49,253 nt of DNA, taken from contig JAKCDM010000012.1 of assembly GCA_021841865.1 (NCBI GenBank), forward strand, positions 1 to 49,253, written 5' to 3'. This DNA comes from Pseudomonadota bacterium. Its GTDB lineage: Bacteria; Pseudomonadota; Gammaproteobacteria; Burkholderiales; Burkholderiaceae_C. Positions 1-49,253 of the stretch are shown one piece after another; the first letter of the stretch is position 1; each line of letters begins with the position of its first letter. Made by a program: the position numbers and the translations under genes. The notes beneath the pieces were generated by a model, which searched no databases, had not been told where the DNA came from, and was given only the letters and a program-made list of their open reading frames with translations.

Positions 1-218
1 GGGTGCAGCAGACGAACTTCAACGTCTACGACCCGCTGCGCATGTACGAGATGCCGCAGGTCGACATCACCATCGTGCCCAGCAGCGAGAAGCCGGGCGG
101 CATCGGCGAGCCGGCCACCGCGCTGGTAGGCCCGGCCGTGGCCAACGCGGTGTTCGCGCTGACCGGCAAGCGCCTGCGCACGCTGCCGATCACGGCGGAC
201 GCGCTGGCCAAGGCCTGA
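1..218 (+). CDS. C-terminus of xanthine dehydrogenase-family / isoquinoline 1-oxidoreductase beta-type molybdopterin-binding subunit (partial, 5' truncated by window)
   Basis: Terminal motif GGIGEPATALVGPAVANAVFALTGKRLRTLPI typical of IorB-like molybdenum hydroxylase large subunits; ORF 3..218 runs to the window edge. Confidence 0.75.
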   Translation, partial: VQQTNFNVYDPLRMYEMPQVDITIVPSSEKPGGIGEPATALVGPAVANAVFALTGKRLRTLPITADALAKA

Positions 219-240
219 GCCCGGGCAGCCGGCCGAGCCG

Positions 241-1260
241 ATGAGCCGCGAACCCGTCCAGCGCAGCGTGGCCGTCGTGGGTGCCGGCATGGCCGGGCTC
301 GCCTGCGCCGGCGCGCTGCGTGACGCGGGGCACGCGGTGCGCCTGTTCGACAAGAGCCGCGGCCCCTCGGGGCGCGCGGCGACGCGCCGCGGCGAAGGCT
401 GGGCCTGCGACCACGGCGCGCAGTATTTCACCGCCGACGACCCGCAGTTCGCCGCCGAGGTCCGGCGCTGGTGCGAAGCCGGCGTCGCCGCCGAGTGGAC
501 TCCGCGCCTGCGGGTGTTCGGCGACGCGGCGCCGGGCAGCCGGCGTGACGGCCCGACCCGACGCTTCGTCGGCGTGCCCGCGATGACCGCGCCAGCGCGC
601 TGGCTGGCCGCCGGCCAGCAGCTGCTGCTGCAACACACCATCGACCGGCTGCGCCGCGACGACGACGGCTGGCAGCTGCGCAGCGCCGAGCACGGCTGGC
701 TCGATCAGGTGTTCGACGCCGTGCTGCTGGCGCTTCCGGCGCCCCAGGCACGGGCCCTGCTGGGCGGCGTGCACGCCCGGCTCGAGGCGCTTGCGGCGAG
801 CGCGCCGATGCAAGCGTGCTGGAGCGTGATCGCGGTGTACGACGACGACCCGCTGCCGCAGCTCGACGCGGCCTTCGTCAACCAGCCGCTGCTATCGTGG
901 ATCTGCGCCGACCACCGCAAGCCCGGGCGCGCGGGCGCGCCATGCTGGCTGCTGCATGCGCAGCCGGCATGGAGCCAGGAGCACCTGGAGGCGGAGCCAC
1001 CGTGGGTCGTGCAGCAGATGCTCGGGGCCTTCGCCGAGCTGGGCGCGCGGGGCGTGCCGAGGCACGCCTTCGCCCACCGCTGGCGCTACGCGCGCGGCGC
1101 GCTGGCAGACGCCCCCGCCGCCGCCTGGGACCCCGCCGCGGGCCTCGGACTGTGCGGGGATTGGCTTTGCTGCGGGCGCGTCGAAGGCGCATGGCGCAGC
1201 GGCCGGGCGCTGGCCGGCGAAGTGCTGGCGCACGCGCCGCGGGCGCCGCTGGCTGGCTGA
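241..1260 (+). CDS. NAD(P)/FAD-dependent oxidoreductase (renalase/amine oxidase-like)
   Basis: N-terminal Rossmann VAVVGAGMAGLACAGALRDAGHAVRLFDKSRGPSGRAATRR; C-terminal GLCGDWL. Confidence 0.85.
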   Translation: MSREPVQRSVAVVGAGMAGLACAGALRDAGHAVRLFDKSRGPSGRAATRRGEGWACDHGAQYFTADDPQFAAEVRRWCEAGVAAEWTPRLRVFGDAAPGSRRDGPTRRFVGVPAMTAPARWLAAGQQLLLQHTIDRLRRDDDGWQLRSAEHGWLDQVFDAVLLALPAPQARALLGGVHARLEALAASAPMQACWSVIAVYDDDPLPQLDAAFVNQPLLSWICADHRKPGRAGAPCWLLHAQPAWSQEHLEAEPPWVVQQMLGAFAELGARGVPRHAFAHRWRYARGALADAPAAAWDPAAGLGLCGDWLCCGRVEGAWRSGRALAGEVLAHAPRAPLAG

Positions 1261-1281
1261 GAAGGTGTAAGCGAATCCCCC

Positions 1282-1455
1282 ATGCACGCCAAGCCCCACC
1301 TGCCGCAGAAGATCTGCGCGCACTGCGGCCGCCCGTTCGCGTGGAGACGCAAATGGGCCCGCTCGTGGGCCGAGGTCCGCTACTGCTCGGAGCGCTGTCG
1401 CCGCGAGCACGGGCCAGACAAGGCCGGCGCGGCCTCGCAGGCCGGCCCCCGATAG
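1282..1455 (+). CDS. Small DUF2256-like zinc-ribbon protein (57 aa)
   Basis: Read by eye: [44 protein letters not shown]...; CxxC...CxxxC pattern; below the length cutoff of the supplied ORF track. Confidence 0.75.
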
Positions 1456-1495
1456 GTGCAAAATCGGCGCCAGCCATCGCGAGGGGAAGGCGCAC

Positions 1496-2188
1496 ATGAA
1501 GACCATCGGACTGATCGGGGGCATGAGCTGGGAGTCCACGGCGGAGTACTACCGGCGAATCAACACGGCCGTGCGCGAGCGTCTGGGCGCACTGCGGTCG
1601 GCGCCGATGCTGCTGCACAGCGTCGACTTCGGGCCCATCGAGCAGGCCCAGCGCGACGGGCGCTGGGACGACGCCGGCGAGGTGCTGGCCGACTCCGCGC
1701 GACGCCTGCAGGCGGGAGGCGCCGATTGCGTGATGCTGGCCACCAACACCATGCACATGGTGGCCGAGCGAATCCAGTCCGCGACCAGCCTGCCGTTCCT
1801 GCATATCGCCGACCCGGTCGGGCAGGCCGCGTGCGCCGCCGGCTGGCAGCGCGTGGGCCTGCTCGGCACGGCCTTCACGATGGAACAGCCGTTCCTGATC
1901 GAGCGCCTGCGCGCGCGCCACGGGCTGCAGGTGCTGGTTCCGCCGCCCGCCGAGCGCGCGCTGGTGCACCGGGTGATCTACGACGAGCTGTGCGCCGGCA
2001 TCGTGCACGCTCCGTCTCGCAGGGCCTACCTGGACATCGTGCGGGGCCTGGCCGACGCCGGAGCGCAGGCCGTGGTGCTGGGGTGCACGGAAATCGGCCT
2101 GCTGATCCGCGAGGAGCAAAGCCCGGTGCCTCTGCTCGACACCACCGCGCTGCACGCGCAGGCGGCGGTCGAGTTCGCGCTGGCGTGA
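1496..2188 (+). CDS. Aspartate/glutamate racemase family protein
   Basis: MKTIGLIGGMSWESTAEYYRRIN start, VMLATNTMHMVA and VVLGCTEIGLLI motifs. Confidence 0.9.
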   Translation: MKTIGLIGGMSWESTAEYYRRINTAVRERLGALRSAPMLLHSVDFGPIEQAQRDGRWDDAGEVLADSARRLQAGGADCVMLATNTMHMVAERIQSATSLPFLHIADPVGQAACAAGWQRVGLLGTAFTMEQPFLIERLRARHGLQVLVPPPAERALVHRVIYDELCAGIVHAPSRRAYLDIVRGLADAGAQAVVLGCTEIGLLIREEQSPVPLLDTTALHAQAAVEFALA

Positions 2189-2290
2189 CGTCGCGGCAGC
2201 CGCTTCGAATCCGGACCAGCTGGACCCTTCCGATCCGAAATGGACCATTCGGGTACAATATCCAGCATCGAGTCCCCGGGAGCCGTCTCC

Positions 2291-2665
2291 ATGTCGCATG
2301 CCACTGCGCTATCGCCAGCCTCACCTGCCCCCTGTGCGCCTGGCCTGACTCGCAAGCCGTCGTCGGCGCTGAAAACCGAGGGCTGGAGCAGCTTCGTGCG
2401 CGCAATGACCGAAGCCGGCCCGCTGCTGGTCACGCACCGCAACCGTCCCGAGGCCGTGATCATCAGCCCGCAGGAGTACGAGCGCCTGCTGGCCATCGCG
2501 CAGCGCGAACGCGAGCGGCGCAGCGCGGCGCTGGCGGAGCTCGACGCCGAATTCGACGCCCGCCTGGCCAGCCTGCGCGCGAGCGATGCCGACGCGCGCA
2601 TGGACCGCTTCCTGGATGAGCCGCTGCGCCTGGGCGGCCGGCTGCGCGCAGGCGAAGGCTTCTGA
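2291..2665 (+). CDS. Phd/YefM-like antitoxin
   Basis: LLVTHRNRPEAVIISPQEYERLL Phd/YefM core; stop overlaps start of downstream zeta-like gene. Confidence 0.65.
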   Translation: MSHATALSPASPAPCAPGLTRKPSSALKTEGWSSFVRAMTEAGPLLVTHRNRPEAVIISPQEYERLLAIAQRERERRSAALAELDAEFDARLASLRASDADARMDRFLDEPLRLGGRLRAGEGF

Positions 2666-3318
2666 TGGCCGCGGCTGCCCGGCCGCGCATCCTGGTGCTT
2701 GCCGGCGTCAACGGCGCCGGCAAGAGCTCGGTGGGCGGCACGGCGCTGCGCAGCGCGGGGCTGGCCTGGTTCAACCCCGACGCCTACACGCGTGAACTCG
2801 AGACACGCCTGGGCCTGCCGCCACGCGAGGCCAACGCGCAGGCCTGGGAGGAGGGTCGCAGGCGCCTGGAGCAGGCCATCGCCCGCGGCACGCCCCATGC
2901 CTTCGAGACCACGCTGGGCGGGCGCACCATCGTGGACATGCTCGAGCGCGCGGCCCACACCCATGACGTGCACATTTGGTATTGCGGGCTCGCCTCGCTC
3001 GAGCTGCACCTGAGGCGGGTACGCGAGCGCGTCGCGGCGGGAGGGCACGACATCGACCCGGCGCGAATCGCCGAGCGCCATGTCGCGTCGCCGCTGCACC
3101 TCGTCCGGCTCATGCCGCGCCTGGCAAGCCTGGCGCTGTACGACAACAGCGTCAGCGTGGCCGCCGGCGAAAGCGTGCCCGACCCGATGCTGGTGCTGCG
3201 CTGCGTTGGTCGCCGGGTGCTTCATCCACGGGACCTGGCCGCGCTGGAGGCGACTCCCGGCTGGGCCCGGCCGCTGGTCGAGCGTGCATTGCAGCTGCAC
3301 GAAGCCGCGGGCGGCTGA
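2665..3318 (+). CDS. Zeta toxin family protein (P-loop kinase)
   Basis: ILVLAGVNGAGKSS Walker A; AWFNPDAYTREL; HAFETTLGGRTIVDML; IWYCGLASLELHLRRVRERVAAGGHDID. Confidence 0.85.
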   Translation: MAAAARPRILVLAGVNGAGKSSVGGTALRSAGLAWFNPDAYTRELETRLGLPPREANAQAWEEGRRRLEQAIARGTPHAFETTLGGRTIVDMLERAAHTHDVHIWYCGLASLELHLRRVRERVAAGGHDIDPARIAERHVASPLHLVRLMPRLASLALYDNSVSVAAGESVPDPMLVLRCVGRRVLHPRDLAALEATPGWARPLVERALQLHEAAGG

Positions 3319-3357
3319 GCACCTGCGCAGCCGCGCGCTTCGGCGCGGACGGGTCGC

Positions 3358-3879
3358 TCAGGCGCGGCCGCCGGGTGCCGCGCGCAGCTGCGCGGCGCGG
3401 GACTCGACATGCTCGCGCAACGCCCCGCGCAGGCCGAGCAGGAACACGGCCTCGGCGGCCACGAACAGCGGGCCGATGACCAGTCCCATCAGGTCGTCGG
3501 CGAAGGCCGGCTTGCGGCCTTCCCAGGCGTGGCCGACGAACTGGAACACCCAGCCGACGACGAAACCCCCGATGCCCAGCGCCAGCCACAGCGCGGTCGC
3601 CTGCGCTGCCGCCCAGGCGCCGAAGCCGAGGGCCGCGCCCAGCAGCACGCACATGACGAGCCCCAGCGGACGGTCGAGCCGGAGGTAGTAGAACGCCGAG
3701 GCCAGCACGACCGGCAGCGCCGGCGTCAGCGCCCACCCGGCCCAATGCACGGCCGGGCGCGACAACAGCGCGACCAGGGCCAGCACGATCAGCGGTATGC
3801 CGACGAAATGCGTCGCGATGTTGCGGCTGTCCCGGTGATAGGACGCGTAGTTCGACAGTTGCTGCTCGAGGGTTCGCAT
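3358..3879 (-). CDS. Mpo1-like / DUF962 membrane protein
   Basis: MRTLEQQLSNYASYHRDSRNIATHFVGIPLIVLALVALLSRP...FVGHAWEGRKPA. Confidence 0.85.
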   Translation of the reverse strand: MRTLEQQLSNYASYHRDSRNIATHFVGIPLIVLALVALLSRPAVHWAGWALTPALPVVLASAFYYLRLDRPLGLVMCVLLGAALGFGAWAAAQATALWLALGIGGFVVGWVFQFVGHAWEGRKPAFADDLMGLVIGPLFVAAEAVFLLGLRGALREHVESRAAQLRAAPGGRA

Positions 3880-4066
3880 GTCGCGCCTCCGGAAGGGCTG
3901 GCGGCTGTGGGGAGTCCGCATCGCGTCGCGCGACCCCGACCCCGACCCCGACCCGCCTGTCCCACCGATGGTAGCTCCGCCCACGACCGCTGCGTTGCGA
4001 CCCCGGCGCCGATGGTTTCGACAAGCTGCCGGATGCCCCGGTGCTCGCGGAACCGCCGGCAGCTGC

Positions 4067-5065
4067 TCAGGCGGCGGCGGTCAGCGCCGGCAGCACGTCG
4101 GCGTACCAGGCGCCGTTCAGACCCGGGGACGGCTCATCGCCGGGCTCGTGCGCGCACAGGTCCATGCGGGTGGAGTGCACGCCGATCAATTGCCACGACG
4201 CCCCGCGCGCGCCGTCGTCGAGGCGTCGCCGCAGCACCGGCGATCCGCTGCTGCCGCAGTGCGTGCGCGCGTCGGTGAGGAAGCAGCCGCGTCCCTGGAA
4301 GCGCACGCCGTAGGCCGACGCGAGCGATGCGCTGCGCGCCACCGGCAGGTGGTGGACGGTATCGTGAGCACCCGGCGCGAATCCGGTGATGGTCAGCGCG
4401 TCGCCGGTCGCGATCCGTTCGCCGCGCGTCTCGAGATGGGTGTCGTCGAAGGCTTGCACCTCGGCTCCGGCGGGCAGGCTGTCGGCGGGAATCTCCAGCG
4501 CCGCGATGTCGACCTGCGTGTCGTCGGCTTCGCGCCACTGCCGCACATCCCGCCGGTACAGCGAAAGGGCGACCACGGTGTAGCTCGCCAGGTCCAGCGG
4601 GTCGGTATGCACGCCGACCTCGAGGCGGTCAGGGCGATGGCACGACGCCGCATCGGCGAACACATGGCGGCTGCTCACCAGGAACAGCTGATGCCCGCGG
4701 CGAAAAAAGAACCCGCCGGCATTCGTCAGCACGCTCGTGCCGGCGTACGTGGTGACGCGGGCCGTCGCAAGCAGCAGCGCGTCGACCGGCGACGCCGCCG
4801 CCTGTTGGCCGGGCAGCGCGCCGGCCAGCGCGATGGCGCGGTTGCGCGCCACGTCGCGTTCGAAGGTGGCCAATACGACGTCGGAGACGTCCGCGTACAA
4901 CAGCACCGTTCGAGCCGCCTCGGCATGGGCGTCGAAGGAGGCCATCAGGCGCGCCCGCGTCGGCGCGCCAAGGGCCTGGAGAAGGGCCGGCACCAGCGCG
5001 TCCAGCGCGACGAGACTGCCCTTGAGCTCGCAGATGCGCTCGGTGGCTTCTTGCAGGTTCTTCAC
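4067..5065 (-). CDS. Trypsin-like serine protease domain protein with helical N-terminal region
   Basis: SSRHVF (His), DIAALEI (Asp), CGSSGSPVLRR (Ser) order fits a trypsin-like triad; GTG start at 5065 preferred because the upstream ORF extension translates the cspA terminator. Confidence 0.65.
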   Translation of the reverse strand: MKNLQEATERICELKGSLVALDALVPALLQALGAPTRARLMASFDAHAEAARTVLLYADVSDVVLATFERDVARNRAIALAGALPGQQAAASPVDALLLATARVTTYAGTSVLTNAGGFFFRRGHQLFLVSSRHVFADAASCHRPDRLEVGVHTDPLDLASYTVVALSLYRRDVRQWREADDTQVDIAALEIPADSLPAGAEVQAFDDTHLETRGERIATGDALTITGFAPGAHDTVHHLPVARSASLASAYGVRFQGRGCFLTDARTHCGSSGSPVLRRRLDDGARGASWQLIGVHSTRMDLCAHEPGDEPSPGLNGAWYADVLPALTAAA

Positions 5066-5087
5066 GGTCCGCTCCTTCGCCACAAAC

Positions 5088-5113
5088 AAAAAAGCGCGGC
5101 CGAGCCGCGCTTT
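5088..5113 (-). terminator. Rho-independent terminator downstream of cspA
   Basis: Perfect 10-bp stem aaagcgcggc/gccgcgcttt with 3-nt loop, followed on the minus strand by a T-tract. Confidence 0.9.
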
Positions 5114-5161
5114 CATCGGCGGATGTCGGGGCCTGCCCGACGCCCGGCGGTTCTACCTGGC

Positions 5162-5374
5162 TCAGTCGAGCGTGCGGATGTTCGACGCCTGCGGGCCCTT
5201 CTGGCCCTGGGTCACCTCGAACTGCACGCGCTGGTTCTCGGTCAGGGTCTTGAAGCCGCTGCCCTGAATTTCCTTGAAATGGGCGAACAGGTCCTTGCCA
5301 CCGCTATCGGGAGCGATGAAGCCGAAGCCCTTGCCCTCGTTGAACCACTTCACGGTACCGGTTTCGGTCGTCAT
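5162..5374 (-). CDS. cspA: Cold-shock protein (CSD)
   Basis: [66 protein letters not shown]. Confidence 0.95.
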
Positions 5375-5618
5375 GTCGAATTCCTTTCGAAGTTGCAGAG
5401 CGCGACAATGCGCCCAGCGAAGAGACGCCAAGAAGATCTTCAGCAGGGGATTCGACTCGACCGCCGGCGCAGCGCCGGAGCGGGTAGAAAGACCTTAGAG
5501 CGGATGGTCTTGTGCATATCAGCCGGTCCATGGTACGCGAAATGCCTCGCATACGCTCGGTTTTCGATCCCATGGCCCACGGCCTGCCGCGGCGCCCTGC
5601 GCAGCGCGCCGCGAAAGG

Positions 5619-6254
5619 CTACCCGGGTTGGGTCGCGACGCCGCCGGCCTCGTCCCGGAAATGCTGGTACAGCGCGACCACGATCCCGGGCAGCGCCTGC
5701 GCGATGCTCTCGTGCTGCTCGAGGCTCAGCTGCAGGCGATCGAGTTCGGCGCGGCCCTCGTCGGTGCCGTACAGGAACACGGGACCCAACAGGTCCTTGA
5801 GCTCGTCGGGGAGGCGCTCGAACACGTCGGTCTGCAATTGCAGGCCGAGCACGAAACCCGAGCACCAATCGTCGATGACCGACACCTCGGCGTCGCCGGC
5901 GTCGGCGTCGGCTGCGGCGCCTTCGGACTCCTGCAGGTACAGCACCGGCTCGTATTCCTCCGGGCTGTCGGCCAGCACGTCGTCCGTGTCGTGCCAGTGC
6001 TGGGCGACCAGGGTCAGCAGCTCCTGCGCATCGACCTCGCTGCCGAAGCTGACTTCGCCGCCGGTACGGTCGGGATCCAGGACCCACGAAAGGACATCGC
6101 CCAGCTCGGGTCGATCCGGGCCGGCGACACACGCCGCGATGAAACCGTCGAGGGTCGAGATGTCCATGACATGCTCGGGCGAGGCCTCGCTGTCGAGGAG
6201 CTCGGCGAGGCGGTCGAGATCGGCCGCGGGAGCTGGAGTGTCGGTCATGGCCAT
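5619..6254 (-). CDS. UPF0149/YecA family protein
   Basis: MAMTDTPAPAADLDRLAELLDSEASPEHVMDISTLDGFIAACVAGP...; start chosen inside a longer ORF. Confidence 0.8.
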   Translation of the reverse strand: MAMTDTPAPAADLDRLAELLDSEASPEHVMDISTLDGFIAACVAGPDRPELGDVLSWVLDPDRTGGEVSFGSEVDAQELLTLVAQHWHDTDDVLADSPEEYEPVLYLQESEGAAADADAGDAEVSVIDDWCSGFVLGLQLQTDVFERLPDELKDLLGPVFLYGTDEGRAELDRLQLSLEQHESIAQALPGIVVALYQHFRDEAGGVATQPG

Positions 6255-6403
6255 TGCGCGCAGGGTTGGAGATGGCTGCATTGTCGCCTCGATGCCCCGG
6301 CAGCGGGAAACCGTTTCACGGCCAGGCAGGCAGCAGGCACGGGTGATGCGGGTCCCTGATGTCTTCCCGCACCAGCTTGCAGACGCCTGGAATGCGCAGG
6401 CCG

Positions 6404-7183
6404 TCAGCCGAGCCCGAGAATCCAGCCCTCGACTTCGGCGACCCCGCGTTCCAGGTCCGTGAGCTCGGGCGCCACGGCCAGCGCCAGGCGCCCGTCGGCG
6501 TCGGCGTCGCGCAGCCACGACGCCACCGCGTGGGCGTCCTGCTGATCCCCGCTCAGTCCCGCAAGCACATAGGCCTTGCGCCACAGCGACGGGTAGACCT
6601 CCGCGACCATCGAGATCCCGGGCCTGGGCTGCCAGCCGTCGAAGGGCCAGCAGTGCAGCCGCGGGCCGAGCCGGGAGCGCAGCAAGCGCAGCCACGGGAT
6701 CCCGGCATGGGTCGACTTGGCCACCGAGCCCTGCACGTCGAAGTGGAACACCGACTTGGCCCGGCTGCGCTGCTCGCAGATGCGCCGCCAGCGCGAGTTC
6801 CCCGCTCGCGCGGCACCGTTGCCGAGCAGCCCGTCGCGAACAAAGTCGACGCAGGTGTCGGGAGCATCGGTCGGCCAGTGGGCCTGGAAATCGTCCAGGA
6901 AGGCCGGCCAGTCGAGCGGCAGACGGTGGTGCTCGAAGTAGCGCAGCGGGAAGGAGAAGCCGTGGTCGATGCCGACCAGCGTCGGCGGACCCCCGGCCAG
7001 GGCCTCGGCGAGCCACAGCGCCAGGCCGCGGCGCGTCCAGTATTTGCGCGCGCCGGGGGGCGGCTGGACCTCCACCGCCGGCATGCCCGGCGTGGCCTGG
7101 TACACCCGCAGCCCCTTGAGGCTGGACTCGGCCGTCTGCGCGCCCGAGTAGTCGATGCCGACGTAGCGCTGGAACACCGGCAT
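6404..7183 (-). CDS. DUF429-like predicted RNase H-fold protein
   Basis: YVGIDYSGAQTAESSLKGLRVY and LVGIDHGFSFPLRYF. Confidence 0.55.
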   Translation of the reverse strand: MPVFQRYVGIDYSGAQTAESSLKGLRVYQATPGMPAVEVQPPPGARKYWTRRGLALWLAEALAGGPPTLVGIDHGFSFPLRYFEHHRLPLDWPAFLDDFQAHWPTDAPDTCVDFVRDGLLGNGAARAGNSRWRRICEQRSRAKSVFHFDVQGSVAKSTHAGIPWLRLLRSRLGPRLHCWPFDGWQPRPGISMVAEVYPSLWRKAYVLAGLSGDQQDAHAVASWLRDADADGRLALAVAPELTDLERGVAEVEGWILGLG

Positions 7184-7207
7184 GCTCGGCCCGACGTCCC
7201 GCGTGGG

Positions 7208-8050
7208 TCAGCGCAGCGCCCGCGCGTGGTGCTCGAAATGCTCGCCGAGCAGGCTGGCGACGAAGTAGTAGCTGTGGTCGTAGCCGGCCTGCAGGCGCAG
7301 TTGCAGCGGGTGCGACACCGCGTCGCAGGCCGCCCGCAGCAATTCCGGGCGAAGTTGCTCGGCGAGGAAGGGGTCGGCGTCGCCGACGTCGACCAGCAGC
7401 GGCAGGCGCTCGCGCGCCGCGGCCACCAGTTCGACCGCGTCCCAGGCCTTCCACGCTTGCGCGTCGGGACCGAGGTAGGCCTCGAAGGCCTTGCGACCCC
7501 AGGGCACCTGCGTGGGGGCGACGATGGGCGAGAACGCCGAGACGCTGCGATAGCGCCCGGGGTTGCGCAACGCGGTGACCAGTGCGCCGTGCCCGCCCAT
7601 CGAGTGGCCGCTGATCGAGCGCGCCGGGCTCGCCGGGAAGTTCGCGTCGACCCAGGCCGCCAGTTCCTCCGCCACATACTGCTGCATGCGGTAGTGCCGC
7701 GCCCATGGCTGCTCGGTGGCGTCGACGTAGAAGCCGGCACCCTGGCCGAGGTCGTAGGCCTCGTCGTCGGCAACGCCGAGCTTGCCGTCGGGGTCGCGCG
7801 GGCTGGTGTCGGGGGCGACCACGATGATGCCGTGGCGCGCCGCGTGCTGCTGCGCCCCCGCCTTGGTGATGAAGTTCTGCTCGGTGCAGCTCAGTCCCGA
7901 CAGCCAGTACAGCACCGGACAGGGCGCTCCGCGCAGGGCCTGCGGCGGCAGGTAGACGCCGACCCTCATGTCGCAGCCGAGGCAGGCGGCGAAGTGGCTC
8001 CAGACCTCCTGGCGGCCACCGAAACTGGCGTGCTGCTCGATGCGCTGCAT
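7208..8050 (-). CDS. fghA: S-formylglutathione hydrolase
   Basis: [35 protein letters not shown]-like core, [10 protein letters not shown] nucleophile motif, C-terminal [20 protein letters not shown]. Confidence 0.95.
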   Translation of the reverse strand: [280 protein letters not shown]

Positions 8051-8060
8051 GATGCGGGAC

Positions 8061-9263
<1,203 letters not shown>

Positions 9264-9548
9264 TTAGGACCAAAGCGCGCTGACTGCCGCGGGCTGTGCA
9301 GGCAACTCGACGTGATGGACGACGGTTCGAGCTTGCAGCGGTCGTGGCCAGACGCGCTGCGTGACGCCCGCGAGCCATGCGATGCCGTGCCGGGTCTGCT
9401 GGACACACCTGCACGACCGGTCGACGGTTGTCCGGTTCGAACATTCCGACCGAGCCCATCTCGAATTTCCGCTTTCCCATTGGCGCCGCGCCCCGGAGAA
9501 TGTCGCCCTGTCCCATCAAGGCGGGCCGTGATCCAGAGCCCGATTCGC

Positions 9549-11036
9549 ATGTCGTCTGCTTCCTCTGCCCGGCCCCGGCCCGATGCGCCGACCGACTCCG
9601 GCACCCGGTCTCCACATCACGGCTGGGCTCTGGCCATGCTGTTGATCGGCGCCATCCTGCCGCCACTGGACTACTTCATCGTCAACCTTGCGCTGCCGGC
9701 GATTCGCGGTGGCCTGGGGGCGAGCGACGTCGAACTGCAGTTCGTCATCTCCGCCTATGCCTGTGCCAACGGCGTCGTGCTGATCACCGGCGGACGGCTG
9801 GGCGATCTGTACGGACGCAAGCGCCTGTTCCTGATCGCCATGGCCGGGTTCGTCGCCGCGTCGGCGCTTTGCGGGCTGGCACCGAGCGCCGGGGTGCTGA
9901 TCGGCGGTCGGGTCCTTCAGGGCGTGTTCGCCGCCACGCTCACGCCGCAGGTTCTGGCGATCATCCGCAGCGCATTCGCTCCGCACGAGCAGATGCGCAT
10001 CATGGGACTCTTCGGCTTCGTCTACGGATTGGCCGCCGTCATCGGGCAGCTCGGTGGCGGCGCGTTGATCAGCCTGCACCCGTTCGGTCTGGGCTGGCGC
10101 GCGATCTTTCTGGTCAACCTGCCGATCGGAGTGGTCGCGCTGGTCGGCAGCTGGCGTCACCTCCCCGAGAGCCGGCCGCCCACCGGGGCGGCGATCGACC
10201 TGCCGGGAACCGCTCTGCTGTCCGTCATCCTGCTGCTGCTGATCTACCCGCTCACGCGTGGCCGCGAGCTGGGGTGGCCATCGTGGACCTGGGCGAGCTT
10301 CGCGGCCGCTGCGCTGCTGCTTCCGCTGCTGGTCGCGGTCGAGCGACAGCGCCAGCAGCGCGGGCGCGAGCCGCTGCTCGACCTGCGCTTGTTCGCCAAC
10401 CCCGTGGTCGTGCTCGGTCTTCTGCTCGCCTTCCTGTTCTACTGGATGAGCGTGTTCTTCCTCGCGCTGGGGATCTACCTGCAAAACGGCCTGCAATGGA
10501 CACCACTGCACGCCGGCCTGGCGATCCTGCCGTTCGGCGTCGGATTCCTCGCCGCGCCTTTGCTGCTGCCGCGGTTGACTGCCACACTGGGAGCGCCTGC
10601 GACCCTGACGACGAGCTTTGCGCTGCTGGCGATCGGGCTGGCGCTGGCGGCGCAGCTGGCCGGTACGGCCACCCCGTCCCGGGGCTTCTACGTCGGCTTG
10701 TCGATTGCCGGCGCCGGGCAGGGACTGACCCTGCCGTCAGTGCTGCGCATCGTGCTTGCCGAAGTTCCGGCCCAGCGCGCCGGGTTGGCATCCGGCATGA
10801 TCACGGCCATGCTGCAGATCGGTTCTGCGGTGGGCGCGGCAGTGCTCGGAGGGGTGTATTTCTCCGCGCTGGGCCATCATCCGCTGGCCACCGATCACGC
10901 CTTCGCCTTCCGGCATGCGATGCATGCGCTGATCGCCGTGCTGGTCGCCTGTGGCCTGCTGTCGCCGCTGTTCGTGCCGCTGCACCGGCGGCAACAACGG
11001 CGGGCCGCGTTGCGCGCCTGCCGATCGGCCGTATAG
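9549..11036 (+). CDS. MFS transporter, DHA2/EmrB-QacA type
   Basis: LPPLDYFIVNLALPAIRGGLGAS, GGRLGDLYGRKRLFL; in-frame ATG at 9549 within ORF 7968..11036. Confidence 0.9.
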   Translation: MSSASSARPRPDAPTDSGTRSPHHGWALAMLLIGAILPPLDYFIVNLALPAIRGGLGASDVELQFVISAYACANGVVLITGGRLGDLYGRKRLFLIAMAGFVAASALCGLAPSAGVLIGGRVLQGVFAATLTPQVLAIIRSAFAPHEQMRIMGLFGFVYGLAAVIGQLGGGALISLHPFGLGWRAIFLVNLPIGVVALVGSWRHLPESRPPTGAAIDLPGTALLSVILLLLIYPLTRGRELGWPSWTWASFAAAALLLPLLVAVERQRQQRGREPLLDLRLFANPVVVLGLLLAFLFYWMSVFFLALGIYLQNGLQWTPLHAGLAILPFGVGFLAAPLLLPRLTATLGAPATLTTSFALLAIGLALAAQLAGTATPSRGFYVGLSIAGAGQGLTLPSVLRIVLAEVPAQRAGLASGMITAMLQIGSAVGAAVLGGVYFSALGHHPLATDHAFAFRHAMHALIAVLVACGLLSPLFVPLHRRQQRRAALRACRSAV

Positions 11037-11330
11037 GCCGAAGGGCCGGGGTGGCGTCGGCGAATTCGATCAGGGTATCGGCCGACCGGCTCAGGATACC
11101 GCGGACCTCCACCTACACCCTCTGTAGGTTCTCATCCGACCTGCGACATCGGCAGCAGGCAGATCAGCGGGTTGCGCATTTCGGATGAGAAGGCCCGCCG
11201 CGGAATTCTCATCTGAGCTGCAAAAATCCTATGCTCTCTTGCAGCGCCTGGATTCTTCCGGAGTTTTTCGCAGATCCCCGCCCGGCTCGCAACTCTCGTT
11301 GCGCCTCTTGCAAGCCCCACAGGTTGGCCG

Positions 11331-11789
11331 GCGAGGCTGCTGGTGCGCATCGTGCACGAGGTGCCGGAGGTGCGCTACTTCAAGATCGAGACGCCTCAGG
11401 CGGGGGCCAAGCTGTACGAGCTCGTGCGCCTGGGCGGCCGGCGGGTTCTCGGGCCAGGGGTGGCGAGGAGGCGATCACGTCGCTGGCCTACCTGAACGCC
11501 GGCTCGGCGGCGACGATGGCCGGCGGGGGCTACGTGGCGGGATCCGCGCCCTCGTCGACGCCTACTTCGCCGGGCGTCGCGAGCTGGCCGTCGAGGACTA
11601 CTGCCGCTGATCGACTAGGAAAACCGCCAGACCGGGCTGCTGGGGGCCAAGACCTTCATGGAGGAAGGGGGCATAGTCGGCTGCGAAGCCCCGCATCGCC
11701 CGTTGCGGCCGCTGCATGCGCACACCCGCGCCGGCCTGCTCGAGCTCGCGCGAAGCCTCTATCCGCTGGTGCTGCGCTTGGCGATCTGA
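11331..11789 (+). pseudogene. Decayed dihydrodipicolinate synthase (DapA)-family fragment
   Basis: Consecutive homologous segments in shifting frames: LLVRIVHEVPEVRYFKIETPQAGAKLYELVRLGG / GGEEAITSLAYLNAGSAATMAGGGY / GIRALVDAYFAGRRELAVEDY / PLID*ENRQTGLLGAKTFMEEGGIVGCEAPHRPLRPLHAHTRAGLLELARSLYPLVLR, with an in-frame TAG. Confidence 0.85.
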
Positions 11790-11858
11790 CGCTGACCTGC
11801 CCATGGACCGCAGCAGCCATCCCGATCGTATCGACGAACGGTAGCAGACCGGCGCGCG

Positions 11859-12539
11859 CTAGGCGCCCGCCGCCAGCACCTGCTCGAGCCCGCCCACCCA
11901 GCCGACAATGCCGCCTTGGGCGACGAGCATGCTCAGCGTGGCCTGCTTGAAGTCGGGGAAGTAGCTGGCGGTGGCCTCGTCGACCAGCAGGCATTCGTAG
12001 CCGCGGTCGTTGGCCTCGCGCATCGTGGTCTGCACGCATACCTCGGTGGTAACGCCCCCTAGGATCAGCTGCCGGATGCCCCGCGCGGCCAGGCGCTCGC
12101 CCAGCGCCGTGGCGTGGAACGCTCCCTTGCCCGGCTTGTCAATCTGCCACTCGCCAGCGAGCGGCGCCAGCGCATCGACGATCGCGTTGCCGGGCTCGCC
12201 GCGCACGAGGATGCGCCCCATCGGGCCGGCGTCGCCGATGCGCTGCCTCGGCGCGCCTCGCAGCCGCTTGGCCGGAGGGCAGTCCGACAGGTCGGGCGCA
12301 TGCGACTCGCGGGTGTGCACGACCAGCAGGCCCTGCGCGCGCGCCCAGCGCAGGAGGCGCGCCGCCGCCGGCACGGCCGGCGCCAGCAATGACACGTCGT
12401 TGCCCAGGCTCTCGCCGAAGCCGCCGGGCTCGATGAAATCGCGCTGCATGTCGATCAGCACCAGCGCGGCCTCGTCGGCGCGGCAGACGAACGGGCCGGG
12501 CCGCGCGGCGATGCGCAGCGTGCGCGCCGGCGCCGTCAC
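11859..12539 (-). CDS. Isochorismatase-family cysteine hydrolase (candidate triuret- or related ureide hydrolase)
   Basis: IDMQRDF (Asp), KPGKGAF (Lys), [24 protein letters not shown] (Cys); paralogous to neighbouring ORF. Confidence 0.85.
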
Positions 12540-13258
12540 GCTGGCCTCTCCAGCGCCTGTAGCAACGCGTCGGACGACGCAACGGCGCCGAACACGCCAC
12601 CCTGCATGGTGATCATGTGCAGCGCCGCCGCGTGGTTAGCTGGGTCGGTGGCGCCGCAGCAGTCCGACAGCACCAGACACTCGAAGCCGCGGTCGTTGGC
12701 TTCGCGCAGCGTCGTGTGCACGCACACATCGGTGGTGATGCCGGTAAGCACGAGGTTGCGCATGCCCTGCTGGCGCAGGACCAACTCCAAGTCGGTAGCG
12801 CAGAACGCCCCCTTGCCCGGCTTGTCGATGATCACCTCGCCGGGCAGCGGCGCCAGCTCGGCAATGATCTCCCAGCCGGGTTCGCCGCGCACGAGGATGC
12901 GCCCGCACGGGCCGGGGTCGCCGATGCCGGCGCCGATTTGCCGGCTGCGCCAGCGCTTGTTGGCCGGCAGGTCCGACAGATCAGGTCGATGGCCCTCGCG
13001 TGTGTGGACGACCAGGCAGCCGGCGCGGCGCATCGCCTGCAGCACGCGGGCGATGGGCGCGATCGGCGCGCGGGTCAGCGACAGGTCGTAGCCCATGCGG
13101 TCGACGTAGCCACCGACGCCGCAGAAGTCGGTCTGCATGTCGATCACCAGCAACGCAGTGTTGCCCGGGCGAAGGTCGGCGTCGAAGGGCCAGCGGTAGG
13201 GGGCGGCGGCGACCTGGCCCTGCGGTGCGTCGTCGGCGCCCTGTGCCAGCGCGTTCAT
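12536..13258 (-). CDS. biuH: Isochorismatase-family cysteine hydrolase, biuret hydrolase-like
   Basis: [28 protein letters not shown]...[46 protein letters not shown]...[22 protein letters not shown] closely resembles recalled BiuH sequences. Confidence 0.8.
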
Positions 13259-14325
13259 TTCAGGCTACCCACGACGCCCTGAACCAGGAAGTCCATCGCG
13301 TCGACGCGCGCGCGCGGCAGCACACTGCCCTGCGGCACCAGCAGCTTGCCGTCCTGCGCGCGGATCGGGCCGGCCCATACATTGAGCGTACCCTCCTCGA
13401 TCGCATGCTCCTTGTCCAGGATCAGCTTGCGGGTGGCCGCGTCGACCGATGGCCCGAACGGAGCCAGCTTGGCGGCGCCGCTTTTCAGGTTTCCGTACAC
13501 AGCGTGCGATTTCCAGGTGCCCGCCTCGACCTCCTTGACGGTCTGGGCCATGATCGGGCCCCAGTTCCAGTAGCCACCGGTCAGCCAGCCCTTGGGATCG
13601 AAGCGCATGTCGTCGAAGTGGTAGCCGATGACCTTCACGCCGCGCTTGCGGGCTGCCTCGATTACCGGGATCGGCGAGTCCACGTGCATGCCAATCACCG
13701 ACACGCCCTGGTCGACCAGCGTGTTGACCGCCGCCACGTCCTTCGACGGATCATTCCAGGCGCCGGTGTAGACGACGGTAACGGTTGCCTTCGGGTTGAC
13801 GCTGTGCGCGCCCAACTCGATCGCGTTGATGTCCTGCAGGATCTGCGGAATCGGGTGGGCGGCGACGAAACCGATCTTGCCGTCGGGCGCTGCCTTGCCT
13901 GCGGCGATGCCCGACAGGTACATGGCTTCGAACATGTCGGCGAAGTAGGTCCCCAGGTTGGGCGCAAGCTTCGCGCCGCCGCAATGCATGAAAGTGACCT
14001 TCGGATACTTCTGCGCCACCTTCAGTGCATAAGGCAGGTAGCCGTAGCTGGTGGCGAAGATAATCGTGTCGCCGGCGCCGATCATGCGCTCCATGGCCTG
14101 CGTGACCTGCGCGTTCTCGGGGATGTTCTCAAGGTAGTTGGTCCTCACGCCGGGCACGGCCTTTTGCAGATACAGGCGGCCGGCGTCCTGCGCCTCGTTG
14201 TAGCCGCCGTCGGTCTTCGCGCCGACGTAGAGGAAGCCAACGGACGGGGCAGCCTGCGCGGCTTCGACGCCGAGGCAGGCGAGCAGCGCGAGCGCGCCGA
14301 CGAGACTGGCAATGCGTGGTTTCAT
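13255..14325 (-). CDS. BMP/PnrA-family ABC transporter substrate-binding protein
   Basis: Signal peptide, [45 protein letters not shown]. Confidence 0.9.
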
Positions 14326-14368
14326 GAAACTCTCCGGATACGTCGGGTTGAGGAATGGTTGCAGGACA

Positions 14369-15283
14369 TCAGGACATGCCGCGAAACACCCCGGCCAGCT
14401 CCTGTGGCATCGACGTCGCGCGGCGGCTGGAGTGGTAGCTAAGCAGCAGCACCAGCAGCGGTACCAGGTAGGGCAGCGTGCCGAGCAGGTAGGGGGAAAG
14501 GTCCGAGCCGGTGGATTGCAGGCGCAAGGACACCGCCTCGGACAGGCCGTAGATCAGCGCAACCGGCAGCGACAGCCAGGGGTTCCAGCGCGCCACGATC
14601 ACCAGGCCCACGGCCAGCAGGCCGCGACCGGCGGTCATCTGCTCGACCCAGGTGCGCGTATAGTCCACCGACAGCGCGGCGCCGGCCAGCCCGGTGAAGC
14701 CGCCGCCCACCAGCACCGCCAGTGCACGCAGGCGCTGCGGGTGGCGGCCCAGCATGCGCAAAGCGTCGGCTGATTCGCCAGCGGCGCGCCAACGCAGCCC
14801 CCAGCGCGTGCGGTACAGGAACACGCCGCTGAGCACGACCAGCAGCAGCGCCAGGTACACGGTGGGCGTGAGCTGCGCCAGCGTACCGCCCAGCAGCGGC
14901 AGCCGTTCGAGCCAGCCGTGGCGTAGGCTTGGGAAGCCCTCGATCTGCTGCCCCACCAGCGAGGCGCCGTAGTACGACGACAGTCCGTTGCCCAGGAACA
15001 GCACGGCTAGCCCGCTGGCGATCTGGTTGACGCCCAGGCCCAGGCTGAGCACCGCGTGCACGCCGGACAGCGCCAGCCCGGCGGCGCTGCCCACCGCCAG
15101 TCCCAGCCAGGGGTTGCCGCTGGCGTGGGTGGCGGCGAAGCCCGCAGCGGCGCCGACTAGCATCTGTCCCTCCACACCAAGGTTGACCACTCCGGCGCGC
15201 TCGGTCAACGTCTCGCCGAGCATGGCTAGCAGCACCGGGGTGGCGGTTAGCAGGGCCACCGTGAACAGGCCGAGCACGTTCAT
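14369..15283 (-). CDS. BMP-type (nucleoside-like) ABC transporter permease
   Basis: TERAGVVNLGVEGQMLVGAAAGF; polytopic protein. Confidence 0.9.
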   Translation of the reverse strand: MNVLGLFTVALLTATPVLLAMLGETLTERAGVVNLGVEGQMLVGAAAGFAATHASGNPWLGLAVGSAAGLALSGVHAVLSLGLGVNQIASGLAVLFLGNGLSSYYGASLVGQQIEGFPSLRHGWLERLPLLGGTLAQLTPTVYLALLLVVLSGVFLYRTRWGLRWRAAGESADALRMLGRHPQRLRALAVLVGGGFTGLAGAALSVDYTRTWVEQMTAGRGLLAVGLVIVARWNPWLSLPVALIYGLSEAVSLRLQSTGSDLSPYLLGTLPYLVPLLVLLLSYHSSRRATSMPQELAGVFRGMS

Positions 15284-16335
15284 GCGCGCCCCCCTCCAAC
15301 GTGGCGCGCATGCAGCGCGCCCACCGCGAGCACACTGATAAACAGCATCGCCTGCAGTACCACGGTGTTGGCGAATGGCAGCTGGGCGAACAACTGCAGC
15401 GCGTCAGCAGCTGAGAGCAGCCCGCCCATGACCAGCGACAGCGGCACGATGCGCAGCAGGTTCTGCCCCGCCAGCCAAGCCACCAGGAAGCCGACGTAGC
15501 CATAGCCCGACGAGATGTCGGGTTGCAAGTGACTTTGCACATTGGCGGTCTGCACGTAGCCGGCCACGCCGGCCAACGCGCCGGCCAGCGCCATCACCGC
15601 CACCGCATAGCGTGAGTAGGACAAGCCGCTCATGCGTGCCACGCGCGGGTTGCTGCGCAGTAACGCCAGCGCGGTGCCCCAACGGCTGTACTCGACCAGG
15701 AGGTGCAGCAGCAGGGCCAGCAGCAGCGCCAACACGAGGGCCCAGTTGCTGCTCAGCGCGCCAGCGGTGAGTTGCGGAAAGCGCGACGCCGCGGGGAACG
15801 CCACGGTCGCCGGCCAGCCCAGGTTGCCGGCGTCCTTCCACGGGCCATACACCGCGTACTCGACGAGTTGGATGCCCAGGTAGTTCATCAGGATGGTGAC
15901 GATGGTCTCGTTGACCCCGAGCCGCGCGCGCAGCAGCCCCGGAAGCGCGCCCCACAGCGCGCCGCCGAGCACGCTCAGCGCCAGAGCCGCCGGCAGCAGC
16001 TCGAACGCCGGGGCGTCGAGCATGCGCAGCACCGCGGCGGTACCGGCCAGCGCACCGAAGTACAGTTGCCCCTCGGCGCCCACCGAGATCAGCCCCATTC
16101 GTGCGGGCAGCGCGGTGGCCATGGCACAGAACAGGATCGGGATGGTCTTGGCCAGCGTGGTGTTGACCGACAACGCGCTGCCAAAGGCGCCCTGCACGAT
16201 CTGCGCGAAGATTGTCAGGGGCGCATAGCCGTTCATGTAGAAGAACCCGGCGGCCAGCAGCGCGAACACCGCGACGCCGACGGCGGGCACGAACATGCGC
16301 GACGAAAGGCACGCGTACAGACGCTTCGCGGTCAT
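15280..16335 (-). CDS. BMP-type ABC transporter permease
   Basis: [38 protein letters not shown]; overlaps ATPase stop by 4 nt. Confidence 0.9.
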
Positions 16336-17816
16336 GCGCTGCCTCCATGGGTCATCAGGTGCCCGAGATGCACGCGGTCGATTTGCTCGGCCGGCAGCAC
16401 CGCAACCAGGCGGCCGTCGTAGAGCACGCCGATGCGATGGGCGTAGCGGAGCAGGTCGTCGAGATCCTCGGAGATCCACAGAACCGCAGCACCCTCGGCG
16501 GCCTGCGCGAACAACGCTTCGTACACCGACTGCGTGGCCTGCAGGTCGAGCCCCATGGTCGGGTAGCAGGCGACGACGAAGCGGCGCGGCTGCGACAGCT
16601 CGCGCGCGATCACAAGCTTTTGCAGGTTACCGCCCGACAGACCAGCGCTGGCAAGCGCTGGGTCACGGGGGCGCACGTCGAAGCGCTCCATCAACTGCGC
16701 CGCGCGCACGTCGATCTCGTGCCAACGCGGAAACCACGGCAGCTCGCGCAACCGGCGCAGCGACAGGTTGAGCGCGTTGCTCATGTCGGCCGCCACCGCG
16801 TTGCGCAGCGGGTATTCGGGAATGCAGCCCTGGCGCGCATCGTGCGGGTGCGCCGTGTCGGCGCTGTGCAGCACTTCGCCGTCGAGCACCACCTCGCCGG
16901 CGTCGATCGGAGCCATGCCGGTGAGCGCGTCGGCCAGCAGGTCCTGGCCGTTGCCCGAGACGCCGGCGATGCCCAGCACCTCGCCGGCTGCGATATCGAA
17001 GTCGACATCCTGCAGACGCAGGGTCTCGCTGCTGGCGCGCAGTGCGCGTACCGCCACGCGTACCGGCTCGTCGCGCGGCGGAGCGATCTCGCGCACCGGG
17101 CGCAACCCGGCCTCGCCGACCATGCGCGCGACCAGTTCGGCGACGCTGACCTGGCGCGCGTCGCACTGGTCAACTAGGCGCCCGCCGCGCATCACCGCCA
17201 CGCGGTGCGCGCAGGCGCGCACGTCGTCGAGCTTGTGGGTGATGAACACCACGCTTCGCCCCGACGCCGCAAGCCGGCGCACGACCTCGTGCAAGCGCTG
17301 TGCTTCCGCCGGAGCGAGCACCGAGGTCGGCTCGTCCAGGATCACTAGGCGGGCGTCGAGGTTGAGCACCTTGACCAGTTCGACCTGCTGCTTCTGCCCG
17401 ACGGACAGCGAGTCCACGCGACGCCGGGGATCGATCCCGGGGGCGAACTCGGCGAGCAGGCGCGCTGCCGGCGCGGTGCTGTGCCGGCCGTGCCAGGCCG
17501 GTGCGCCGGGGTAGGCCAACAACAGGTTCTCCAACACGCTCAGCGCTGGCAGCAGGCTGAACTGCTGGAACACCATGCCGATGCCCAGGGCGATGGCGTC
17601 GCGGGGCGACGTGATCGCCACTTCGCGTCCGTCGACCATGATCTGGCCGGCGTCCGCTTGGTGGTAGCCGTAGAGCACCTTCATCAGCGTGCTCTTGCCC
17701 GCCCCGTTCTCGCCCAGCAGAGCCAGTACTTCGCCTTCGCCGATGTCCAGCCAGACGTCGTCGTTGGCACAGACCGGGCCGAAGCGTTTGCGGATACCGA
17801 GCAATCGGACTTGCAT
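16332..17816 (-). CDS. BMP-type ABC transporter ATP-binding protein (two ABC domains)
   Basis: [25 protein letters not shown]; second-half [16 protein letters not shown]. Confidence 0.95.
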
Positions 17817-17839
17817 GGAAATTTACTTGGATGCGATCA

Positions 17840-17858
17840 TGCATACATGTTGTACGCA
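17840..17858. promoter_or_regulatory. Candidate regulator operator in divergent promoter region
   Basis: Imperfect inverted repeat TGCATACAtgtTGTACGCA. Confidence 0.45.
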
Positions 17859-18027
17859 TCGAATCCATGCAAGAGATGTGCCAGACACGGGCGCCAACGC
17901 GTCGATACACGACGTGCCAAGCGCGGGAGACTGCGCTAAAGCCTTGCGGGCGGACGCGACCTCCAAGGACGGCTCCCATTGGTAGCCTCTCCCGGCGCGG
18001 GTGCTGGCACGACCTTTGCATGAATCC

Positions 18028-18042
18028 TTGTATACATGTTGG
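18028..18042. promoter_or_regulatory. Candidate operator, second copy
   Basis: TTGTATACATGTTGG, containing palindrome TGTATACA and sharing ATACATGTTG with 17840-17858. Confidence 0.4.
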
Positions 18043-18173
18043 CGACCCCGAGGCCATGCGGAGCGTGCCGCGTGGGTTCGGGCCCGACAGCACCGCAACA
18101 GTGCGCGCAAGGGTCGCAGACGGTGCGCGGCGCACCAGGTCGCGGCGCTGGCGGCAGGACAGGAGACGAAGCG

Positions 18174-18380
18174 ATGGAGCAGCATGAAGCAGCCGCGGTG
18201 GCGGCAGTCCAGGCCGGCGTGGACGCACTAGGCCTGGCGCTCAACACGCAAGCTCTAGGCCGCGTGGCGCAGCAGTGGCAGCGCCTGCGGGCGGTGGTCG
18301 CTGAACTCGACGCTCAGGCGCTGGCGCTGCACGACCAGCCCGCGCCCACGTTCGTGCCCGGTGCACGCCCCGCGCCATGA
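18174..18380 (+). CDS. atzG: AtzG-like small subunit (DUF4089), 68 aa
   Basis: MEQHEAAAVAAVQAGVDALGLALNTQALGRVAQQWQRLRAVVAELDAQAL...; small ORF overlapping AtzE start by 4 nt. Confidence 0.8.
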   Translation: MEQHEAAAVAAVQAGVDALGLALNTQALGRVAQQWQRLRAVVAELDAQALALHDQPAPTFVPGARPAP

Positions 18381-19717
18381 ACGACAGTGCGGCGGGCATC
18401 GCCGACGCCGTGGCTGCGGGGCGCACCCGTGCGGCCGACGTGCTGGAGCAGGCGCTGCAGCGCATCGACGAACTCGACCCGCGCGTGCACGCCTTCACCG
18501 CGTTGACCGTGGCGAGGGCGCGGCGCAAGGCTGCGCGCATCGACGCCTGGCGCCGCGCCGGCAAGGCGCTGCCAGCCCTGGCCGGCGTGCCCTATGCGGT
18601 GAAGAACCTGTTCGACGTCGCCGGCGAGGTCACGCTGGCCGGCTCGCGCGTGCTGGCCAGCCAGCCCGCTGCGCGGCGCGATGCGTTGCTCGTGCAGCGC
18701 ATGGAACGCGCCGGCGCGGTGCTCGTGGGCATGCTTAACATGGACGAATTCGCCTACGGCTTCACTACCGAGAATAGCCACGTCGGCGCCACCCGCAACC
18801 CGCATGCACTGCACTGCAGCGCCGGTGGATCGTCCGGCGGAAGTGCCGCGGCGGTGGCCTGCGGCATGGTGCCGCTGAGTCTGGGCTCGGACACCAACGG
18901 ATCGATCCGCGTGCCCGCATCGGTATGCGGGATCTTCGGGCTCAAGCCGACCTTCGGCAGCCTGCCGCGCGCCGGTAGCTATCCCTTCGTCTACAGCCTC
19001 GATCACCTAGGTCCGTTCGCGCGCTGCGCCGACGACCTTGCGCGCTGCCACGCCGCTCTGCGCGGCGGCGCAGCCCAGGTGCCTTTTCCACCGCCGCAGC
19101 GCCTGCGCGTGGCGCTGCTGGGCGGATACTTCGAGCAACACGCAGGCGCGCAGGCGCGGCGCGCGGCGCGGGCTGCCGCGCAGGCGCTTGGTGCACAGGA
19201 GGAGGTCGAATTCGGCGCGGCCGCCGCGGCACGCGCCGCCGCCTTCGTGATCACCGCCAGCGAGGGCGCGCAACTGCACCTGCAGCACTTGCGCGACCAC
19301 TACGAGACGATGGAGCCGTTGTCACGCGACCGGCTGCTCGCCGGCGCGCTGCTGCCGGCGCATGCCTACATTCGCGCTCAGCGCGTTCGCGCGGTCGCGC
19401 GCGAGCAGGCGCGCCGACTGCTGCAACACTTCGACCTCCTGGTTGCGCCGGCCACGCCAGTTCCGGCGCAACCGCTGGGCAGCGAGACCTTCGAGATCGA
19501 TGGCCGGATGTTCGCCACGCGCCCGAGCATGGGGCTGTTGACCCAGCCGATCTCGTGCATTGGGCTGCCGGTGGTGGCCGCGCCGGTGCGAGGCGCGCCT
19601 GGCGAGCTGCCGCTGGGCGTGCAGCTTGTCGCCGCGCCTGGGCGCGAGCACGTGGCGCTGCACGCGGCACGCCTGCTCGAGCGCGCCGGCCTGAGCGCCG
19701 CACAGGTGCCGCGATGA
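18377..19717 (+). CDS. atzE: AtzE-like amidase (1-carboxybiuret hydrolase family)
   Basis: Amidase signature: AVKNLFDVAG, GGSSGGSAAAVACG, GSDTNGSIRVPASVCGIFGLKPTFG; AtzG/AtzH neighbours. Confidence 0.85.
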   Translation: MNDSAAGIADAVAAGRTRAADVLEQALQRIDELDPRVHAFTALTVARARRKAARIDAWRRAGKALPALAGVPYAVKNLFDVAGEVTLAGSRVLASQPAARRDALLVQRMERAGAVLVGMLNMDEFAYGFTTENSHVGATRNPHALHCSAGGSSGGSAAAVACGMVPLSLGSDTNGSIRVPASVCGIFGLKPTFGSLPRAGSYPFVYSLDHLGPFARCADDLARCHAALRGGAAQVPFPPPQRLRVALLGGYFEQHAGAQARRAARAAAQALGAQEEVEFGAAAAARAAAFVITASEGAQLHLQHLRDHYETMEPLSRDRLLAGALLPAHAYIRAQRVRAVAREQARRLLQHFDLLVAPATPVPAQPLGSETFEIDGRMFATRPSMGLLTQPISCIGLPVVAAPVRGAPGELPLGVQLVAAPGREHVALHAARLLERAGLSAAQVPR

Positions 19718-20103
19718 GCCCGTCACACGCCGTCGACCTGCCCGAGGTGCTCGACGAGGTGCGCGCCGCGTGCTCGCGCTACGAACGCGCATTGGTCGGC
19801 AACGACGTGGCCACACTGGACGAACTGTTCTGGCGCGACCCGCGTACCCTGCGCTACGGCACCGGCGAGAACCTGTACGGCCATGACGAGATCGCCGCGT
19901 TTCGCGCCGCGCGCAGTCCGAGCGGACTGGCTCGCAGCGTCCGGCGCTGCAGCCTGTGCAGCTTCGGGCGCGATTTCGCGGTGTGTAACATCGAGTTCGT
20001 GCGCGACGGTGACCCGCGCATCGGACGCCAGAGCCAGACGTGGGTGCGCTTCCCGCACGGCTGGCGGGTGGTCGCCGCGCATGTCAGCTGGATGCAACCG
20101 TGA
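19714..20103 (+). CDS. atzH: AtzH-like DUF3225 / SnoaL-fold protein
   Basis: YERALVGNDVATLDELFWRDPRTLRYGTGENLYGHDEIAAFRAARSP...SWMQP; 4-nt overlap with atzE. Confidence 0.85.
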   Translation: MSPSHAVDLPEVLDEVRAACSRYERALVGNDVATLDELFWRDPRTLRYGTGENLYGHDEIAAFRAARSPSGLARSVRRCSLCSFGRDFAVCNIEFVRDGDPRIGRQSQTWVRFPHGWRVVAAHVSWMQP

Positions 20104-20822
20104 CCCCCGCACTCTCCGCGCCGCGCCGCGCCTCGCGCGCCGAAGCCATCTACGCGCGCCTGCGCGACGACGTATTCGAGTTCCGGCTGCTGCCGGGCTC
20201 GCGCGTCACCGAATCGGAGATCGCACAGCGCTACGGCGTCTCGCGTACCCCGGTGCGCGAGGCGTTGCTGCGCCTGCAGACCGAAGGCCTGGTGCGGGGC
20301 TATTTCCGCAGCGGCTGGGAAGTCGTGCCGATCAACTTCGTCCGCTTCGACCAACTCTACGAGCTACGTAAGCTCATCGAGGTGCATGCGGTACGCGTGC
20401 TGGCGTCGAGCCCGCCGGCGGCGCCGGCGCGCCAGGGGCTGGAGCAGCTGGCCGCGCGCTGGATGGTCGACAAGGCGCAGCGCTCGAGCGATGCTCGCGA
20501 GGTCGCCGGGCGCGACGAGGAGTTCCACGCGGGGCTGGTCGACGCCGCCGGTAACCCGGAGATGCTGCGCGTGCACGCCGACGTCACCGATCGCATCCGC
20601 ATCATCAGGCGCCTGGACTTCACCTACCCCCACCGCGTCAGCAGCACCTACGACGAGCACGCGGCGATCCTGCGCGCGATCCAGCGTCGCAAGCCCGACA
20701 ACGCCGAGATGCTGGTGCGCGCGCACATAGAGCGCAGCCAGCAGGAGACGCGCAAGATCACCCTGCACCGACTGCACACGGTGCGCGAGGAAGTCGCCAC
20801 GCTCACGCCCGGCACCGATTGA
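20100..20822 (+). CDS. GntR-family (FCD) transcriptional regulator
   Basis: AEAIYARLRDDVFEFRLLPGSRVTESEIAQRYGVSRTPVREALLRLQTEGLV wHTH plus FCD-like C-terminus; GTG start overlaps atzH stop. Confidence 0.9.
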   Translation: MTPALSAPRRASRAEAIYARLRDDVFEFRLLPGSRVTESEIAQRYGVSRTPVREALLRLQTEGLVRGYFRSGWEVVPINFVRFDQLYELRKLIEVHAVRVLASSPPAAPARQGLEQLAARWMVDKAQRSSDAREVAGRDEEFHAGLVDAAGNPEMLRVHADVTDRIRIIRRLDFTYPHRVSSTYDEHAAILRAIQRRKPDNAEMLVRAHIERSQQETRKITLHRLHTVREEVATLTPGTD

Positions 20823-20874
20823 CCCCTGTCATCGCTCACTGCCCAATGGTAGATCCATCCGCGGAGAACCCCTG

Positions 20875-22674
20875 ATGATCGCGAGCCTCACCATCCCCGC
20901 CCTGCAGGCGGCCTATCGCAGCGGCGAGCTGACGCCCGGCCGGCTGGTCGACGATCTGCTGGCACGCAACGCGCAGTATCCCGACCACGCCATCTGGATC
21001 ACCCCGCCCGAGGCGCAGCGCCTGCACGCGCGCGCACACGAACTCCAGCGCGGCGGCATGCAGGGCAAGCCGTTGTATGGCGTGCCGTTTGCGATCAAGG
21101 ACAACATCGACCTGGCGGGGGTGCCGACCACGGCCGGGTGCCCGGACTACGCCTACACGCCGCACGAGTCGGCCACCGTGGTGCAGCGCCTGCTCGATGC
21201 CGGTGCGATCGCGCTGGGCAAGACCAACCTCGACCAGTTCGCCACCGGGCTGAACGGCACGCGCTCGCCGTACGGTGCATGCCGCAACGCGTTCGACCCG
21301 GCGTACGTGTCGGGCGGTTCGAGCTCTGGCTCGGCGGTCGCCGTGGCGCTGGGCCTGGCCAGCTTCTCGCTTGGCACCGACACCGCGGGTTCCGGGCGCG
21401 TACCTGCGGCGTTCAACAACCTGATCGGGCTCAAGGCGAGCTGCGGCCTGCTGTCGACCCACGGCATCGTGCCGGCCTGCCGCTCGCTGGACGTGCCGAG
21501 CATCTTCGCGCTGTCGGCCGGCGATGCCCAGCGGGCGTTCGCCGCCATGCTCGGCGAGGATCCGCGCGACCCCTATGCGCGCGCTGCCCAGCCGCACGGC
21601 TTCGACTTCGGCAGCGCCACGCATTTTCGCGTCGGCGTGCCGAGCGCGCACAACCTGCAGTTCTTTGGCGACACCGACTGCCAGGCGTTGTTTGACGACG
21701 CTGTGCAGCGTCTGCGTGTGCTTGGCGCCGAACTCGTCGAAATCGATCTGGAGCCATTCTTCGAGACAGCGCAGCTGCTGTACGACGGTCCTTGGGTGGC
21801 CGAGCGCTACCAGGCGATCCGCGGCTTCGTCGACGCGCATCCACAGGCGCTGCTCGAGGTCACCCGCGGCATCATCGGCGGTGCGGCGCGCTGGCTGGCC
21901 GCCGACGCCTTCGCCGCCCAGTACCGGCTGCGCGAGCTCCAACGCGTGTGCACGCGTGCCTGGCAGCAGGTCGATTGCATGGTCACTCCGACTGCGGGGA
22001 CGATTTACAGCATCGAGCAGATGCTGGCCGAACCGGTGGTGCGCAACTCCGAGCTCGGCCTCTACACCAATTTCATGAATCTGCTGGACTATGCAGCGGT
22101 GGCGGTTCCCGCTGGCCTGCGCAGCGACGGCTTGCCGTTCGGTGTGAGCCTGTTCGCGCCCGCCCACCAGGACCTGCCACTGCTGCGGTTGGCGGCGCGC
22201 TGGCAGCGTGCGCGCGCCGAGCCCTGCGGCGCGCGCGAGCGCATGCCGGCGCCTAACGACGACGCGTTGCCACAACCCGTGCCCAGCGGTCGCATGCGCG
22301 TGGTGGCCGTCGGGGCCCACCTTAGCGGCATGGCGCTGCATCACCAGCTTGCCGAGCGTGGCGCCCGCTTGCACGCCACCACTCACACCGCGTCGTGCTA
22401 TCGCTTGCACGCGCTGCCCGACGGCCGCCGCCCGGCGCTGCAGCGCGTGGCCGATGGCGGCGCACGCATCGCCTGCGAGGTCTGGGACATGCCGGCGCAG
22501 GCCGTCGCCGAACTGCTCGCCGAGACCTCGCCGCCGCTGGGGCTGGGAACCGTGCTGCTCGACGATGGCTCGAGCGCCGTCGGGTTCATCTGCGAGCCCG
22601 TGGGCCTACAAGGCGCGCGCGACATTACGTCATACGGCGGCTGGCGCGCCTGGGTGGCAGCGCGCGCGTCGTGA
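20875..22674 (+). CDS. atzF: Allophanate hydrolase
   Basis: 599 aa amidase AIKDNIDLAGVPTTAGCPDYAY, SGGSSSGSAVAVALG, GTDTAGSGRVPAAFNNLIGLK plus C-terminal allophanate hydrolase domain (MRVVAVGAHLSGMALHHQL). Confidence 0.9.
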   Translation: MIASLTIPALQAAYRSGELTPGRLVDDLLARNAQYPDHAIWITPPEAQRLHARAHELQRGGMQGKPLYGVPFAIKDNIDLAGVPTTAGCPDYAYTPHESATVVQRLLDAGAIALGKTNLDQFATGLNGTRSPYGACRNAFDPAYVSGGSSSGSAVAVALGLASFSLGTDTAGSGRVPAAFNNLIGLKASCGLLSTHGIVPACRSLDVPSIFALSAGDAQRAFAAMLGEDPRDPYARAAQPHGFDFGSATHFRVGVPSAHNLQFFGDTDCQALFDDAVQRLRVLGAELVEIDLEPFFETAQLLYDGPWVAERYQAIRGFVDAHPQALLEVTRGIIGGAARWLAADAFAAQYRLRELQRVCTRAWQQVDCMVTPTAGTIYSIEQMLAEPVVRNSELGLYTNFMNLLDYAAVAVPAGLRSDGLPFGVSLFAPAHQDLPLLRLAARWQRARAEPCGARERMPAPNDDALPQPVPSGRMRVVAVGAHLSGMALHHQLAERGARLHATTHTASCYRLHALPDGRRPALQRVADGGARIACEVWDMPAQAVAELLAETSPPLGLGTVLLDDGSSAVGFICEPVGLQGARDITSYGGWRAWVAARAS

Positions 22675-22680
22675 GCGCGG

Positions 22681-22711
22681 ACGTGGCGGCCGGCCGGCAC
22701 GGCCGCCACGT
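22681..22711. terminator. GC-rich hairpin between convergent atzF and tsx-like genes
   Basis: Perfect 11-bp inverted repeat ACGTGGCGGCC/GGCCGCCACGT, 9-nt loop; no clear T-tract. Confidence 0.55.
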
Positions 22712-22714
22712 GGG

Positions 22715-23584
22715 TCAGAAGTGGTATTCGACCCGCAACATCGGGGTGGAGGCCTTCGCTCCGGGGGTGGTCGAGTACGGGTTGCCGAACTTGTTGCGCC
22801 AGTACTGGTACTCCAGGCCCGCCCACAGCTTGTTCGGGGCACCATACATCGAGCCCACGTCGTACATCAGCTCGGTATCGAGCAAGGTCTCCGGCGCGGT
22901 GCCGTAGCCCTTCGCGCCGATATGGTCGAAAAAGCCGCTCCACTTCACGTGCGAAGCCACGTCGATGCCCCAGTCGGCGGCCAGCACATAGGTCGTGTTG
23001 AAGGTCACGTCGCCACCCGTCGGGTACGGCGAGAAGCCGTTGTGGTTGCTCTCCTTGTACAGTTCCAGGCCGACCTCGGCGAATCCGGGAACGTCGAGGC
23101 CGACCATGGGACCGAAGCGCAGCTTGCGAACGCGCGGGCCGAAGGTCGTGTTCTTGGCCGAGTAGTCGACCCCCATGGCCATCTTCACGTCATTGATCGG
23201 GCCAAAGGAAATCTTCTTGCCGGTGATCTGGTCGTAGGACCAGGTGCGACGATAGACCGCGTACAGCTCTTGTGCGCCGGCGGCAGCGCAGCTCGGCGAA
23301 TTCGCTCCGGCGGCACAGGCTTCGACGTCGGTGGCGTCGGACATCAGGACGTCGAGGTTGAAGAAGTTGGTTCCCCAGGCATCTCCGCCGGCGTAGGTGA
23401 AGCCGGTGATCCGCTTGGCGATGTCCTGGCTGTAGCCCGGCTCGGCGAACTTCGTGCCGTAGCCGACGTGCACGTAGGCGTCGCTCCAGGTCGCCGCTTG
23501 TGCGCAATTCAGCAGCGCGCTGCCGCCGGCGAGCAGGCATGCGGCGAGCCATGGAGGGGAGAATCCGGGACGATGGGCTTTCAT
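22715..23584 (-). CDS. Tsx-like outer-membrane channel/outer envelope protein
   Basis: Signal peptide, TWSDAYVHVGYGTKFAEPG, C-terminal aromatic beta-barrel end LRVEYHF, WAGLEYQYWRNKFG. Confidence 0.75.
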   Translation of the reverse strand: MKAHRPGFSPPWLAACLLAGGSALLNCAQAATWSDAYVHVGYGTKFAEPGYSQDIAKRITGFTYAGGDAWGTNFFNLDVLMSDATDVEACAAGANSPSCAAAGAQELYAVYRRTWSYDQITGKKISFGPINDVKMAMGVDYSAKNTTFGPRVRKLRFGPMVGLDVPGFAEVGLELYKESNHNGFSPYPTGGDVTFNTTYVLAADWGIDVASHVKWSGFFDHIGAKGYGTAPETLLDTELMYDVGSMYGAPNKLWAGLEYQYWRNKFGNPYSTTPGAKASTPMLRVEYHF

Positions 23585-23669
23585 GAGCAAACTCCATTGC
23601 GAGGCGAGGAAAAGACCCGCGCGCTGCCGCCCGGGCCAGGAAGCGAAGCAGGCGCCCGTTGTCGGGCGC

Positions 23670-24512
23670 TCAGCGGCGTATTGCGCTTTCGTGCCAGTGA
23701 CCCAGCGCCAGGCGCGACAGCAGCACCATGACGCCGAACAGCGCCACGCCGGCCAGCGTGAGCAGGACCAGCGCGGCAAACATCTCGGGGATCTGCAGGT
23801 TGTAGCCACACTGCAGGATCTGGTAGGCCAGGCCGGCGCTCTGCCCGCCGGTTCCGGCGACGAATTCGGCGACCACGGCGCCGACCAGAGCCAGGCCGCT
23901 GCTGATGCGCAGGCCGCCGAAGAAGTAGGGCATCGCGGCGGGCACGCGCAGGCGAGTCAGGCGCTGCCAGCGCGAAGCCCGGTACAGCGTGAACATGTCG
24001 TCCAGGTTGGCGCTGACGCTGTTGAGCCCGAGGGTGGCGTTGGAGATGATCGGAAACACCGCGATGATCGTCGCGCAGACCACCAGGGCAGGCTCGGTGT
24101 GCTTGATCCAGATGATGATCAACGGGGCGATTGCGACGATCGGTGTCACCTGAAGCATGACCGCGTAGGGAAACAGGCTCATTTCGAGCAGTCGGCTCTG
24201 CGCGAACAGCACCGCGGTGATGCTTCCGAGCACGACGCTTGCGACGAAGGCGAGCAGCGTGACCTTCATGGTCATGAGCAGCGCGCCGAACAGCGTTCCG
24301 GCGTTCGCGACCAACGCTTGCGCGATCACCCGCGGGCCCGGAAGAAGGTACGGGGGCACATGCGCGGCCTCGACACCGAACTGCCACAGCAGCACGAAGC
24401 CGAGGCCGACGACCAGGGGCGCCGCCACGCGGATCACACGCGGCCCGGACAGCAGGGGGGAAGCGGGCATGGCTGGCTTGCGTCGGGGCTCAGGGCTTGG
24501 CCGGCAGGACAT
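23670..24512 (-). CDS. ABC transporter permease (SsuC/TauC/ThiX type)
   Basis: LQVTPIVAIAPLIIIW, LGLNSVSANLDDMFTLYRASRWQRLTRLRVPAAMPYFFGGLRIS EAA-loop; start could be 24470. Confidence 0.9.
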   Translation of the reverse strand: MSCRPSPEPRRKPAMPASPLLSGPRVIRVAAPLVVGLGFVLLWQFGVEAAHVPPYLLPGPRVIAQALVANAGTLFGALLMTMKVTLLAFVASVVLGSITAVLFAQSRLLEMSLFPYAVMLQVTPIVAIAPLIIIWIKHTEPALVVCATIIAVFPIISNATLGLNSVSANLDDMFTLYRASRWQRLTRLRVPAAMPYFFGGLRISSGLALVGAVVAEFVAGTGGQSAGLAYQILQCGYNLQIPEMFAALVLLTLAGVALFGVMVLLSRLALGHWHESAIRR

Positions 24513-25491
24513 GCAGGTCGCGGATGAACTGCAGGTCGTAGGCCTTGTGGTAATCGAAGCTCGCCGGCAGCATCTGGTGGGCCACCATGAAATCGAACAT
24601 CTTCTTCCACCGCGCGTCGGTCATCGTGCCGATTCCACCGGTCGCCGCGTCGCCGCCGGTGAGGAACCCGTACTTCTTGAGCATGCGCATCGAAAAGGCC
24701 ATCTGCTCGGGGGTCTGCTTGGGGTCGGCCTTGGCGATCAGACGGTTGCCCGGGCCCGGGTCGGCGAGATAGGACTTCCAGCCCTCGAGCGAGGCCTTCA
24801 CGAACGCGGCCACCCATTGCGGATGCTTGCTCACCATCTCGCGCGTGGTGTCGATGGTCTCGGCGTACATGGACCAGCCGTGGTCGGCGAGCAGGAATAC
24901 CACCGGGTGGCCGCCGCCCTTCTCGATCATCAGCGGCTCGGAGCCGACGAAGCCCTGCTGCGACACGTCGGGATCGTGCAGGAAAGGGGCCACGCTGAAG
25001 GTGTAGGGGCGCTCCTGCGACTGCGTGAAGCCGTATTTCTGCTCCAGCCAGGGCCACCAGGTGCTGTTGGCGCTTTGCGAAACCAGGATCGGCTTGCCCT
25101 TCAACTGGGCCAGGCTGCGCACTCCCTGGTGCGCGATGATGACCTGCGGGTCCTTCTGGAAACTCGTGGCCACGGTGACCACCGGCAGGCCGTGGGAGAC
25201 CGCCAGCATGTCCTGCATCGGATAGCCCATGTAGAAATCGCAGCTTCCGCCGACCAGCAACTGCAGGCCGTTGACCTGAGGGCCGCCCATCTTGATGGTG
25301 ACGTCGAGCCCGGCCTTCCTGTACAGCCCTTGGGCCAGCGCCTGGTAGAACCCGCCATGCTCGGCCTCGGCGAACCAGTTGGTGCAGAAGGTGAGCTTGG
25401 GCAGTTCGCCGGCGTGGACAGCCGGGGCCAGAAGTGCGAACGCCGCGGCAAGGCCTGCGGCATAGCGGAACCATGGTTTGGCGAAGCGCAT
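24490..25491 (-). CDS. NMT1/THI5-like ABC transporter substrate-binding protein
   Basis: Signal peptide then KLTFCTNWFAEAEHGGFYQALAQGLYRKAGLDVTIKMGGPQVNGLQLLVGGSCDFYMGY. Confidence 0.9.
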   Translation of the reverse strand: MRFAKPWFRYAAGLAAAFALLAPAVHAGELPKLTFCTNWFAEAEHGGFYQALAQGLYRKAGLDVTIKMGGPQVNGLQLLVGGSCDFYMGYPMQDMLAVSHGLPVVTVATSFQKDPQVIIAHQGVRSLAQLKGKPILVSQSANSTWWPWLEQKYGFTQSQERPYTFSVAPFLHDPDVSQQGFVGSEPLMIEKGGGHPVVFLLADHGWSMYAETIDTTREMVSKHPQWVAAFVKASLEGWKSYLADPGPGNRLIAKADPKQTPEQMAFSMRMLKKYGFLTGGDAATGGIGTMTDARWKKMFDFMVAHQMLPASFDYHKAYDLQFIRDLHVLPAKP

Positions 25492-25514
25492 TGCGTATCC
25501 CCGGGTGGATGGAC

Positions 25515-25545
25515 TGTATGCAACCTTGCTAGCAATACGTATGCC
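25515..25545. promoter_or_regulatory. Palindrome-rich candidate operator region of divergent promoter
   Basis: TGTATGCA (reverse complement of TGCATACA at 17840), TTGCTAGCAA palindrome, ATACGTAT palindrome. Confidence 0.35.
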
Positions 25546-25828
25546 AACTCGAGACGGCCGGAACTTTCGCGGCGTAGGCTGTTTTCCAGACAAGGATGCG
25601 CGCTCGAGTTCCCAATTGTGGTGCGCGTGCATGCTCGGGGAACACCGCCCGCATCATCACGGTGCAGGGATCCTTTGTGCACAGGATGGCATACGGTGCT
25701 TCACCCACCTGAACGCAAAATCCAGGCGCTGGCATCGGCCTTGCTTACCCGGACGGCGGAGTAGAAGCGGTCAGCGGCTGGGTCGCGGGACATTGCTCCG
25801 ACCCCCTCCACTCCCATGGGAGCCCGTC

Positions 25829-26860
25829 ATGCTCGTCACTCGTCAACCGGTGCTTCGCCGGTTCTGGTACGCCACCCTTCCCCTGCACCAACTGGAACAG
25901 GGCCCGCGGTCCTTTCGCCTGCTCGGGGTTCCGCTGGTGCTGTGGCTCGATTCGCTGGGGCGCCCGGCGGCGCTTCGCGATCGCTGCTGCCACCGCACGG
26001 CGCGCCTGTCCAAGGGCTTCGTCGAGAACGGCCACATCGTTTGCGGCTATCACGGTTGGACCTACGACACCTGCGGTCGCTGCGTTCGCATTCCGCAGAA
26101 CGAACTCGGCGCGGTTCCCGACTCGGCAAGGGTCGACGCCTTCGCCTGCGAGGCGCGCTACGGCTACGCGTGGGTCGCGCTCGAGCAGCCTCTGGCACCG
26201 ATCCCGGAATTCGAGGAGGACTCCAGGCCAGGGTTCCGGCGCATCCTGCAATTCCACGAGACCTGGGCGACCAGCCCGCTGCGCTTCATGGAAAACGCCT
26301 TCGACAACTCGCACTTCAGCTTCGTGCACCGGAGCAACTTCGGCATCCAGGAGCAGCCCAGGCCCTCGCCCTACGACATCCGCGAGTCCGGCGACGGATT
26401 CAGCGCCCACACCGTGGTGCGGATCCGCAATCCCGAGTCGAGCCACCGCGTGACCGGCTCGGCCGAGCCCTACACCGAGCGCCAGCTCCACAACCGCTGG
26501 TGGCTGCCCTTCGTTCGCAGGTTCGGCTGCGTGTACGCGCCAAGCGGACGCCACCACATCATCTACAACTGCGCGACCCCGATCGACGATGAGCACATCT
26601 CGCTGGCGCAATGGCTGTATCGCGACGACACCGAGGATGACTGCAGCGCCGTCGAGCTCATCGCCTGGGACCGCCCGATCGTCGACGAGGATCGCGACAT
26701 CCTGGAGGCCACCGACCCCGACGCCGCGCTCGATCTGCAGCGCCGCACCGAGCAGCACATGGCGTCGGACCGTCCCGGGCTGCTCATGCGCAAGCGCTTG
26801 CTGGCACTGCTCCGCGAGCATGGCGAGAGCGAGAGCCATCGCCAGACGAGTGCCGGCTGA
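25829..26860 (+). CDS. Rieske [2Fe-2S] non-heme iron oxygenase, alpha-type subunit
   Basis: Rieske CCH...CGYHGW; mononuclear iron motif NAFDNSHFSFVH. Confidence 0.93.
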   Translation: MLVTRQPVLRRFWYATLPLHQLEQGPRSFRLLGVPLVLWLDSLGRPAALRDRCCHRTARLSKGFVENGHIVCGYHGWTYDTCGRCVRIPQNELGAVPDSARVDAFACEARYGYAWVALEQPLAPIPEFEEDSRPGFRRILQFHETWATSPLRFMENAFDNSHFSFVHRSNFGIQEQPRPSPYDIRESGDGFSAHTVVRIRNPESSHRVTGSAEPYTERQLHNRWWLPFVRRFGCVYAPSGRHHIIYNCATPIDDEHISLAQWLYRDDTEDDCSAVELIAWDRPIVDEDRDILEATDPDAALDLQRRTEQHMASDRPGLLMRKRLLALLREHGESESHRQTSAG

Positions 26861-26872
26861 GACCACGACCCC

Positions 26873-27712
26873 ATGTTCGAGACGATGCACACGCCCAGCA
26901 GCGGCTCCGCCTCGGTCCGCGAGCCCGAGCCGGCTCCCGACGGTCGCACCGCGCTTCACGCGCAGCGCATCGACAAGGTCTATGCCAGCGGAACGCGCGC
27001 GCTGGCCGAACTGCGGCTGCGAATCCAGCAGGGGGAGTTCGTGTCGCTGCTCGGCCCCTCGGGTTGCGGCAAGAGCACGCTGCTGCGGATGTTCGCCGGG
27101 CTGGAGACGCCGTCCGCGGGTCACCTGTCCTGGTGGGGTTCGACCCGCCCGCCGCGCCTCGCCGACGGCGAACGCAGTCTGTCCATGGTGTTCCAGGAGG
27201 CGACGCTGATGCCCTGGGCGCGGGTGCGCGGCAACGCACGCCTGCCTCTGGACCTGCGGCGAGTGCCGCGCGCACGCGCCGACGCGCGGGTCGACGAGGT
27301 GCTGCGCCTGGTGGGCCTGGACAAGTTCGCCCGCGCCTGGCCGCGCGAACTCTCGGGGGGCATGCAGATGCGCGTGTCGCTGGCGCGCGCGTTGGTCACC
27401 GATCCGGGCCTGCTGCTGCTCGACGAGCCCTTCGGCGCGCTCGACGAGTTCACCCGCAACCGCCTCGACTCCGAGGTGCGCCGGCTTTGGGGACTGCGCG
27501 ACATGACAGTGGTGTTCGTCACGCACAGCATCTCCGAGGCGGTGTTTCTGTCGACGCGCGTGGTCGTGATGGCGGCGCGCCCGGGCCGTGTCGTCGCCGA
27601 CCTGGCCATCGACGGGCCGCCGCAGCGCGACGACGAATGGCGCAACAGCCCCGAGTTCCTGAACCACTGCCGCGAGTTGTCGGCGCTGCTGCACGCCGCC
27701 GCCGACGCCTGA
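26873..27712 (+). CDS. ABC transporter ATP-binding protein (SsuB/TauB type)
   Basis: LLGPSGCGKSTLLRMFAGLE, ELSGGMQMRVSLARALVTDPGLLLLDEPFGALDEFTR. Confidence 0.95.
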   Translation: MFETMHTPSSGSASVREPEPAPDGRTALHAQRIDKVYASGTRALAELRLRIQQGEFVSLLGPSGCGKSTLLRMFAGLETPSAGHLSWWGSTRPPRLADGERSLSMVFQEATLMPWARVRGNARLPLDLRRVPRARADARVDEVLRLVGLDKFARAWPRELSGGMQMRVSLARALVTDPGLLLLDEPFGALDEFTRNRLDSEVRRLWGLRDMTVVFVTHSISEAVFLSTRVVVMAARPGRVVADLAIDGPPQRDDEWRNSPEFLNHCRELSALLHAAADA

Positions 27713-27753
27713 GACCGCGGCGCGCATCGCGCCCGCCCACGAGAGCCGAATCC

Positions 27754-29208
27754 ATGACCGACACCTCCACCCCCTCGCCCACCTCGAACGCCCAGCCCTC
27801 GCTGCTCGTGCAGGGCGCGCAGGCGCTGCTGACCGGATTCGGGGGCAAGCAAGCGCGCGCCGCGGCCTGCGACCTGCGCATCCGCGGCGACCGCATCGAG
27901 GCCATCGGCCGGCTGCGGCGCGAACCCGGCGAGCGCGTGCTCGATGCCACCGACTGCGTGATCTACCCGGCCTGGGTAAACACCCACCACCACCTCGCGC
28001 AATCCCTGCTCAAGGGGGTTCCGGGGGGCATCGACGCCACGCTCACGCCCTGGCTCGAGGCCGTGCCCTTTCGCTTCCGCGGAGCCTTCGACGGGGAGCT
28101 GCTGCGGCTGGCGGCGCGCATCGGACTGATCGAGCTGGCGCTTTCGGGCTGCGCGACCGTCGCCGATCACCACTACTACCACTGGCCGGGAATCGGCTTC
28201 GACGGGCCCGCGATCCTGTTCGAGGAGGCCGAGCGCCTGGGCCTGCGCATGGTGCTGTGCCGGGGCGGGGCGACGCGCAGCCGCGACTTCGAGTCCGGGA
28301 TTCCCGGCGCCCAGCGCCCGGAATCGCTGCGCGACTACCTCGACGATCTCGGCAGGCTGCGCGCGCTGTACCACGATGATTCGCCCCGGGCGATGCGGCG
28401 CGTCGTCGCCGCGCCGACGACGCCGCTGTTCTCGATGCAGCCGCAGGAGCTACGCGAGACCGCCGCACATGCTCGCTCGCTCGGGCTGCGCCTGCACTCG
28501 CATCTGTCGGAGACGGTGATCTACCAGGAGGTCGCGCACGCCCGGCATGCCTGCAGCCCGATCGAGTTCGTCGCCGGGGTCGACTGGCTCGGGCCCGACG
28601 TGTGGTTCGCCCACCTCGTCAAGCTGAGCGACGCGGACATCGCCGAGCTCGGACGCACCCGAACCGGTATCGCGCATTGCCCGCAGAGCAACGGACGCCT
28701 GGGCAGCGGAATCGCCCCGGTAAAGGCGCTGCAGCAGGCGGGCTCGCCCATTTCCCTCGCGGTCGACGGGGCGGCGTCGAACGAAGCCTGCGACATGCTG
28801 CAGGAGGCCCACGCGGCCTGGCTCATGGCACGCGCGCGCGGCGGGCACCTGGCGCGTCCCGGCTTCGCCGGCGGCGCCGGGGAACAGGGAGCCGCCGACG
28901 CGACGGTGGAGGACGTGGTCCGCTGGGGCACCGCCGGCGGCGCCGAGGTGCTGGGCCTGCAGGGAGTCGGCACGCTGGCGCCGGGGCAGTCCGCCGACCT
29001 GGCGATCTATCGTCTCGACCAGCCGCGTCATTTCGGCTTGCACGACGCGGCGATCGCCCCCGTGGCCAGCGGGGGTGCGAGCCTGCGCGCGCTGCTGGTC
29101 GCGGGGCGCGTGGTGGCCGAGGACGGAGCGATCCCGGGACTGGACATGGCGCGGCTCGGACGGCAGGCGCGCGATGCCGTGCGGCGCCTGCAGACCCTGG
29201 TAGGCTGA
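27754..29208 (+). CDS. Amidohydrolase, 8-oxoguanine/isoxanthopterin deaminase-like
   Basis: NTHHHLAQSL metal motif, LHSHLSETV, VDGAASNE; cytosine deaminase/AtzB-TrzA type amidohydrolase layout. Confidence 0.75.
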   Translation: MTDTSTPSPTSNAQPSLLVQGAQALLTGFGGKQARAAACDLRIRGDRIEAIGRLRREPGERVLDATDCVIYPAWVNTHHHLAQSLLKGVPGGIDATLTPWLEAVPFRFRGAFDGELLRLAARIGLIELALSGCATVADHHYYHWPGIGFDGPAILFEEAERLGLRMVLCRGGATRSRDFESGIPGAQRPESLRDYLDDLGRLRALYHDDSPRAMRRVVAAPTTPLFSMQPQELRETAAHARSLGLRLHSHLSETVIYQEVAHARHACSPIEFVAGVDWLGPDVWFAHLVKLSDADIAELGRTRTGIAHCPQSNGRLGSGIAPVKALQQAGSPISLAVDGAASNEACDMLQEAHAAWLMARARGGHLARPGFAGGAGEQGAADATVEDVVRWGTAGGAEVLGLQGVGTLAPGQSADLAIYRLDQPRHFGLHDAAIAPVASGGASLRALLVAGRVVAEDGAIPGLDMARLGRQARDAVRRLQTLVG

Positions 29209-29233
29209 ACAGGCGACAGCCGCGGATCGCGGC

Positions 29234-30589
29234 TCAGGCGCCTTCGACGAGCTGCCGCGCCAGCCGGTTGTGGCGCTCCACCAGCGGCCCCGTGTCGACC
29301 GTGGTCAGGCGCCCGCCATCGACGACCACGCGGCCGTGGATCACGCTGTAGGCGACCTCTCCCGGCTGGCAGAACACCAGCGCCGCGAGCGGGTCGTGCA
29401 AGGCACCGGCAAGTCCCGGGCGCCGCAGGTCGAAGGCGACGAAATCGGCGGCCATTCCGGGCCGCAGCGCGCCGATGTCGTCGCGCCCCAGCACCCGCGC
29501 GCCACCGAGCGTGGCGATTTCCAGCGCCTCGCGCGCGCTCATCGCGCCCGGCCCGGAACCCACGCGCTGCAGCAGCAGCGCCTGGCGCACCTCCCCCAGC
29601 ATCTGCCCGGAATCGTTCGAGGCCGAGCCGTCAACCCCGAGGCCGACGGCCACGCCGGCGTCGCGCATGGCGCGGATCGGCGCGATCCCCGAGGCCAGGC
29701 GCATGTTCGAGCAGGGACAGTGGGCGACTCCGGTGCCGCTGCGCGCGAACAGTTCGATTCCCGCGGCGTCGAGCTGCACGCAGTGCGCGTGCCAGACGTC
29801 GGGACCTACCCAGCCCAGGTCCTGCACGTACTCCGCCGGGCTCATCCCGAAACGCTCGCGACTGTAGGCCACGTCGAGGGCGTTCTCCGCCAGGTGGGTA
29901 TGCATCGAAACCCCGTAGTGGCGCGCCAGCGCCGCCGATTCGCGCATCAGGTCGCGGCTGACCGAGAACGGGGAGCAGGGGGCGACCACCACCCGCAGCA
30001 TCGCGCCAGGCTCGGGGTCGTGGTAGGTCTCGATCAGGCGCTGGGTGTCGCGCAGGATGCTCGCCTCGTCCTCCACCAGCGAGTCGGGCGGCAGTCCGCC
30101 CCGGCTGACCCCCACGCTCATGCTGCCGCGGCTGGCGTGGAAGCGCATGCCGATGCGCGCGGCGGCCTCGATGCTGTGGTCGAGGCGGCAGCCGTTGGGG
30201 TAGAGATAGAGGTGGTCGCTCGATGTGGTGCAGCCCGACAGCAGCAGCTCGGCCATCGCGCTCAGCGTGGACACCTCGACCATCTCCGGGGTGAGTCCGG
30301 CCCAGATCGGGTACAGCGTGCGAAGCCAACCGAAGAGTTCGGCGTCCTGGGCCGCGGCGATCGCGCGGGTCAGGCTCTGGTACATGTGGTGGTGCGTGTT
30401 GACCAACCCCGGGATCACGATGTGCCCGGACAGGTCGATCACCCGGTCAGCCTGCGCCGGCACGCTGGCGCTCGGGCCGACCTGCACGATGCGATGCCCA
30501 TCGACGAGCATGGCGCCGTCGCGGATCTCGCGGCGCTCGCCGTCCATCGTCACCAGCAGCTCGGCGTGCCGGATCGCCAACGTGGCCAT
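29234..30589 (-). CDS. Amidohydrolase, 8-oxoguanine deaminase-like
   Basis: VNTHHHMYQSLTRA, HTHLAEN, VDGSASNDSGQMLGEVRQALLLQR; strong family resemblance to Pa0142-type 8-oxoguanine deaminase. Confidence 0.8.
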   Translation of the reverse strand: MATLAIRHAELLVTMDGERREIRDGAMLVDGHRIVQVGPSASVPAQADRVIDLSGHIVIPGLVNTHHHMYQSLTRAIAAAQDAELFGWLRTLYPIWAGLTPEMVEVSTLSAMAELLLSGCTTSSDHLYLYPNGCRLDHSIEAAARIGMRFHASRGSMSVGVSRGGLPPDSLVEDEASILRDTQRLIETYHDPEPGAMLRVVVAPCSPFSVSRDLMRESAALARHYGVSMHTHLAENALDVAYSRERFGMSPAEYVQDLGWVGPDVWHAHCVQLDAAGIELFARSGTGVAHCPCSNMRLASGIAPIRAMRDAGVAVGLGVDGSASNDSGQMLGEVRQALLLQRVGSGPGAMSAREALEIATLGGARVLGRDDIGALRPGMAADFVAFDLRRPGLAGALHDPLAALVFCQPGEVAYSVIHGRVVVDGGRLTTVDTGPLVERHNRLARQLVEGA

Positions 30590-30609
30590 GATTCGCGCCC
30601 TTCCTCGGC

Positions 30610-31170
30610 TCAGCGTGCGCCCGCGCCGCGCCAGAAGTGGCTGTGCGGCTCGAGCAGCTCCTGCTCGATCTCGGCGAACGGCCCGTGCACCTCGATCGGC
30701 TTCTGGCCGCGTGCGAACACTTCGCGGCAGGGCAGGTCGAAGGTCATGTTCTGCTCGTGGTCGCCGGTCAGGCCCAGCAGCGTGCGCTCGGACGCACCGT
30801 AGACCACCCTGCCGATGTTGGCCCAATACTGGGTGCCGGCGCACATCACGCAGGGCTCGAAGGTCGTGTACAGCGTGCAGCCCCACAGGTAGTCCGGCGC
30901 CAGCTGGCCCGCGGCGATCCTCGCCAGCGTCGACTCGGCGTGCTGAACCGAATCGATGTTGCCCTGCTCGAGCAGCACCGTCGCGTGGTCGGGCGCAACC
31001 AGGATGGCACCGAAGGGATGGTGTCCGAGGGCGAGCGCGCGCAGCGCGACCACGTTCGCATGCCGCAGATGCCGCAGCATCTGCGCGAGCGAAGGAGCGC
31101 CGCCGCGCGCGCGCGGCGCGGCTGCTCCGCGGGCCGTTTCAGCGGCCACCGGGAAGGGTGCCCTGGACAC
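30610..31170 (-). CDS. Cytidine/deoxycytidylate deaminase-fold nucleoside or guanine deaminase
   Basis: HAES...FEPCVMCAGTQYWANIGRVVYG zinc motif. Confidence 0.85.
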   Translation of the reverse strand: MSRAPFPVAAETARGAAAPRARGGAPSLAQMLRHLRHANVVALRALALGHHPFGAILVAPDHATVLLEQGNIDSVQHAESTLARIAAGQLAPDYLWGCTLYTTFEPCVMCAGTQYWANIGRVVYGASERTLLGLTGDHEQNMTFDLPCREVFARGQKPIEVHGPFAEIEQELLEPHSHFWRGAGAR

Positions 31171-32236
31171 CTTCCATGTAGTAGTGCAACTGGTGCAGCT
31201 GGGCGTCCTCTAGGCTGGTGCCGGCCGGTACCACGATCTTGCCGGACTGGTCCTTGATCGGCCCCTCGAATACCGGGTGCTCACCGGAGATGATTCCGGC
31301 GATGCGCTGTTCGAGCACCGTGTGCACCGCGGCTGGGACGGCCGGGTTGAGGCGGGTTAGCGCGATCGACTTCTGCTTCAGCCCGTACCAGACCGAGGCA
31401 TCGCGCTTGAGCGTGCCGTCGAGCACGCCCTGGATCACCTCGGTGTACCGCGGCGTCCAGTTCAGCGCCACCGCGCCGAGCTGCTGCGTCGGGGCGAAGG
31501 TGTGCATGTCGGAATCCCAGCCGAAGGCCCAGACCTTCTTTTCCTCGGCGGCCTGCACCACCGCCGGCGAATCGGAGTTTTGCAGCAACGCGTCGGCGCC
31601 CTGGCTAATCAGGGTCAGCGCGGCCTGGCGTTCCTTGCCCGGGTCGTACCAGGTGCTGATCCAGACCACGTTGGTCGTGACCTTCGGGTTCACACTGCGA
31701 GCCCCATGGTTGAAGGCATTGATGTTGCGCACCACCTCGGGAATCGGGAACGTGGCGACGAATCCGATCTTGTTGGTCCTGGTCATGCTGCCGGCAACGA
31801 TTCCCGCCAGGTAGGCACCCTCGTAGGTACGCACGTCGTATTCGCCGACGTTGGGGGCGGTCTTGTAGCCGGTGGCCTGCTGGAACTCGACGTCGGGGAA
31901 CTGCCGGGCGACCTTGATCACCGAGTCCATGTAACCGAAGGACGTGGCGAAGATCACCTTGTTGCCGGCCATCGCCAGGTCGCGGAACACATGCTCGGAC
32001 TGCGGGCCTTCGGGCACGCTCTCGACGAAGCTGGTCTGCAGCTTTGAGCCGAAGGCCTTGGCCACGGCCCTGCGGCCGAGGTCGTGGGAATAGCTCCAGC
32101 CCACGTCGCCGATCGGCGCGACGTAGACCCAGGCGGCCTTCAGCGGTTCAGCTGCCGAGGCGCGGCCGAGCAAGCCGGGAGCGAACGTGGAGGCGACTCC
32201 CGAAGCGGCGAGTTTGAGGGCAGTACGACGCTGCAT
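31139..32236 (-). CDS. BMP-family ABC transporter substrate-binding protein (second copy)
   Basis: MQRRTALKLAASGVAS (Tat-like) then AAWVYVAPIGDVGWSYSHDLGR, IIFATSFGYMDSV-like, IGFVATFPIPEVVRNINAF. Confidence 0.93.
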   Translation of the reverse strand: MQRRTALKLAASGVASTFAPGLLGRASAAEPLKAAWVYVAPIGDVGWSYSHDLGRRAVAKAFGSKLQTSFVESVPEGPQSEHVFRDLAMAGNKVIFATSFGYMDSVIKVARQFPDVEFQQATGYKTAPNVGEYDVRTYEGAYLAGIVAGSMTRTNKIGFVATFPIPEVVRNINAFNHGARSVNPKVTTNVVWISTWYDPGKERQAALTLISQGADALLQNSDSPAVVQAAEEKKVWAFGWDSDMHTFAPTQQLGAVALNWTPRYTEVIQGVLDGTLKRDASVWYGLKQKSIALTRLNPAVPAAVHTVLEQRIAGIISGEHPVFEGPIKDQSGKIVVPAGTSLEDAQLHQLHYYMEGVQGTLPGGR

Positions 32237-32306
32237 GACACTTCTCCTGGATGGAACGGGTTTGGGGCAAGCGGAAGGGAAACGGGGGATGCGACCGCCG
32301 GCGCGC

Positions 32307-33239
32307 TCAGCCGTCGACGCGAAACGACGAGCCGAGCGAAGCCGGCGAATTCAGACGGATGGTCTGCTTGTCGCGCGAGATCAGCACCAGCACGAGGATG
32401 GTCGCCCAGTACGGCAGCGAGTTCAGCCACTGCGAGGGAATCGCGATGCGCGCCCCCGAGGCCTGAACGAACAACGCTGCGACCATGACGAATCCGAACA
32501 GATAGGCGCCGACCATCAGGCGCACCGGACGCCAGGTCGCGAACACGACCAGCGCACCGGCGATCCAGCCGCGCCCAGCGACCATGCCCTCGACCCACAG
32601 TGGCGTGTAGAACTCGGAAAGAAAGGCTCCGGCCACGCCCGCCATGGCGCCGCCGAAGGCCACCGCGGCGAAGCGGATCGCGATCACCGGGTAGCCGACG
32701 TCGTGCGCAGCCAACGGGGATTCCCCCACCGCGCGCAGCACGAGCCCCCAGCGCGAGCGCATGAGGAACCACTGCACGGCCGCGAACAGTCCCCACGACA
32801 GGTAGACCAGGCTCTGCTGGTCGAACAGGATGCGGCCGAGGATCGGAACGCGGTCGAGCAGCGGAATCGCGATCGAGTGCACCGGCGCGACCGCCATCGA
32901 CTCGTAGTGTTTGCCGATGAAGGCCGACAGGCCTAGGCCGAAGATTGTCAGCGCCAGCCCGGTCGCCGCCTGGTCGGCGAGCAGGGTCAGCGTGGCCACG
33001 CCGAAGGCGAGCGCGAGCAGCGTACCTGCGACCATTGCCATAGCGACGCCGGTCCACACCGAACGGGTGTCGTGGGCGAAGGCGAAGCCGACGACCGCGC
33101 CCACTGCCATCATGCCCTCGATCCCGAGGTTGAGCACGCCGGATCGCTCGACCACGAGTTCGCCGAGCCCGGCGATGACCAGCGGTGTCGCCGCGACGAT
33201 GCACGACGACAGCGTGGAGACGAGAAGGTCTTGGACCAT
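32307..33239 (-). CDS. BMP-type ABC transporter permease
   Basis: VVERSGVLNLGIEGMMAVGAVVGF. Confidence 0.93.
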   Translation of the reverse strand: MVQDLLVSTLSSCIVAATPLVIAGLGELVVERSGVLNLGIEGMMAVGAVVGFAFAHDTRSVWTGVAMAMVAGTLLALAFGVATLTLLADQAATGLALTIFGLGLSAFIGKHYESMAVAPVHSIAIPLLDRVPILGRILFDQQSLVYLSWGLFAAVQWFLMRSRWGLVLRAVGESPLAAHDVGYPVIAIRFAAVAFGGAMAGVAGAFLSEFYTPLWVEGMVAGRGWIAGALVVFATWRPVRLMVGAYLFGFVMVAALFVQASGARIAIPSQWLNSLPYWATILVLVLISRDKQTIRLNSPASLGSSFRVDG

Positions 33240-33253
33240 CGGGAACTCCTGGT

Positions 33254-34345
33254 TCAGCCCTGCGCGCTGCGCCAGGAGACCCAGCGCACGCGGTAGTTGA
33301 TCAGCACGTTGGCCGCCAGCAGGTAGAACAGCAGCAGGCCCTGGAAGATCTGCGAGATGGCTGCCGGCAGGTTCAGCGACACCTGCGCCTGGTAGCCGCC
33401 GAGGTAGAACAGCGCCAGCAGGATGCTCGACAGGAAGATGCCCAGCGGGCTCAGCCGCCCCACGTAGGCGACGATGATCGCGGCAAAGCCGTAGCCCACG
33501 CTGATCTGGTCGGTGAGCTGGCCCATCGGTCCGGTCACCTCGGCCATGCCGGCGATTCCGGCGCAAGCGCCGCTGACGAGCATCGCCACCCAGACCATGC
33601 GCGATGCCGAGAAGCCCGCGTAGCGCGCTGCCGCCTCGGCCTCGCCGGCGACGCGCAGCTTGTAGCCGAGGTAGGAGCGGCTCAGGAACAGATGCGCCGC
33701 CGCCAGCAGCAGCAGCGCGAACGGGAAGGCCAGGGTCAGCCGGGTTCCGTGGACGATGGTTGGAAGCGTGACGCAGGCCGCCAGTGTCGGTGTCTGCGGG
33801 AAGTTCATTCCCTTGGGGTCCTGCATAGGGCCGAACACCAACCAGGACTCGATCAGCTGCGCTGCATACACCAGCATCAGCGAGGTCAGGATGATGTTCG
33901 CGTTGTAACGGGTGCGCAAAAGCGCGGGGATCGCCGCCCAAGCCATTCCGCCGAGCGCGCCCGCGACCATGGTTCCAAACAGCAGCAGGTAGCTCGGCGA
34001 GGCGTAGCTGTTGCCGGCGCCCACGTGCAACGCGAAGGCGGTGGCGGCGACCGCGCCCATCACGTATTGGCCCTCAGCACCGATGTTCCAGATACGCGCG
34101 CGGTAGCACACCGCCAGACCCACGCCACACAGCATCAGAGGGGTCGCCTTGAGCAGCAACTCGGTGACCCCGTACAGCGTGGAGACCGGTGTCACGAAGA
34201 AGGCCTGGAAGCTGGTCCACGGGTTCTTGCCCAGCAGCGCGAACAGCAACAGCCCCGTGGCCACAGTGAGCAGCATGGCAAGGAACGGCGCCGCGTAGAA
34301 CATGGCATTCGACGCACGCGCGCGAGGTTCGAGCCTACACAGCAT
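33254..34345 (-). CDS. BMP-type ABC transporter permease
   Basis: ARIWNIGAEGQYVMGAVAAT; RYNANIILTSLMLVYAAQ. Confidence 0.93.
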   Translation of the reverse strand: MLCRLEPRARASNAMFYAAPFLAMLLTVATGLLLFALLGKNPWTSFQAFFVTPVSTLYGVTELLLKATPLMLCGVGLAVCYRARIWNIGAEGQYVMGAVAATAFALHVGAGNSYASPSYLLLFGTMVAGALGGMAWAAIPALLRTRYNANIILTSLMLVYAAQLIESWLVFGPMQDPKGMNFPQTPTLAACVTLPTIVHGTRLTLAFPFALLLLAAAHLFLSRSYLGYKLRVAGEAEAAARYAGFSASRMVWVAMLVSGACAGIAGMAEVTGPMGQLTDQISVGYGFAAIIVAYVGRLSPLGIFLSSILLALFYLGGYQAQVSLNLPAAISQIFQGLLLFYLLAANVLINYRVRWVSWRSAQG

Positions 34346-35939
34346 GGGGAAACTCCCTGGGATCCGCCGCGCCCGCGTGCGCCAGCGCGCCGGTATCGTC
34401 GCCGGGCTGCGGCCACAACCCACTCATCCACACGCCGATGTCCTCAACGTCGATTTCCGAGGCCTTGCGCGCGGGCGACAGCCTGCCCTTGGCCATGACC
34501 GCGATGCGGTCGCAGATCTCGAACAGCTCCTCGAGCTCCTCGGAAACCACCAGCACCGCGCATCCCTCGTTGCGCAGGTCGATCAGGCTCTGGCGAATGA
34601 AGGCCGCCGCGCCGACATCGACGCCCCAAGTCGGCTGCGCCACTACCAGAAGCTTCGGGCGCTGCAGGATCTCGCGGCCGACGATGTACCTCTGCAGGTT
34701 GCCTCCCGACAACGAGCGTGCCGGCGCATCAGGACCCGGGCAGCGAACGTCGAACCTATCGATGCACTCTACCGAGAAGGCCCGCGCGCGCGCCACACGA
34801 ACCAGGCCGTGGCGGACGAAATCGAGCACGTAGGCGCCGGTGAGAATCGCGTTTTCGGCCAGAGACATGCCTGGAACCGCGCCGCGCCCCAATCGTTCCT
34901 CGGGAACGAAGCACAACCCTAGGCGACGCCTCGCGCCGGGCGACAGGCGCCCCGCCTCACGGCCCATGATGTGCACGGGGAATTTGAGCGCGAACGGCTG
35001 CTCGCCGGAGATGATGCTCAACAGCTCCTGTTGGCCGTTGCCAGAAATTCCGGCGATTCCGACGATCTCTCCGGCATGCACTTCGAGGTGCACGTCGCGC
35101 AGGTCGACTCCGAACTGGTCTTCAGCCTCGCGGTTGACGCCGGACAGGCGAAGCCGCGGCTCCCGGCCCTGCCTAGCCTCGCCGTGCTCGCACACCGGAA
35201 GGTCTCGGCCGATCATCATGCGCGCCAGGCTCTTCGGGGTTTCCTCTGCGGGGCGGCAATGACCGACCACCTTGCCGCCCCGCAGCACGGTAGCGACGTG
35301 ACATACCTCCTGGATCTCGTCGAGCTTGTGGCTGATGTACAGCACGGCGCAGCCTTCCACACTGAGCTTGCGCAGCGTGTCGAACAGGCCGCGCACGGCC
35401 TGCGGCGTGAGCACCGAGGTCGGCTCGTCGAGGATCAGCAGCTTAGGGTTCTGCAGAAGGCAGCGCAGGATTTCCACGCGCTGACGCTCGCCGACCGACA
35501 AGGCATGCACATGGCGCTGCGGCGAAACCGGCAAGTCGTACTTCTGCGACATGAGCTCGATCCGCCGTGCCAGTTCCGGCAGCGGCGGCGCATCGGACAT
35601 GCCGAGCGCGACGTTCTCGCACACGGTCAGGGTCTCGAACAAGCAGAAATGCTGGAACACCATGCCGATTCCCAGCGCACGGGCCTGCGCCGGGCTGTGC
35701 ACGCGCATCTTCTCGCCGCGCCAGAACATCTCCCCGGCGGTGGGCTTGGTGACACCGTAGATCATTTTCATCAGCGTCGACTTGCCCGCGCCGTTCTCAC
35801 CCAGCACTGCGTGAATCTCGCCCTCGGCGACGTCGAGGTCGACACCATCGTTAGCCACCACAGTGGGGTAGATCTTGCAGATGCCATGCAGCCGTAGCAG
35901 GCTGGGCCTGACCGTTGCGTGCTCGCTCACGGGATCCAT
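34335..35939 (-). CDS. BMP-type ABC transporter ATP-binding protein (two ABC domains)
   Basis: [42 protein letters not shown]. Confidence 0.95.
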   Translation of the reverse strand: MDPVSEHATVRPSLLRLHGICKIYPTVVANDGVDLDVAEGEIHAVLGENGAGKSTLMKMIYGVTKPTAGEMFWRGEKMRVHSPAQARALGIGMVFQHFCLFETLTVCENVALGMSDAPPLPELARRIELMSQKYDLPVSPQRHVHALSVGERQRVEILRCLLQNPKLLILDEPTSVLTPQAVRGLFDTLRKLSVEGCAVLYISHKLDEIQEVCHVATVLRGGKVVGHCRPAEETPKSLARMMIGRDLPVCEHGEARQGREPRLRLSGVNREAEDQFGVDLRDVHLEVHAGEIVGIAGISGNGQQELLSIISGEQPFALKFPVHIMGREAGRLSPGARRRLGLCFVPEERLGRGAVPGMSLAENAILTGAYVLDFVRHGLVRVARARAFSVECIDRFDVRCPGPDAPARSLSGGNLQRYIVGREILQRPKLLVVAQPTWGVDVGAAAFIRQSLIDLRNEGCAVLVVSEELEELFEICDRIAVMAKGRLSPARKASEIDVEDIGVWMSGLWPQPGDDTGALAHAGAADPREFPHAV

Positions 35940-36040
35940 GACGTATCTCCCAGGCCATCCAGGCGCGCCTCCGGACGGCGCGGACCCGGCCTCTTCGGTC
36001 CCCTCGAGCCCGCCGCATTCCCGAAGGGAATAAATTTAAA

Positions 36041-36078
36041 GTATACGAAAACAACTCTCGTTGTATACCATGTTAGCA
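36041..36078. promoter_or_regulatory. Candidate operator/promoter element of second BMP operon
   Basis: GTATACgaaaACAACtctcGTTGTATACCATGTTAGCA: inverted ACAAC/GTTGT, two GTATAC palindromes, similarity to TTGTATACATGTTGGC at 18028. Confidence 0.45.
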
Positions 36079-36504
36079 TGGCGCGATCCCGAGTCAACAC
36101 GGTGGGGACACCTGTGCAAGGCCTGACGGCGTCCATGTGCTTAGCACTTGGCGCCCTCGGAGCCCCGGCGCGAACTCACTGCGCTGCGCGTCGCACCGCG
36201 GTGCATCGCGGCCGATTCGGAGCACTACGATGCTCGCACTTGGTGCACACCGTAAGGTGTACGAAGAGATCCCATCACCCGGGCGGAAGTCCGCCCGCAG
36301 GCGCGAACTTCGACCATGACGACAACCAACAGGGGAACGATGCGAACCTGGCGTGAAGGTTCATCCAGGACAAGCAAGGAGCGTGCCGATGGCGCAGCCC
36401 CGTCAGATTTGACGAGACTTGTTGTCGACGCCATCACCCCCGACCCGCCCCCGCAGTCAGGCTCAGCAAACTCGCACGGGCTGGTGTGCCCAGAACCCCT
36501 GTTT

Positions 36505-36871
36505 TCCCCGCAATTGCACGGCGCGGGGCATGTCGGACGCGCCACCGTGCGCCTTCTCAGAATCCCTCCATGCGAGGCGCCATGGATCGACGAGCGCGAG
36601 GACGTATTCGCTGCCTGACAGGAAATGCAACAGCGCAATGGCGGCGAAGATCCGGCGCACATCGAGTGCATCGCGTTCGACGCCCTGCAGGCAGAGGTCC
36701 CCTTGGCGCCATCGGGCGCCCTCTATCGAGGCGCTGGGCTTCGGCGCGCGGCCTCTCGAGCGCTTTGCCTGTCCCGTCGGGGTTGACGCGATCCCGGACA
36801 AGTCTCCTGAATGCATTGCGGTCGCGGTGTGCGCCCAGTTGCTGCAAGTGGCGGGGCGGCGCCGCGCGTGA
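36505..36871 (+). pseudogene. Decayed XdhC-like (xanthine dehydrogenase accessory) fragment
   Basis: QLHGAGHVGRATVRLLRIPPCEAPWIDEREDVFAA*...GEDPAHIECIAFDALQAEVPLAPSGALY in one frame, then RPLERFACPVGVDAIPDKSPECIAVAVCAQLLQV in another; stop codon and internal deletion. Confidence 0.7.
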
Positions 36872-36968
36872 GCTGGCCGGACGTTTTCTTGGCCTGGAAA
36901 TTGCTTGACGTTCCGCGGGGTCGCGCGTTGGCGTACGGTCCCACACAGTTGCGACAGCCGAGACGACG

Positions 36969-38390
36969 ATGCGCAAATTCGACGAGATGACCGAGATCAG
37001 CGGCGCGGTGCGCACCCACTACGCCCCGTACGAAGCCTGGTTGCGGCTCCAGCCGGTCGAGACCATGCAGGCCAAGCGCGAAGAAGCCGAGCTGATCTTC
37101 CGCCGCGTGGGCATCACCTTCGCCGTCTACGGCGACGAGGCCGGCACCGAGCGCCTGATTCCCTTCGACCTGATCCCGCGCATCATTCCGGCTGCCGAAT
37201 GGATCGAGCTGGAAGCCGGGCTGGTGCAGCGCGTGACCGCGCTGAACCGGTTCATTCACGACATCTACCACGAGCAGGACATCCTGCGTGCCGGCATCGT
37301 GCCGCGCGAGCTGGTGCTGGGCAACCGCCAGTTCCGCCCTGAGATGATGGGCGTGAGCATTCCCCACCAGGTCTACGCCCACATCGCCGGGGTCGACATC
37401 GTGCGCGCGCCCGACGCCGATGGCCAGGGCCGCTACTACGTGCTGGAGGACAACCTGCGGGTGCCCTCGGGCGTGAGCTACATGCTGGAGAACCGGCGCA
37501 TGATGATGCGCCTGTTCCCGGACCTGTTCTCCCGCTACCCCATCGCGCCGGTGGCGCGCTACCCGGACATGCTGCTGGAAAAGCTGCGCGACGTCGCCCC
37601 GCAGGGGGTGAGCGATCCGACGGTGGTCGTGCTCACCCCCGGGATGTACAACTCGGCGTATTTCGAGCACGCCTTCCTGGCGCAGCAGATGGGGGTCGAA
37701 CTGGTCGAGGGCCAGGACCTGTTCGTGCGTGACGACTTCGTGTACATGCGCACCACCCAGGGCCCGCAGCGGGTGGACGTGATCTACCGCCGCATCGACG
37801 ACGACTTCATCGATCCGCGGATGTTCCGCGCCGACTCGACGCTGGGTTGCGAAGGCCTCATGGCCGCGTACCGCGCCGGCAACGTGACCCTGGCCAACGC
37901 GGTGGGAACCGGCGTGGCCGACGACAAGTCCATCTACCCCTACGTTCCGGCGATGGTGGAGTTCTACCTGGGCGAGAAGCCCCGCCTGAGCAACGTGCAC
38001 ACCCATCTGTGCCGCGACCCGCAAAGCCTGGACTACGTGCTCGCGCACCTGCCGGAGCTCGTGGTCAAGGAAGTGCACGGCGCCGGCGGCTACGGCATGC
38101 TGGTGGGGCCGGCGGCCACGCGCGCGCAGATCACCAGCTTCGCGGAGAAGCTTCGCGCGCATCCGGAGCAATACATCGCGCAGCCGACCCTGGCCCTGTC
38201 GACGTGTCCCACCTACGTCGAGGCGGGAATCGCGCCTCGCCACATCGACCTGCGCCCCTTCGTGCTCTCGGGCAAGACGGTGAGCATCGCCCCGGGCGGG
38301 CTGACGCGGGTCGCGCTGGCCGAGGGCTCGCTGGTCGTCAACTCATCGCAAGGCGGCGGCACCAAGGACACCTGGGTGCTAGAGCGCTGA
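36969..38390 (+). CDS. Circularly permuted ATP-grasp type 2 protein
   Basis: [67 protein letters not shown]...[13 protein letters not shown]. Confidence 0.95.
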
Positions 38391-38443
38391 GTGCGCCGAC
38401 GCGCCCGGCGCCTCGCCCCTGAACCCTTTTCCGGAAGACTCGA

Positions 38444-39395
38444 CATGCTGAGCCGAACCGCCGATCACCTGTTCTGGATGGCCCGCTACACCGAGCGCGC
38501 CGAGAACACCGCGCGCATGCTCGACGTGCACGTGCAGTCCGAGCTGCTGCAGCCCTCGGCCGAGGCCAGCAGCGAAGGCTGGGCCAGCGTGCTGGGCATT
38601 TCCGAGCTCACCGCCGATTTCAAGGCCCGGCACGGCGACATCAACGCCGACAACGTGCTGGCCTTCATGGTGCGCGACAGCGCGAACCCCTCTTCGATCT
38701 GCAGTTGCCTGCGCGCCGCGCGCGAGAACGCCCGCGCGGTGCGCGGCGCCATCACCACCGAGGCCTGGGAGACGGTGAACCAGACCTGGCTGGAACTGCA
38801 GCGCCTGGCCGCCGAGCCCCGCATCCGGCGCGATCCCAGCGAGTTGTTCGAGTGGGTCAAGTACCGCTCGCACCTGCTGCGGGGCGTCACCTCGGGCACC
38901 ATGCTGCGCGACGAGGCCTTCCACTTCCTGCGCATCGGCACCCTGCTCGAGCGCGCCGACAACACGGCGCGGCTGCTGGACGTGAAGTTCCACGCACACG
39001 CCTCGGAGTTCCATGGCTCGGGCGGCAACCGCGGGCAGGAGCTGGACTTCTACCACTGGGCCGGCGTGCTGCGCTCGGTGTCGGGCTTCGAGGTGTACCG
39101 CAAGACCTACCGCGAGGCCATCACCCCCGAGCGGGTCGCCGAGCTGCTGATCCTGCGCGCCAACATGCCGCGTTCGCTGGCCGCGTGCATGTCGGAGGTC
39201 GTCAGCAACCTATCGAAGGTGGCCAACCCGCAGTCGGCAGAGACCCTGCGTCGGGCCGGGCTGCTCAACGCGCAACTCCAGTTCGGACGCATCGAGGACA
39301 TCATGGCCACCGGGCTGCATGCCTACCTGACCGACTTCCTGGGGCGCATCAACGAGCTGGGCAGCGCCATCAGCCAGGACTTCCTCGCCGCCTGA
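38444..39395 (+). CDS. Alpha-E domain protein
   Basis: MLSRTADHLFWMARYTERAENTARMLDV; HLLRGVTSGTMLRDEAFHFLRIGTLLERADNTARLLDVKFH. Confidence 0.95.
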
Positions 39396-39469
39396 GGCCT
39401 CGCCGCCCGCCGCGGCTGATGCCGTCGCGACCTCCGCCCTTCTCCGACCCCTTCGCGCGCAGGTGCCGC

Positions 39470-42400
39470 ATGTCCATCCACGTAGCCCTCACCCACGTCA
39501 CTCGCTACCGCTTCGACCGCCCGGTCAACCTGGCACCGCACGTCATCAGGCTGCGCCCGGCGCCGCACGCGCGAACCCCGATCCTGGCCTACAGCCAGCG
39601 CATCGAGCCGGCCGGGCATTTCATCAACTGGCAGCAGGATCCCTTCTCCAACTACCTGGCGCGAGTCACCTTTCCCGAACGGGCGAGGGCGCTGGAGGTC
39701 ACCGTGGACCTGGTGGCCGAGATGGCGGTGTACAACCCCTTCGACTTTTTTCTCGAGCCCGGCGCCGAGCACTATCCCTTCGCCTACGGTGAGGCGCTCG
39801 CCGCCGACCTGGCGCCGTACCTGGCCGCCGGGCCGCTGACCCCGCGGCTGCGCCAGCTGCTCGACTCCATCGACCGGCGTCCGCGGCGCATCGTGGACTT
39901 CCTGGTCGGGCTCAACCAGCGCCTGCAGCACGACATCCGCTACGTCATCCGCATGGAGCCCGGAGTGCAGACCCCCGAGTGCACGCTGGAGCTGGGCTCC
40001 GGCTCCTGCCGCGACACCGGCTGGCTGCTGGTGCAGGCGCTGCGCCACCTCGGGCTGGCCGCGCGCTTCGTATCGGGCTATCTGATCCAGCTCGTGCCCG
40101 ACGTCAAGGCGCTGGACGGGCCCAGTGGCGCCGAGCGGGACTTCACCGACCTGCACGCCTGGTGCGAGGTCTACCTGCCTGGCGCGGGCTGGATCGGGCT
40201 GGATCCGACCTCCGGGCTGCTCGCAGGGGAAGGGCACATTCCGCTGGCCTGCACCCCGCACCCGGCTTCGGCCGCGCCGGTGGAGGGCCTGCTCGACGAA
40301 TGCGAGGTCGAGTTCGAGCACACCATGCAGGTGCTGCGCCTGCTGGAGTCCCCGCGGGTCACGCGGCCCTACACCGACGCCCAGTGGCAGGGCGTGCTCG
40401 AGCTGGGCGCGCGGGTGGACCTGGCGCTGGTCGACGGCGACGTGCGCCTGACCCAGGGAGGCGAGCCCACCTTCGTGGCCACGGTGAACCGTGACGCGGC
40501 CGAGTGGAGCACCGAGGCGCTCGGCCCCACCAAGCGCGGCTATGCCGGCGCCTTGATCACGCGCCTGGCAGGGCGCTACAGCCACGGGGGCTTCCTGCAC
40601 TTCGGCCAGGGCAAGTGGTACCCGGGCGAGCAGCTGCCGCGCTGGGCCCTGTCTGCCGTGTGGCGCCGCGACGGCCAGCCCTGCTGGCACGACCCCTCGC
40701 TGTTCGCCGACGAGCGCGAGCCGGGCAGCAGCAGCACCGAGCAGGCGCACATGTTCATGCTCGCGCTGGTCGACGCCCTGGGCGTGGAGCCGGCGCATAT
40801 ATGCGAGGGCTACGAGGACACCTGGTACTACCTGTGGCGCGAGCGCCGGCTGCCTGTCAACGTGGACCCTTTCGACGCCAGGCTCGACGACGAGCTCGAG
40901 CGCGAGCGCCTGCGGCGCGTGTTCGGGAACGGCCTGCGCAGTGCGGTGGGCTACGCGCTGCCGCTGCGGTGCGAGGCGGCCGGCCCCGGCTTGCGCGGGC
41001 GGCGCTGGGTATCCGGGCCTTGGCTGTTCCGCGACGCTCGCATGTACCTGGTTCCGGGCGATTCGGCGATGGGCTGGCGCCTGCCGCTGGACAGCCTGCC
41101 GTGGGCCACGCCGAACGACCGGCGCACGGAGCTCTCGCCCGATCCCTTCGCGCCGCGCGCACCCCTTGCCGAGGCCGCACGGCTGCGCGCGCAGTACGCA
41201 CAGGACGCACAGGACGCACAGGACGCGCACAGGGATGGGGACGACGGCACCAGCGCGGTGCCGATGGCCGGCGGTGACGCACCGCAGCGGGGCACCGCCG
41301 CCGGCGCGCCCGCGCGCGGACAGTCGGCCGCAGCGACCCTGCGCACCGCGCTGTGCGTGGAGGCACGCGCGGGAATCCTTTACGTGTTCCTGCCCCCGCT
41401 GGCCGAGGTGGACGATTACCTGGAGCTGCTCGCCGCCGTGGAGGCCACGGCCCGGCGCCTGCGCGTCAAGCTGGTTCTCGAGGGCTACCCGCCGCCGCGC
41501 GATCCCCGCCTGGAAATCCTGCAGGTCACCCCCGACCCCGGGGTGATCGAGGTCAACATCCATCCGGCCCACGACTGGAAGCAACTGGTGGAGCAGACCG
41601 AGTTCCTCTACCTGGCCGCGTTCGAGACCCACCTGGGGGCCGAGAAGTTCATGCTGGACGGACGCCACACCGGAACCGGCGGCGGCAACCACGTGGTGCT
41701 GGGAGGCGCCACGCCGCAGGACAGCCCCTTCCTGCGACGCCCGGACCTGCTGGCCAGCCTGCTCGCATACTGGCACAACCATCCTTCGCTGAGCTACCTG
41801 TTCAGCGGCCTGTTCATCGGCCCGAGCAGCCAGGCCCCGCGCATCGACGAGGCGCGCAACGACCAGGTGCGCGAGCTGGAGATCGCGCTGGGCGAGCTGC
41901 GCGCCACGCGCGAGCGCCTCGGCGAGCGGGCGCCGCCGTGGCTGGTCGACCGCACGCTTCGCAACATCCTGATCGACGTCACGGGCAACACCCACCGCGC
42001 CGAGTTCTGCATCGACAAGCTGTACAACCCGGACAGCGCCACCGGGCGCCTGGGGCTGCTCGAGCTGCGCGCCTTCGAGATGCCCCCGCACGCGCGCATG
42101 AGCGTGGTGCAGCAATTGCTGCTGCGCGCCCTGGTGGCGCGTTTCTGGGCCCGCCCCTACGAGGCGCCCCTCCAGCGCTGGGGCACCGCGCTGCACGACC
42201 GCTTCCTGCTGCCCAGCTTCGTGGCCATGGATTTCGACGATGTGCTGCGCGAACTCGCCGATGCCGGCTTCGGCTTCGACGCCGCGTGGTTCGCGCCGCA
42301 TTTCGAGTTCCGCTTCCCGGCGCTCGGCCAGCTTGCGGTGGCGGGCGTCGAGCTCGAGCTGCGCCTGGCGCTGGAGCCCTGGCACGTCATGGGCGAGGAA

Positions 42401-42853
42401 GGGGCGGTGGGCGGTACGGTGCGCTACGTCGACTCCTCGCTCGAACGCATCGAGATCAAGGCCCGCGGCCTGGTCGACAGCCGCCACGCGGTGACCGTCA
42501 ACGGCCACGCGCTGCCCCTGCATCCCACCGGGCGCGCCGGCGAGTTCGTCTGCGGCGTGCGCTATCGCGCGTGGAGGTCCCCATCGGCCTTGCGTCCGAG
42601 CATCGGCGTGCATGCGCCGCTGACCGTGGACGTCGTGGACAACTGGATGGAGCGCTCGCTGGGCGGCTGCCAGTACCACGTGGCGCACCCCGGCGGGCGC
42701 AACTACGAAACCCTGCCTGTCAACGCCTACGAGGCCGAAAGCCGGCGCCTGGCGCGGTTTTTCCGCATCGGGCACACGCCGGGGCCGATGCGCGTGGCGC
42801 CGGCCCGGCCCGGGATGGAGTTCCCGATGACCCTGGACCTGCGACGGCCCTGA
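39470..42853 (+). CDS. Large transglutaminase-like protein with DUF2126 domain (1127 aa)
   Basis: ELGSGSCRDTGWLLVQALRHLGLAARFVSGYL, DLHAWCEVYLPGAGWIGLDPTSG, long DUF2126-type C-terminus. Confidence 0.95.
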   Translation: MSIHVALTHVTRYRFDRPVNLAPHVIRLRPAPHARTPILAYSQRIEPAGHFINWQQDPFSNYLARVTFPERARALEVTVDLVAEMAVYNPFDFFLEPGAEHYPFAYGEALAADLAPYLAAGPLTPRLRQLLDSIDRRPRRIVDFLVGLNQRLQHDIRYVIRMEPGVQTPECTLELGSGSCRDTGWLLVQALRHLGLAARFVSGYLIQLVPDVKALDGPSGAERDFTDLHAWCEVYLPGAGWIGLDPTSGLLAGEGHIPLACTPHPASAAPVEGLLDECEVEFEHTMQVLRLLESPRVTRPYTDAQWQGVLELGARVDLALVDGDVRLTQGGEPTFVATVNRDAAEWSTEALGPTKRGYAGALITRLAGRYSHGGFLHFGQGKWYPGEQLPRWALSAVWRRDGQPCWHDPSLFADEREPGSSSTEQAHMFMLALVDALGVEPAHICEGYEDTWYYLWRERRLPVNVDPFDARLDDELERERLRRVFGNGLRSAVGYALPLRCEAAGPGLRGRRWVSGPWLFRDARMYLVPGDSAMGWRLPLDSLPWATPNDRRTELSPDPFAPRAPLAEAARLRAQYAQDAQDAQDAHRDGDDGTSAVPMAGGDAPQRGTAAGAPARGQSAAATLRTALCVEARAGILYVFLPPLAEVDDYLELLAAVEATARRLRVKLVLEGYPPPRDPRLEILQVTPDPGVIEVNIHPAHDWKQLVEQTEFLYLAAFETHLGAEKFMLDGRHTGTGGGNHVVLGGATPQDSPFLRRPDLLASLLAYWHNHPSLSYLFSGLFIGPSSQAPRIDEARNDQVRELEIALGELRATRERLGERAPPWLVDRTLRNILIDVTGNTHRAEFCIDKLYNPDSATGRLGLLELRAFEMPPHARMSVVQQLLLRALVARFWARPYEAPLQRWGTALHDRFLLPSFVAMDFDDVLRELADAGFGFDAAWFAPHFEFRFPALGQLAVAGVELELRLALEPWHVMGEEGAVGGTVRYVDSSLERIEIKARGLVDSRHAVTVNGHALPLHPTGRAGEFVCGVRYRAWRSPSALRPSIGVHAPLTVDVVDNWMERSLGGCQYHVAHPGGRNYETLPVNAYEAESRRLARFFRIGHTPGPMRVAPARPGMEFPMTLDLRRP
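41198..41224 (+). repeat. 3 x 9-bp tandem repeat (GCACAGGAC) inside the DUF2126 gene
   Basis: Exact GCACAGGAC x3 encoding AQDAQDAQD. Confidence 0.9.
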
Positions 42854-42875
42854 CACGGCGTGTCACAATCGCGGC

Positions 42876-45428
42876 ATGGGCGGCCTGTTCTCCTCGTTGT
42901 CGGGTGAAGCACCCGGAGCACTGGCGCGCGAGCTTGCCGCGGCGGCGCGCGCCGGGCATTGGGACGAATTGCGCGGCCGCGTCTCCGACGGCCAGCGCGG
43001 CGGCGACCTGACCCCCAGCTGGCAGCGCTTTTTCGAGCTGCTGGGCAGCGAGGGCTTCGCCGGGCTGGAGCGCCGCCAGGGCAGCCTTCAGCAGCAGATC
43101 CTGGAAGACGGCGTCACCTACAACGTGCACGCGGACTCCGACCAGGCCAGCCGCAGCTGGTCGCTGGATCTGTTCCCGCTGATCATCGACCCCCCCGCCT
43201 GGGCGCGCATCGCAGCCGGCGCCGCGCAGCGCGCCGCGCTGCTCAACGCGGTGCTCGACGACGTGTACAGCGGCCAGCAGCGGGTGCTGCGCCAGGGCCT
43301 GCTTCCGGCGGCGCTGGTGCAGGGCCACCCCGGCTACCTGCGCGCCGTGCAGGGCCACCGCCCCGCCGGCTCGGTGTGGCTGCACATCGCCGCCTTCGAC
43401 CTCGCCCGCGGGCCCGACGGGGAGTGGCGCGTGGTCAACCAGCGGGTGCAGGCCCCGTCGGGGCTGGGCTACCTGCTGCAGAACCGCCTTCTCATCTCCA
43501 GGCTGTTCCCGCAGGCCTTCGCGGCGCTGCGGGTGCAGCGCCTGGCCGCCAGCTACCGCCTGCTGATGGACACCGTGCAGCGCCTGGCGCCGCGTGGCGG
43601 CGACGGCGATGCTCGAATCGTGCTGCTCACCCCCGGGCCCTACAGCGAGACCTATTTCGAGCAGGTCTACCTCGCTCGCTACCTGGGCATCACCCTGGCC
43701 GAGGGCAGCGACCTGACGGTGCGCGAGGACCGGCTGTTCCTGAAGACCGTGCGCGGCCTGGAGCCGGTGCATGCGATGCTGCGTCGGCTCGACGACAGCT
43801 TCTGCGACCCGCTGGAGCTGCGCCCGGACTCGATGCTCGGCGTGCCCGGGCTGCTGCAGGCCGTGCGAGCCGGCAAGGTGCTGCTGGCCAACGCGCTGGG
43901 AGCCGGCTTCCTCGAGTCCCCGGCGCTGCAGGGCTTCATGCCCAAGTTGTGCGAGTCCCTGCTCGGCCAGCCCCTGCAACTGCCCTCGCTGCCGACCTGG
44001 TGGTGCGGCGAGCAGGGCGTGTGCGAGGCGCCGCTGCAGCGCCTCGCCGAGTGGGTGGTCAAGCCCGTGCACGCGCAGTGTGACTTCGAGGCCACCGTGA
44101 TGGCCGGGCTCGGCCCGGCCGAGCTCGAGGTCTGGCGCGCGCGGGCGCAGCGCAAGCCCGAGCAGATCACCCTGCAGCAGTACCTGCCGCTGCCCCAGGT
44201 GCCGGTGTGGAGCGAAGGGCGCATGCACGCGCGCGCGGCCATGCTGCGGGTGTATGCGCTGTCCGACGGCGCCGGCGGCTGGCGCGTGCTTCCCGGCGGA
44301 CTGGTGCGCACGGCCTCGCCAGGGGGCAACACCGTATCCATGCAGGCCGGCGGCGGCAGCCAGGACGCCTGGGTGATCACCCGCGACGCGGTCGACCGCT
44401 CCAGCCTGCTGCCGGCGCCGATCCGTGCGCAGGACCTGGCAGAACGCCACCGCGTGGTCACCAGTCGCGCCGCCGAGAACCTGTTCTGGCTGGGGCGCTA
44501 CTGCGAGCGTGCCGAGCATGCCACGCAGTTGGCGCGGCTGGCGCTGCGGGCCATCATCGACGACGACGACCTGGAGGGCGGACGCGGCGACATGCTGGAC
44601 CGCTGGTGCCGAGCCAGCGGTCTGGTGCCCGAGGCCGCCGAGCCGCTGGCGCAAGACCCGGCGCGATTCGGGCGTGCCATCGTCGCCGGCCTCGGCGGCG
44701 GCGAGCCCTGCTTCGGCCTGCCCTTCAGCCTGCAGTCCCTGGGGCGCGCCGCCTCCCAGGTGCGCGAACGCCTGGGCAGCGACCACCGGCAGTGGATCGC
44801 CGCTGCCACCGCGCTGCGCCTGACCCCGCGCGGCGGACAAGCGACGGCGGCCGACGCGTTGCGCGGCCTGGAACAGCTGGCCCAGCTGCTCGGCGCGATC
44901 ACCGGCGCGCAGACCGACCGCATGACCCGCGACGACGGCTGGCGCCTGCTGAGCATCGGCCGCCACATCGAGCGCCTGGGCCTGCTCGGGCAATCGCTGG
45001 GCACGGCCTTCGAAACCGGTGCCGTGTACGCCGAGGACGCCTTCAACCAGTTGCTCGAGCTGTTCGACAGCACCATCACCTACCGCGCGCTGTACCAGAA
45101 GCGCCTGGATATCCCGCCGCTGCTCGACCTGCTGATGCTGGACCGCGAGAACCCGCGCAGCCTGGGCTGGGTCACGCAGACCCTGCGCGCGCGCCTGGCC
45201 AAGCTACCCGGCCAGCGATCCGAGCTCGACGAGCTGCGGGCCCTGGCGCCCGACCCCGAGGTGTGGCAGCTGCCCGAGCTGTGCAGCTGCGGCGCGGATC
45301 AGCGCCACGCCTCGCTGGAGCGAACCCTGGCCCACGCGGTCGAGGGCGGCTGGCGACTCGCCGACGAGATCAGCCGGCGCTATTTCGCGCACGCGATGGC
45401 CACCGACCGCTCGCTGGGCGTGTACTGA
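42876..45428 (+). CDS. ATP-grasp/alpha-E fusion protein (850 aa)
   Basis: N-terminal half resembles 36969 gene product (GGLVRTASPGGNTVSMQAGGGSQDAWVI), C-terminal half has alpha-E start (SRAAENLFWLGRYCERAEHATQLARL). Confidence 0.95.
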   Translation: MGGLFSSLSGEAPGALARELAAAARAGHWDELRGRVSDGQRGGDLTPSWQRFFELLGSEGFAGLERRQGSLQQQILEDGVTYNVHADSDQASRSWSLDLFPLIIDPPAWARIAAGAAQRAALLNAVLDDVYSGQQRVLRQGLLPAALVQGHPGYLRAVQGHRPAGSVWLHIAAFDLARGPDGEWRVVNQRVQAPSGLGYLLQNRLLISRLFPQAFAALRVQRLAASYRLLMDTVQRLAPRGGDGDARIVLLTPGPYSETYFEQVYLARYLGITLAEGSDLTVREDRLFLKTVRGLEPVHAMLRRLDDSFCDPLELRPDSMLGVPGLLQAVRAGKVLLANALGAGFLESPALQGFMPKLCESLLGQPLQLPSLPTWWCGEQGVCEAPLQRLAEWVVKPVHAQCDFEATVMAGLGPAELEVWRARAQRKPEQITLQQYLPLPQVPVWSEGRMHARAAMLRVYALSDGAGGWRVLPGGLVRTASPGGNTVSMQAGGGSQDAWVITRDAVDRSSLLPAPIRAQDLAERHRVVTSRAAENLFWLGRYCERAEHATQLARLALRAIIDDDDLEGGRGDMLDRWCRASGLVPEAAEPLAQDPARFGRAIVAGLGGGEPCFGLPFSLQSLGRAASQVRERLGSDHRQWIAAATALRLTPRGGQATAADALRGLEQLAQLLGAITGAQTDRMTRDDGWRLLSIGRHIERLGLLGQSLGTAFETGAVYAEDAFNQLLELFDSTITYRALYQKRLDIPPLLDLLMLDRENPRSLGWVTQTLRARLAKLPGQRSELDELRALAPDPEVWQLPELCSCGADQRHASLERTLAHAVEGGWRLADEISRRYFAHAMATDRSLGVY

Positions 45429-45442
45429 GAGAGCAGGCGCCC

Positions 45443-46360
45443 ATGTCGTCCGTCGATTCGGCCGGGAATGATGCTGGCGTGCTGTACCGCGTGCAGCACG
45501 AGACCCGCTACGACTACGAGTCCGCGGTGGAGCTCGCGCACCACCTGGCACAGCTGCACCCGCTGAGCCTGCAAGGGGTGCAGCACTGCGAGGCCTACCA
45601 GTGCGACATCGAGCCGCGCCCAGAGCACCTCGCCCGCGATCGTGACGCCTACGGCAACGAGCGCCTGTTCTTCGCGCACTATGCGCCCCACGACACCCTG
45701 AGCGTGCGCGCCGTCAGTCTCGTACGCGTACAGGCTCCCGCGCAGCCCGACTGGGCGGCCAGCCCGCCCTGGGAGCAGGTGCGCGCGCGGCTTCGCTACC
45801 GCGCCGGCCGCCCCAGCGAGCCGGCCGAGGAGTTCAGTTTCGGCAGCGATTTCTCCCCCGTGTTCGACGCGGCCGCCGCGTTCGCCGCGCCCAGCTTCCC
45901 GCCAGGGCGCCCGCTGCTCGACGCCGCGCACGAGCTGATGCGCCGCATCCACGCCGAATTCACCTACGACCCCGACAGCACCGAGGTGCACACCCGCGCT
46001 CCGCAGGCGCTGGGACTGCGCCACGGCGTGTGCCAGGACTACGCCCACGTGATGATTTCGGCGCTGCGCAGCCTGGGCCTGGCGGCACGCTACGTGAGCG
46101 GCTACCTGCGCTCACGGCCCCGCCCCGGCGAGCAGGCCCTGGTGGGGGCCGACGCCTCGCACGCCTGGGTCTCGGTGTGGTGCCCGGCTAACGGCTGGGT
46201 CGAGTTCGACCCCACCAACGACCGCCGCCCCGCGGCCGATTACGTACGCGTCGCCGTCGGCCGCGACTTCGCCGACGTATCGCCGCTCCGAGGCGTCATC
46301 CGCGGCGGCGGCCGCCACGCGTTGCACGTGGCCGTCAACGTCAGCCCGGCGGGCGGATGA
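45443..46360 (+). CDS. Transglutaminase family protein
   Basis: GLRHGVCQDYAHVMISALRSLGLAARYVSGYL; SHAWVSVWCPANGWVEFDPTND. Confidence 0.95.
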   Translation: MSSVDSAGNDAGVLYRVQHETRYDYESAVELAHHLAQLHPLSLQGVQHCEAYQCDIEPRPEHLARDRDAYGNERLFFAHYAPHDTLSVRAVSLVRVQAPAQPDWAASPPWEQVRARLRYRAGRPSEPAEEFSFGSDFSPVFDAAAAFAAPSFPPGRPLLDAAHELMRRIHAEFTYDPDSTEVHTRAPQALGLRHGVCQDYAHVMISALRSLGLAARYVSGYLRSRPRPGEQALVGADASHAWVSVWCPANGWVEFDPTNDRRPAADYVRVAVGRDFADVSPLRGVIRGGGRHALHVAVNVSPAGG

Positions 46361-46580
46361 TGGAGCCCTTCCCCGTGGGCGAGATGGCCAAGCGACACGG
46401 GATCAGCGAGCAGACGATTTGCAACTGGCGGCGGCATTTCGGGTCCATGGACACGGCCGACTTGAAGAAGCTGCGCGAACTCGAGCAGGAGAACGCGCGG
46501 CTGAAGAAGATGCTGGCCGATCGGGACCTGGAAATCCACGTGATGAAGGAGATCGCTGAAAAAAATGGTGAGCGCGCCAC
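46361..46580 (+). mobile_element. IS3-family orfA remnant (5' truncated; orfB lost after MVSAP)
   Basis: PFPVGEMAKRHGISEQTICNWRRHFGSMDTADLKKLRELEQENARLKKMLADRDLEIHVMKEIAEKN, A-tract frameshift region, then MVSAP in the orfB frame before homology ends. Confidence 0.85.
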
Positions 46581-46666
46581 AAAGCGTTGTTTTTACTGTA
46601 GTTTTACTGCCATCTGGCGAGCGGCCAAAGTCCCCGGTCGCGGGCAGTGTTCACCCCGTGAAAGCC

Positions 46667-47260
46667 TCACACCGGCCGTGGCCCGAAGATCTTCAGGAAC
46701 ACGGTGTGCTTCGCGTTGGCCCATGTCTTCGGCAGGTCGCCATTGGCTTCGAGCGCATCGTAGATCTCCCGGATCAACGCCGCATCCACGACTTTGGCCG
46801 ATCGAAGCTTGTCCAACAGTTGGTAGCCATGCCAGATGTCGATTCTGAATTCGGCCGCCAGCGCGTGCATCCCTAGGTCGTCCGTGACGACGATGGCCGA
46901 CTTGACTTGCCCAAGTGCGAGCAGCCAACAATCGGTAGGGCCAGGTGGCGAACGCCCCCCTGAAGTGTATGAATCGGGGGCTGCCAGCACCCAGCCATGC
47001 AACACGCTTCGCGCCGCGTCGATCGACGCCTTTTCCTCAGCAGTCAAACGGATCTGTTTGGCTAGCCTCTCTCTGGCGAATTCCGCGCCGTCAAACCACG
47101 GGTAGTTCGCTCGTAACCGGGGACTGCGATGCACCTCGTCCTCGACGGACCGGTGTACCGTCAGCACATAGCCCTTCTGACCGAACTTGATCCCCACCAC
47201 GGGCCTGACACGCTTCGCCAACCGGAGGTAGGCGTTGGTGTCAAGCAGAACCAGTGTCAC
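46667..47260 (-). CDS. PIN-domain protein (putative toxin)
   Basis: LVLLDTNAYLRLAK, PTDCWLLALG, IVVTDDLGMHALA. Confidence 0.75.
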   Translation of the reverse strand: MTLVLLDTNAYLRLAKRVRPVVGIKFGQKGYVLTVHRSVEDEVHRSPRLRANYPWFDGAEFARERLAKQIRLTAEEKASIDAARSVLHGWVLAAPDSYTSGGRSPPGPTDCWLLALGQVKSAIVVTDDLGMHALAAEFRIDIWHGYQLLDKLRSAKVVDAALIREIYDALEANGDLPKTWANAKHTVFLKIFGPRPV

Positions 47261-48381
47261 CGACTCAGCTCGCCGTGGAGCGCCGCGGCGTCCTGCATCG
47301 GGATATCCATGATCTGCTGGACGTACCCCGGTCCGGTGCCCTGGCTCTTGATCATCCGCTGCAGCGCCGGGAAAAAGTTGCTGCGGAACACGCTGTGAGC
47401 GGCCGCGATGTAGGCGCCAGGCTCCGGCGGCATCGGCTCGAACAGGCCTTCGCTCACCAATTGGCCTCGCGTGCTGTTGCGAACCGCGTGGATTTCGGGG
47501 CCCTTGCTCCTCAACATGGGCAGGCCATGAGCTTCGGCGTAGCGGTTGATCTCGCAGAACACGCTAAACAGTGAAATGCCGTGGGAAGAGGCCTGTCGCT
47601 GCAACTCCTGGATTTCCCCGGCCGTCGTCCTCTGTCCGACGGCCAGGGGATACGCCACCTCTGCCAGGGACTTCGGGAAGAGCAGCGCCCCCGCCATGGC
47701 ATCTGCGAAATCCTCGCCTTCTTCCGTTCCTGCCATGTCAGGGGTGTAGACATGGGCGAGCTCGTGCGCCATCCAGAACTTGAAGTCTTCGAGCCTGGTG
47801 TCCAAATTCAGGAAGATGAAGGTCACCCGGTGCTGGGGAAGCAGGATGTGGAGGGCGTTCTTGTGGTTCTGCCTCTCACCCCAGAGCACCGGCACGATGA
47901 CCGCGCCATTGACCTCGAACTCGCCGATCAAGTGCTGATAAGACAAGACGGCCCGCTCCCCTAGCCCGATACGCGTCCGCACCTCGCTTGCGGCGGCCTG
48001 CAGCGCGTCGTACTGCGTCGTGGGCGCCGAAATCTGCGCTCGAAGCGAGCGGATGCCGGGAAGGAAAGGAACGAGAGCCGTCAACAGCGAGCCCATGCCC
48101 TCTGCCTTGAGAATATGGACGTCGGTCGTCTTGGCGCCGGCCTTTTTCCGGAAAGCGACAACCGGCTGGCCTTGCGCCGGGCTGAGGATCAGATCGCCGA
48201 AACCCAGCTTCAAGGTCGTCGCGAGCTTGAGCAGCTTGTCCGGCCGAGGGAAGTCGACGCCCTTGATCCAGTTGGTCACGGCCTGGGGCGTCACGTCGAG
48301 CGCGGCGGCGAGGTCCTTCTGCGTCCACCCAAGGGCTTGCAGGGTCTGCTTGAGCTTGGCGCTGTGGATCACTCTTTGCAT
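47257..48381 (-). CDS. Xre HTH + ImmA/IrrE-family metallopeptidase fusion
   Basis: N-terminal LKQTLQALGWTQKDLAAALDVTPQAVTNWIKG HTH; FWMAHELAHVYTPD HExxH and EEGEDFADAMAGALLFP; 4-nt overlap with PIN gene. Confidence 0.9.
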   Translation of the reverse strand: MQRVIHSAKLKQTLQALGWTQKDLAAALDVTPQAVTNWIKGVDFPRPDKLLKLATTLKLGFGDLILSPAQGQPVVAFRKKAGAKTTDVHILKAEGMGSLLTALVPFLPGIRSLRAQISAPTTQYDALQAAASEVRTRIGLGERAVLSYQHLIGEFEVNGAVIVPVLWGERQNHKNALHILLPQHRVTFIFLNLDTRLEDFKFWMAHELAHVYTPDMAGTEEGEDFADAMAGALLFPKSLAEVAYPLAVGQRTTAGEIQELQRQASSHGISLFSVFCEINRYAEAHGLPMLRSKGPEIHAVRNSTRGQLVSEGLFEPMPPEPGAYIAAAHSVFRSNFFPALQRMIKSQGTGPGYVQQIMDIPMQDAAALHGELSR

Positions 48382-48414
48382 AGCCAGCCAAGTCTACTGC
48401 GTCACCCTGAAGAA

Positions 48415-48433
48415 ATCAAGTTTGATCAAGTTT
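48415..48433. promoter_or_regulatory. Candidate Xre operator upstream of the HTH-ImmA gene
   Basis: Direct repeat ATCAAGTTTg ATCAAGTTT with central TTGATCAA palindrome. Confidence 0.4.
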
Positions 48434-48465
48434 TCGGGTGGCTCCCGCAGAGCTCCCGGTCCAAC

Positions 48466-49125
48466 TCAGCCTGCTGTCCGAAGCCTCGCGTTGGGCTGCT
48501 GCCGGTTCGATGGACACCGACCTAAGCTTTCTGCGCTTGTTCGAACTGTACGGGGCTTCGGTAGCTGGCCGAGCGTCGAATGCCGGCGCGTCGGGTTGTA
48601 GAACCGCTCGATGTAGTCGAACACGTCGGCACGCGCCTGGTCACGAGTTCGGTACACCTTGCGCCCCATGCGCTCGGTCTTCATGGAACTGAAGAAGCTC
48701 TCCATGGCTGAGTTGTCCCAGACCTCGCCGGCACGGCTCATGCTGCAGACGATGCCTTGCTCGACCAGCAGCTTCTGGAAGTGCTCGCTGGTGTATTGGC
48801 TGCCCTGGTCGGAGTGATGCAGAACCTCCCGAGGGCGACCACGCCGCCACACGGCCATCATCAGCGCATCGGCGACGAGCTGCGAGGTCATGCTCGACTG
48901 CATCGACCAGCCGACGATACGCCGCGAGAACAAGTCCAGCACCACGGCCACGTACAGCCAGCCCTCGGCTGTCCAGATGTAGGTGAAGTTGGCCACCCAC
49001 TTCTGGTTCGGTGCGTCGGCCTGGAACTGACGGTCGAGTACGTTGTCGGCAATGGCGCCGCGCTGCCCCGAGTCCTTGGGCAAGCCCCGCCGCCTCGGCC
49101 TGGCACGCAGCGCTTGCGCTTGCAT
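48466..49125 (-). mobile_element. IS3-family transposase orfB remnant (integrase core, 5' truncated and C-terminally frameshifted)
   Basis: APNQKWVANFTYIWTAEGWLYVAVVLDLFSRRIVGWSM, LHHSDQGSQYTS, WDNSAMESFFSSMKTE DDE signature. Confidence 0.93.
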
Positions 49126-49205
49126 CGTAAGCGTCCAGCGATCCCATCTTGAGTCGGAAGGCGGCGGCTGCGAAGCTGCGGCTTTCGAAGGCGAAGGAGG
49201 TTGCC

Positions 49206-49253
49206 ATGGGTGGTCGGATGCGCAAGGACAAGCTCAGCGAGGAGCAGGTCGGG
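49206..49253 (+). mobile_element. Possible start of another IS3-family orfA running off the window
   Basis: MGGRMRKDKLSEEQVG resembles orfA N-termini of the 'KSKFTEEQI' type; only 16 residues visible. Confidence 0.45.

Follow-up and report, generated by a model that had tools for sequence, protein, structure and literature searches.

What does a Rieske non-heme iron oxygenase do when its gene lies between the genes of an ABC importer and that of a deaminase? The question is raised by contig JAKCDM010000012.1 of the Burkholderiaceae_C assembly GCA_021841865.1, of which positions 1 to 49,253 were analysed (hereafter, the window). A sequence-only reading of this DNA had proposed an oxidative step on an N-heterocycle, by ring hydroxylation or N-dealkylation, in a setting of nucleobase uptake. 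The observation itself is confirmed and the interpretation is partly supported; a riboswitch (RF03054), the PRK12393 identity of the deaminase and a reductase present in relatives had been overlooked. We give a probability of about 0.5 to the following answer: the locus is an operon under feedback control that scavenges oxidised pteridines, with a probable overlap to guanine-type purines, and where the Rieske protein would act as a ring hydroxylase beside the deaminase. The source assembly is of draft quality, with 92% completeness and 5.5% contamination; the Rieske gene was recovered in four further genomes of this genus (G013, G014, G015 and G023).

Table 1. Features of the Rieske locus (window coordinates).
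Feature	Position	Strand	Evidence
Outer-membrane channel, divergent	22715..23584	-	without Pfam match; start inferred
ABC importer permease, divergent	23670..24512	-	Pfam BPD_transp_1 2.9e-24
NMT1/THI5-like substrate-binding protein (SBP), divergent	24490..25632	-	Pfam NMT1 3.6e-28
Xanthine riboswitch aptamer (NMT1 RNA, RF03054), Rieske operon leader	25754..25803	+	cmscan 51.5 bits
Rieske non-heme iron oxygenase	25829..26860	+	343 aa; Pfam Rieske 8.1e-20, VanA_C 2.9e-19
Rieske [2Fe-2S] motif C53-C-H55-R...C72-GY-H75	25985..26053	+	sequence; clade-wide invariant
Mononuclear iron motif D159-NSHFSFV-H167	26303..26329	+	sequence; D159, H162, H167 invariant
Asp281, position of NdmA Asn282 / NdmB Gln (regioselectivity residue)	26669..26671	+	alignment
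ABC importer ATPase	26873..27712	+	Pfam ABC_tran 2.4e-32; module-conserved
PRK12393 amidohydrolase, probable isoxanthopterin deaminase	27754..29208	+	NF009059 707.9 bits (cut-off 543); PDB 2PAJ 617 bits
8-oxoguanine deaminase, convergent	29234..30589	-	NF006055 741 bits (cut-off 532); PDB 3HPA 765 bits

A xanthine riboswitch precedes the Rieske gene

The aptamer in the Rieske leader covers the whole RF03054 model (positions 1-56 of 56; cmscan, Rfam), well above the gathering score of 36 bits. The 12 consensus pairs present in it are all standard pairs, and 25 nt separate its 3' end from the Rieske start codon. Repression in this class would act through RBS sequestration; in folding predictions the Shine-Dalgarno region is paired whether or not the aptamer is enforced. 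Neither a sigma-70-like promoter nor a terminator was found within positions 25500-25900. Only one RF03054 match was found in the assembled genome, so that a second purine locus on contig 35, with xanthine dehydrogenase (XDH) and guanine deaminase genes, is without the riboswitch. Rfam's own model found the RNA in all seven relatives first scanned. A custom model matched at 68 of the 80 related loci and at 60 of the 64 that are adequately flanked, counts that include the 21 examples from which it was built and which match by construction.

RNAs of this class are OFF switches that bind xanthine (KD 3.7 uM) and more weakly urate, the C8 position being tolerated (PMC7373994; PMC8266621). Yu and Breaker had already published in 2020 that genes for dioxygenases, PRK12393 and ABC proteins are associated with this riboswitch, and their article lists Rieske-type dioxygenases (hcaE, PDR), PRK12393, tauA/NMT1 SBP, tsx and tadA (PMC7373994). 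The same RNA is found here. As this regulon is published and the deaminase is an orthologue of a putative isoxanthopterin deaminase (below), the earlier statement that the oxidative step could not be matched to a known pathway is only half right.

The downstream amidohydrolase is a PRK12393 deaminase

The gene order had been described correctly: the ATPase gene starts 12 bp after the Rieske stop codon and is followed by the amidohydrolase gene, with the SBP and permease genes divergent. The amidohydrolase had been called 8-oxoguanine-deaminase-like. Its product passes the PRK12393 cut-off but reaches only 383 bits with the 8-oxoguanine deaminase model, under the cut-off of 532; it is the convergent gene coming next that encodes the true 8-oxoguanine deaminase. 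The best solved relative of the PRK12393 enzyme is 2PAJ, which we take to be Sgx9339a, the isoxanthopterin deaminase that Hall et al. described in 2010. The window protein is 61% identical to it, and the copy in the Paraburkholderia fungorum operon 99.4%. Orthology to 2PAJ is solid, and the window enzyme is probably an isoxanthopterin deaminase as well. According to a review, Sargasso Sea members of the family deaminate isoxanthopterin and pterin-6-carboxylate (PMC5270733). The window's genome has a second PRK12393 gene (L116; G000 contig 35, 20206-21570, minus strand), downstream of XDH, guanine deaminase and NCS2 permease genes.

The outer-membrane channel of the window is 76% identical to that of locus L004, 38% to that of L092 and 26% to that of L031, which has a weak Tsx match; it appears to be distantly related to the Tsx-like protein whose gene diverges from the Pseudomonas operon. 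Farther out, a TadA-like deaminase gene is found at 30610-31170 (minus strand), and a 65% identical relative comes after NMT1-type ABC genes beside the Rieske gene of genome G029 (L095). Two complete BMP-type (nucleoside-like) ABC importers lie on either side (13255-17816 and 31139-35939). The segment 18377-22674 encodes an AtzE-family amidase, an AtzH-like protein, a GntR regulator and an allophanate hydrolase, probably for late ureide/allophanate catabolism.

The Rieske protein belongs to a separate clade

Both metal motifs are complete, as had been noted: the cluster ligands are C53, H55, C72 and H75, the DNSHFSFVH motif is present, and the third iron ligand is, by alignment, D288, which is invariant across the clade. 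The protein thus has the marks of a VanA-type Rieske oxygenase (CxH...CxxH, DxxHxxxxH plus a carboxylate, and a VanA_C domain). In-frame TGA codons seen in several orthologues were set aside; in G079, the one checked, the codon is the terminal stop taken into the match. Asn282 and Phe286 of NdmA are presumably its regioselectivity pair. At the first position all 108 clade sequences have Asp, where most others have Gln or Asn; at the second the clade has Thr, Val, Leu or Ile. The matching substrate residues of NdmB are Gln and Leu, and the structure 6icp, titled "QL mutant", has Gln and Leu at these two positions. An acidic Asp281 would fit a substrate face rich in N-H donors, for example in pterin or guanine.

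The AlphaFold2 model (pLDDT 83.4) is nearest in fold to SxtT/GxtA, NdmA and DdmC, and sequence and fold together place NdmA/NdmB, SxtT/GxtA and DdmC as neighbours. SxtT/GxtA are the best structural match (TM about 0.80-0.83) and carry out C-hydroxylation of a purine-like substrate, but they share only about 26% identity and belong to another pathway. In a tree of 58 rows, a branch supported at 100/100 separates the Rieske clade from NdmA/NdmB, from the plasmid proteins that bear the hpxD annotation or their close kin, and from another group of Rieske proteins encoded near purine genes. A characterised aromatic demethylase clearly orthologous to the Rieske protein, which would have spoken against the sequence-only reading, was thus not seen.

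These results bear on whether the enzyme demethylates a methylated purine or pterin, yielding xanthine or a substrate of the deaminase, plus formaldehyde. NdmA is the closest solved structure by sequence (3.5e-34), NdmA and NdmB share the Rieske and VanA_C-type architecture and a purine-like substrate, and NdmA products finish at xanthine, the riboswitch ligand (PMC4408171). Genes for formaldehyde detoxification (frmB and frmA) are present in the window at 7208-9260 (minus strand), and frm genes flank ndm genes too. However, the clade is distinct from NdmA/NdmB, and where these have Asn282 or Gln it has an invariant Asp, with Phe286 also replaced. Neither an NdmD-type reductase nor frm genes are conserved in the module, frmA/frmB (over 45% identity) occurring in the flanks of none of the 80 relatives, and the hydroxylases SxtT/GxtA score equally or better among the fold neighbours. 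N-demethylation is a live rival that we consider unlikely; of the two reactions first envisaged, N-dealkylation is the less favoured.

The module is conserved in Burkholderiales and Pseudomonadaceae

The module of SBP, Rieske, ABC and deaminase genes is kept across Burkholderiales and Pseudomonadaceae. The 64 adequately flanked loci, which are not independent since the sample was picked by similarity from related genera, contain PRK12393 in 62 cases, the SBP and the permease in 61 each, the ATPase in 60, a PDR-type reductase in 23 and an isopenicillin-N-synthase (IPNS)-like oxygenase in 16. The proposal of an oxidative step on an N-heterocycle is supported and much strengthened by this operon, found in dozens of genomes, and by its xanthine riboswitch. 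One could suppose that the substrate is an unrelated aromatic and that the operon neighbours are incidental; loci L008 and L053 indeed have the riboswitch and the Rieske gene without the deaminase. The near-constant presence of the deaminase and the position of the riboswitch directly at the Rieske gene in the window make this very improbable.

Several loci carry additional genes. The IPNS-like 2OG oxygenase is encoded in the Rieske operon or in adjacent divergent genes (L020, L034, L004 and L177), which places two oxygenases in one regulon. Tandem pairs of Rieske paralogues occur in L023, L032, L035 and other Ramlibacter and Polaromonas loci, and G561 and G596 have three copies. In Ramlibacter L015 (4625-9985), genes for creatininase-like, FAD oxidase and Rid-family proteins adjoin the module and could possibly encode ring-opening steps.

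A reductase accompanies the operon in some relatives

The absence of a visible reductase holds for the window, where tblastn with two reductases from relatives' operons gave no match to a PDR/VanB-type enzyme. Likewise no ferredoxin is encoded there, the sole pattern match, at 43771, lying in a spurious frame. It does not hold for the family: a PDR-type reductase with a C-terminal Fer2 domain is encoded next to the operon in 24 of the 80 relatives (Herbaspirillum and Pseudomonas). In Herbaspirillum its gene comes directly after the riboswitch, 5' of the Rieske gene, and in Pseudomonas 3' of it, after the deaminase; the two places suggest that reductases were recruited separately for one task. 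The window's genome has four such reductases, of which three adjoin other Rieske genes; the fourth, once an orphan candidate (C130), proved to be fused to a P450. No reductase still free of another assignment turned up in this genome, which counts against our preferred explanation. In P. tropica (L071, 6623-7858, and L073), a fusion of Rieske and Fer2 domains resembling NdmD is encoded upstream of the riboswitch.

Purine catabolism in genomes with the module

Of 20 genomes tested for XDH, 18 score over the cut-off; for PuuD the figure is 17 of 18. A few comparison genomes, with only more distant Rieske genes, are counted in each set. The window's genome has an XDH operon with guanine deaminase on contig 35; its PuuD match is partial (positions 122-294). 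A Rieske protein standing in for XDH without molybdenum is disfavoured by these XDH genes, and one replacing urate oxidase by those of PuuD. Since genomes with the Rieske gene nearly always carry XDH and PuuD too, a simple Mo-free xanthine hydroxylase is unlikely. In L011, L026 and L030 the genes of XDH and PuuD even form a single run with the Rieske gene, so that the latter would add a step that both lack. In L011 and L026 this run, on one strand, is XdhA-XdhB-(XdhC-like)-8-oxoguanine deaminase-ATPase-permease-PRK12393-SBP-Rieske-PuuD; L030 (G595) has the same XdhA...Rieske-PuuD run minus PRK12393.

Such loci invite another reading, in which the Rieske protein oxidises a purine ring carbon (of hypoxanthine or xanthine, or from guanine to 8-oxoguanine) and feeds urate. 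Yu and Breaker, in the part of their article drawn on here, read the regulon as purine oxidation from the similarity of the riboswitch-linked dioxygenases to HpxDE, and make no connection there between PRK12393 and isoxanthopterin deaminase (PMC7373994). The hypoxanthine/xanthine oxygenase HpxDE of Klebsiella is likewise a Rieske system with two components and a purine context. The runs just described place orthologues with XDH, 8-oxoguanine deaminase and PuuD. Loci L030/G595 and G029 lack PRK12393 and combine uricolytic genes with either an 8-oxoguanine or a TadA-like deaminase, and purine substrates fit them as well. The G029 orthologue, a distant clade member, lies near HIU hydrolase, PuuE and UraD (read from N-terminal sequence), and in L092 a more distant Rieske gene (about 33%) is found with an adenosine/adenine-deaminase-like gene, 8-oxoguanine deaminase, UraD and allantoicase. 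On the other side, XDH and PuuD already cover hypoxanthine and xanthine oxidation in nearly all genomes, and the Rieske protein coexists with XDH, unlike HpxDE. The plasmid proteins annotated hpxD, an unproven annotation used here as a stand-in for Klebsiella HpxD, are 31% identical, fall in another clade and pair with a rubredoxin and an FAD reductase. The usual partner of the Rieske gene is moreover PRK12393, whose characterised member, an isoxanthopterin deaminase, reportedly did not use 8-oxoguanine. We regard purine-ring oxidation as a live rival, but a rather doubtful one.

A proposed function

The riboswitch, the conserved operon and the deaminase orthology are solid, and the reductase of relatives is shown; we infer the substrate and the position attacked, the reductase used here and the route to xanthine. 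In the scavenging operon that we favour, the substrate would enter through the outer-membrane channel and the NMT1-family ABC importer. The Rieske protein would work as a two-component monooxygenase together with a PDR/VanB-type reductase, here from elsewhere in the genome, and would hydroxylate a ring carbon, C7 of pterin or C6 of 7-oxolumazine. The PRK12393 enzyme would strip the 2-amino group, turning isoxanthopterin into 7-oxolumazine. The product would drain to xanthine and urate, to be taken by the genome's XDH and PuuD, and xanthine bound to the riboswitch in the Rieske leader would lower translation.

Xanthine oxidase turns lumazine into violapterin (PMC9966888), which makes a step that XDH does not perform, such as C6 hydroxylation of 7-oxolumazine, attractive. 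A more specific version, tentative but possible, is a dedicated pteridine-degradation operon in which the Rieske protein performs this C6 (or C7) hydroxylation on the route isoxanthopterin, 7-oxolumazine, tetraoxopteridine, xanthine-8-carboxylate, xanthine, and in which xanthine or a similar oxidised lumazine closes the loop at the riboswitch. McNutt is said to have described in Alcaligenes faecalis the conversion of isoxanthopterin to tetraoxopteridine, followed by ring contraction to xanthine-8-carboxylate and then xanthine (EC 5.5.1.3). A route of this type, ending at xanthine, would also account for a xanthine sensor. Against any pteridine substrate stands the fact that the ligands reported for RF03054 are xanthine and urate, with no pteridine among them (PMC7373994). 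Beyond that report we found no literature linking a Rieske protein to isoxanthopterin or to 8-oxoguanine deaminase; the pteridine reading of the riboswitch-linked operon is new.

To our knowledge, the genes of pterin degradation are largely unassigned. If the proposal is true, it would provide genes for the microbial breakdown of pterins, which serve as pigments and cofactors, and a function for a clade of Rieske proteins that extends over Burkholderiales and Pseudomonadaceae. It would explain why a near-identical copy of a characterised isoxanthopterin deaminase lies behind a xanthine riboswitch, and the physiological ligand of this riboswitch class would become testable.
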